A stretch of DNA of 64,000 nucleotides. It comes from Auricularia sp. M13. Its lineage: Eukaryota > Basidiomycota > Agaricomycetes > Auriculariales > Auriculariaceae. Shown piece after piece: positions 1-64,000 of the stretch. Under the pieces are notes generated by a model. It saw only the letters and a program-made list of their open reading frames with translations, was not told the DNA's origin and did no database searches. The translations under genes and the position numbers were made by a program. Location of the stretch: NCBI GenBank assembly GCA_037042915.1, contig JAXOIZ010000014.1, positions 22,454 through 86,453 of the forward strand. Reading direction: 5' to 3'. Position 1 is the first letter of the stretch, and every line of letters begins with the position of its first letter.

Positions 1-164
1 GGCATGTGTCAGCACCGGTGAGGCCGCGAGGGTAGGCCGGTGTGTGCGAGTTCATGGGGCGTTGTTCTGGCTGAGCGGAGTTTGATCACGCGCGTTCTCG
101 TCCCCCCGGGCCGAATTTCTCACCGAATTTCGACGCCTCCGCGGGATACTACCCTCAGCGATGC

Positions 165-172
165 TATAAATA
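165..172 (+). promoter_or_regulatory. TATA box (TATAAATA)
   Basis: A clear TATAAATA 39 bp before the ATG at 211. It is kept in every unit: 9008, 17796, 26584, 35356, 44127, 52925 and 61343. It would place a transcription start near 195-200, just ahead of the short spliced frame at 211-421. Confidence 0.4.
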
Positions 173-210
173 GAACATGGACTGTACATGAGTGCATATG
201 TGAGAGGTAA

Positions 211-421
211 ATGTTCTGGAATGGGTACAAAGTTCGCGTTTTGCGCTCGCGGCGCTCAAGATTTCACCCTGTAAGAAGCGGCCTGGTCGCTCTCATGGAC
301 AATTCACATCGTATATTAGCCTCTCAGACTGTTATCGTTGACTGGCATTTATCATGCCGCACAATCCGACTTCCCTGCCCTCGTGAGCTGGTCACCAGAC
401 GTGCATCTGCACTTGAGATAG
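211..421 (+). CDS. Possible two-exon small protein of unknown function
   Basis: Exon 211-270 (20 codons from ATG) followed by a 49-bp GTAAGA...TTAG intron at 271-319 and exon 320-421 ending in TAG gives a 53-residue frame. Without splicing the first frame also stays open to 459, so splicing is not required for an open frame. I recognise no domain. Support is the upstream TATA box, the intron length matching the confirmed introns, and conservation of this stretch in units 1-7. Unit 8 carries frame-breaking one-base deletions here. It may be chance or non-coding RNA. Confidence 0.2.
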
Positions 422-555
422 AACTAGACAAAATGACTATTCAGAGACCTTATATATGACGCATATCTCATTGTCCGGGATCTCAGCCGCCTCAGACGTC
501 GCGTGTATGTTCAGTGCACTCATTCTGCAGCATACGACGCGGGATAGCGCGTTTT

Positions 556-602
556 GAACGGCTGAGGCTCCTCAGCCCCGTTCGCATGCATATTTTGCAT
601 GC
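556..602. other. Two adjacent inverted repeats (hairpins)
   Basis: The first has arms GAACGG-CTGAGG and CCTCAG-CCCCGTTC (556-583, two-base bulge, very short loop). The second is a perfect 7-bp stem GCATGCA / TGCATGC with a TATTT loop (584-602). Both recur in units 2-7 at the same place. In unit 8 the second has lost its loop and one arm (near 61775-61790). Function unknown. Confidence 0.5.
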
Positions 603-1397
603 CGCTCGGAATCCGAGGAGGTTCGGCAGGGGTGTTCGTGCTGTGCATACCCAGATTGGAGCTACATCGCGCGACGATATTCCCGTGAGAACCTCAGGTT
701 CATGTGTCACAGAAATGCTGTGAGATTATACAGACGATGTTGGGCAACTGCTGTGGCTGAATTCACTCGGCAAAATGGAATGGTTTGATGGTGGCAACGA
801 AACACCGGATGACCAAGGCCGGACTTGCGCCAAAAATTTCGTCAACTCCGCCCCGTGCCTTTCTTCTCCAGACCAGTGATAAGTATCCCAGGTCCATTCT
901 CACCCAATTCTCTGCACCATATTCCCCCTGCGCTCACTACGCTCGACAGACGTGCTGCGCAGCTGCCGTCGGCCATGTTGGCGAACCTCTGCGTGCAGCT
1001 TACTCTGGTGGTGCGCTCTGCCATCTGCTCTCGGAGTCGCTTTGCTCATTGTGCCCAGGAGATACACGTCACGTGACTCGCACATCCCGCAATTCGGCCT
1101 CCAGTCTCCGCACAGGCAGCGGCAACAGGATCGCTACCAGACCACTGTCACGGGAGGTTGAGCTCAATAGTGCGTTCTATACGTCCATATGTCGCGTCTC
1201 CGAAAGTTTGCTCATGTTTGCCACCAGCCTCTTCCTCGAGCTCCCAGCATCACTGCCTCAAATCCACAGACCGACAGGCTCAATGCAACACGCAACCGAT
1301 CTGACGGCGTTTTTTGTGCGGGCTATGCGCAGCCGTCCGCACAACACGCGTTTCTGTCTCTGATGGCCGGTGTCGCTGCACGCGCTCGAATACCTCG
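603..1397. other. Unassigned sequence; open frame broken in several copies
   Basis: The longest plus frame (785-1363, 192 codons) reads protein-like in places but matches nothing I know. It is broken by a 13-bp duplication in unit 2, a 17-bp duplication in unit 3 and four extra bases in unit 7. It is therefore unlikely to be a maintained gene in its own right. Confidence 0.5.
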
Positions 1398-2165
1398 GTG
1401 AGTGCTTCAGTCGTCATTTGTGCAGTCTGCAGTCGTGTCTGACAATCTCGATTAGCCTGAAATGCAGTTCGGCTTTGAACACTCTCCGGCGACCTTGAAA
1501 AGCATCGCTGCAGCTTTCCCTTCGGAGACGGGGAAATCGGCCTTGCAGCCCGCCGTCGCATGCCAAATCTGCGCTCTCGCCACGGCACACCCTGTCGGTT
1601 TAACCTCCATGATTCTGTGAGTGCAAACCGCCATCCTCCGTAGATATGGAATCTGCAACTGACGTGATCTCTTTGCAGAAAACGAATCGATTCGGGTCCC
1701 AAGCCGGCGACGTCGACAGCGCCGTGGGCCTCATGTTTCGCAAGACGTGTTTCTTGTGGTGAGTACATCGAACATCGTCTCTTCGCAGATATGGAATCTG
1801 CAGCTAACGTGTTTGACCTTTTGATTGGCAGGAATTGCTGTGCGAGTCCGCGTACCCTCTGCCAATGTCGCCAACCATCCCGACCACAGCGCAGCGGGAC
1901 AAATTACCGGTTTCCTGGCATCAAAATGGCGCTCATGCTCGATCTCATCCACGAGGCGCATACCCTCGACGCGGAACCGGCGCCTGTCGCCGGCGAGCGA
2001 CGTTATTCCCCATCGCCGTCGGCAACACAACTCATCCGTTCTGCGGCAAAATTGGCCCCAGGTATCGCGCACATGACGGAGTCACTCTGGTGAAATGGTA
2101 CGTCGCGCTGCCGCGGTTTCGTTCCTCGATTTTCGATCCTTTGTTGCTCACCTTCCGATCAACAG
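1398..2165 (+). other. Cluster of intron-like elements, possible unknown spliced transcript
   Basis: Four stretches look like fungal introns on the plus strand: 1398-1455 (58 bp, GTGAGT...TTAG, CTGAC branch), 1617-1678 (62 bp, GTGAGT...GCAG, CTGAC), 1759-1831 (73 bp, GTGAGT...GCAG, CTAAC) and 2098-2165 (68 bp, GTACGT...ACAG). The second and third share a core around GATATGGAATCTGCA, so one looks copied from the other. Intervening exons of 161, 80 and 266 bp are open in more than one frame, and I could not join them into one convincing protein. A decayed gene or a non-coding transcript is equally possible. In unit 8 the acceptor of the second element is lost (near 63098). Confidence 0.3.
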
Positions 2166-2589
2166 CTGGCTGCTGAACTCGACCTCAGTCTATCGACCTG
2201 GAAATGCGACATCTGGTTGCAACTGACACCAGGAAACATGGTGCGGGCTGTGCTGCGCGTGGGCTCCGTCCGCGGTTGCTGGCGCGGCGTTCGTTGCCAC
2301 TTGCTTCCCGTCGCCCTCGCCGCCGTCGGAATCGGACACGGCGTTACACGCTAGACGCGGCCTCGTGGATTATGCTCGTTTCATGGGTATTCTGCTACGG
2401 AGGACAGGTGCTGAGGTGCGTCCTCGTCTCGCAGTTCCCCAATTCGTTTCTTACTCCTCGCCCACCGCTAGCCACAGAATCGCGCCAGTCCTCGTCCAAT
2501 CAGCACACACTCTCGGAGGCGGGTGAGCATCTGTGCTATCGATTACCACGTCCAGCGTTCCGCTGGAGCGCTCGCTCTACGGCCGCTGG
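2166..2589. other. Unassigned sequence
   Basis: No recognisable feature. A 326-codon plus frame crosses it (2204-3184), but one-base deletions break that frame in units 3, 6 and 7, and it runs through degenerate repeats. I treat it as non-coding. Confidence 0.5.
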
Positions 2590-3720
2590 TGCTCGATTTT
2601 CCGTCCGCCGTGCTTCCCATCACCCAGACCGCCTCGGAACCGGACCTCGTCCGTTCCGCGCAAGACTCGGGCTCGGACATGGCCACGATGGAAGGACTCT
2701 GCAGCGCGAACGGAGTGCGGTGAGGGTGCGTGCTCGTCTCGGAAAGCGCGTTTTTGCTGATCGCGCCATCACCAGCCGCACCTCGGGCCCTCCTCTCGAC
2801 CGATGCGCGCCAGCGCGTGCGTACCAGCGCGGATACGGGCTGCGGCTCAGCCCATCAAAAATCACGCGCCGAGGCCACTTCCTGGGACGCGAATCGCAAG
2901 ATTCGTTCGCGCGCGCCCGGCCGAGACGCGGAAACTGCGTTCGTTCGGCGTCGTCCGTTTGCCACCAAATCGCGGGCCATGATTCGACTTGCACGCAGTA
3001 CCCATGGCCCCCAGTCGCTAGCACCGGCGCTTGGAACTGGCGCGCGAATCGACGGATTTGGTCCGGCGCGCCCAGACTCGGTCGACATCAACCTCGGCCG
3101 TTCCGCCTGAGGATCGGGCTCGCGGTTCTGCTCGACACTGGGAGTCTGCAGCGCGAGTTGCATGCCATGACGGTGCGTGGTTGACTCGCAATTCGCGTTT
3201 TGCTGCTGACGTCCCCAGCACCGCCGTGTGCATCTCCAGGTCATTCCCCCGGCCCCCGTGTGCGGCATCTGGCGCGCATGGACGCACAGACCCACCGAGT
3301 CAACGCTCGAGGACGGGCGCTTCTTCCTCGGGCGGGAATCGCGAGATTCAGTTGGTCGCGCACGTCCAAAACGCAAAACTTGCGTTCCGGCGACCTCGCC
3401 CGAATCTCCCCAAATTCTGGCGCTGAGTCGGGGTAAATGTCAGCACTCATGAGCTGTGAGCTCTCGCGCCGGCGCTTCGTATTCCCGCGGGAATCGACGA
3501 TTTTGGTCGCGGACGAGCCGAACGCAAAACTCGGTTTTCCTCGACCTCGGCCGTTCCGCGTGAGAGTCGGCACCGTGGCTCGAGTGCATAAAATGCGCCT
3601 GAGGACCGATTTTTGGCTGCGTGCGGCCCTGAACTGCGTCGCGCACGGACGATTTTGTTCGCGTTTTGGCCGTTCCGTCCTCTTCTCGCTCGTTCCCGCG
3701 GTCCTGTATGCATTTTGACA
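2590..3720. repeat. Degenerate tandem repeat, period about 150 bp, roughly seven to eight monomers
   Basis: The motif GAATCG followed by a GATTT/GATTC box and GGTCGCG recurs at 2891, 3046, 3346 and 3491. Related GCGCGTTTTTGCTGA-type boxes lie near 2741 and 3190, and CTCGGCCGTTCCG-type boxes near 2650, 3098 and 3548. Spacings of 155, 300 and 145 bp imply a monomer of about 150 bp. Monomers are strongly diverged from each other but the block is nearly identical between units, so it arose before the 8.8-kb amplification. It recurs in units 2-7 at the unit offset. Confidence 0.55.
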
Positions 3721-3965
3721 CGTAATACACAGTATTGAACACATCCCTGAGCCCGAATCGAACCGTTCACAGCAGGCATGCCGTACTCTCACAGCAAGCA
3801 CGCCGCACTCTCACCCCCACAACGCCCATTCCCCGTCTCCCGCCCCTCTCGCGTAGATAGGTCCTACCTCCCGCAAAGTCCTCCCATTCACTCCCCAAGC
3901 ACCAATCACAGGCCAAGAAAGTTAAAGACTTACTGAACTCTCCTCGACTTCACTCTTTTCAGCGT
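3721..3965. other. Pyrimidine-rich spacer downstream of importin-beta-like gene
   Basis: C/T-rich on the plus strand (about 3800-3900), lying just after the stop codon of the minus-strand gene, so it would be its 3' untranslated region and terminator. I see no clear polyadenylation signal. Units 3 and 7 share variants here (21521-21560 and 56636-56680). Confidence 0.4.
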
Positions 3966-5669
3966 CTACGCACTCCGCCCGTCCCAAGGGCCCGGCGAAA
4001 TGAGGTGGCGGCGCAGTGGCAGTAAACCGTGTTGTATTGCTCGCAAAGATAACGATCTATGTACACAACCGCAGCGCCACGCATCGGGCTTAATCGACGC
4101 CGTCAGCAGGTCGCCCAGCGTCCACGCCGTCGTGTCGCGCACGTGAATGTCCGGGTCGCGAATCATGTCAATCATAATGGGCAGCGCCTGCTGGACGAGC
4201 GGCGCGAGAGCCGCGGGATCAGGGCCGTCAAGAATCGAGCCGAACGCCATGACGGCCGCCTCGCGGAAGTGCCAGTCGGGGTTCTTGATGTTGACCTCGA
4301 TGAACGGCAGCGCCTGCTGGACGATCGCGTCGCCCACGGCCTGCGCGAGCAGACCCAAACACGTGCCAGCGGCCATCGAGACGTTCCACTCGTCCTCGTC
4401 CGCGTCCTCCTCTTGGCGCGTGAGCAACTGCAGGATGACGGGCATGATCTCGGGCAGGGCGATTTTGGCAAAATATTTGCTCTCGTTCTCCGGCTGCTCG
4501 CCGTACTCGGCGGCCTCCGCCTCCTCGATAGCGAGGTCGATCTCCTCCTCGCACACCGTCGACCAGAACTCGACGGCCTGCAGCGCGACGGCCTCCTCCG
4601 GGTTCTTCATCCCGAGCACGGTGAGGCCGAAGAGCGCCCGCTCCATGTAGAAGCTCATCTTGTCGTAGTACAGGCCCATTATGCGCACCAGGCATTCGAA
4701 CGCGGCGACCTGCACGGGCACGGACGGGTTCTGCGTCGCCTCGCAGACGACCTGCATGATGTAGTTGCGCTCGCCCTGCGCGAGTCAGCGGACGCGTCAT
4801 CTCGCTTGCTCGGGACCGACTGACCTCGCGTTCAAAGTTCTCGCGCACAAACTCCAGCGAGTTGTAGAGCGCATTGATCGCGGCGAGCTGAACGTCTGGC
4901 GACGGCTCGTCCTTGCGCGCGCCGTGTACGACGGCGGTGAGGATCTCGTTTGCGCGCATGGCGAGCACCTCCGGCCGCTGCCACCAAATCAGCGCCGAAA
5001 ACCAAAAGAAAAAACCAAGGAAAAAACGCACGATGGTCTCGCAGATGTAGCCGATCGTCTGGAGGGCGGCGACGCGCAGGTTGGCGTTGGAGGGGTCATT
5101 GACGTAGCCGAGCAGGCCCTGGATGAGCTCGGGCCACTGGTGATGCGGCAGCTCGACGGCGGCGATGGCGGCGATGACCTGGGCAGAAACGCCCGCCGCG
5201 CGCGTGGGCGACGAGAGCGTCTGCAGGACCTGCTGTTTGACCTGGTTTTTGGTGTCGGCCGGGAGGTTGAGCCAGCGGGCCTCGTAGTCTTGCTGCCGTT
5301 GCACGTCCTGTCCGCGGAACTGAGTATACTGCGGTTACTGGCACAAGATAATAGACTCACCCTTGCTGTCAGAGCGTTCTTGAGCGCGATACCGGCGGCG
5401 TTCCTCGTCAACATTTCGGCAGACTCTTTGGCGAGCTCCTGGGCGAGCAGCACCATGTACACGGGCTGCGGCGGGCATCAGTACTGACCAGGCCGTGGCG
5501 CAGACGCTGATTGGGACGCACGTAGTTGGTGGCCGCTGCGTGCTCTAAGGCGGCGGTGGCATTCTGACGCGTCGCGGCGTCTGGCAGATAGGTTAGTATT
5601 AACCGACGCGCTCTATACGGCGCACTCGCCAGTGGCCAGCGAGTCTGAAAGGAGACTGGCGACGTTCAT
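3966..5669 (-). CDS. KAP95: Truncated importin-beta / Kap95-like HEAT-repeat protein, copy 1
   Basis: Importin-beta carries cargo through nuclear pores and is released by RanGTP. I read six exons: 5630-5669, 5522-5580, 5361-5465, 5032-5319, 4825-4977 and 3966-4775, joined in frame to 484 residues. Introns are 49, 56, 41, 54 and 49 bp; the first needs a GC-AG donor (GCGAGT) and has a TACTAAC branch site. Family landmarks are exon 1 beginning MNVASLLSDSL, NPDW and GERNYIMQVVCEA blocks, an acidic loop QEEDADEDEWN at about 336-346 (as in HEAT 8 of importin-beta), and VRDTTAWTLG at 427-436. The family usually runs near 860-880 residues; here homology stops at KPD (444-446), followed by an unrelated 38-residue tail and TAG at 3966-3968. 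The RIC tripeptide normally following TLG is absent. What remains should cover the Ran- and FG-nucleoporin-binding half, not the full importin-alpha-binding half. Functional status unknown. Confidence 0.85.
5581..5629 (-). other. GC-AG first intron of the importin-beta-like gene
   Basis: Exon 1 can be joined in frame to the conserved DAATRQNA segment of exon 2 only if the donor is GCGAGT after the base at 5630. The intron is then 49 bp, like the gene's other introns, and contains TACTAAC 13 bp before CCAG. GT donors nearby (at 5624 and 5617 on the reverse strand) give the wrong phase. The same donor is kept in all seven copies. Confidence 0.6.
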
Positions 5670-5685
5670 CCTGCAGCTCGTGCCT

Positions 5686-5707
5686 GGAGAATGGGAGGGA
5701 GAGAAAG
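5686..5707 (-). promoter_or_regulatory. CT-rich promoter tract upstream of importin-beta-like start codon
   Basis: Read on the minus strand this is a pyrimidine-rich stretch ending about 17 bp before the ATG at 5669. CT-rich tracts at this place are common in fungal promoters. No TATA box was seen for this gene. The start codon was chosen because it opens the conserved first HEAT helix (MNVASLLSDSL) and joins in frame to exon 2. The tract recurs in units 2-6 at the gene offset and is slightly changed in unit 7. Confidence 0.35.
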
Positions 5708-6035
5708 TGTGGCTCTGTTTTCCCGGTCCGCTCGCTTTTTCCCTCGCGTCCAAAGAACAACCTCGACTATGGACAAGGCAAGCAAAACTGTCCTTCCTTC
5801 CTGTTTTTTTCTTAATCTCGCCAGGCAAGAGGAGGTGCGCGTGGCGGTGGCGGCCACCCGGCTGCTCGCGATAAGACTCGAACTTCCACTCTCGCGGGTG
5901 GTTCTTTGGCCGCGGACGCCGAAGGCGGCCGCCACGTGCTCGTCTTGCCTGGTCGACGGTTTTGGCGCCGGCTTGCTCGCTGCCACGACCGCCGTGCGCG
6001 CTGGGCGTTAGTCCCCTACTGCCGCGGCGTTCGTG

Positions 6036-6050
6036 GCTGCTGCTGCTGCT
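6036..6050 (+). repeat. GCT trinucleotide run, five repeats
   Basis: Five GCT repeats upstream of the importin-beta-like gene. Flanking bases differ in unit 5 (two bases missing near 41244) and unit 6 (run shortened and followed by a different sequence near 50010), so it is a locally variable spot. Confidence 0.7.
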
Positions 6051-6096
6051 GTGCACGTCAACGCTCGGTGCAGCGTCAAAGCAATTACTAGGTAAT

Positions 6097-6488
6097 TAAC
6101 AAGCAGCTCGCAGTCGGCAGCCGTCGAGAAAGCTCGCGCCCAACTCGCGCTGCCGTGACCCCAGTTGGTCTCTATGCATCCAGCGACGTCGCGCTTGCAT
6201 CCCGCTTTGCGCTCGCAGTCGCATACACCGCGCGCTTGCAAGACGCTACCTGCCATTCATCCAGATCCCCACGCTCGCCGACGTTGCCAACGTACTCGAA
6301 TTCACTTGCCATCGTCGCGTCAAAGACATTACTACCAGCCAAGTATTGGCGATGACTCTGCGAACGTCGTCAACTAAGCTCGAACGTCGGCTCACAAGGA
6401 ATGGTCGCATGCATCTCACAGTCGCATACACCGCGCGCTTGCAAGACGCTGCCTGCCATCGTCGCGTCAAAGACATTGCTACCAGGTA
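6097..6488 (+). other. 130-codon open stretch with protein-like composition, unidentified
   Basis: One frame is open from just after the TAA at 6094 to the TAA formed by a GTAAGT at 6487. It contains LPFIQIPTLADVANVLEF and a repeated CHRRVKDI peptide (about 6307-6330 and 6454-6477). It lacks an ATG near its beginning and could be an internal exon, ending at GCTACCAG before GTAAGT at 6485. In unit 6 the same stretch shows conservative replacements, such as Val to Leu and Thr to Ala. I recognise no family. Unit 2 carries two extra bases that break the frame near 15255, which argues against a maintained gene in that copy. Confidence 0.2.
6221..6484 (+). repeat. Internal direct duplication, second copy with 56-bp deletion
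   Basis: GCATACACCGCGCGCTTGCA with following bases occurs at 6221 and 6424, and GCCATCGTCGCGTCAAAGAC with following bases at 6308 and 6455. Spacings differ by 56 bp (203 against 147), so the right copy lacks a 56-bp segment that is flanked in the left copy by TGCC on both sides. Confidence 0.65.
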
Positions 6489-6619
6489 AGTATTTGCGAC
6501 AGCTCTGCTCACGTCGTCATCGCCCGCCCGAGTAACGGTGTCGATCGTGAGTTTTCATTGTCGACTAAAAGTCAAACAAACTCACCGAACGCGTCAGTTT
6601 TCAGGACAATTCGACGGCT

Positions 6620-6684
6620 CAGCGTTGCCAAGACCGCGTCGAGCAGCGTTGCAAAGTCCGCGTCTAGCAACGTTGCAAACAGCT
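6620..6684 (+). repeat. 24-bp minisatellite, 2.7 copies
   Basis: CAGCGTTGCCAAGACCGCGT and its variants start at 6620, 6644 and 6668, exactly 24 bp apart. In the plus frame they would encode an eight-residue SSVAKSAS-like repeat. It is preserved in units 2-6 and scrambled in unit 7. Confidence 0.7.
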
Positions 6685-6798
6685 GCCCCTCGTCGCTGCC
6701 GATCGTGAGTTTTACTTTCTTGAACTTGAAGCCCTCTTACATCATCATCAGCTCTTGGATCGCACTCAGGATTCACTCGCGGGCACGCGCCGTCCATG

Positions 6799-6853
6799 AT
6801 AAGCTATGTATGCCTCTTTCCTATCCCTGACTTTGTACGCTGACTTCATTCAG
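6799..6853 (+). other. Intron remnant with lost donor (intact in unit 6)
   Basis: In unit 6 the matching 55 bp (50766-50820) has a GTACGC donor, a CTGAC branch site and a TTCAG acceptor. In unit 1 and units 2-5 the donor bases read AT (ATAAGC). The unit 7 remnant near 59478 also keeps GGTACGC. The GT form is thus probably older. It marks a once-spliced plus-strand transcript whose product I cannot name. Confidence 0.35.
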
Positions 6854-7079
6854 GACACGACTTTTGCCGATCGAGGACGAGTCCAGCGATGCCCACGGCT
6901 CGTCCATCGCGTGTGTTTTTATTTGCACGCAGCCAAACCTGACGATCGGACGCTCAGATTATACAAAGCACCCGCGACGACGCAGACGGTGACGCGCGCC
7001 GCGCTCGAGCCGCGTGGGCGAGCAGACGACGAGGAGCTGCCGATAGGACGCAAATCAGGCGCCAGAGCGCAGCTCGCGA

Positions 7080-7580
7080 CTCGGGGCGTTCAGCTCGTCG
7101 TCAGCGGCATGCGCAGTCGCGGCCTGCGCGTGCCAGCTAGAGAGGACGGCGCTCGCGTCACGCACTCCGTGCCCACGGCTCGCGCGGTGCCGTTCTAGGT
7201 CTGTCGCGTGTGTTTTTATTTGCACGCAGCCAATTCTGTGCTCGCGGCGCAGAACGTCCAGTTCGATGCAAACAGGCTCGCGGCCTTCGCCCCAAGCGCC
7301 GTTCTCTCTTGCGTGCGCGCCAGCGAGAGAGGACAGCGCTCGGGTCGCCCACTCCGTGATCGCGAGGCGGAGCGTCTGGTTCGGTGCGAACAGGCTGCGC
7401 GCCGCAAGCACCGTCCTCTCGCGCGCACGCACCAGCGAGAGGGAGGACGGTGCTCGGGTCGCGCGCGATGCGGAGCGTCCGGTTCAATGTGAACAGGCCG
7501 CGCTCGCCGTCGCGGCCAGCGCTACGAGCCCCGTTCTCTCTCTCGGATGCGTGCATGCAAGAGAGGACAACGCTGGGTCC
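7080..7580 (+). repeat. Degenerate tandem repeat, period about 105-120 bp
   Basis: A GAGCGTCTGGTTCGGTGCGA-type box occurs at 7252, 7370 and 7473 (spacings 118 and 103), each followed by a CCGTTCTCTC or CCGTCCTCTC box and an AGAGAGGACRRCGCTCG box (near 7139, 7326, 7442 and 7561). Monomers are diverged. The block is present in every unit. One plus frame runs through it but changes register between copies, so I do not call a protein. Confidence 0.55.
7172..7240 (+). repeat. 69-bp insertion private to unit 1
   Basis: Units 2-6 pass directly from CACTCCGTG to CTCGCGGCGC at this point. The insert resembles 6889-6932 of the same unit but matches the unit 6 version of that segment (50859-50922) better, including a GCGCGGTGCCGTTCTAGG block absent from the unit 1 version. 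It ends in GTG, the same three bases that precede it. Confidence 0.75.
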
Positions 7581-7754
7581 GTGCACCCCGCGAGCACGAT
7601 ATGTATGCGTAGCGACTCACCAATATACCGTTTCCCTCGCCATTCCGCGCCATCGCCGTCGTGCTGCAAAATGAGCTTGAGTAAAGTCTACATGCGATAG
7701 GAAGGCCAAGGACGTACTATTGGTGAAAATGGTAGCGTGAACTTGGACCGCAAA

Positions 7755-8215
7755 TTAATGCTGCCTGCGAGGGAAGTTGTCAGCCGCGAGCAGAACCCAT
7801 CGCAATCACTAGTACTCACCTGTGACGGCCGAACGGTTGTCTTGTACACCAACAAATGTATGCCTGCCTGTAAAACGTCATTTGGCTGAAACGGACTGCG
7901 ATCGGACACTCACAATCGAGTGTCGTGTGTTGGCGCTGTTCGGTGGTCGTGAGCATACTTACAGCCGGCGGACGACGCACAGCGCAGAATGATGAACTCA
8001 CGATCGGCGACGTTGAATGTGTCTGGTACAACAACGGGCACATACCGGGGGGTATTTCCGTCGTCATGAGCGCAGGCAGTCGGAACGCGACAGGAAGACT
8101 CACGATGTCGCAACGAGAACGCTCGATCGACCCCACGTCGACAGCGCGGGTACGCGGCGAGCACGAGTCCAGTGGCCACGGACATCGAGGGCGCACTCGG
8201 AGTGCGCGAATGCAT
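7755..8215 (-). CDS. Possible five-exon small protein of unknown function
   Basis: Behind a TATA box at 8308-8315, an ATG at 8215 opens a frame that stays open through four candidate introns: 8023-8103, 7936-8001, 7868-7913 and 7765-7819 (81, 66, 46 and 55 bp), each with a GTGAGT donor and CAG acceptor. Exons are 8104-8215, 8002-8022, 7914-7935, 7820-7867 and 7755-7764, giving 70 residues. I recognise no domain; the C-terminal half contains a CWC pair. Four perfect donors in a row are hard to dismiss, but short exons make an open frame easy by chance. Equivalent copies lie in units 2-6. Unit 7 has frame-breaking deletions and a changed acceptor (near 60217). Confidence 0.3.
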
Positions 8216-8307
8216 ACGTCGGTTCTGCGAGGTGGCGAGGAGAGAACGTGGGCGATGCGGAGGAGGGAGGTCGGGCTCGATGCTGCACCAGAGTCGCACG
8301 CACGCAC

Positions 8308-8315
8308 CTTTTATA
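8308..8315 (-). promoter_or_regulatory. TATA box (TATAAAAG on minus strand)
   Basis: A consensus TATAAAAG lies about 93 bp upstream of the ATG at 8215 on the minus strand. It is present in every complete unit, including unit 7 (near 60650-60657) despite the damage around it. Confidence 0.4.
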
Positions 8316-8843
8316 CCGCTACAGCGCGGCCTCCCTTCCGATTGAATCCCGGAGGATGACTGTTTCACCTCGTACGAGCACCATGAATAACTTGTTTGCG
8401 TTGCTGAAGCGAATCGGCGGTGCCGAGACCGGGCGGCGGAGGGTTGTGCGGCCTCGCGTCGCGATTCAGACCGATATTCTGCTCGTCCCGCTGCGTCCCC
8501 TGGAAATTTTCGTCTTGCACCAAATTTCAGTGGTTCAGGATCCAATTAGGCGCCCGTGGGTCAAGGTAGGGAGGGAGTAGGTACCCCTATACCCTCTAGA
8601 CTCCCAAAATCGCTCCTACTCACGGCCGCCGCGTTTCCGCGTCTCCACGCAGCTCTACCGCGCCATCTGATGCCTAACAAACCGGCGATTGATCTCCGTG
8701 AAACGAGAAGCCCAAAGAATAGAGCGGCATTGCGAGAAACCGCGTTTTCGTCGCTACAGCGCCGACCGCGTAGCTAGGCTCCCAGCCTCTTCTGCGGCGG
8801 ATTTCTCATCGGAAAGCACTGCTCAGTCAGCGCTCATTGAGAC
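8316..8843. other. Unassigned sequence
   Basis: No recognisable gene, RNA or repeat. The run of G-rich bases near 8568-8580 has one base fewer in units 3, 4 and 5. The stretch is otherwise nearly constant in units 1-6. Confidence 0.5.
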
Positions 8844-9741
8844 GGCATGTGTCAGCACCGGTGAGGCCGCGAGGGTAGGCCGGTGTGTGCGAGTTCATGG
8901 GGCGTTGTTCTGGCTGAGCGGAGTTTGATCACGCGCGTTCTCGTCCCCCCGGGCCGAATTTCTCACCGAATTTCGACGCCTCCGCGGGATACTACCCTCA
9001 GCGATGCTATAAATAGAACATGGACTGTACATGAGTGCATATGTGAGAGGTAAATGTTCTGGAATGGGTACAAAGTTCGCGTTTTGCGCTCGCGGCGCTC
9101 AAGATTTCACCCTGTAAGAAGCGGCCTGGTCGCTCTCATGGACAATTCACATCGTATATTAGCCTCTCAGACTGTTATCGTTGACTGGCATTTATCATGC
9201 CGCACAATCCGACTTCCCTGCCCTCGTGAGCTGGTCACCAGACGTGCATCTGCACTTGAGATAGAACTAGACAAAATGACTATTCAGAGACCTTATATAT
9301 GACGCATATCTCATTGTCCGGGATCTCAGCCGCCTCAGACGTCGCGTGTATGTTCAGTGCACTCATTCTGCAGCATACGACGCGGGATAGCGCGTTTTGA
9401 ACGGCTGAGGCTCCTCAGCCCCGTTCGCATGCATATTTTGCATGCCGCTCGGAATCCGAGGAGGTTCGGCAGGGGTGTTCGTGCTGTGCATACCCAGATT
9501 GGAGCTACATCGCGCGACGATATTCCCGTGAGAACCTCAGGTTCATGTGTCACAGAAATGCTGTGAGATTATACAGACGATGTTGGGCAACTGCTGTGGC
9601 TGAATTCACTCGGCAAAATGGAATGGTTTGATGGTGGCAACGAAACACCGGATGACCAAGGCCGGACTTGCGCCAAAAATTTCGTCAACTCCGCCCCGTG
9701 CCTTTCTTCTCCAGACCAGTGATAAGTATCCCAGGTCCATT

Positions 9742-9767
9742 CTCACCCAATTCTCTCACCCAATTCT
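9742..9767 (+). repeat. 13-bp tandem duplication private to unit 2
   Basis: CTCACCCAATTCT occurs twice in a row here and once in every other unit. It shifts the reading frame of the long open stretch on the plus strand. Confidence 0.9.
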
Positions 9768-12700
9768 CTGCACCATATTCCCCCTGCGCTCACTACGCTC
9801 GACAGACGTGCTGCGCAGCTGCCGTCGGCCATGTTGGCGAACCTCTGCGTGCAGCTTACTCTGGTGGTGCGCTCTGCCATCTGCTCTCGGAGTCGCTTTG
9901 CTCATTGTGCCCAGGAGATACACGTCACGTGACTCGCACATCCCGCAATTCGGCCTCCAGTCTCCGCACAGGCAGCGGCAACAGGATCGCTACCAGACCA
10001 CTGTCACGGGAGGTTGAGCTCAATAGTGCGTTCTATACGTCCATATGTCGCGTCTCCGAAAGTTTGCTCATGTTTGCCACCAGCCTCTTCCTCGAGCTCC
10101 CAGCATCACTGCCTCAAATCCACAGACCGACAGGCTCAATGCAACACGCAACCGATCTGACGGCGTTTTTTGTGCGGGCTATGCGCAGCCGTCCGCACAA
10201 CACGCGTTTCTGTCTCTGATGGCCGGTGTCGCTGCACGCGCTCGAATACCTCGGTGAGTGCTTCAGTCGTCATTTGTGCAGTCTGCAGTCGTGTCTGACA
10301 ATCTCGATTAGCCTGAAATGCAGTTCGGCTTTGAACACTCTCCGGCGACCTTGAAAAGCATCGCTGCAGCTTTCCCTTCGGAGACGGGGAAATCGGCCTT
10401 GCAGCCCGCCGTCGCATGCCAAATCTGCGCTCTCGCCACGGCACACCCTGTCGGTTTAACCTCCATGATTCTGTGAGTGCAAACCGCCATCCTCCGTAGA
10501 TATGGAATCTGCAACTGACGTGATCTCTTTGCAGAAAACGAATCGATTCGGGTCCCAAGCCGGCGACGTCGACAGCGCCGTGGGCCTCATGTTTCGCAAG
10601 ACGTGTTTCTTGTGGTGAGTACATCGAACATCGTCTCTTCGCAGATATGGAATCTGCAGCTAACGTGTTTGACCTTTTGATTGGCAGGAATTGCTGTGCG
10701 AGTCCGCGTACCCTCTGCCAATGTCGCCAACCATCCCGACCACAGCGCAGCGGGACAAATTACCGGTTTCCTGGCATCAAAATGGCGCTCATGCTCGATC
10801 TCATCCACGAGGCGCATACCCTCGACGCGGAACCGGCGCCTGTCGCCGGCGAGCGACGTTATTCCCCATCGCCGTCGGCAACACAACTCATCCGTTCTGC
10901 GGCAAAATTGGCCCCAGGTATCGCGCACATGACGGAGTCACTCTGGTGAAATGGTACGTCGCGCTGCCGCGGTTTCGTTCCTCGATTTTCGATCCTTTGT
11001 TGCTCACCTTCCGATCAACAGCTGGCTGCTGAACTCGACCTCAGTCTATCGACCTGGAAATGCGACATCTGGTTGCAACTGACACCAGGAAACATGGTGC
11101 GGGCTGTGCTGCGCGTGGGCTCCGTCCGCGGTTGCTGGCGCGGCGTTCGTTGCCACTTGCTTCCCGTCGCCCTCGCCGCCGTCGGAATCGGACACGGCGT
11201 TACACGCTAGACGCGGCCTCGTGGATTATGCTCGTTTCATGGGTATTCTGCTACGGAGGACAGGTGCTGAGGTGCGTCCTCGTCTCGCAGTTCCCCAATT
11301 CGTTTCTTACTCCTCGCCCACCGCTAGCCACAGAATCGCGCCAGTCCTCGTCCAATCAGCACACACTCTCGGAGGCGGGTGAGCATCTGTGCTATCGATT
11401 ACCACGTCCAGCGTTCCGCTGGAGCGCTCGCTCTACGGCCGCTGGTGCTCGATTTTCCGTCCGCCGTGCTTCCCATCACCCAGACCGCCTCGGAACCGGA
11501 CCTCGTCCGTTCCGCGCAAGACTCGGGCTCGGACATGGCCACGATGGAAGGACTCTGCAGCGCGAACGGAGTGCGGTGAGGGTGCGTGCTCGTCTCGGAA
11601 AGCGCGTTTTTGCTGATCGCGCCATCACCAGCCGCACCTCGGGCCCTCCTCTCGACCGATGCGCGCCAGCGCGTGCGTACCAGCGCGGATACGGGCTGCG
11701 GCTCAGCCCATCAAAAATCACGCGCCGAGGCCACTTCCTGGGACGCGAATCGCAAGATTCGTTCGCGCGCGCCCGGCCGAGACGCGGAAACTGCGTTCGT
11801 TCGGCGTCGTCCGTTTGCCACCAAATCGCGGGCCATGATTCGACTTGCACGCAGTACCCATGGCCCCCAGTCGCTAGCACCGGCGCTTGGAACTGGCGCG
11901 CGAATCGACGGATTTGGTCCGGCGCGCCCAGACTCGGTCGACATCAACCTCGGCCGTTCCGCCTGAGGATCGGGCTCGCGGTTCTGCTCGACACTGGGAG
12001 TCTGCAGCGCGAGTTGCATGCCATGACGGTGCGTGGTTGACTCGCAATTCGCGTTTTGCTGCTGACGTCCCCAGCACCGCCGTGTGCATCTCCAGGTCAT
12101 TCCCCCGGCCCCCGTGTGCGGCATCTGGCGCGCATGGACGCACAGACCCACCGAGTCAACGCTCGAGGACGGGCGCTTCTTCCTCGGGCGGGAATCGCGA
12201 GATTCAGTTGGTCGCGCACGTCCAAAACGCAAAACTTGCGTTCCGGCGACCTCGCCCGAATCTCCCCAAATTCTGGCGCTGAGTCGGGGTAAATGTCAGC
12301 ACTCATGAGCTGTGAGCTCTCGCGCCGGCGCTTCGTATTCCCGCGGGAATCGACGATTTTGGTCGCGGACGAGCCGAACGCAAAACTCGGTTTTCCTCGA
12401 CCTCGGCCGTTCCGCGTGAGAGTCGGCACCGTGGCTCGAGTGCATAAAATGCGCCTGAGGACCGATTTTTGGCTGCGTGCGGCCCTGAACTGCGTCGCGC
12501 ACGGACGATTTTGTTCGCGTTTTGGCCGTTCCGTCCTCTTCTCGCTCGTTCCCGCGGTCCTGTATGCATTTTGACACGTAATACACAGTATTGAACACAT
12601 CCCTGAGCCCGAATCGAACCGTTCACAGCAGGCATGCCGTACTCTCACAGCAAGCACGCCGCACTCTCACCCCCACAACGCCCATTCCCCGTCTCCCGCC

Positions 12701-12821
12701 CCTCTCGCGTAGATAGGTCCTACCTCCCGCAAAGTCCTCCCATTCACTCCCCAAGCACCAATCACAGGCCAAGAAAGTTAAAGACTTACTGAACTCTCCT
12801 CGACTTCACTCTTTTCAGCGT

Positions 12822-14525
12822 CTACGCACTCCGCCCGTCCCAAGGGCCCGGCGAAATGAGGTGGCGGCGCAGTGGCAGTAAACCGTGTTGTATTGCTCGC
12901 AAAGATAACGATCTATGTACACAACCGCAGCGCCACGCATCGGGCTTAATCGACGCCGTCAGCAGGTCGCCCAGCGTCCACGCCGTCGTGTCGCGCACGT
13001 GAATGTCCGGGTCGCGAATCATGTCAATCATAATGGGCAGCGCCTGCTGGACGAGCGGCGCGAGAGCCGCGGGATCAGGGCCGTCAAGAATCGAGCCGAA
13101 CGCCATGACGGCCGCCTCGCGGAAGTGCCAGTCGGGGTTCTTGATGTTGACCTCGATGAACGGCAGCGCCTGCTGGACGATCGCGTCGCCCACGGCCTGC
13201 GCGAGCAGACCCAAACACGTGCCAGCGGCCATCGAGACGTTCCACTCGTCCTCGTCCGCGTCCTCCTCTTGGCGCGTGAGCAACTGCAGGATGACGGGCA
13301 TGATCTCGGGCAGGGCGATTTTGGCAAAATATTTGCTCTCGTTCTCCGGCTGCTCGCCGTACTCGGCGGCCTCCGCCTCCTCGATAGCGAGGTCGATCTC
13401 CTCCTCGCACACCGTCGACCAGAACTCGACGGCCTGCAGCGCGACGGCCTCCTCCGGGTTCTTCATCCCGAGCACGGTGAGGCCGAAGAGCGCCCGCTCC
13501 ATGTAGAAGCTCATCTTGTCGTAGTACAGGCCCATTATGCGCACCAGGCATTCGAACGCGGCGACCTGCACGGGCACGGACGGGTTCTGCGTCGCCTCGC
13601 AGACGACCTGCATGATGTAGTTGCGCTCGCCCTGCGCGAGTCAGCGGACGCGTCATCTCGCTTGCTCGGGACCGACTGACCTCGCGTTCAAAGTTCTCGC
13701 GCACAAACTCCAGCGAGTTGTAGAGCGCATTGATCGCGGCGAGCTGAACGTCTGGCGACGGCTCGTCCTTGCGCGCGCCGTGTACGACGGCGGTGAGGAT
13801 CTCGTTTGCGCGCATGGCGAGCACCTCCGGCCGCTGCCACCAAATCAGCGCCGAAAACCAAAAGAAAAAACCAAGGAAAAAACGCACGATGGTCTCGCAG
13901 ATGTAGCCGATCGTCTGGAGGGCGGCGACGCGCAGGTTGGCGTTGGAGGGGTCATTGACGTAGCCGAGCAGGCCCTGGATGAGCTCGGGCCACTGGTGAT
14001 GCGGCAGCTCGACGGCGGCGATGGCGGCGATGACCTGGGCAGAAACGCCCGCCGCGCGCGTGGGCGACGAGAGCGTCTGCAGGACCTGCTGTTTGACCTG
14101 GTTTTTGGTGTCGGCCGGGAGGTTGAGCCAGCGGGCCTCGTAGTCTTGCTGCCGTTGCACGTCCTGTCCGCGGAACTGAGTATACTGCGGTTACTGGCAC
14201 AAGATAATAGACTCACCCTTGCTGTCAGAGCGTTCTTGAGCGCGATACCGGCGGCGTTCCTCGTCAACATTTCGGCAGACTCTTTGGCGAGCTCCTGGGC
14301 GAGCAGCACCATGTACACGGGCTGCGGCGGGCATCAGTACTGACCAGGCCGTGGCGCAGACGCTGATTGGGACGCACGTAGTTGGTGGCCGCTGCGTGCT
14401 CTAAGGCGGCGGTGGCATTCTGACGCGTCGCGGCGTCTGGCAGATAGGTTAGTATTAACCGACGCGCTCTATACGGCGCACTCGCCAGTGGCCAGCGAGT
14501 CTGAAAGGAGACTGGCGACGTTCAT
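12822..14525 (-). CDS. KAP95: Truncated importin-beta / Kap95-like protein, copy 2
   Basis: Same six-exon structure as copy 1, with exons 14486-14525, 14378-14436, 14217-14321, 13888-14175, 13681-13833 and 12822-13631. Its translated exons read the same as copy 1, including the 38-residue tail and the missing RIC. No frameshift or internal stop was seen. The truncation therefore predates amplification of the unit. The copy-specific indels of unit 2 all fall outside it. Confidence 0.85.
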
Positions 14526-17500
14526 CCTGCAGCTCGTGCCTGGAGAATGGGAGGGAGAGAAAGTGTGGCTCTGTTTTCCCGGTCCGCTCGCTTTTTCCCT
14601 CGCGTCCAAAGAACAACCTCGACTATGGACAAGGCAAGCAAAACTGTCCTTCCTTCCTGTTTTTTTCTTAATCTCGCCAGGCAAGAGGAGGTGCGCGTGG
14701 CGGTGGCGGCCACCCGGCTGCTCGCGATAAGACTCGAACTTCCACTCTCGCGGGTGGTTCTTTGGCCGCGGACGCCGAAGGCGGCCGCCACGTGCTCGTC
14801 TTGCCTGGTCGACGGTTTTGGCGCCGGCTTGCTCGCTGCCACGACCGCCGTGCGCGCTGGGCGTTAGTCCCCTACTGCCGCGGCGTTCGTGGCTGCTGCT
14901 GCTGCTGTGCACGTCAACGCTCGGTGCAGCGTCAAAGCAATTACTAGGTAATTAACAAGCAGCTCGCAGTCGGCAGCCGTCGAGAAAGCTCGCGCCCAAC
15001 TCGCGCTGCCGTGACCCCAGTTGGTCTCTATGCATCCAGCGACGTCGCGCTTGCATCCCGCTTTGCGCTCGCAGTCGCATACACCGCGCGCTTGCAAGAC
15101 GCTACCTGCCATTCATCCAGATCCCCACGCTCGCCGACGTTGCCAACGTACTCGAATTCACTTGCCATCGTCGCGTCAAAGACATTACTACCAGCCAAGT
15201 ATTGGCGATGACTCTGCGAACGTCGTCAACTAAGCTCGAACGTCGGCTCACAAGCGGAATGGTCGCATGCATCTCACAGTCGCATACACCGCGCGCTTGC
15301 AAGACGCTGCCTGCCATCGTCGCGTCAAAGACATTGCTACCAGGTAAGTATTTGCGACAGCTCTGCTCACGTCGTCATCGCCCGCCCGAGTAACGGTGTC
15401 GATCGTGAGTTTTCATTGTCGACTAAAAGTCAAACAAACTCACCGAACGCGTCAGTTTTCAGGACAATTCGACGGCTCAGCGTTGCCAAGACCGCGTCGA
15501 GCAGCGTTGCAAAGTCCGCGTCTAGCAACGTTGCAAACAGCTGCCCCTCGTCGCTGCCGATCGTGAGTTTTACTTTCTTGAACTTGAAGCCCTCTTACAT
15601 CATCATCAGCTCTTGGATCGCACTCAGGATTCACTCGCGGGCACGCGCCGTCCATGATAAGCTATGTATGCCTCTTTCCTATCCCTGACTTTGTACGCTG
15701 ACTTCATTCAGGACACGACTTTTGCCGATCGAGGACGAGTCCAGCGATGCCCACGGCTCGTCCATCGCGTGTGTTTTTATTTGCACGCAGCCAAACCTGA
15801 CGATCGGACGCTCAGATTATACAAAGCACCCGCGACGACGCAGACGGTGACGCGCGCCGCGCTCGAGCCGCGTGGGCGAGCAGACGACGAGGAGCTGCCG
15901 ATAGGACGCAAATCAGGCGCCAGAGCGCAGCTCGCGACTCGGGGCGTTCAGCTCGTCGTCAGCGGCATGCGCAGTCGCGGCCTGCGCGTGCCAGCTAGAG
16001 AGGACGGCGCTCGCGTCACGCACTCCGTGCTCGCGGCGCAGAACGTCCAGTTCGATGCAAACAGGCTCGCGGCCTTCGCCCCAAGCGCCGTTCTCTCTTG
16101 CGTGCGCGCCAGCGAGAGAGGACAGCGCTCGGGTCGCCCACTCCGTGATCGCGAGGCGGAGCGTCTGGTTCGGTGCGAACAGGCTGCGCGCCGCAAGCAC
16201 CGTCCTCTCGCGCGCACGCACCAGCGAGAGGGAGGACGGTGCTCGGGTCGCGCGCATGCGGAGCGTCCGGTTCAATGTGAACAGGCCGCGCTCGCCGTCG
16301 CGGCCAGCGCTACGAGCCCCGTTCTCTCTCTCGGATGCGTGCATGCAAGAGAGGACAACGCTGGGTCCGTGCACCCCGCGAGCACGATATGTATGCGTAG
16401 CGACTCACCAATATACCGTTTCCCTCGCCATTCCGCGCCATCGCCGTCGTGCTGCAAAATGAGCTTGAGTAAAGTCTACATGCGATAGGAAGGCCAAGGA
16501 CGTACTATTGGTGAAAATGGTAGCGTGAACTTGGACCGCAAATTAATGCTGCCTGCGAGGGAAGTTGTCAGCCGCGAGCAGAACCCATCGCAATCACTAG
16601 TACTCACCTGTGACGGCCGAACGGTTGTCTTGTACACCAACAAATGTATGCCTGCCTGTAAAACGTCATTTGGCTGAAACGGACTGCGATCGGACACTCA
16701 CAATCGAGTGTCGTGTGTTGGCGCTGTTCGGTGGTCGTGAGCATACTTACAGCCGGCGGACGACGCACAGCGCAGAATGATGAACTCACGATCGGCGACG
16801 TTGAATGTGTCTGGTACAACAACGGGCACATACCGGGGGGTATTTCCGTCGTCATGAGCGCAGGCAGTCGGAACGCGACAGGAAGACTCACGATGTCGCA
16901 ACGAGAACGCTCGATCGACCCCACGTCGACAGCGCGGGTACGCGGCGAGCACGAGTCCAGTGGCCACGGACATCGAGGGCGCACTCGGAGTGCGCGAATG
17001 CATACGTCGGTTCTGCGAGGTGGCGAGGAGAGAACGTGGGCGATGCGGAGGAGGGAGGTCGGGCTCGATGCTGCACCAGAGTCGCACGCACGCACCTTTT
17101 ATACCGCTACAGCGCGGCCTCCCTTCCGATTGAATCCCGGAGGATGACTGTTTCACCTCGTACGAGCACCATGAATAACTTGTTTGCGTTGCTGAAGCGA
17201 ATCGGCGGTGCCGAGACCGGGCGGCGGAGGGTTGTGCGGCCTCGCGTCGCGATTCAGACCGATATTCTGCTCGTCCCGCTGCGTCCCCTGGAAATTTTCG
17301 TCTTGCACCAAATTTCAGTGGTTCAGGATCCAATTAGGCGCCCGTGGGTCAAGGTAGGGAGGGAGTAGGTACCCCTATACCCTCTAGACTCCCAAAATCG
17401 CTCCTACTCACGGCCGCCGCGTTTCCGCGTCTCCACGCAGCTCTACCGCGCCATCTGATGCCTAACAAACCGGCGATTGATCTCCGTGAAACGAGAAGCC

Positions 17501-18734
17501 CAAAGAATAGAGCGGCATTGCGAGAAACCGCGTTTTCGTCGCTACAGCGCCGACCGCGTAGCTAGGCTCCCAGCCTCTTCTGCGGCGGATTTCTCATCGG
17601 AAAGCACTGCTCAGTCAGCGCTCATTGAGACGGCATGTGTCAGCACCGGTGAGGCCGCGAGGGTAGGCCGGTGTGTGCGAGTTCATGGGGCGTTGTTCTG
17701 GCTGAGCGGAGTTTGATCACGCGCGTTCTCGTCCCCCCGGGCCGAATTTCTCACCGAATTTCGACGCCTCCGCGGGATACTACCCTCAGCGATGCTATAA
17801 ATAGAACATGGACTGTACATGAGTGCATATGTGAGAGGTAAATGTTCTGGAATGGGTACAAAGTTCGCGTTTTGCGCTCGCGGCGCTCAAGATTTCACCC
17901 TGTAAGAAGCGGCCTGGTCGCTCTCATGGACAATTCACATCGTATATTAGCCTCTCAGACTGTTATCGTTGACTGGCATTTATCATGCCGCACAATCCGA
18001 CTTCCCTGCCCTCGTGAGCTGGTCACCAGACGTGCATCTGCACTTGAGATAGAACTAGACAAAATGACTATTCAGAGACCTTATATATGACGCATATCTC
18101 ATTGTCCGGGATCTCAGCCGCCTCAGACGTCGCGTGTATGTTCAGTGCACTCATTCTGCAGCATACGACGCGGGATAGCGCGTTTTGAACGGCTGAGGCT
18201 CCTCAGCCCCGTTCGCATGCATATTTTGCATGCCGCTCGGAATCCGAGGAGGTTCGGCAGGGGTGTTCGTGCTGTGCATACCCAGATTGGAGCTACATCG
18301 CGCGACGATATTCCCGTGAGAACCTCAGGTTCATGTGTCACAGAAATGCTGTGAGATTATACAGACGATGTTGGGCAACTGCTGTGGCTGAATTCACTCG
18401 GCAAAATGGAATGGTTTGATGGTGGCAACGAAACACCGGATGACCAAGGCCGGACTTGCGCCAAAAATTTCGTCAACTCCGCCCCGTGCCTTTCTTCTCC
18501 AGACCAGTGATAAGTATCCCAGGTCCATTCTCACCCAATTCTCTGCACCATATTCCCCCTGCGCTCACTACGCTCGACAGACGTGCTGCGCAGCTGCCGT
18601 CGGCCATGTTGGCGAACCTCTGCGTGCAGCTTACTCTGGTGGTGCGCTCTGCCATCTGCTCTCGGAGTCGCTTTGCTCATTGTGCCCAGGAGATACACGT
18701 CACGTGACTCGCACATCCCGCAATTCGGCCTCCA

Positions 18735-18768
18735 GTCTCCGCACAGGCAGCGTCTCCGCACAGGCAGC
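18735..18768 (+). repeat. 17-bp tandem duplication private to unit 3
   Basis: GTCTCCGCACAGGCAGC is present twice in a row here and once elsewhere. Like the unit 2 event it is not a multiple of three and lies outside the importin-beta-like gene. Confidence 0.9.
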
Positions 18769-21611
18769 GGCAACAGGATCGCTACCAGACCACTGTCACG
18801 GGAGGTTGAGCTCAATAGTGCGTTCTATACGTCCATATGTCGCGTCTCCGAAAGTTTGCTCATGTTTGCCACCAGCCTCTTCCTCGAGCTCCCAGCATCA
18901 CTGCCTCAAATCCACAGACCGACAGGCTCAATGCAACACGCAACCGATCTGACGGCGTTTTTTGTGCGGGCTATGCGCAGCCGTCCGCACAACACGCGTT
19001 TCTGTCTCTGATGGCCGGTGTCGCTGCACGCGCTCGAATACCTCGGTGAGTGCTTCAGTCGTCATTTGTGCAGTCTGCAGTCGTGTCTGACAATCTCGAT
19101 TAGCCTGAAATGCAGTTCGGCTTTGAACACTCTCCGGCGACCTTGAAAAGCATCGCTGCAGCTTTCCCTTCGGAGACGGGGAAATCGGCCTTGCAGCCCG
19201 CCGTCGCATGCCAAATCTGCGCTCTCGCCACGGCACACCCTGTCGGTTTAACCTCCATGATTCTGTGAGTGCAAACCGCCATCCTCCGTAGATATGGAAT
19301 CTGCAACTGACGTGATCTCTTTGCAGAAAACGAATCGATTCGGGTCCCAAGCCGGCGACGTCGACAGCGCCGTGGGCCTCATGTTTCGCAAGACGTGTTT
19401 CTTGTGGTGAGTACATCGAACATCGTCTCTTCGCAGATATGGAATCTGCAGCTAACGTGTTTGACCTTTTGATTGGCAGGAATTGCTGTGCGAGTCCGCG
19501 TACCCTCTGCCAATGTCGCCAACCATCCCGACCACAGCGCAGCGGGACAAATTACCGGTTTCCTGGCATCAAAATGGCGCTCATGCTCGATCTCATCCAC
19601 GAGGCGCATACCCTCGACGCGGAACCGGCGCCTGTCGCCGGCGAGCGACGTTATTCCCCATCGCCGTCGGCAACACAACTCATCCGTTCTGCGGCAAAAT
19701 TGGCCCCAGGTATCGCGCACATGACGGAGTCACTCTGGTGAAATGGTACGTCGCGCTGCCGCGGTTTCGTTCCTCGATTTTCGATCCTTTGTTGCTCACC
19801 TTCCGATCAACAGCTGGCTGCTGAACTCGACCTCAGTCTATCGACCTGGAAATGCGACATCTGGTTGCAACTGACACCAGGAAACATGGTGCGGGCTGTG
19901 CTGCGCGTGGGCTCCGTCCGCGGTTGCTGGCGCGGCGTTCGTTGCCACTTGCTTCCCGTCGCCCTCGCCGCCGTCGGAATCGGACACGGCGTTACACGCT
20001 AGACGCGGCCTCGTGGATTATGCTCGTTTCATGGGTATTCTGCTACGGAGGACAGGTGCTGAGGTGCGTCCTCGTCTCGCAGTTCCCCAATTCGTTTCTT
20101 ACTCCTCGCCCACCGCTAGCCACAGAATCGCGCCAGTCCTCGTCCAATCAGCACACACTCTCGGAGGCGGGTGAGCATCTGTGCTATCGATTACCACGTC
20201 CAGCGTTCCGCTGGAGCGCTCGCTCTACGGCCGCTGGTGCTCGATTTTCCGTCCGCCGTGCTTCCCATCACCCAGACCGCCTCGGAACCGGACCTCGTCC
20301 GTTCCGCGCAAGACTCGGGCTCGGACATGGCCACGATGGAAGGACTCTGCAGCGCGAACGGAGTGCGGTGAGGGTGCGTGCTCGTCTCGGAAAGCGCGTT
20401 TTTGCTGATCGCGCCATCACCAGCCGCACCTCGGGCCCTCCTCTCGACCGATGCGCGCCAGCGCGTGCGTACCAGCGCGGATACGGGCTGCGGCTCAGCC
20501 CATCAAAAATCACGCGCCGAGGCCACTTCCTGGGACGCGAATCGCAAGATTCGTTCGCGCGCGCCCGGCCGAGACGCGGAAACTGCGTTCGTTCGGCGTC
20601 GTCCGTTTGCCACCAAATCGCGGGCCATGATTCGACTTGCACGCAGTACCCATGGCCCCCAGTCGCTAGCACCGGCGCTTGGAACTGGCGCGCGAATCGA
20701 CGGATTTGGTCCGGCGCGCCCAGACTCGGTCGACATCAACCTCGGCCGTTCCGCCTGAGGATCGGGCTCGGGTTCTGCTCGACACTGGGAGTCTGCAGCG
20801 CGAGTTGCATGCCATGACGGTGCGTGGTTGACTCGCAATTCGCGTTTTGCTGCTGACGTCCCCAGCACCGCCGTGTGCATCTCCAGGTCATTCCCCCGGC
20901 CCCCGTGTGCGGCATCTGGCGCGCATGGACGCACAGACCCACCGAGTCAACGCTCGAGGACGGGCGCTTCTTCCTCGGGCGGGAATCGCGAGATTCAGTT
21001 GGTCGCGCACGTCCAAAACGCAAAACTTGCGTTCCGGCGACCTCGCCCGAATCTCCCCAAATTCTGGCGCTGAGTCGGGGTAAATGTCAGCACTCATGAG
21101 CTGTGAGCTCTCGCGCCGGCGCTTCGTATTCCCGCGGGAATCGACGATTTTGGTCGCGGACGAGCCGAACGCAAAACTCGGTTTTCCTCGACCTCGGCCG
21201 TTCCGCGTGAGAGTCGGCACCGTGGCTCGAGTGCATAAAATGCGCCTGAGGACCGATTTTTGGCTGCGTGCGGCCCTGAACTGCGTCGCGCACGGACGAT
21301 TTTGTTCGCGTTTTGGCCGTTCCGTCCTCTTCTCGCTCGTTCCCGCGGTCCTGTATGCATTTTGACACGTAATACACAGTATTGAACACATCCCTGAGCC
21401 CGAATCGAACCGTTCACAGCAGGCATGCCGTACTCTCACAGCAAGCACGCCGCACTCTCACCCCCACAACGCCCATTCCCCGTCTCCCGCCCCTCTCGCG
21501 TAGATAGGTCCTACCTCCCGCAAACTCCTCCCATTCACTCCCCAAGCACCAATCAGGACCAAGAAAGTTAAAGACTTACTGAACTCTCCTCGACTTCACT
21601 CTTTTCAGCGT

Positions 21612-23315
21612 CTACGCACTCCGCCCGTCCCAAGGGCCCGGCGAAATGAGGTGGCGGCGCAGTGGCAGTAAACCGTGTTGTATTGCTCGCAAAGATAACG
21701 ATCTATGTACACAACCGCAGCGCCACGCATCGGGCTTAATCGACGCCGTCAGCAGGTCGCCCAGCGTCCACGCCGTCGTGTCGCGCACGTGAATGTCCGG
21801 GTCGCGAATCATGTCAATCATAATGGGCAGCGCCTGCTGGACGAGCGGCGCGAGAGCCGCGGGATCAGGGCCGTCAAGAATCGAGCCGAACGCCATGACG
21901 GCCGCCTCGCGGAAGTGCCAGTCGGGGTTCTTGATGTTGACCTCGATGAACGGCAGCGCCTGCTGGACGATCGCGTCGCCCACGGCCTGCGCGAGCAGAC
22001 CCAAACACGTGCCAGCGGCCATCGAGACGTTCCACTCGTCCTCGTCCGCGTCCTCCTCTTGGCGCGTGAGCAACTGCAGGATGACGGGCATGATCTCGGG
22101 CAGGGCGATTTTGGCAAAATATTTGCTCTCGTTCTCCGGCTGCTCGCCGTACTCGGCGGCCTCCGCCTCCTCGATAGCGAGGTCGATCTCCTCCTCGCAC
22201 ACCGTCGACCAGAACTCGACGGCCTGCAGCGCGACGGCCTCCTCCGGGTTCTTCATCCCGAGCACGGTGAGGCCGAAGAGCGCCCGCTCCATGTAGAAGC
22301 TCATCTTGTCGTAGTACAGGCCCATTATGCGCACCAGGCATTCGAACGCGGCGACCTGCACGGGCACGGACGGGTTCTGCGTCGCCTCGCAGACGACCTG
22401 CATGATGTAGTTGCGCTCGCCCTGCGCGAGTCAGCGGACGCGTCATCTCGCTTGCTCGGGACCGACTGACCTCGCGTTCAAAGTTCTCGCGCACAAACTC
22501 CAGCGAGTTGTAGAGCGCATTGATCGCGGCGAGCTGAACGTCTGGCGACGGCTCGTCCTTGCGCGCGCCGTGTACGACGGCGGTGAGGATCTCGTTTGCG
22601 CGCATGGCGAGCACCTCCGGCCGCTGCCACCAAATCAGCGCCGAAAACCAAAAGAAAAAACCAAGGAAAAAACGCACGATGGTCTCGCAGATGTAGCCGA
22701 TCGTCTGGAGGGCGGCGACGCGCAGGTTGGCGTTGGAGGGGTCATTGACGTAGCCGAGCAGGCCCTGGATGAGCTCGGGCCACTGGTGATGCGGCAGCTC
22801 GACGGCGGCGATGGCGGCGATGACCTGGGCAGAAACGCCCGCCGCGCGCGTGGGCGACGAGAGCGTCTGCAGGACCTGCTGTTTGACCTGGTTTTTGGTG
22901 TCGGCCGGGAGGTTGAGCCAGCGGGCCTCGTAGTCTTGCTGCCGTTGCACGTCCTGTCCGCGGAACTGAGTATACTGCGGTTACTGGCACAAGATAATAG
23001 ACTCACCCTTGCTGTCAGAGCGTTCTTGAGCGCGATACCGGCGGCGTTCCTCGTCAACATTTCGGCAGACTCTTTGGCGAGCTCCTGGGCGAGCAGCACC
23101 ATGTACACGGGCTGCGGCGGGCATCAGTACTGACCAGGCCGTGGCGCAGACGCTGATTGGGACGCACGTAGTTGGTGGCCGCTGCGTGCTCTAAGGCGGC
23201 GGTGGCATTCTGACGCGTCGCGGCGTCTGGCAGATAGGTTAGTATTAACCGACGCGCTCTATACGGCGCACTCGCCAGTGGCCAGCGAGTCTGAAAGGAG
23301 ACTGGCGACGTTCAT
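21612..23315 (-). CDS. KAP95: Truncated importin-beta / Kap95-like protein, copy 3
   Basis: Exons 23276-23315, 23168-23226, 23007-23111, 22678-22965, 22471-22623 and 21612-22421, with the same splice sites (GC-AG first intron) and the same protein as copy 1. Substitutions and small deletions lie just downstream of the stop codon (21521-21560), but none lies in an exon. Confidence 0.85.
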
Positions 23316-26300
23316 CCTGCAGCTCGTGCCTGGAGAATGGGAGGGAGAGAAAGTGTGGCTCTGTTTTCCCGGTCCGCTCGCTTTTTCCCTCGCGTCCAAA
23401 GAACAACCTCGACTATGGACAAGGCAAGCAAAACTGTCCTTCCTTCCTGTTTTTTTCTTAATCTCGCCAGGCAAGAGGAGGTGCGCGTGGCGGTGGCGGC
23501 CACCCGGCTGCTCGCGATAAGACTCGAACTTCCACTCTCGCGGGTGGTTCTTTGGCCGCGGACGCCGAAGGCGGCCGCCACGTGCTCGTCTTGCCTGGTC
23601 GACGGTTTTGGCGCCGGCTTGCTCGCTGCCACGACCGCCGTGCGCGCTGGGCGTTAGTCCCCTACTGCCGCGGCGTTCGTGGCTGCTGCTGCTGCTGTGC
23701 ACGTCAACGCTCGGTGCAGCGTCAAAGCAATTACTAGGTAATTAACAAGCAGCTCGCAGTCGGCAGCCGTCGAGAAAGCTCGCGCCCAACTCGCGCTGCC
23801 GTGACCCCAGTTGGTCTCTATGCATCCAGCGACGTCGCGCTTGCATCCCGCTTTGCGCTCGCAGTCGCATACACCGCGCGCTTGCAAGACGCTACCTGCC
23901 ATTCATCCAGATCCCCACGCTCGCCGACGTTGCCAACGTACTCGAATTCACTTGCCATCGTCGCGTCAAAGACATTACTACCAGCCAAGTATTGGCGATG
24001 ACTCTGCGAACGTCGTCAACTAAGCTCGAACGTCGGCTCACAAGGAATGGTCGCATGCATCTCACAGTCGCATACACCGCGCGCTTGCAAGACGCTGCCT
24101 GCCATCGTCGCGTCAAAGACATTGCTACCAGGTAAGTATTTGCGACAGCTCTGCTCACGTCGTCATCGCCCGCCCGAGTAACGGTGTCGATCGTGAGTTT
24201 TCATTGTCGACTAAAAGTCAAACAAACTCACCGAACGCGTCAGTTTTCAGGACAATTCGACGGCTCAGCGTTGCCAAGACCGCGTCGAGCAGCGTTGCAA
24301 AGTCCGCGTCTAGCAACGTTGCAAACAGCTGCCCCTCGTCGCTGCCGATCGTGAGTTTTACTTTCTTGAACTTGAAGCCCTCTTACATCATCATCAGCTC
24401 TTGGATCGCACTCAGGATTCACTCGCGGGCACGCGCCGTCCATGATAAGCTATGTATGCCTCTTTCCTATCCCTGACTTTGTACGCTGACTTCATTCAGG
24501 ACACGACTTTTGCCGATCGAGGACGAGTCCAGCGATGCCCACGGCTCGTCCATCGCGTGTGTTTTTATTTGCACGCAGCCAAACCTGACGATCGGACGCT
24601 CAGATTATACAAAGCACCCGCGACGACGCAGACGGTGACGCGCGCCGCGCTCGAGCCGCGTGGGCGAGCAGACGACGAGGAGCTGCCGATAGGACGCAAA
24701 TCAGGCGCCAGAGCGCAGCTCGCGACTCGGGGCGTTCAGCTCGTCGTCAGCGGCATGCGCAGTCGCGGCCTGCGCGTGCCAGCTAGAGAGGACGGCGCTC
24801 GCGTCACGCACTCCGTGCTCGCGGCGCAGAACGTCCAGTTCGATGCAAACAGGCTCGCGGCCTTCGCCCCAAGCGCCGTTCTCTCTTGCGTGCGCGCCAG
24901 CGCGAGAGGACAGCGCTCGGGTCGCCCACTCCGTGATCGCGAGGCGGAGCGTCTGGTTCGGTGCGAACAGGCTGCGCGCCGCAAGCACCGTCCTCTCGCG
25001 CGCACGCACCAGCGAGAGGGAGGACGGTGCTCGGGTCGCGCGCGATGCGGAGCGTCCGGTTCAATGTGAACAGGCCGCGCTCGCCGTCGCGGCCAGCGCT
25101 ACGAGCCCCGTTCTCTCTCTCGGATGCGTGCATGCAAGAGAGGACAACGCTGGGTCCGTGCACCCCGCGAGCACGATATGTATGCGTAGCGACTCACCAA
25201 TATACCGTTTCCCTCGCCATTCCGCGCCATCGCCGTCGTGCTGCAAAATGAGCTTGAGTAAAGTCTACATGCGATAGGAAGGCCAAGGACGTACTATTGG
25301 TGAAAATGGTAGCGTGAACTTGGACCGCAAATTAATGCTGCCTGCGAGGGAAGTTGTCAGCCGCGAGCAGAACCCATCGCAATCACTAGTACTCACCTGT
25401 GACGGCCGAACGGTTGTCTTGTACACCAACAAATGTATGCCTGCCTGTAAAACGTCATTTGGCTGAAACGGACTGCGATCGGACACTCACAATCGAGTGT
25501 CGTGTGTTGGCGCTGTTCGGTGGTCGTGAGCATACTTACAGCCGGCGGACGACGCACAGCGCAGAATGATGAACTCACGATCGGCGACGTTGAATGTGTC
25601 TGGTACAACAACGGGCACATACCGGGGGGTATTTCCGTCGTCATGAGCGCAGGCAGTCGGAACGCGACAGGAAGACTCACGATGTCGCAACGAGAACGCT
25701 CGATCGACCCCACGTCGACAGCGCGGGTACGCGGCGAGCACGAGTCCAGTGGCCACGGACATCGAGGGCGCACTCGGAGTGCGCGAATGCATACGTCGGT
25801 TCTGCGAGGTGGCGAGGAGAGAACGTGGGCGATGCGGAGGAGGGAGGTCGGGCTCGATGCTGCACCAGAGTCGCACGCACGCACCTTTTATACCGCTACA
25901 GCGCGGCCTCCCTTCCGATTGAATCCCGGAGGATGACTGTTTCACCTCGTACGAGCACCATGAATAACTTGTTTGCGTTGCTGAAGCGAATCGGCGGTGC
26001 CGAGACCGGGCGGCGGAGGGTTGTGCGGCCTCGCGTCGCGATTCAGACCGATATTCTGCTCGTCCCGCTGCGTCCCCTGGAAATTTTCGTCTTGCACCAA
26101 ATTTCAGTGGTTCAGGATCCAATTAGGCGCCCGTGGGTCAAGGTAGGGAGGAGTAGGTACCCCTATACCCTCTAGACTCCCAAAATCGCTCCTACTCACG
26201 GCCGCCGCGTTTCCGCGTCTCCACGCAGCTCTACCGCGCCATCTGATGCCTAACAAACCGGCGATTGATCTCCGTGAAACGAGAAGCCCAAAGAATAGAG

Positions 26301-26419
26301 CGGCATTGCGAGAAACCGCGTTTTCGTCGCTACAGCGCCGACCGCGTAGCTAGGCTCCCAGCCTCTTCTGCGGCGGATTTCTCATCGGAAAGCACTGCTC
26401 AGTCAGCGCTCATTGAGAC

Positions 26420-29400
26420 GGCATGTGTCAGCACCGGTGAGGCCGCGAGGGTAGGCCGGTGTGTGCGAGTTCATGGGGCGTTGTTCTGGCTGAGCGGAGT
26501 TTGATCACGCGCGTTCTCGTCCCCCCGGGCCGAATTTCTCACCGAATTTCGACGCCTCCGCGGGATACTACCCTCAGCGATGCTATAAATAGAACATGGA
26601 CTGTACATGAGTGCATATGTGAGAGGTAAATGTTCTGGAATGGGTACAAAGTTCGCGTTTTGCGCTCGCGGCGCTCAAGATTTCACCCTGTAAGAAGCGG
26701 CCTGGTCGCTCTCATGGACAATTCACATCGTATATTAGCCTCTCAGACTGTTATCGTTGACTGGCATTTATCATGCCGCACAATCCGACTTCCCTGCCCT
26801 CGTGAGCTGGTCACCAGACGTGCATCTGCACTTGAGATAGAACTAGACAAAATGACTATTCAGAGACCTTATATATGACGCATATCTCATTGTCCGGGAT
26901 CTCAGCCGCCTCAGACGTCGCGTGTATGTTCAGTGCACTCATTCTGCAGCATACGACGCGGGATAGCGCGTTTTGAACGGCTGAGGCTCCTCAGCCCCGT
27001 TCGCATGCATATTTTGCATGCCGCTCGGAATCCGAGGAGGTTCGGCAGGGGTGTTCGTGCTGTGCATACCCAGATTGGAGCTACATCGCGCGACGATATT
27101 CCCGTGAGAACCTCAGGTTCATGTGTCACAGAAATGCTGTGAGATTATACAGACGATGTTGGGCAACTGCTGTGGCTGAATTCACTCGGCAAAATGGAAT
27201 GGTTTGATGGTGGCAACGAAACACCGGATGACCAAGGCCGGACTTGCGCCAAAAATTTCGTCAACTCCGCCCCGTGCCTTTCTTCTCCAGACCAGTGATA
27301 AGTATCCCAGGTCCATTCTCACCCAATTCTCTGCACCATATTCCCCCTGCGCTCACTACGCTCGACAGACGTGCTGCGCAGCTGCCGTCGGCCATGTTGG
27401 CGAACCTCTGCGTGCAGCTTACTCTGGTGGTGCGCTCTGCCATCTGCTCTCGGAGTCGCTTTGCTCATTGTGCCCAGGAGATACACGTCACGTGACTCGC
27501 ACATCCCGCAATTCGGCCTCCAGTCTCCGCACAGGCAGCGGCAACAGGATCGCTACCAGACCACTGTCACGGGAGGTTGAGCTCAATAGTGCGTTCTATA
27601 CGTCCATATGTCGCGTCTCCGAAAGTTTGCTCATGTTTGCCACCAGCCTCTTCCTCGAGCTCCCAGCATCACTGCCTCAAATCCACAGACCGACAGGCTC
27701 AATGCAACACGCAACCGATCTGACGGCGTTTTTTGTGCGGGCTATGCGCAGCCGTCCGCACAACACGCGTTTCTGTCTCTGATGGCCGGTGTCGCTGCAC
27801 GCGCTCGAATACCTCGGTGAGTGCTTCAGTCGTCATTTGTGCAGTCTGCAGTCGTGTCTGACAATCTCGATTAGCCTGAAATGCAGTTCGGCTTTGAACA
27901 CTCTCCGGCGACCTTGAAAAGCATCGCTGCAGCTTTCCCTTCGGAGACGGGGAAATCGGCCTTGCAGCCCGCCGTCGCATGCCAAATCTGCGCTCTCGCC
28001 ACGGCACACCCTGTCGGTTTAACCTCCATGATTCTGTGAGTGCAAACCGCCATCCTCCGTAGATATGGAATCTGCAACTGACGTGATCTCTTTGCAGAAA
28101 ACGAATCGATTCGGGTCCCAAGCCGGCGACGTCGACAGCGCCGTGGGCCTCATGTTTCGCAAGACGTGTTTCTTGTGGTGAGTACATCGAACATCGTCTC
28201 TTCGCAGATATGGAATCTGCAGCTAACGTGTTTGACCTTTTGATTGGCAGGAATTGCTGTGCGAGTCCGCGTACCCTCTGCCAATGTCGCCAACCATCCC
28301 GACCACAGCGCAGCGGGACAAATTACCGGTTTCCTGGCATCAAAATGGCGCTCATGCTCGATCTCATCCACGAGGCGCATACCCTCGACGCGGAACCGGC
28401 GCCTGTCGCCGGCGAGCGACGTTATTCCCCATCGCCGTCGGCAACACAACTCATCCGTTCTGCGGCAAAATTGGCCCCAGGTATCGCGCACATGACGGAG
28501 TCACTCTGGTGAAATGGTACGTCGCGCTGCCGCGGTTTCGTTCCTCGATTTTCGATCCTTTGTTGCTCACCTTCCGATCAACAGCTGGCTGCTGAACTCG
28601 ACCTCAGTCTATCGACCTGGAAATGCGACATCTGGTTGCAACTGACACCAGGAAACATGGTGCGGGCTGTGCTGCGCGTGGGCTCCGTCCGCGGTTGCTG
28701 GCGCGGCGTTCGTTGCCACTTGCTTCCCGTCGCCCTCGCCGCCGTCGGAATCGGACACGGCGTTACACGCTAGACGCGGCCTCGTGGATTATGCTCGTTT
28801 CATGGGTATTCTGCTACGGAGGACAGGTGCTGAGGTGCGTCCTCGTCTCGCAGTTCCCCAATTCGTTTCTTACTCCTCGCCCACCGCTAGCCACAGAATC
28901 GCGCCAGTCCTCGTCCAATCAGCACACACTCTCGGAGGCGGGTGAGCATCTGTGCTATCGATTACCACGTCCAGCGTTCCGCTGGAGCGCTCGCTCTACG
29001 GCCGCTGGTGCTCGATTTTCCGTCCGCCGTGCTTCCCATCACCCAGACCGCCTCGGAACCGGACCTCGTCCGTTCCGCGCAAGACTCGGGCTCGGACATG
29101 GCCACGATGGAAGGACTCTGCAGCGCGAACGGAGTGCGGTGAGGGTGCGTGCTCGTCTCGGAAAGCGCGTTTTTGCTGATCGCGCCATCACCAGCCGCAC
29201 CTCGGGCCCTCCTCTCGACCGATGCGCGCCAGCGCGTGCGTACCAGCGCGGATACGGGCTGCGGCTCAGCCCATCAAAAATCACGCGCCGAGGCCACTTC
29301 CTGGGACGCGAATCGCAAGATTCGTTCGCGCGCGCCCGGCCGAGACGCGGAAACTGCGTTCGTTCGGCGTCGTCCGTTTGCCACCAAATCGCGGGCCATG

Positions 29401-32400
29401 ATTCGACTTGCACGCAGTACCCATGGCCCCCAGTCGCTAGCACCGGCGCTTGGAACTGGCGCGCGAATCGACGGATTTGGTCCGGCGCGCCCAGACTCGG
29501 TCGACATCAACCTCGGCCGTTCCGCCTGAGGATCGGGCTCGCGGTTCTGCTCGACACTGGGAGTCTGCAGCGCGAGTTGCATGCCATGACGGTGCGTGGT
29601 TGACTCGCAATTCGCGTTTTGCTGCTGACGTCCCCAGCACCGCCGTGTGCATCTCCAGGTCATTCCCCCGGCCCCCGTGTGCGGCATCTGGCGCGCATGG
29701 ACGCACAGACCCACCGAGTCAACGCTCGAGGACGGGCGCTTCTTCCTCGGGCGGGAATCGCGAGATTCAGTTGGTCGCGCACGTCCAAAACGCAAAACTT
29801 GCGTTCCGGCGACCTCGCCCGAATCTCCCCAAATTCTGGCGCTGAGTCGGGGTAAATGTCAGCACTCATGAGCTGTGAGCTCTCGCGCCGGCGCTTCGTA
29901 TTCCCGCGGGAATCGACGATTTTGGTCGCGGACGAGCCGAACGCAAAACTCGGTTTTCCTCGACCTCGGCCGTTCCGCGTGAGAGTCGGCACCGTGGCTC
30001 GAGTGCATAAAATGCGCCTGAGGACCGATTTTTGGCTGCGTGCGGCCCTGAACTGCGTCGCGCACGGACGATTTTGTTCGCGTTTTGGCCGTTCCGTCCT
30101 CTTCTCGCTCGTTCCCGCGGTCCTGTATGCATTTTGACACGTAATACACAGTATTGAACACATCCCTGAGCCCGAATCGAACCGTTCACAGCAGGCATGC
30201 CGTACTCTCACAGCAAGCACGCCGCACTCTCACCCCCACAACGCCCATTCCCCGTCTCCCGCCCCTCTCGCGTAGATAGGTCCTACCTCCCGCAAAGTCC
30301 TCCCATTCACTCCCCAAGCACCAATCACAGGCCAAGAAAGTTAAAGACTTACTGAACTCTCCTCGACTTCACTCTTTTCAGCGTCTACGCACTCCGCCCG
30401 TCCCAAGGGCCCGGCGAAATGAGGTGGCGGCGCAGTGGCAGTAAACCGTGTTGTATTGCTCGCAAAGATAACGATCTATGTACACAACCGCAGCGCCACG
30501 CATCGGGCTTAATCGACGCCGTCAGCAGGTCGCCCAGCGTCCACGCCGTCGTGTCGCGCACGTGAATGTCCGGGTCGCGAATCATGTCAATCATAATGGG
30601 CAGCGCCTGCTGGACGAGCGGCGCGAGAGCCGCGGGATCAGGGCCGTCAAGAATCGAGCCGAACGCCATGACGGCCGCCTCGCGGAAGTGCCAGTCGGGG
30701 TTCTTGATGTTGACCTCGATGAACGGCAGCGCCTGCTGGACGATCGCGTCGCCCACGGCCTGCGCGAGCAGACCCAAACACGTGCCAGCGGCCATCGAGA
30801 CGTTCCACTCGTCCTCGTCCGCGTCCTCCTCTTGGCGCGTGAGCAACTGCAGGATGACGGGCATGATCTCGGGCAGGGCGATTTTGGCAAAATATTTGCT
30901 CTCGTTCTCCGGCTGCTCGCCGTACTCGGCGGCCTCCGCCTCCTCGATAGCGAGGTCGATCTCCTCCTCGCACACCGTCGACCAGAACTCGACGGCCTGC
31001 AGCGCGACGGCCTCCTCCGGGTTCTTCATCCCGAGCACGGTGAGGCCGAAGAGCGCCCGCTCCATGTAGAAGCTCATCTTGTCGTAGTACAGGCCCATTA
31101 TGCGCACCAGGCATTCGAACGCGGCGACCTGCACGGGCACGGACGGGTTCTGCGTCGCCTCGCAGACGACCTGCATGATGTAGTTGCGCTCGCCCTGCGC
31201 GAGTCAGCGGACGCGTCATCTCGCTTGCTCGGGACCGACTGACCTCGCGTTCAAAGTTCTCGCGCACAAACTCCAGCGAGTTGTAGAGCGCATTGATCGC
31301 GGCGAGCTGAACGTCTGGCGACGGCTCGTCCTTGCGCGCGCCGTGTACGACGGCGGTGAGGATCTCGTTTGCGCGCATGGCGAGCACCTCCGGCCGCTGC
31401 CACCAAATCAGCGCCGAAAACCAAAAGAAAAAACCAAGGAAAAAACGCACGATGGTCTCGCAGATGTAGCCGATCGTCTGGAGGGCGGCGACGCGCAGGT
31501 TGGCGTTGGAGGGGTCATTGACGTAGCCGAGCAGGCCCTGGATGAGCTCGGGCCACTGGTGATGCGGCAGCTCGACGGCGGCGATGGCGGCGATGACCTG
31601 GGCAGAAACGCCCGCCGCGCGCGTGGGCGACGAGAGCGTCTGCAGGACCTGCTGTTTGACCTGGTTTTTGGTGTCGGCCGGGAGGTTGAGCCAGCGGGCC
31701 TCGTAGTCTTGCTGCCGTTGCACGTCCTGTCCGCGGAACTGAGTATACTGCGGTTACTGGCACAAGATAATAGACTCACCCTTGCTGTCAGAGCGTTCTT
31801 GAGCGCGATACCGGCGGCGTTCCTCGTCAACATTTCGGCAGACTCTTTGGCGAGCTCCTGGGCGAGCAGCACCATGTACACGGGCTGCGGCGGGCATCAG
31901 TACTGACCAGGCCGTGGCGCAGACGCTGATTGGGACGCACGTAGTTGGTGGCCGCTGCGTGCTCTAAGGCGGCGGTGGCATTCTGACGCGTCGCGGCGTC
32001 TGGCAGATAGGTTAGTATTAACCGACGCGCTCTATACGGCGCACTCGCCAGTGGCCAGCGAGTCTGAAAGGAGACTGGCGACGTTCATCCTGCAGCTCGT
32101 GCCTGGAGAATGGGAGGGAGAGAAAGTGTGGCTCTGTTTTCCCGGTCCGCTCGCTTTTTCCCTCGCGTCCAAAGAACAACCTCGACTATGGACAAGGCAA
32201 GCAAAACTGTCCTTCCTTCCTGTTTTTTTTCTTAATCTCGCCAGGCAAGAGGAGGTGCGCGTGGCGGTGGCGGCCACCCGGCTGCTCGCGATAAGACTCG
32301 AACTTCCACTCTCGCGGGTGGTTCTTTGGCCGCGGACGCCGAAGGCGGCCGCCACGTGCTCGTCTTGCCTGGTCGACGGTTTTGGCGCCGGCTTGCTCGC

Positions 32401-35191
32401 TGCCACGACCGCCGTGCGCGCTGGGCGTTAGTCCCCTACTGCCGCGGCGTTCGTGGCTGCTGCTGCTGCTGTGCACGTCAACGCTCGGTGCAGCGTCAAA
32501 GCAATTACTAGGTAATTAACAAGCAGCTCGCAGTCGGCAGCCGTCGAGAAAGCTCGCGCCCAACTCGCGCTGCCGTGACCCCAGTTGGTCTCTATGCATC
32601 CAGCGACGTCGCGCTTGCATCCCGCTTTGCGCTCGCAGTCGCATACACCGCGCGCTTGCAAGACGCTACCTGCCATTCATCCAGATCCCCACGCTCGCCG
32701 ACGTTGCCAACGTACTCGAATTCACTTGCCATCGTCGCGTCAAAGACATTACTACCAGCCAAGTATTGGCGATGACTCTGCGAACGTCGTCAACTAAGCT
32801 CGAACGTCGGCTCACAAGGAATGGTCGCATGCATCTCACAGTCGCATACACCGCGCGCTTGCAAGACGCTGCCTGCCATCGTCGCGTCAAAGACATTGCT
32901 ACCAGGTAAGTATTTGCGACAGCTCTGCTCACGTCGTCATCGCCCGCCCGAGTAACGGTGTCGATCGTGAGTTTTCATTGTCGACTAAAAGTCAAACAAA
33001 CTCACCGAACGCGTCAGTTTTCAGGACAATTCGACGGCTCAGCGTTGCCAAGACCGCGTCGAGCAGCGTTGCAAAGTCCGCGTCTAGCAACGTTGCAAAC
33101 AGCTGCCCCTCGTCGCTGCCGATCGTGAGTTTTACTTTCTTGAACTTGAAGCCCTCTTACATCATCATCAGCTCTTGGATCGCACTCAGGATTCACTCGC
33201 GGGCACGCGCCGTCCATGATAAGCTATGTATGCCTCTTTCCTATCCCTGACTTTGTACGCTGACTTCATTCAGGACACGACTTTTGCCGATCGAGGACGA
33301 GTCCAGCGATGCCCACGGCTCGTCCATCGCGTGTTTTTATTTGCACGCAGCCAAACCTGACGATCGGACGCTCAGATTATACAAAGCACCCGCGACGACG
33401 CAGACGGTGACGCGCGCCGCGCTCGAGCCGCGTGGGCGAGCAGACGACGAGGAGCTGCCGATAGGACGCAAATCAGGCGCCAGAGCGCAGCTCGCGACTC
33501 GGGGCGTTCAGCTCGTCGTCAGCGGCATGCGCAGTCGCGGCCTGCGCGTGCCAGCTAGAGAGGACGGCGCTCGCGTCACGCACTCCGTGCTCGCGGCGCA
33601 GAACGTCCAGTTCGATGCAAACAGGCTCGCGGCCTTCGCCCCAAGCGCCGTTCTCTCTTGCGTGCGCGCCAGCGAGAGAGGACAGCGCTCGGGTCGCCCA
33701 CTCCGTGATCGCGAGGCGGAGCGTCTGGTTCGGTGCGAACAGGCTGCGCGCCGCAAGCACCGTCCTCTCGCGCGCACGCACCAGCGAGAGGGAGGACGGT
33801 GCTCGGGTCGCGCGCGATGCGGAGCGTCCGGTTCAATGTGAACAGGCCGCGCTCGCCGTCGCGGCCAGCGCTACGAGCCCCGTTCTCTCTCTCGGATGCG
33901 TGCATGCAAGAGAGGACAACGCTGGGTCCGTGCACCCCGCGAGCACGATATGTATGCGTAGCGACTCACCAATATACCGTTTCCCTCGCCATTCCGCGCC
34001 ATCGCCGTCGTGCTGCAAAATGAGCTTGAGTAAAGTCTACATGCGATAGGAAGGCCAAGGACGTACTATTGGTGAAAATGGTAGCGTGAACTTGGACCGC
34101 AAATTAATGCTGCCTGCGAGGGAAGTTGTCAGCCGCGAGCAGAACCCATCGCAATCACTAGTACTCACCTGTGACGGCCGAACGGTTGTCTTGTACACCA
34201 ACAAATGTATGCCTGCCTGTAAAACGTCATTTGGCTGAAACGGACTGCGATCGGACACTCACAATCGAGTGTCGTGTGTTGGCGCTGTTCGGTGGTCGTG
34301 AGCATACTTACAGCCGGCGGACGACGCACAGCGCAGAATGATGAACTCACGATCGGCGACGTTGAATGTGTCTGGTACAACAACGGGCACATACCGGGGG
34401 GTATTTCCGTCGTCATGAGCGCAGGCAGTCGGAACGCGACAGGAAGACTCACGATGTCGCAACGAGAACGCTCGATCGACCCCACGTCGACAGCGCGGGT
34501 ACGCGGCGAGCACGAGTCCAGTGGCCACGGACATCGAGGGCGCACTCGGAGTGCGCGAATGCATACGTCGGTTCTGCGAGGTGGCGAGGAGAGAACGTGG
34601 GCGATGCGGAGGAGGGAGGTCGGGCTCGATGCTGCACCAGAGTCGCACGCACGCACCTTTTATACCGCTACAGCGCGGCCTCCCTTCCGATTGAATCCCG
34701 GAGGATGACTGTTTCACCTCGTACGAGCACCATGAATAACTTGTTTGCGTTGCTGAAGCGAATCGGCGGTGCCGAGACCGGGCGGCGGAGGGTTGTGCGG
34801 CCTCGCGTCGCGATTCAGACCGATATTCTGCTCGTCCCGCTGCGTCCCCTGGAAATTTTCGTCTTGCACCAAATTTCAGTGGTTCAGGATCCAATTAGGC
34901 GCCCGTGGGTCAAGGTAGGGAGGAGTAGGTACCCCTATACCCTCTAGACTCCCAAAATCGCTCCTACTCACGGCCGCCGCGTTTCCGCGTCTCCACGCAG
35001 CTCTACCGCGCCATCTGATGCCTAACAAACCGGCGATTGATCTCCGTGAAACGAGAAGCCCAAAGAATAGAGCGGCATTGCGAGAAACCGCGTTTTCGTC
35101 GCTACAGCGCCGACCGCGTAGCTAGGCTCCCAGCCTCTTCTGCGGCGGATTTCTCATCGGAAAGCACTGCTCAGTCAGCGCTCATTGAGAC
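26420..35191. repeat. Tandem array unit 4 (8772 bp)
   Basis: Offset in the gene region is +26419. It differs from the consensus by one extra T in the T tract near 32223 (also seen in unit 6), a two-base deletion near 33331, and the one-base deletion near 34920 shared with units 3 and 5. Confidence 0.97.
30385..32088 (-). CDS. KAP95: Truncated importin-beta / Kap95-like protein, copy 4
   Basis: Exons 32049-32088, 31941-31999, 31780-31884, 31451-31738, 31244-31396 and 30385-31194. Protein and splice sites are as in copy 1. The only nearby variant is a one-base expansion of the T tract about 135 bp upstream of the start codon (near 32223), in the presumed promoter. Confidence 0.85.
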
Positions 35192-38100
35192 GGCATGTGT
35201 CAGCACCGGTGAGGCCGCGAGGGTAGGCCGGTGTGTGCGAGTTCATGGGGCGTTGTTCTGGCTGAGCGGAGTTTGATCACGCGCGTTCTCGTCCCCCCGG
35301 GCCGAATTTCTCACCGAATTTCGACGCCTCCGCGGGATACTACCCTCAGCGATGCTATAAATAGAACATGGACTGTACATGAGTGCATATGTGAGAGGTA
35401 AATGTTCTGGAATGGGTACAAAGTTCGCGTTTTGCGCTCGCGGCGCTCAAGATTTCACCCTGTAAGAAGCGGCCTGGTCGCTCTCATGGACAATTCACAT
35501 CGTATATTAGCCTCTCAGACTGTTATCGTTGACTGGCATTTATCATGCCGCACAATCCGACTTCCCTGCCCTCGTGAGCTGGTCACCAGACGTGCATCTG
35601 CACTTGAGATAGAACTAGACAAAATGACTATTCAGAGACCTTATATATGACGCATATCTCATTGTCCGGGATCTCAGCCGCCTCAGACGTCGCGTGTATG
35701 TTCAGTGCACTCATTCTGCAGCATACGACGCGGGATAGCGCGTTTTGAACGGCTGAGGCTCCTCAGCCCCGTTCGCATGCATATTTTGCATGCCGCTCGG
35801 AATCCGAGGAGGTTCGGCAGGGGTGTTCGTGCTGTGCATACCCAGATTGGAGCTACATCGCGCGACGATATTCCCGTGAGAACCTCAGGTTCATGTGTCA
35901 CAGAAATGCTGTGAGATTATACAGACGATGTTGGGCAACTGCTGTGGCTGAATTCACTCGGCAAAATGGAATGGTTTGATGGTGGCAACGAAACACCGGA
36001 TGACCAAGGCCGGACTTGCGCCAAAAATTTCGTCAACTCCGCCCCGTGCCTTTCTTCTCCAGACCAGTGATAAGTATCCCAGGTCCATTCTCACCCAATT
36101 CTCTGCACCATATTCCCCCTGCGCTCACTACGCTCGACAGACGTGCTGCGCAGCTGCCGTCGGCCATGTTGGCGAACCTCTGCGTGCAGCTTACTCTGGT
36201 GGTGCGCTCTGCCATCTGCTCTCGGAGTCGCTTTGCTCATTGTGCCCAGGAGATACACGTCACGTGACTCGCACATCCCGCAATTCGGCCTCCAGTCTCC
36301 GCACAGGCAGCGGCAACAGGATCGCTACCAGACCACTGTCACGGGAGGTTGAGCTCAATAGTGCGTTCTATACGTCCATATGTCGCGTCTCCGAAAGTTT
36401 GCTCATGTTTGCCACCAGCCTCTTCCTCGAGCTCCCAGCATCACTGCCTCAAATCCACAGACCGACAGGCTCAATGCAACACGCAACCGATCTGACGGCG
36501 TTTTTTGTGCGGGCTATGCGCAGCCGTCCGCACAACACGCGTTTCTGTCTCTGATGGCCGGTGTCGCTGCACGCGCTCGAATACCTCGGTGAGTGCTTCA
36601 GTCGTCATTTGTGCAGTCTGCAGTCGTGTCTGACAATCTCGATTAGCCTGAAATGCAGTTCGGCTTTGAACACTCTCCGGCGACCTTGAAAAGCATCGCT
36701 GCAGCTTTCCCTTCGGAGACGGGGAAATCGGCCTTGCAGCCCGCCGTCGCATGCCAAATCTGCGCTCTCGCCACGGCACACCCTGTCGGTTTAACCTCCA
36801 TGATTCTGTGAGTGCAAACCGCCATCCTCCGTAGATATGGAATCTGCAACTGACGTGATCTCTTTGCAGAAAACGAATCGATTCGGGTCCCAAGCCGGCG
36901 ACGTCGACAGCGCCGTGGGCCTCATGTTTCGCAAGACGTGTTTCTTGTGGTGAGTACATCGAACATCGTCTCTTCGCAGATATGGAATCTGCAGCTAACG
37001 TGTTTGACCTTTTGATTGGCAGGAATTGCTGTGCGAGTCCGCGTACCCTCTGCCAATGTCGCCAACCATCCCGACCACAGCGCAGCGGGACAAATTACCG
37101 GTTTCCTGGCATCAAAATGGCGCTCATGCTCGATCTCATCCACGAGGCGCATACCCTCGACGCGGAACCGGCGCCTGTCGCCGGCGAGCGACGTTATTCC
37201 CCATCGCCGTCGGCAACACAACTCATCCGTTCTGCGGCAAAATTGGCCCCAGGTATCGCGCACATGACGGAGTCACTCTGGTGAAATGGTACGTCGCGCT
37301 GCCGCGGTTTCGTTCCTCGATTTTCGATCCTTTGTTGCTCACCTTCCGATCAACAGCTGGCTGCTGAACTCGACCTCAGTCTATCGACCTGGAAATGCGA
37401 CATCTGGTTGCAACTGACACCAGGAAACATGGTGCGGGCTGTGCTGCGCGTGGGCTCCGTCCGCGGTTGCTGGCGCGGCGTTCGTTGCCACTTGCTTCCC
37501 GTCGCCCTCGCCGCCGTCGGAATCGGACACGGCGTTACACGCTAGACGCGGCCTCGTGGATTATGCTCGTTTCATGGGTATTCTGCTACGGAGGACAGGT
37601 GCTGAGGTGCGTCCTCGTCTCGCAGTTCCCCAATTCGTTTCTTACTCCTCGCCCACCGCTAGCCACAGAATCGCGCCAGTCCTCGTCCAATCAGCACACA
37701 CTCTCGGAGGCGGGTGAGCATCTGTGCTATCGATTACCACGTCCAGCGTTCCGCTGGAGCGCTCGCTCTACGGCCGCTGGTGCTCGATTTTCCGTCCGCC
37801 GTGCTTCCCATCACCCAGACCGCCTCGGAACCGGACCTCGTCCGTTCCGCGCAAGACTCGGGCTCGGACATGGCCACGATGGAAGGACTCTGCAGCGCGA
37901 ACGGAGTGCGGTGAGGGTGCGTGCTCGTCTCGGAAAGCGCGTTTTTGCTGATCGCGCCATCACCAGCCGCACCTCGGGCCCTCCTCTCGACCGATGCGCG
38001 CCAGCGCGTGCGTACCAGCGCGGATACGGGCTGCGGCTCAGCCCATCAAAAATCACGCGCCGAGGCCACTTCCTGGGACGCGAATCGCAAGATTCGTTCG

Positions 38101-41100
38101 CGCGCGCCCGGCCGAGACGCGGAAACTGCGTTCGTTCGGCGTCGTCCGTTTGCCACCAAATCGCGGGCCATGATTCGACTTGCACGCAGTACCCATGGCC
38201 CCCAGTCGCTAGCACCGGCGCTTGGAACTGGCGCGCGAATCGACGGATTTGGTCCGGCGCGCCCAGACTCGGTCGACATCAACCTCGGCCGTTCCGCCTG
38301 AGGATCGGGCTCGCGGTTCTGCTCGACACTGGGAGTCTGCAGCGCGAGTTGCATGCCATGACGGTGCGTGGTTGACTCGCAATTCGCGTTTTGCTGCTGA
38401 CGTCCCCAGCACCGCCGTGTGCATCTCCAGGTCATTCCCCCGGCCCCCGTGTGCGGCATCTGGCGCGCATGGACGCACAGACCCACCGAGTCAACGCTCG
38501 AGGACGGGCGCTTCTTCCTCGGGCGGGAATCGCGAGATTCAGTTGGTCGCGCACGTCCAAAACGCAAAACTTGCGTTCCGGCGACCTCGCCCGAATCTCC
38601 CCAAATTCTGGCGCTGAGTCGGGGTAAATGTCAGCACTCATGAGCTGTGAGCTCTCGCGCCGGCGCTTCGTATTCCCGCGGGAATCGACGATTTTGGTCG
38701 CGGACGAGCCGAACGCAAAACTCGGTTTTCCTCGACCTCGGCCGTTCCGCGTGAGAGTCGGCACCGTGGCTCGAGTGCATAAAATGCGCCTGAGGACCGA
38801 TTTTTGGCTGCGTGCGGCCCTGAACTGCGTCGCGCACGGACGATTTTGTTCGCGTTTTGGCCGTTCCGTCCTCTTCTCGCTCGTTCCCGCGGTCCTGTAT
38901 GCATTTTGACACGTAATACACAGTATTGAACACATCCCTGAGCCCGAATCGAACCGTTCACAGCAGGCATGCCGTACTCTCACAGCAAGCACGCCGCACT
39001 CTCACCCCCACAACGCCCATTCCCCGTCTCCCGCCCCTCTCGCGTAGATAGGTCCTACCTCCCGCAAAGTCCTCCCATTCACTCCCCAAGCACCAATCAC
39101 AGGCCAAGAAAGTTAAAGACTTACTGAACTCTCCTCGACTTCACTCTTTTCAGCGTCTACGCACTCCGCCCGTCCCAAGGGCCCGGCGAAATGAGGTGGC
39201 GGCGCAGTGGCAGTAAACCGTGTTGTATTGCTCGCAAAGATAACGATCTATGTACACAACCGCAGCGCCACGCATCGGGCTTAATCGACGCCGTCAGCAG
39301 GTCGCCCAGCGTCCACGCCGTCGTGTCGCGCACGTGAATGTCCGGGTCGCGAATCATGTCAATCATAATGGGCAGCGCCTGCTGGACGAGCGGCGCGAGA
39401 GCCGCGGGATCAGGGCCGTCAAGAATCGAGCCGAACGCCATGACGGCCGCCTCGCGGAAGTGCCAGTCGGGGTTCTTGATGTTGACCTCGATGAACGGCA
39501 GCGCCTGCTGGACGATCGCGTCGCCCACGGCCTGCGCGAGCAGACCCAAACACGTGCCAGCGGCCATCGAGACGTTCCACTCGTCCTCGTCCGCGTCCTC
39601 CTCTTGGCGCGTGAGCAACTGCAGGATGACGGGCATGATCTCGGGCAGGGCGATTTTGGCAAAATATTTGCTCTCGTTCTCCGGCTGCTCGCCGTACTCG
39701 GCGGCCTCCGCCTCCTCGATAGCGAGGTCGATCTCCTCCTCGCACACCGTCGACCAGAACTCGACGGCCTGCAGCGCGACGGCCTCCTCCGGGTTCTTCA
39801 TCCCGAGCACGGTGAGGCCGAAGAGCGCCCGCTCCATGTAGAAGCTCATCTTGTCGTAGTACAGGCCCATTATGCGCACCAGGCATTCGAACGCGGCGAC
39901 CTGCACGGGCACGGACGGGTTCTGCGTCGCCTCGCAGACGACCTGCATGATGTAGTTGCGCTCGCCCTGCGCGAGTCAGCGGACGCGTCATCTCGCTTGC
40001 TCGGGACCGACTGACCTCGCGTTCAAAGTTCTCGCGCACAAACTCCAGCGAGTTGTAGAGCGCATTGATCGCGGCGAGCTGAACGTCTGGCGACGGCTCG
40101 TCCTTGCGCGCGCCGTGTACGACGGCGGTGAGGATCTCGTTTGCGCGCATGGCGAGCACCTCCGGCCGCTGCCACCAAATCAGCGCCGAAAACCAAAAGA
40201 AAAAACCAAGGAAAAAACGCACGATGGTCTCGCAGATGTAGCCGATCGTCTGGAGGGCGGCGACGCGCAGGTTGGCGTTGGAGGGGTCATTGACGTAGCC
40301 GAGCAGGCCCTGGATGAGCTCGGGCCACTGGTGATGCGGCAGCTCGACGGCGGCGATGGCGGCGATGACCTGGGCAGAAACGCCCGCCGCGCGCGTGGGC
40401 GACGAGAGCGTCTGCAGGACCTGCTGTTTGACCTGGTTTTTGGTGTCGGCCGGGAGGTTGAGCCAGCGGGCCTCGTAGTCTTGCTGCCGTTGCACGTCCT
40501 GTCCGCGGAACTGAGTATACTGCGGTTACTGGCACAAGATAATAGACTCACCCTTGCTGTCAGAGCGTTCTTGAGCGCGATACCGGCGGCGTTCCTCGTC
40601 AACATTTCGGCAGACTCTTTGGCGAGCTCCTGGGCGAGCAGCACCATGTACACGGGCTGCGGCGGGCATCAGTACTGACCAGGCCGTGGCGCAGACGCTG
40701 ATTGGGACGCACGTAGTTGGTGGCCGCTGCGTGCTCTAAGGCGGCGGTGGCATTCTGACGCGTCGCGGCGTCTGGCAGATAGGTTAGTATTAACCGACGC
40801 GCTCTATACGGCGCACTCGCCAGTGGCCAGCGAGTCTGAAAGGAGACTGGCGACGTTCATCCTGCAGCTCGTGCCTGGAGAATGGGAGGGAGAGAAAGTG
40901 TGGCTCTGTTTTCCCGGTCCGCTCGCTTTTTCCCTCGCGTCCAAAGAACAACCTCGACTATGGACAAGGCAAGCAAAACTGTCCTTCCTTCCTGTTTTTT
41001 TCTTAATCTCGCCAGGCAAGAGGAGGTGCGCGTGGCGGTGGCGGCCACCCGGCTGCTCGCGATAAGACTCGAACTTCCACTCTCGCGGGTGGTTCTTTGG

Positions 41101-43962
41101 CCGCGGACGCCGAAGGCGGCCGCCACGTGCTCGTCTTGCCTGGTCGACGGTTTTGGCGCCGGCTTGCTCGCTGCCACGACCGCCGTGCGCGCTGGGCGTT
41201 AGTCCCCTACTGCCGCGGCGTTCGTGGCTGCTGCTGCTGCTGTGCGTCAACGCTCGGTGCAGCGTCAAAGCAATTACTAGGTAATTAACAAGCAGCTCGC
41301 AGTCGGCAGCCGTCGAGAAAGCTCGCGCCCAACTCGCGCTGCCGTGACCCCAGTTGGTCTCTATGCATCCAGCGACGTCGCGCTTGCATCCCGCTTTGCG
41401 CTCGCAGTCGCATACACCGCGCGCTTGCAAGACGCTACCTGCCATTCATCCAGATCCCCACGCTCGCCGACGTTGCCAACGTACTCGAATTCACTTGCCA
41501 TCGTCGCGTCAAAGACATTACTACCAGCCAAGTATTGGCGATGACTCTGCGAACGTCGTCAACTAAGCTCGAACGTCGGCTCACAAGGAATGGTCGCATG
41601 CATCTCACAGTCGCATACACCGCGCGCTTGCAAGACGCTGCCTGCCATCGTCGCGTCAAAGACATTGCTACCAGGTAAGTATTTGCGACAGCTCTGCTCA
41701 CGTCGTCATCGCCCGCCCGAGTAACGGTGTCGATCGTGAGTTTTCATTGTCGACTAAAAGTCAAACAAACTCACCGAACGCGTCAGTTTTCAGGACAATT
41801 CGACGGCTCAGCGTTGCCAAGACCGCGTCGAGCAGCGTTGCAAAGTCCGCGTCTAGCAACGTTGCAAACAGCTGCCCCTCGTCGCTGCCGATCGTGAGTT
41901 TTACTTTCTTGAACTTGAAGCCCTCTTACATCATCATCAGCTCTTGGATCGCACTCAGGATTCACTCGCGGGCACGCGCCGTCCATGATAAGCTATGTAT
42001 GCCTCTTTCCTATCCCTGACTTTGTACGCTGACTTCATTCAGGACACGACTTTTGCCGATCGAGGACGAGTCCAGCGATGCCCACGGCTCGTCCATCGCG
42101 TGTGTTTTTATTTGCACGCAGCCAAACCTGACGATCGGACGCTCAGATTATACAAAGCACCCGCGACGACGCAGACGGTGACGCGCGCCGCGCTCGAGCC
42201 GCGTGGGCGAGCAGACGACGAGGAGCTGCCGATAGGACGCAAATCAGGCGCCAGAGCGCAGCTCGCGACTCGGGGCGTTCAGCTCGTCGTCAGCGGCATG
42301 CGCAGTCGCGGCCTGCGCGTGCCAGCTAGAGAGGACGGCGCTCGCGTCACGCACTCCGTGCTCGCGGCGCAGAACGTCCAGTTCGATGCAAACAGGCTCG
42401 CGGCCTTCGCCCCAAGCGCCGTTCTCTCTTGCGTGCGCGCCAGCGAGAGAGGACAGCGCTCGGGTCGCCCACTCCGTGATCGCGAGGCGGAGCGTCTGGT
42501 TCGGTGCGAACAGGCTGCGCGCCGCAAGCACCGTCCTCTCGCGCGCACGCACCAGCGAGAGGGAGGACGGTGCTCGGGTCGCGCGCGATGCGGAGCGTCC
42601 GGTTCAATGTGAACAGGCCGCGCTCGCCGTCGCGGCCAGCGCTACGAGCCCCGTTCTCTCTCTCGGATGCGTGCATGCAAGAGAGGACAACGCTGGGTCC
42701 GTGCACCCCGCGAGCACGATATGTATGCGTAGCGACTCACCAATATACCGTTTCCCTCGCCATTCCGCGCCATCGCCGTCGTGCTGCAAAATGAGCTTGA
42801 GTAAAGTCTACATGCGATAGGAAGGCCAAGGACGTACTATTGGTGAAAATGGTAGCGTGAACTTGGACCGCAAATTAATGCTGCCTGCGAGGGAAGTTGT
42901 CAGCCGCGAGCAGAACCCATCGCAATCACTAGTACTCACCTGTGACGGCCGAACGGTTGTCTTGTACACCAACAAATGTATGCCTGCCTGTAAAACGTCA
43001 TTTGGCTGAAACGGACTGCGATCGGACACTCACAATCGAGTGTCGTGTGTTGGCGCTGTTCGGTGGTCGTGAGCATACTTACAGCCGGCGGACGACGCAC
43101 AGCGCAGAATGATGAACTCACGATCGGCGACGTTGAATGTGTCTGGTACAACAACGGGCACATACCGGGGGGTATTTCCGTCGTCATGAGCGCAGGCAGT
43201 CGGAACGCGACAGGAAGACTCACGATGTCGCAACGAGAACGCTCGATCGACCCCACGTCGACAGCGCGGGTACGCGGCGAGCACGAGTCCAGTGGCCACG
43301 GACATCGAGGGCGCACTCGGAGTGCGCGAATGCATACGTCGGTTCTGCGAGGTGGCGAGGAGAGAACGTGGGCGATGCGGAGGAGGGAGGTCGGGCTCGA
43401 TGCTGCACCAGAGTCGCACGCACGCACCTTTTATACCGCTACAGCGCGGCCTCCCTTCCGATTGAATCCCGGAGGATGACTGTTTCACCTCGTACGAGCA
43501 CCATGAATAACTTGTTTGCGTTGCTGAAGCGAATCGGCGGTGCCGAGACCGGGCGGCGGAGGGTTGTGCGGCCTCGCGTCGCGATTCAGACCGATATTCT
43601 GCTCGTCCCGCTGCGTCCCCTGGAAATTTTCGTCTTGCACCAAATTTCAGTGGTTCAGGATCCAATTAGGCGCCCGTGGGTCAAGGTAGGGAGGAGTAGG
43701 TACCCCTATACCCTCTAGACTCCCAAAATCGCTCCTACTCACGGCCGCCGCGTTTCCGCGTCTCCACGCAGCTCTACCGCGCCATCTGATGCCTAACAAA
43801 CCGGCGATTGATCTCCGTGAAACGAGAAGCCCAAAGAATAGAGCGGCATTGCGAGAAACCGCGTTTTCGTCGCTACAGCGCCGACCGCGTAGCTAGGCTC
43901 CCAGCCTCTTCTGCGGCGGATTTCTCATCGGAAAGCACTGCTCAGTCAGCGCTCATTGAGAC
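35192..43962. repeat. Tandem array unit 5 (8771 bp)
   Basis: Offset in the gene region is +35191. It differs from the consensus by a two-base deletion just after the CTG run near 41244 and by the one-base deletion near 43691 shared with units 3 and 4. It is the copy closest to the inferred consensus. Confidence 0.97.
39157..40860 (-). CDS. KAP95: Truncated importin-beta / Kap95-like protein, copy 5
   Basis: Exons 40821-40860, 40713-40771, 40552-40656, 40223-40510, 40016-40168 and 39157-39966. I see no difference from copy 1 in exons or introns. Confidence 0.85.
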
Positions 43963-46900
43963 GGCATGTGTCAGCACCGGTGAGGCCGCGAGGGTAGGCC
44001 GGTGTGTGCGAGTTCATGGGGCGTTGTTCTGGCTGAGCGGAGTTTGATCACGCGCGTTCTCGTCCCCCCGGGCCGAATTTCTCACCGAATTTCGACGCCT
44101 CCGCGGGATACTACCCTCAGCGATGCTATAAATAGAACATGGACTGTACATGAGTGCATATGTGAGAGGTAAATGTTCTGGAATGGGTACAAAGTTCGCG
44201 TTTTGCGCTCGCGGCGCTCAAGATTTCACCCTGTAAGAAGCGGCCTGGTCGCTCTCATGGACAATTCACATCGTATATTAGCCTCTCAGACTGTTATCGT
44301 TGACTGGCATTTATCATGCCGCACAATCCGACTTCCCTGCCCTCGTGAGCTGGTCACCAGACGTGCATCTGCACTTGAGATAGAACTAGACAAAATGACT
44401 ATTCAGAGACCTTATATATGACGCATATCTCATTGTCCGGGATCTCAGCCGCCTCAGACGTCGCGTGTATGTTCAGTGCACTCATTCTGCAGCATACGAC
44501 GCGGGATAGCGCGTTTTGAACGGCTGAGGCTCCTCAGCCCCGTTCGCATGCATATTTTGCATGCCGCTCGGAATCCGAGGAGGTTCGGCAGGGGTGTTCG
44601 TGCTGTGCATACCCAGATTGGAGCTACATCGCGCGACGATATTCCCGTGAGAACCTCAGGTTCATGTGTCACAGAAATGCTGTGAGATTATACAGACGAT
44701 GTTGGGCAACTGCTGTGGCTGAATTCACTCGGCAAAATGGAATGGTTTGATGGTGGCAACGAAACACCGGATGACCAAGGCCGGACTTGCGCCAAAAATT
44801 TCGTCAACTCCGCCCCGTGCCTTTCTTCTCCAGACCAGTGATAAGTATCCCAGGTCCATTCTCACCCAATTCTCTGCACCATATTCCCCCTGCGCTCACT
44901 ACGCTCGACAGACGTGCTGCGCAGCTGCCGTCGGCCATGTTGGCGAACCTCTGCGTGCAGCTTACTCTGGTGGTGCGCTCTGCCATCTGCTCTCGGAGTC
45001 GCTTTGCTCATTGTGCCCAGGAGATACACGTCACGTGACTCGCACATCCCGCAATTCGGCCTCCAGTCTCCGCACAGGCAGCGGCAACAGGATCGCTACC
45101 AGACCACTGTCACGGGAGGTTGAGCTCAATAGTGCGTTCTATACGTCCATATGTCGCGTCTCCGAAAGTTTGCTCATGTTTGCCACCAGCCTCTTCCTCG
45201 AGCTCCCAGCATCACTGCCTCAAATCCACAGACCGACAGGCTCAATGCAACACGCAACCGATCTGACGGCGTTTTTTGTGCGGGCTATGCGCAGCCGTCC
45301 GCACAACACGCGTTTCTGTCTCTGATGGCCGGTGTCGCTGCACGCGCTCGAATACCTCGGTGAGTGCTTCAGTCGTCATTTGTGCAGTCTGCAGTCGTGT
45401 CTGACAATCTCGATTAGCCTGAAATGCAGTTCGGCTTTGAACACTCTCCGGCGACCTTGAAAAGCATCGCTGCAGCTTTCCCTTCGGAGACGGGGAAATC
45501 GGCCTTGCAGCCCGCCGTCGCATGCCAAATCTGCGCTCTCGCCACGGCACACCCTGTCGGTTTAACCTCCATGATTCTGTGAGTGCAAACCGCCATCCTC
45601 CGTAGATATGGAATCTGCAACTGACGTGATCTCTTTGCAGAAAACGAATCGATTCGGGTCCCAAGCCGGCGACGTCGACAGCGCCGTGGGCCTCATGTTT
45701 CGCAAGACGTGTTTCTTGTGGTGAGTACATCGAACATCGTCTCTTCGCAGATATGGAATCTGCAGCTAACGTGTTTGACCTTTTGATTGGCAGGAATTGC
45801 TGTGCGAGTCCGCGTACCCTCTGCCAATGTCGCCAACCATCCCGACCACAGCGCAGCGGGACAAATTACCGGTTTCCTGGCATCAAAATGGCGCTCATGC
45901 TCGATCTCATCCACGAGGCGCATACCCTCGACGCGGAACCGGCGCCTGTCGCCGGCGAGCGACGTTATTCCCCATCGCCGTCGGCAACACAACTCATCCG
46001 TTCTGCGGCAAAATTGGCCCCAGGTATCGCGCACATGACGGAGTCACTCTGGTGAAATGGTACGTCGCGCTGCCGCGGTTTCGTTCCTCGATTTTCGATC
46101 CTTTGTTGCTCACCTTCCGATCAACAGCTGGCTGCTGAACTCGACCTCAGTCTATCGACCTGGAAATGCGACATCTGGTTGCAACTGACACCAGGAAACA
46201 TGGTGCGGGCTGTGCTGCGCGTGGGCTCCGTCCGCGGTTGCTGGCGCGGCGTTCGTTGCCACTTGCTTCCCGTCGCCCTCGCCGCCGTCGGAATCGGACA
46301 CGGCGTTACACGCTAGACGCGGCCTCGTGGATTATGCTCGTTTCATGGGTATTCTGCTACGGAGGACAGGTGCTGAGGTGCGTCCTCGTCTCGCAGTTCC
46401 CAATTCTGTTTCTTACTCCACCGCTAGCCACAGAATCGCGCCAGTCCTCGTCCAATCAGCACACACTCTCGGCGGCGGGTGAGCATCTGTGCTATCGATT
46501 ACCACGTCCAGCGTTCCGCTGGAGCGCTCGCTCTACGGCCGCTGGTGCTCGATTTTCCGTCCGCCGTGCTTCCCATCACCCAGACCGCCTCGGAACCGGA
46601 CCTCGTCCGTTCCGCGCAAGACTCGGGCTCGGACATGGCCACGATGGAAGGACTCTGCAGCGCGAACGGAGTGCGGTGAGGGTGCGTGCTCGTCTCGAAA
46701 GCGCGTTTTTGCTGATCGCGCCATCACCAGCCGCACCTCGGGCCCTCCTCTCGACCGATGCGCGCCAGCGCGTGCGTACCAGCGCGGATACGGGCTGCGG
46801 CTCAGCCCATCAAAAATCACGCGCCGAGGCCACTTCCTGGGACGCGAATCGCAAGATTCGTTCGCGCGCGCCCGGCCGAGACGCGGAAACTGCGTTCGTT

Positions 46901-47918
46901 CGGCGTCGTCCGTTTGCCACCAAATCGCGGGCCATGATTCGACTTGCACGCAGTACCCATGGCCCCCAGTCGCTAGCACCGGCGCTTGGAACTGGCGCGC
47001 GAATCGACGGATTTGGTCCGGCGCGCCCAGACTCGGTCGACATCAACCTCGGCCGTTCCGCCTGAGGATCGGGCTCGCGGTTCTGCTCGACACTGGGAGT
47101 CTGCAGCGCGAGTTGCATGCCATGACGGTGCGTGGTTGACTCGCAATTCGCGTTTTGCTGCTGACGTCCCCAGCACCGCCGTGTGCATCTCCAGGTCATT
47201 CCCCCGGCCCCCGTGTGCGGCATCTGGCGCGCATGGACGCACAGACCCACCGAGTCAACGCTCGAGGACGGGCGCTTCTTCCTCGGGCGGGAATCGCGAG
47301 ATTCAGTTGGTCGCGCACGTCCAAAACGCAAAACTTGCGTTCCGGCGACCTCGCCCGAATCTCCCCAAATTCTGGCGCTGAGTCGGGGTAAATGTCAGCA
47401 CTCATGAGCTGTGAGCTCTCGCGCCGGCGCTTCGTATTCCCGCGGGAATCGACGATTTTGGTCGCGGACGAGCCGAACGCAAAACTCGGTTTTCCTCGAC
47501 CTCGGCCGTTCCGCGTGAGAGTCGGCACCGTGGCTCGAGTGCATAAAATGCGCCTGAGGACCGATTTTGGCTGCGTGCGGCCCTGAACTGCATCGCGCAC
47601 GGACGATTTTGTTCGCATTTTGGCCGTTCCGTCCTCTTCTCGCTCGTTCCCGCGGTCCTGTATGCATTTTGACACGTAATACACAGTATTGAACACATCC
47701 CTGAGCCCGAATCGAACCGTTCACAGCAGGCATGCCGTACTCTCACAGCAAGCACGCCGCACTCTCACCCCCACAACGCCCATTCCCCGTCTCCCGCCCT
47801 CTCGCGTAGATAGGTCCTACCTCCCGCAAAGTCCTCCCATTCACTCCCCAAGCACCAATCACAGGCCAAGAAAGTTAAAGACTTACTGAACTCTCCTCGA
47901 CTTCACTCTTTTCAGCGT

Positions 47919-49622
47919 CTACGCACTCCGCCCGTCCCAAGGGCCCGGCGAAATGAGGTGGCGGCGCAGTGGCAGTAAACCGTGTTGTATTGCTCGCAAA
48001 GATAACGATCTATGTACACAACCGCAGCGCCACGCATCGGGCTTAATCGACGCCGTCAGCAGGTCGCCCAGCGTCCACGCCGTCGTGTCGCGCACGTGAA
48101 TGTCCGGGTCGCGAATCATGTCAATCATAATGGGCAGCGCCTGCTGGACGAGCGGCGCGAGAGCCGCGGGATCAGGGCCGTCAAGAATCGAGCCGAACGC
48201 CATGACGGCCGCCTCGCGGAAGTGCCAGTCGGGGTTCTTGATGTTGACCTCGATGAACGGCAGCGCCTGCTGGACGATCGCGTCGCCCACGGCCTGCGCG
48301 AGCAGACCCAAACACGTGCCAGCGGCCATCGAGACGTTCCACTCGTCCTCGTCCGCGTCCTCCTCTTGGCGCGTGAGCAACTGCAGGATGACGGGCATGA
48401 TCTCGGGCAGGGCGATTTTGGCAAAATATTTGCTCTCGTTCTCCGGCTGCTCGCCGTACTCGGCGGCCTCCGCCTCCTCGATAGCGAGGTCGATCTCCTC
48501 CTCGCACACCGTCGACCAGAACTCGACGGCCTGCAGCGCGACGGCCTCCTCCGGGTTCTTCATCCCGAGCACGGTGAGGCCGAAGAGCGCCCGCTCCATG
48601 TAGAAGCTCATCTTGTCGTAGTACAGGCCCATTATGCGCACCAGGCATTCGAACGCGGCGACCTGCACGGGCACGGACGGGTTCTGCGTCGCCTCGCAGA
48701 CGACCTGCATGATGTAGTTGCGCTCGCCCTGCGCGAGTCAGCGGACGCGTCATCTCGCTTGCTCGGGACCGACTGACCTCGCGTTCAAAGTTCTCGCGCA
48801 CAAACTCCAGCGAGTTGTAGAGCGCATTGATCGCGGCGAGCTGAACGTCTGGCGACGGCTCGTCCTTGCGCGCGCCGTGTACGACGGCGGTGAGGATCTC
48901 GTTTGCGCGCATGGCGAGCACCTCCGGCCGCTGCCACCAAATCAGCGCCGAAAACCAAAAGAAAAAACCAAGGAAAAAACGCACGATGGTCTCGCAGATG
49001 TAGCCGATCGTCTGGAGGGCGGCGACGCGCAGGTTGGCGTTGGAGGGGTCATTGACGTAGCCGAGCAGGCCCTGGATGAGCTCGGGCCACTGGTGATGCG
49101 GCAGCTCGACGGCGGCGATGGCGGCGATGACCTGGGCAGAAACGCCCGCCGCGCGCGTGGGCGACGAGAGCGTCTGCAGGACCTGCTGTTTGACCTGGTT
49201 TTTGGTGTCGGCCGGGAGGTTGAGCCAGCGGGCCTCGTAGTCTTGCTGCCGTTGCACGTCCTGTCCGCGGAACTGAGTATACTGCGGTTACTGGCACAAG
49301 ATAATAGACTCACCCTTGCTGTCAGAGCGTTCTTGAGCGCGATACCGGCGGCGTTCCTCGTCAACATTTCGGCAGACTCTTTGGCGAGCTCCTGGGCGAG
49401 CAACACCATGTACACGGGCTGCGGCGGGCATCAGTACTGACCAGGCCGTGGCGCAGACGCTGATTGGGACGCACGTAGTTGGTGGCCGCTGCGTGCTCCA
49501 AGGCGGCGGTGGCATTCTGACGCGTCGCGGCGTCTGGCAGATAGGTTAGTATCAACCGACGCGCTCTATACGGGGCACTCGCCAGTGGCCAGCGAGTCTG
49601 AAAGGAGACTGGCGACGTTCAT
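47919..49622 (-). CDS. KAP95: Truncated importin-beta / Kap95-like protein, copy 6
   Basis: Exons 49583-49622, 49475-49533, 49314-49418, 48985-49272, 48778-48930 and 47919-48728. Two exon substitutions are visible, at 49403 (leucine CTG to TTG) and 49499 (leucine TTA to TTG). Both are silent, so the 484-residue product is unchanged. Intron 1 has changes near 49553 and in the sequence after the donor, but the GC donor and the TACTAAC branch site remain. The flanking non-coding DNA of this unit is clearly more diverged than the exons. Confidence 0.85.
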
Positions 49623-49829
49623 CCTGCAGCTCGTGCCTGGAGAATGGGAGGGAGAGAAAGTGTGGCTCTGTTTTCCCGGTCCGCTCGCTTTTTCCCTCGC
49701 GTCCAAAGAACAACCTCGACTATGGACAAGGCAAGCAAAACTGTCCTTCCTTCCTGTTTTTTTTCTTAATCTCGCCAGGCAAGAGGAGGTGCGCGTGGCG
49801 GTGGCGGCCACCCGGCTGCTCGCGATAAG

Positions 49830-49841
49830 ACGCCGTCCTCG
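49830..49841 (+). other. 12-bp insertion private to unit 6
   Basis: ACGCCGTCCTCG is inserted upstream of the importin-beta-like gene copy 6 (about 210 bp before its start codon). Neighbouring substitutions at 49859 and 49868 are also private to this unit. Confidence 0.85.
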
Positions 49842-50765
49842 ACTCGAACTTCCACTCTTGCGGGTGGCTCTTTGGCCGCGGACGCCGAAGGCGGCCGCCA
49901 CGTGCTCGTCTTGCCTGGTCGACGGTTTTGGCGCCGGCTTGCTCGCTGCCACGACCGCCGTGCGCGCTGGGCGTTAGTCCCCTACTGCCGCGGCGTTCGT
50001 GGCTGCTGCTGCTGCATCCCGCTCATCGCTCGGTGCAGCGTCAAAGAAATTACTAGGTAATTAACAAGCAGCTCGCAGTCGGCAGCCGTCGAGAAAGCTC
50101 GCGCCCAACTCGCGCTGCCGTGACCCCAGTTGGTCTCTATGCATCCAGCGACGTCGCGCTTGCATCCCGCTTTGCGCTCGCAGTCGCATACACCGCGCGC
50201 TTGCAAGACGCTGCCTGCCATTCATCCAGATCCCCACGCTCGCCGACCTTGCCAACGTACTCGAATTGACTTGCCATCGTCGCGTCAAAGACATTGCTAC
50301 CAGCCAAGTATTGGCGATGACTCTGCGAACGTCGTCAACTAAGCTCGAACGTCGGCTCACAAGGAATGGTCGCGCTGCATCTCACAGTCGCATACAACGC
50401 GCGCTTGCAAGACGCTGCCTGCCATCGTCGCGTCAAAGACATTGCTACCAGGTAAGTATTTGCGACAGCTCTGCTCACGTCGTCATCGCCCGCCCGAGTA
50501 ACGGTGTCGATCGTGAGTTTTCATTGTCGACTAAAAGTCAAACAAACTCACCGAACGCGTCAGTTTTCCAGGACAACTCGACGGCTCAGCGGTGCCAAGA
50601 CCGCATCGAGCAGCGTTGCAAAGTCCGCGTCCAGCAACGTTGCAAACAGCTGCCCCTCGTCGCTGCCGATCGTGAGTTTTACTTTCTTGAACTTGAAGCC
50701 CTCTTACATCATCATCATCTCTTGGATCGCACTCAGGATTCACTCGCGGGCACGCGCCGTCCATG

Positions 50766-50820
50766 GTACGCTATGAATGCCTCTTTCCTATCCCTGACTT
50801 TGTACACTGACTTCATTCAG
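50766..50820 (+). other. Intact intron-like element in unit 6
   Basis: 55 bp with GTACGC donor, CTGAC branch and TTCAG acceptor. It corresponds to donor-less remnants in units 1-5. The surrounding plus-strand frame is unidentified. Confidence 0.35.
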
Positions 50821-53800
50821 GACACAACTTTTGCCGATCGAGGACGAGTTCAGCGATGCCCACGGCTCGCGCGGTGCCGTTCTAGGTCTGTCGCGTGTTT
50901 TTATTTGCACGCAGCCAATTCTGACGATCGGACGCTCAGATTATACAAAGGACCGCGACGACGCAGACGGTGACACGCACCGCGCTCAGCTTGAAGCCGC
51001 GTGGGCAGCAGACGACGAGGAGCTGCCGATAGGACGCAAATCAGGCGCCAGAGCGCAGCTCGCGACTCGGGGCGTTCAGCTCGTCGTCAGCGGCATGCGC
51101 AGTCGCGGCCTGCGCGTGCCAGCTAGAGAGGACGGCGCTCGCGTCACGCACTCCGTGCTCGCGGCGCAGAACGTCCAGTTCGATGCAAACAGGCTCGCGG
51201 CCTTCGCCCCAAGCGCCGTTCTCTCTTGCGTGCGCGCCAGCGAGAGAGGACAGCGCTCGGGTCGCCCACTCCGTGATCGCGAGGCGGAGCGTCTGGTTCG
51301 GTGCGAACAGGCTGCGCGCCGCAAGCACCGTCCTCTCGCGCGCACGCACCAGCGAGAGGGAGGACGGTGCTCGGGTCGCGCGCGATGCGGAGCGTCCGGT
51401 TCAATGTGAACAGGCCGCGCTCGCCGTCGCGGCCAGCGCTACGAGCCCCGTTCTCTCTCTCGGATGCGTGCATGCAAGAGAGGACAACGCTGGGTCCGTG
51501 CACCCCGCGAGCACGATATGTATGCGTAGCGACTCACCAATATACCGTTTCCCTCGCCATTCCGCGCCATCGCCGTCGTGCTGCAAAATGAGCTTGAGTA
51601 AAGTCTACATGCGATAGGAAGGCCAAGGACGTACTATTGGTGAAAATGGTAGCGTGAACTTGGACCGCAAATTAATGCTGCCTGCGAGGGAAGTTGTCAG
51701 CCGCGAGCAGAACCCATCGCAATCACTAGTACTCACCTGTGACGGCCGAACGGTTGTCTTGTACACCAACAAATGTATGCCTGCCTGTAAAACGTCATTT
51801 GGCTGAAACGGACTGCGATCGGACACTCACAATCGAGTGTCGTGTGTTGGCGCTGTTCGGTGGTCGTGAGCATACTTACAGCCGGCGGACGACGCACAGC
51901 GCAGAATGATGAACTCACGATCGGCGACGTTGAATGTGTCTGGTACAACAACGGGCACATACCGGGGGGTATTTCCGTCGTCATGAGCGCAGGCAGTCGG
52001 AACGCGACAGGAAGACTCACGATGTCGCAACGAGAACGCTCGATCGACCCCACGTCGACAGCGCGGGTACGCGGCGAGCACGAGTCCAGTGGCCACGGAC
52101 ATCGAGGGCGCACTCGGAGTGCGCGAATGCATACGTCGGTTCTGCGAGGTGGCGAGGAGAGAACGTGGGCGATGCGGAGGAGGGAGGTCGGGCTCGATGC
52201 TGCACCAGAGTCGCACGCACGCACCTTTTATACCGCTACAGCGCGGCCTCCCTTCCGATTGAATCCCGGAGGATGACTGTTTCACCTCGTACGAGCACCA
52301 TGAATAACTTGTTTGCGTTGCTGAAGCGAATCGGCGGTGCCGAGACCGGGCGGCGGAGGGTTGTGCGGCCTCGCGTCGCGATTCAGACCGATATTCTGCT
52401 CGTCCCGCTGCGTCCCCTGGAAATTTTCGTCTTGCACCAAATTTCAGTGGTTCAGGATCCAATTAGGCGCCCGTGGGTCAAGGTAGGGAGGGAGTAGGTA
52501 CCCCTATACCCTCTAGACTCCCAAAATCGCTCCTACTCACGGCCGCCGCGTTTCCGCGTCTCCACGCAGCTCTACCGCGCCATCTGATGCCTAACAAACC
52601 GGCGATTGATCTCCGTGAAACGAGAAGCCCAAAGAATAGAGCGGCATTGCGAGAAACCGCGTTTTCGTCGCTACAGCGCCGACCGCGTAGCTAGGCTCCC
52701 AGCCTCTTCTGCGGCGGATTTCTCATCGGAAAGCACTGCTCAGTCAGCGCTCATTGAGACGGCATGTGTCAGCACCGGTGAGGCCGCGAGGGTAGGCCGG
52801 TGTGTGCGAGTTCATGGGGCGTTGTTCTGGCTGAGCGGAGTTTGATCACGCGCGTTCTCGTCCCCCCGGGCCGAATTTCTCACCGAATTTCGACGCCTCC
52901 GCGGGATACTACCCTCAGCGATGCTATAAATAGAACATGGACTGTACATGAGTGCATATGTGAGAGGTAAATGTTCTGGAATGGGTACAAAGTTCGCGTT
53001 TTGCGCTCGCGGCGCTCAAGATTTCACCCTGTAAGAAGCGGCCTGGTCGCTCTCATGGACAATTCACATCGTATATTAGCCTCTCAGACTGTTATCGTTG
53101 ACTGGCATTTATCATGCCGCACAATCCGACTTCCCTGCCCTCGTGAGCTGGTCACCAGACGTGCATCTGCACTTGAGATAGAACTAGACAAAATGACTAT
53201 TCAGAGACCTTATATATGACGCATATCTCATTGTCCGGGATCTCAGCCGCCTCAGACGTCGCGTGTATGTTCAGTGCACTCATTCTGCAGCATACGACGC
53301 GGGATAGCGCGTTTTGAACGGCTGAGGCTCCTCAGCCCCGTTCGCATGCATATTTTGCATGCCGCTCGGAATCCGAGGAGGTTCGGCAGGGGTGTTCGTG
53401 CTGTGCATACCCAGATTGGAGCTACATCGCGCGACGATATTCCCGTGAGAACCTCAGGTTCATGTGTCACAGAAATGCTGTGAGATTATACAGACGATGT
53501 TGGGCAACTGCTGTGGCTGAATTCACTCGGCAAAATGGAATGGTTTGATGGTGGCAACGAAACACCGGATGACCAAGGCCGGACTTGCGCCAAAAATTTC
53601 GTCAACTCCGCCCCGTGCCTTTCTTCTCCAGACCAGTGATAAGTATCCCAGGTCCATTCTCACCCAATTCTCTGCACCATATTCCCCCTGCGCTCACTAC
53701 GCTCGACAGACGTGCTGCGCAGCTGCCGTCGGCCATGTTGGCGAACCTCTGCGTGCAGCTTACTCTGGTGGTGCGTGCGCTCTGCCATCTGCTCTCGGAG

Positions 53801-56726
53801 TCGCTTTGCTCATTGTGCCCAGGAGATACACGTCACGTGACTCGCACATCCCGCAATTCGGCCTCCAGTCTCCGCACAGGCAGCGGCAACAGGATCGCTA
53901 CCAGACCACTGTCACGGGAGGTTGAGCTCAATAGTGCGTTCTATACGTCCATATGTCGCGTCTCCGAAAGTTTGCTCATGTTTGCCACCAGCCTCTTCCT
54001 CGAGCTCCCAGCATCACTGCCTCAAATCCACAGACCGACAGGCTCAATGCAACACGCAACCGATCTGACGGCGTTTTTTGTGCGGGCTATGCGCAGCCGT
54101 CCGCACAACACGCGTTTCTGTCTCTGATGGCCGGTGTCGCTGCACGCGCTCGAATACCTCGGTGAGTGCTTCAGTCGTCATTTGTGCAGTCTGCAGTCGT
54201 GTCTGACAATCTCGATTAGCCTGAAATGCAGTTCGGCTTTGAACACTCTCCGGCGACCTTGAAAAGCATCGCTGCAGCTTTCCCTTCGGAGACGGGGAAA
54301 TCGGCCTTGCAGCCCGCCGTCGCATGCCAAATCTGCGCTCTCGCCACGGCACACCCTGTCGGTTTAACCTCCATGATTCTGTGAGTGCAAACCGCCATCC
54401 TCCGTAGATATGGAATCTGCAACTGACGTGATCTCTTTGCAGAAAACGAATCGATTCGGGTCCCAAGCCGGCGACGTCGACAGCGCCGTGGGCCTCATGT
54501 TTCGCAAGACGTGTTTCTTGTGGTGAGTACATCGAACATCGTCTCTTCGCAGATATGGAATCTGCAGCTAACGTGTTTGACCTTTTGATTGGCAGGAATT
54601 GCTGTGCGAGTCCGCGTACCCTCTGCCAATGTCGCCAACCATCCCGACCACAGCGCAGCGGGACAAATTACCGGTTTCCTGGCATCAAAATGGCGCTCAT
54701 GCTCGATCTCATCCACGAGGCGCATACCCTCGACGCGGAACCGGCGCCTGTCGCCGGCGAGCGACGTTATTCCCCATCGCCGTCGGCAACACAACTCATC
54801 CGTTCTGCGGCAAAATTGGCCCCAGGTATCGCGCACATGACGGAGTCACTCTGGTGAAATGGTACGTCGCGCTGCCGCGGTTTCGTTCCTCGATTTTCGA
54901 TCCTTTGTTGCTCACCTTCCGATCAACAGCTGGCTGCTGAACTCGACCTCAGTCTATCGACCTGGAAATGCGACATCTGGTTGCAACTGACACCAGGAAA
55001 CATGGTGCGGGCTGTGCTGCGCGTGGGCTCCGTCCGCGGTTGCTGGCGCGGCGTTCGTTGCCACTTGCTTCCCGTCGCCCTCGCCGCCGTCGGAATCGGA
55101 CACGGCGTTACACGCTAGACGCGGCCTCGTGGATTATGCTCGTTTCATGGGTATTCTGCTACGGAGGACAGGTGCTGAGGTGCGTCCTCGTCTCGCAGTT
55201 CCCCAATTCGTTTCTTACTCCTCGCCCACCGCTAGCCACAGAATCGCGCCAGTCCTCGTCCAATCAGCACACACTCTCGGAGGCGGGTGAGCATCTGTGC
55301 TATCGATTACCACGTCCAGCGTTCCGCTGGAGCGCTCGCTCTACGGCCGCTGGTGCTCGATTTTCCGTCCGCCGTGCTTCCCATCACCCAGACCGCCTCG
55401 GAACCGGACCTCGTCCGTTCCGCGCAAGACTCGGGCTCGGACATGGCCACGATGGAAGGACTCTGCAGCGCGAACGGAGTGCGGTGAGGGTGCGTGCTCG
55501 TCTCGAAAGCGCGTTTTTGCTGATCGCGCCATCACCAGCCGCACCTCGGGCCCTCCTCTCGACCGATGCGCGCCAGCGCGTGCGTACCAGCGCGGATACG
55601 GGCTGCGGCTCAGCCCATCAAAAATCACGCGCCGAGGCCACTTCCTGGGACGCGAATCGCAAGATTCGTTCGCGCGCGCCCGGCCGAGACGCGGAAACTG
55701 CGTTCGTTCGGCGTCGTCCGTTTGCCACCAAATCGCGGGCCATGATTCGACTTGCACGCAGTACCCATGGCCCCCAGTCGCTAGCACCGGCGCTTGGAAC
55801 TGGCGCGCGAATCGACGGATTTGGTCCGGCGCGCCCAGACTCGGTCGACATCAACCTCGGCCGTTCCGCCTGAGGATCGGGCTCGCGGTTCTGCTCGACA
55901 CTGGGAGTCTGCAGCGCGAGTTGCATGCCATGACGGTGCGTGGTTGACTCGCAATTCGCGTTTTGCTGCTGACGTCCCCAGCACCGCCGTGTGCATCTCC
56001 AGGTCATTCCCGGCCCCCGTGTGCGGCATCTGGCGCGCATGGACGCACAGACCCACCGAGTCAACGCTCGAGGACGGGCGCTTCTTCCTCGGGCGGGAAT
56101 CGCGAGATTCAGTTGGTCGCGCACGTCCAAAACGCAAAACTTGCGTTCCGGCGACCTCGCCCGAATCTCCCCAAATTCTGGCGCTGAGTCGGGGTAAATG
56201 TCAGCACTCATGAGCTGTGAGCTCTCGCGCCGGCGCTTCGTATTCCCGCGGGAATCGACGATTTTGGTCGCGGACGAGCCGAACGCAAAACTCGGTTTTC
56301 CTCGACCTCGGCCGTTCCGCGTGAGAGTCGGCACCGTGGCTCGAGTGCATAAAATGCGCCTGAGGACCGATTTTTGGCTGCGTGCGGCCCTGAACTGCGT
56401 CGCGCACGGACGATTTTGTTCGCGTTTTGGCCGTTCCGTCCTCTTCTCGCTCGTTCCCGCGGTCCTGTATGCATTTTGACACGTAATACACAGTATTGAA
56501 CACATCCCTGAGCCCGAATCGAACCGTTCACAGCAGGCATGCCGTACTCTCACAGCAAGCACGCCGCACTCTCACCCCCACAACGCCCATTCCCCGTCTC
56601 CCGCCCCTCTCGCGTAGATAGGTCCTACCTCCCGCAAACTCCTCCCATTCACTCCCCAAGCACCAATCAGGACTGTGAAAAGTTAAAGACTTACTGAACT
56701 CTCCTCGACTTCACTCTTTTCAGCGT

Positions 56727-58430
56727 CTACGCACTCCGCCCGTCCCAAGGGCCCGGCGAAATGAGGTGGCGGCGCAGTGGCAGTAAACCGTGTTGTATTG
56801 CTCGCAAAGATAACGATCTATGTACACAACCGCAGCGCCACGCATCGGGCTTAATCGACGCCGTCAGCAGGTCGCCCAGCGTCCACGCCGTCGTGTCGCG
56901 CACGTGAATGTCCGGGTCGCGAATCATGTCAATCATAATGGGCAGCGCCTGCTGGACGAGCGGCGCGAGAGCCGCGGGATCAGGGCCGTCAAGAATCGAG
57001 CCGAACGCCATGACGGCCGCCTCGCGGAAGTGCCAGTCGGGGTTCTTGATGTTGACCTCGATGAACGGCAGCGCCTGCTGGACGATCGCGTCGCCCACGG
57101 CCTGCGCGAGCAGACCCAAACACGTGCCAGCGGCCATCGAGACGTTCCACTCGTCCTCGTCCGCGTCCTCCTCTTGGCGCGTGAGCAACTGCAGGATGAC
57201 GGGCATGATCTCGGGCAGGGCGATTTTGGCAAAGTATTTGCTCTCGTTCTCCGGCTGCTCGCCGTACTCGGCGGCCTCCGCCTCCTCGATAGCGAGGTCG
57301 ATCTCCTCCTCGCACACCGTCGACCAGAACTCGACGGCCTGCAGCGCGACGGCCTCCTCCGGGTTCTTCATCCCGAGCACGGTGAGGCCGAACAGCGCAC
57401 GCTCCATGTAGAAGCTCATCTTGTCGTAGTACAGGCCCATTATGCGCACCAGGCATTCGAACGCGGCGACCTGCACGGGCACGGACGGGTTCTGCGTCGC
57501 CTCGCAGACGACCTGCATGATGTAGTTGCGCTCGCCCTGCGCTAGTCAGCGGACGCGTCATCTCGCTTGCTCGGGACCGACTGACCTCGCGTTCAAAGTT
57601 CTCGCGCACAAACTCGAGCGAGTTGTAAAGCGCATTGATTGCGGCGAGCTGGACGTCTGGCGACGGCTCGTCCTTGCGCGCGCCGTGTACGACGGCGGTG
57701 AGGATCTCGTTTGCGCGCATGGCGAGCACCTCCGGCCGCTGCCACAAAATCAGCGCCGAAAACCAAAAGAAAAAACCAAGGAAAAAACGCACGATGGTCT
57801 CGCAGATGTAGCCGATCGTCTGGAGGGCGGCGACGCGCAGGTTGGCGTTGGAGGGGTCATTGACGTAGCCGAGCAGGCCCTGGATGAGCTCGGGCCACTG
57901 GTGATGCGGCAGCTCGACGGCGGCGATGGCGGCGATGACCTGGGCAGAAACGCCCGCCGCGCGCGTGGGCGACGAGAGCGTCTGCAGGACCTGCTGTTTG
58001 ACCTGGTTTTTGGTGTCGGCCGGGAGGTTGAGCCAGCGGGCCTCGTAGTCTTGCTGCCGTTGCACGTCCTGTCCGCGGAACTGAGTATACTGCGGTTACT
58101 GGCACAAGATAATAGACTCACCCTTGCTGTCAGAGCGTTCTTGAGCGCGATACCGGCGGCGTTCCTCGTCAACATTTCTGCAGACTCTTTGGCGAGCTCC
58201 TGGGCGAGCAGCACCATGTACACGGGCTGCGGCGGGCATCAGTACTGACCAGGCCGTGGCGCAGACGCTGATTGGGACGCACGTAGTTGGTGGCCGCTGC
58301 GTGCTCTAAGGCGGCGGTGGCATTCTGACGCGTCGCGGCGTCTGGCAGATAGGTTAGTATTAACCGACGCGCTCTATACGGGGCACTCGCCAGTGGCCAG
58401 CGAGTCTGAAAGGAGACTGGCGACGTTCAT
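56727..58430 (-). CDS. KAP95: Truncated importin-beta / Kap95-like protein, copy 7 (silent divergence)
   Basis: Exons 58391-58430, 58283-58341, 58122-58226, 57793-58080, 57586-57738 and 56727-57536. Eight exon substitutions against copy 1 sit at 57234, 57393, 57399, 57616, 57628, 57640, 57652 and 58179. Each is at a third codon position and silent (Tyr, Leu, Arg, Leu, Leu, Ala, Val, Ala), so the protein is identical to the other copies. Introns carry further changes (near 57543 and 57746) without hitting splice sites. The strongly altered part of the array starts just upstream of its start codon, so its promoter region is disturbed. Confidence 0.83.
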
Positions 58431-58599
58431 CCTGCAGCTCGTGCCTGGAGAATGGGAGGAGAGAAAGTGTGGCTCTGTTTTCCCGGTCCGCTCGCTTTTT
58501 CCCTCGCGTCCAAAGAACAACCTCGACTATGGACAAGGCAAGCAAACTGTCCTTTCTTACTTTTTTTCTTAATCTCACATGGGCGCCCGCCAGGCAAGA

Positions 58600-59540
58600 G
58601 GAGGTAAGTATTAACAAAGCTCTGCAGTCACGCCGTCATCGCCCGCTCGCGCTGCCGTGACCCAGTTGGTCTCTATGATCCGTGAGTTTTCATTGTCGAC
58701 TAAAAGTCAAACAAACTCATTCCGAACGCTCGTCAGTTTTCCAGGACTCAATTCACTTGCCATCGTCGCGTCAGCGGTTATTGGCGATGACTCCTGCGAA
58801 CGTCGTCCGAGCAGCGTCAGCTCACAAAGTCCGCGTCCAGCATACATGCTTGCAAGACAGCTGCCTGCTATCCTCGTCGCTGCCGATCGTGAGTTCGCGT
58901 TACATTGCTACCGGGTTGAACTTGAAGCCCTCTCGTCATCATCAGCTCATCTCGGCGATCGCAGCCGTCCAGGATTCATCGCGGGCACTCCGTCCCATAC
59001 ACGCTTGAACGCTGCTTGCCATTCATTCCAGAACCCCCCTGACGTTTGTACACGAATTGACTTCATTCAGCGACACAACATTTTGCCGATCGAGGACGAG
59101 TGCTCACGTCGATGCCCACGGCCTGCGCGGTCGCTTCTAGGTCTGTCGCTGTTTTTATTTGCACGCAGCCACCCTGCCGATCCGACGCTCAGATTATACT
59201 CAATTGACTTGCCATCGCGCGTCAAAGCATTGCTACCAGGTAAGTATTTGCGACACGACGCGCTCAACTTGATAACGCTCAGGGTCATCCGGACGGCGAG
59301 GAGTTGCTCGATGAGATTGTCGACTAAAGTCAAACAAACTCAGAGCGCAGTTTTCAGGACGACTCGGGGCGTTCAGCTCGTCGTCAGCGGCATGCGCAGT
59401 TCGCGGCCTGCGCGTGCCAGCCCTCCTACATCATCATCATCTCGGATCGCACTCAGGATTCACTCGCGCACGTCCATGGTACGCTCGCGGCGCAGAACGT
59501 CCAGTTCGATGACAAACAGGATCGAGGACGAGTTCAGCGA
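58600..59540. other. Interleaved segment made of two out-of-register repeat blocks
   Basis: Short blocks alternate between sequence matching 6300-6400 and sequence matching 6560-6700 of unit 1. For example, 58751-58773 matches 6300-6322, then 58781-58806 matches about 6344-6370, then 58809-58816 matches 6641-6648, then 58820-58826 matches 6390-6396, then 58827-58839 matches 6655-6667. The plain order of either parent block is not kept. Confidence 0.6.
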
Positions 59541-61180
59541 TGCCCCACGGTTCGCGCGTCGTTCACAGGTCTGTCGCGTGTGTTTTTTATTTGCGCGCCA
59601 TTCCTGACGATCGGACGCTCCAGATTATACAAAGCTCCGCGACGGGTCGGTGCCGCGCCGCGCTCGATCGCGAGGCGGAGCGTCTGGTTCGGACGCAAAT
59701 CAGGCGCCAGAGCGCGCTCGCGGCTCAGCGTTCAGCTCGTCGCGCGGCACGCAGTCGCGGTCCAGCGCCAAGCTGTTCTCTCTCGCGAGGACGGTGCCTG
59801 GTCGCACTCCGCTCGCGACGCGGAGCGTCCGGTTCGATGTGAACAGGCCGCGCTCGCCGTCGCGGCCAGCGCTACGAGCCCCGTTCTCTCTCTCGGATGC
59901 GTGCATGCAAGAGAGGACAACTGGTCCGTGCACCCCGCGAGCACGATATATGCGTAGCGACTCACCAATATACCGTTTCCTCGCCATTCCGCGCCATCGC
60001 CGTCGTGCTGCAAAATGAGCTTGAGTAAAGGTCTACATGCGATAGGAAGGCCAAGGACGTACTATTGGTGAAAATGGTAGCGGAACTTGGACCGCAAATT
60101 AATGCTGCCTGCGAGGGAAGTTGTCAGCCATGAGCAGAACCCATCAATCACTTGCACTACTCACCTGTGACGGCCGAACGGTTGTCTTGTACACCAACAA
60201 ATGTATGCCTGCCTTTAAAACGTCATTTGGCTGAAACGGACTGCGATCGGACGCTCACAATCGAGTGTCGTGTTGGCGCTGTTCGGTGGTCGTGAGCATA
60301 TACAGCTGGCGGACGACGCACAGCGCAGAATGATGAACTCACGATCGGCGACGTTGAATGTGTCTGGTACAACAACGAGCACATACCGGGGGTATTTCCG
60401 TCGTCATGAGCGCAGGCAGTCCCGGAACGCGACAGGAAGACTCACGATGTCGCAACGAGAACGCTCGATCGACCCCACGTCGACAGCGCGGGTACGCGGC
60501 GAGCACGAGTCCAGTGGCCACGGACATCGAGGGCACTCGGAGTGCGCGAATGCATACGTCAGTTCTGCGAGGTGGCGAGGAGAGAACGTGGGCGATGCGG
60601 AGGAGGGAGGTCGGGCTCGATGCTGCACCAGAGTCGCACGCACGCACCTTTTATACCGCTAGCAGCGCGGCCCTCCCTTCCGATTGAATCCCGGAGGATG
60701 ACTGATTCCTCGTACGAGCACCATGAATAACTTGTTTGCGTTGCTGAAGCGAATCGGCGGTGCCGAGACCGGGCGGCGGAGGGTTGTGCGGCCTCGCGTC
60801 GCGATTCAGACCGATATTCTGCTTTCGTCCCCGCTGCGTCCCCTGGAAATTTTCGTCTTGCACTAAATTTCAGTGGTTCAGGATCCAATTAGGCGCCCGT
60901 GGGTCAAGGTAGGGAGGGAGTAGTACCCCTATACCCTCTAGACTCCCAAAATCGCTCCTACTCACGGCCGCCGTTTCCGCGTCTCCACGCAGCTCTACCG
61001 CGCCATCTGATGCCTAACAAAACCGGCGATTGATCTCCGTGAACGAGAAGCCCAAAGAATAGAGCGGCATTGCGAGAAACCGCGTTTCGTCGCTACAGCG
61101 CCGACGTAGCTAGGGCTCCCAGCCTCTTCTGCGGCGGATTCACATCGGAAAGCACTGCTCAGTCCAGCGCTCATTGAGAC

Positions 61181-64000
61181 GGCATGTGTCAGCACCGGTG
61201 AGGCCGCGAGGGTAGGCCGGTGTGTGCGAGTTCATGGGGCGTTGTTCTGGCTGAGCGGAGTTTGATCACGCGCGTTCTCGTCCCCCGGGCCGAATTTCTC
61301 ACCGAATTTCGACGCATCCGCGGATACTACCCTCAGCGATGCTATAAATAGAACATGGACTGTACATGAGTGCATATGTGAGAGTAAATGTTCTGGAATG
61401 GGTACAAAGTTCGCGTTTGCGCTCGCGGCGCTCAAGATTTCACCCTGTAAGAAGCGGCTGGTCGCTCTCATGGACAATTCACATCGTATATTAGCCTCTC
61501 AGACTGTTATCGTTGACTGGCATTTATCATGCCGCAATAATCCGACTTCCCTGCCCTCGTGAGCTGGTCACCAGACGTGCATCTGCACTTGAGATAGAAC
61601 TTTTGATAGAATCGGACAAAATGACTATTCAGAGACCTTATATATGACGCATATCTCATTGTCCGGGATCTCAGCTGCCTCAGACGTCGCGTGTATGTTC
61701 AGTGCACTCATTCTGCAGCATACGACGCGGGATAGCGCGTTTTGAACGGCTGAGGCTCCTCAGCCCCGTTCGCATGCATATGCCGCTTCGAGGAGGTTCG
61801 GCCGGGGGGTGTTCGTGCGCTCAACTACATCGCGCGACGATATTCCCGTGAGGGTTCATGTGTCGTGCTGTGATTATACAGACGATGTTGGACTGCTACA
61901 TTGCTCCGGCAAAATGGAACGATATTGGCGCGAAACACCGGATGAGAACGGACTTGCGCCAAAATTTTCGTCAACTGTGCCTTTCTTCTCACAGAAATCC
62001 AGGCTGCACCATGAGATTATACAGATTTACTATTGTTGTTGGGCAACTGCCTGGCTGACCACTTAATATATATGAATACGGCTGCACAAATGGAACTTGC
62101 AATTAGACATCTATCCAATGATGGTTGCTGCTTGATTTTTGACCATGGCAAACAATGGGAGTGACGCATACGGGGCTTCCTCAAGGCCGGACTTGTGCTG
62201 CTAAAAATTTCAAGGACGTTTTAGTCAACTCCAAGCCCTCTGATGTCTTTAATGTTCTTTCTCCTGCACCAGAGAGTTAATAACAATGTTAATAACTAGG
62301 TGTTATCCCAGGTCCATTCTCCCGCCGGGGATAACTGGCTGAGGCGCTGCACCATATTCCCCCTGCGCTCACTACGCTCGACAGACGTGCTGCGCAGCTG
62401 CCGTCAGCCATGTTGGCGAACTCTGCGTGCAGCTTACTCTGGTGGTGCGCTCTGCCATCTGCTCTCAGGTCGCTTTGCTCATTATTGCCCAGGAGATACG
62501 TCACGTGACTCGCATCCCGCAATTCCGGCCTCCAGTCTCCGCACAGGCAGCGGCAGCAGGATCGCGCAGACCACCGTCACGGGAGGTTGAGCTCAATGGT
62601 GCGTTCTATACGTCCACCTGTCGTGTTTTCCGAAAGTTTGCTCATGTTTGCCACCAGCCTCTTCCTCGAGCTCCCAGCATCACTGCCTCAAATCCACAGA
62701 CCGACAGGCTCAATGCAACACGCAACCGATCTGACGGCGTTTTTTGTACGGGCTATGCGCAGCCGTCCGCACAACACGCGTTTCTGTCTCTGATGGCCGG
62801 TGTCGCTGCACGCGCTCGAATACCTCGGTGAGTGCTTCAGTCGTCATTTGTGCAGTCTGCAGTCGTGTCTGACAATCTCGATTACAATGCAGTTCGGCTT
62901 TGAACACTCTCCGGCGACAGCAGAAAAGCATCGCTGCAGCTTTCCCTTCGGAGACGGGAAATCGGCCTTGCAGCCCGCCGTCGCATGCCAAATCTGCGCT
63001 CTCGCCACGGCACACCCTGTCGGTTTAACCTCCATGATTCTGTGAGTGCAAACCGCCATCCTCCGTAGATATGGAATCTGCAACTGGCGATCTCTTTGCG
63101 AAACGAATCGATTCGGGTCCAAGCCGGCGACGTCGACAGCGCCGTGGGCCTCATGTTTCGCAAGACGTGTTTCTTGTGGTGAGTACATCGGACATCGTCT
63201 CTTCGCAGATATGGAATCTGCAGCTAACGTGTTTGACCTTTTGATTGGCAGGAATTGCTGTGCGAGTCCGCGTACCCTCTGCCAATGTCGCCAACCATCC
63301 CGACCACAGCGCAGCGGGACAAATTACCGGTTTCCTGGCATCAAAATGGCGCTCATGCTCGATCTCATCCAAGAGGCGCATACCCTCGACGCGGAACCGG
63401 CGCCTGTCGCCGGCGAGCGACGTTATTCCCCATCGCCGTCGGCAGCACAACTCATCCGTTCTGCGGCAAAATTGACGGCCCCAGGTATCGCGCACATGAC
63501 GGGTCACTCTGGTGAAATGGTACGTCGCGCTGCCGCGGTTTCGTTCCTCGATTTTCGATCCTTTGTTGCTCACCTTCCGATCAACAGCTGGCTGCTGAAC
63601 TCGACCTCAGTCTATCGACCTGGAAATGCGACATCTGGTTGCAATGACACCAGGAAACATGGTGCAGGCTGTGCTGCGCGTGGGCTCCGTCCGCGGTTGC
63701 TGGCGCGGCGTTCGTTACCCTTGCTTCCCGTCGCCCTCGCCGCCGTCGGAATCGGACACGGCGTTACACGCTAGACGCGGCCTCGTGGATTATGCTCGTT
63801 TCATGGGTATTCTGCTACGGAGGACAGGTGCTGAGGTGCGTCCTCGTCTCGCAGTTCCCCAATTCGTTTCTTACTCCTCGCCCACCGCTAGCCACAGAAT
63901 CGCGCCAGTCCTCGTCCAATCAGCACACACTCTCGGAGGCGGGTGAGCATCTGTGCTATCGATTACCACGTCCAGCGTTCCGCTGGAGCGCTCGCTCTAC
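61181..64000. repeat. Tandem array unit 8, cut by window end
   Basis: Starts with the same boundary sequence. 61181-61800 has many single-base length changes against the consensus, 61870-62330 is heavily altered and expanded, and 62340-63720 has scattered changes. From about 63720 to 64000 it again matches the consensus. Its importin-beta segment would lie beyond the window. Confidence 0.92.
61870..62330. other. Expanded, interleaved segment with foreign-looking AT-rich pieces
   Basis: Pieces of the consensus 720-890 region appear twice and interrupted (for example GAGATTATACAGA near 62011 after ACAGAAAT near 61991). Between them lie AT-rich pieces such as those near 62061-62080 and 62270-62300 that occur nowhere else in the window. 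No gene is recognisable in it. Confidence 0.55.

Follow-up and report, generated by a model that had tools for sequence, protein, structure and literature searches.

How do the copies of a truncated gene come to differ from one another at silent sites only? The question is raised by a 64,000-nucleotide stretch of Auricularia sp. M13 DNA (the window; positions given without a contig name refer to it), which covers positions 22454-86453 of contig JAXOIZ010000014.1 (C14) in a 52-Mb assembly of 14 contigs. A first-pass annotation of the window had noted that exonic substitutions among its importin-beta-like copies were all synonymous, and had taken this to suggest purifying selection, either on the truncated protein itself or on a functional full-length gene that had donated sequence to two of the copies. 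We asked which of these histories the array, its edges and the remainder of the assembly support.

An array of truncated importin-beta copies

The whole of C14 (86,453 bp) consists of a tandem array, accounting for about ten units in the assembly, and each complete unit (8.76-8.99 kb) carries one 1704-bp importin-beta stretch on the minus strand. Seven complete copies of this stretch lie in the window (Table 1), two further complete copies precede it on C14, and a partial copy occupies the contig start. The seven window copies align without gaps over all 1704 bp, and not a letter differs between copies 1-5 and the two complete copies that lie outside it. With units that are nearly identical and edges that are more divergent, C14 behaves as a concerted-evolution array that is homogenised and probably young. 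Ribosomal DNA was rejected as its identity, since nothing in the window reaches the gathering score of an Rfam family; telomere repeats (doubled TTAGGG or CCCTAA) are absent from C14, 10 of the 22 listed open reading frames (ORFs) overlapping one unit gave no Pfam family at E up to 0.01, and the intergenic part of the unit, searched in the assembly, gave 11 listed matches that are all on C14 (10 candidates scored).

Table 1. Positions of the array features in the window.
Feature	Position	Strand	Remark
Copy 1	3966..5669	-	array-core sequence
Copy 2	12822..14525	-	identical to copy 1
Copy 3	21612..23315	-	identical to copy 1
Copy 4	30385..32088	-	identical to copy 1
Copy 5	39157..40860	-	identical to copy 1
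Copy 6	47919..49622	-	4 substitutions vs copies 1-5; 2 exonic, synonymous
Copy 7	56727..58430	-	importin-beta 5' half + 38-residue tail; 480 aa
Copy 7 exons	58391-58430, 58283-58341, 58122-58226, 57793-58068, 57586-57738, 56727-57536	-	hand-set splice sites
End of importin homology	56839..56877	-	9-bp in-frame RIC loss (about 56877), then junction
Diverged stretch	49403..50994		copy 6 5' end and repeat-rich sequence upstream of copy 6
U9 intergenic stretch	51007..56638		0/5513 substitutions in counted part, 3 short indels there
Diverged block 3' of copy 7	56639..56678		10 differing columns
Right contig end	58577..64000		partial unit; rearranged and indel-rich vs other units; appears unpolished

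Exon limits were placed by hand, using splice signals and importin homology. Introns 2-5 of the importin copies are GT-AG, and intron 1, which spans 49 bp at 58342-58390, is GC-AG. All nine complete copies encode, in six exons, one identical protein of 480 aa, made up of importin-beta residues ~1-445 (residues 1-44 being present in the truncated copies) followed by a 38-residue tail. Residues 3 to 432 of the ORF align to solved importin-beta chains (E 3e-136), and its Pfam matches, IBN_N and HEAT, are those of the N-terminal half of importin subunit beta-1 (karyopherin beta-1, KPNB1/Kap95). The C-terminal half of importin-beta, with its importin-alpha binding region, is absent from all nine, since the frame ends 38 codons past the importin part. 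The same nine copies have also lost, relative to the copy at the contig start, the three conserved residues RIC just ahead of the junction, which follows importin codon ~445 at about 56839-56848, a position set by eye and by where the first copy of C14 begins. A search with the C-terminal 56 residues of this ORF found nothing in the PDB at E up to 10, although so short a query makes this a weak negative.

Exonic differences are all silent

Copy 7 differs from copies 1-5 by 11 substitutions, three of which are intronic and eight exonic (57234, 57393, 57399, 57616, 57628, 57640, 57652 and 58179), and copy 6 differs by four, two intronic and two exonic (49403 and 49499). Checked codon by codon, the eight exonic changes of copy 7 and the two of copy 6 are indeed all synonymous, as had been noted from the sequence alone, and the amino-acid changes or stops in other copies that would have told against constraint are found in none of the nine complete copies; frame-breaking indels occur only in the partial copy at the contig start. 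Between 24 and 30% of random changes to the copy sequence would be silent, so that ten synonymous changes out of ten have a probability of 5e-7 to 7e-6 (transition weights 1-8), of 1.5e-6 given the exact base changes, or of 4e-6 when direction is ignored. For the ten changes dN/dS is at most 0.11 (one-sided 95% upper bound), and for copy 7 alone at most 0.14; at a dS of 2.5%, copy 7 has no nonsynonymous change, when about 26 would be expected at an equal rate without constraint. A truncated pseudogene would collect coding changes regardless of residues; all ten seen here are silent. Because changes carried in by exchange are not independent, however, these P-values speak of historical constraint and not of ten separate events, and the all-silent pattern fits selection on the truncated copies or on a donor alike. 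Chance, by which ten unconstrained changes all happened to be silent, might draw on the small number of changes and on some of them sharing one event, but with P at about 1e-6 under several mutation models we consider it next to negligible.

The distribution of the changes within the copies is uneven: those of copy 7 end at rc 1197, ahead of the RIC loss and the junction, and those of copy 6 are confined to rc 49-220. Tests of tract shape were weak, both for the empty 3' part (P = 0.06) and for four changes falling within 37 bp (P = 0.004), one of the four (rc 779) being a change in the array core. A stray source for this patch of copy 7 was rejected, in that a 36-bp pattern allowing up to three mismatches gave 10 listed matches, none of them off C14.

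The gene segment of the last complete unit has its own history

Substitutions against the consensus were counted over the nine complete units, leaving aside the partial first copy and the last partial unit, in which MAFFT pairing is poor before about 59900. Units U2-U7 carry 0-3 substitutions each, against 72 in U1, 12 in U8 and 59 in U9. All 72 substitutions of U1 fall within the repeat-rich part, where alignment is uncertain. In U9, the unit that ends in copy 7, they are spread over 11 of 1704 positions in the importin part, 38 of 1463 in the repeat-rich part upstream of copy 6 and 10 of 88 in a short block beside the junction, whereas not one of 5513 intergenic positions is substituted. This contrast between importin and intergenic sequence (Fisher 1e-7) indicates that the gene segment and most of its unit do not share one history. 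It is clear for U9 only, the corresponding counts in U8, the unit of copy 6, differing little (7 of 5506 intergenic and 4 of 1704 importin positions).

Several local features accompany this divergence. Upstream of the importin copies, the repeat-rich sequence of the first complete unit (C14:2370-3266) and that of the last (window 49859-50994) are strongly divergent, and two sites in the repeat-rich part are common to U1 and U9 against the core. The edges of the array thus seem to keep states that have gone from the core, both at these repeat-rich sites and at two exonic sites where copy 7 and the contig-start copy agree. The unit of copy 3 has, at 21525-21563, two of the differing bases of the block 3' of copy 7, and the three units between them have neither. 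At 46402-46418 the unit of copy 6 shows a cluster of changes with a 6-bp deletion that the other eight complete units lack.

The importin-beta C-terminal end breaks off at an assembly gap

The partial copy at the contig start (C14:1-1585) begins within a few bases of where the importin homology of the array was judged by eye to end. It retains the nine bases coding RIC; solved importin-betas have GRIC at the corresponding place, and this conserved GRIC is intact in the contig-start copy. It also contains several short indels, some of them frame-breaking, and a few adjacent mismatches, all denser toward the contig end, which we read, short of proof, as unpolished sequence. Both contig ends (C14:1-1585 and window 58577-64000) are rich in indels compared with the other units and appear unpolished. 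Clear of indels, the core and the contig-start copy differ by four substitutions (rc 779, 1158, 1197 and 1344), all at third positions and all synonymous (1158 and 1344 judged by hand).

The 3' part of the gene was sought by a search with the importin-beta C-terminal family, which placed two pieces over the cut-off, both on the minus strand at C7:2242146-2242813, and one further weak match below the cut-off on C11 (six candidates scored). Once joined, the exons on C7 match solved importin-beta chains over residues 658-866, and this C-terminal end is broken off by a gap of 100 Ns (C7:2242817-2242916) whose strand and side fit for receiving the array. The ~215 intervening codons of importin-beta were not found in the assembly. 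Matches to the N-terminal half are, among those listed (50 protein matches, 41 candidates scored), all on C14, a search in which the array copies may crowd out other matches. A second full-length importin-beta gene as donor was rejected accordingly, with the listed N-terminal matches all on C14 and the C-terminal matches over the cut-off on C7 only.

Together, a first copy that bears RIC and a C-terminal end that stops at an N gap suggest that the array probably sits in the gap on C7, and the one importin-beta locus found would then probably contain C14 as an unresolved array. The simplest reading of the first copy of C14 is that it would be the 5' half of the working importin-beta gene. The contig-start RIC and the C7 gap are compatible with linkage to the parent gene, and a comparison of C7:2240001-2249000 with C14 gave no bridging sequence: apart from one exact match of 21 bp, there were just weaker fragments. 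This 21-bp sequence, near the gap on C7 (positions 4850-4870 of C7:2240001-2249000), is an exact inverted match to nine places on C14 and matches a tenth with one mismatch, which may be chance.

Origin of the silent differences

The explanation that we favour, and that we place just on the probable side, is that the silent-only differences of copies 6 and 7 arose in a 5' half that was part of, or exchanged with, a functional full-length gene, the array itself having come from duplication of that 5' half. Under this proposal, the 5' half of importin-beta and ~7 kb of upstream DNA would have been duplicated into a tandem array, and exchange among units would have made its core uniform, while copies 6 and 7, at the right edge, may have retained older or allelic tracts of the 5' half. 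Such tracts would have evolved inside the functional full-length importin-beta gene or been swapped with it by gene conversion or unequal crossing-over, and copies 6 and 7 would show only silent changes because purifying selection acted on that functional gene. The position of the changes toward the 5' end of both copies is as might be expected from conversion on the promoter side. Against exchange, there is no donor in hand, and the candidate nearest to a parent gene fits poorly: of the ten exonic sites, two (rc 779 and 1197, at 57652 and 57234 in the window) have the copy 7 base in the contig-start copy and seven have that of the array core, and the tenth (rc 815) is deleted or unreadable there. 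Agreement at only two of ten sites implies that this copy was not the direct donor of most variants, and hence that the donor would be a different allele or the gene in an earlier state; we infer a functional allele, and an array that lies next to the full-length gene, in the gap on C7. In addition, the diverged block at 56639-56678 lies beyond the junction, out of reach of any single tract coming from the full-length gene. Of the two parts of the original proposal, purifying selection somewhere in the history of these sequences is therefore well supported, and the choice between truncated protein and full-length donor leans toward exchange; the variants match the contig-start copy at a minority of sites.

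If instead the truncated protein were expressed and useful, selection could have purged copies 6 and 7 of amino-acid changes once they had been truncated, which we rate as unlikely. The 480-aa frame is open and identical in all nine complete copies, although this identity shows homogenisation of the array and nothing more, and the fragment has IBN_N and aligns to crystallised N-terminal fragments of importin-beta, such as 1ibr. When exchange is ignored and the contig-start copy serves as outgroup, all ten changes fall on truncated lineages (seven derived in copies 6 and 7, two in the core, one unpolarised), giving ten synonymous and no nonsynonymous changes there, the same as expected under selection on the truncated protein. 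But the conserved RIC is missing from the ORF close to where its importin part ends, and N-terminal fragments of importin-beta can block transport; if those encoded here do so, many expressed copies seem costly, hence our low rating. The more specific idea, that at least nine tandem copies encode a truncated importin-beta which purifying selection maintains, possibly to damp nuclear import in a dose-dependent way, is one that we regard as quite improbable. An artefact of assembly or polishing, in which reads from a full-length allele (for example, in a second nucleus) were merged into the array edge at copies 6 and 7, is similarly doubtful: the contig ends look unpolished, the variation sits in the last two complete copies, and elsewhere in the assembly a gap interrupts the C-terminal end of importin-beta, but copy 7 has no indel over 1704 bp and carries both the RIC loss and the junction of the array, and a plain haplotype switch should have altered the adjoining 5.5 kb, which shows no substitution at all.

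Relation to known systems

A literature search for importin or karyopherin genes with tandem copies found no relevant report. The array ORF resembles importin subunit beta-1 in an N-terminal half that aligns to solved chains and belongs to the IBN_N and HEAT families, and departs from it in stopping at residue ~445, in lacking RIC, in its 38-residue tail and in a C-terminal end found only on another contig. An essential importin-beta gene is left broken in the assembly, probably at an unresolved tandem array; were the truncated protein under selection, a core transport receptor would have an unusual, naturally occurring variant. As in the concerted-evolution arrays of rDNA and satellite DNA, near-identical units are arranged head to tail and the ends are more divergent, but here half of a housekeeping gene is contained in each unit, and about ten units are present in the assembly. 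The other parallel is CYP21A1P/CYP21A2, a pseudogene that exchanges sequence with its nearby parent gene. In our case the donor allele is not seen, and linkage to the parent is inferred from the gap; in both, partial or defective copies next to a functional gene would bear tracts of parental sequence. A silent-only signal in truncated repeats can accordingly come from exchange with a working gene and is not immediate proof that the truncated protein is used.
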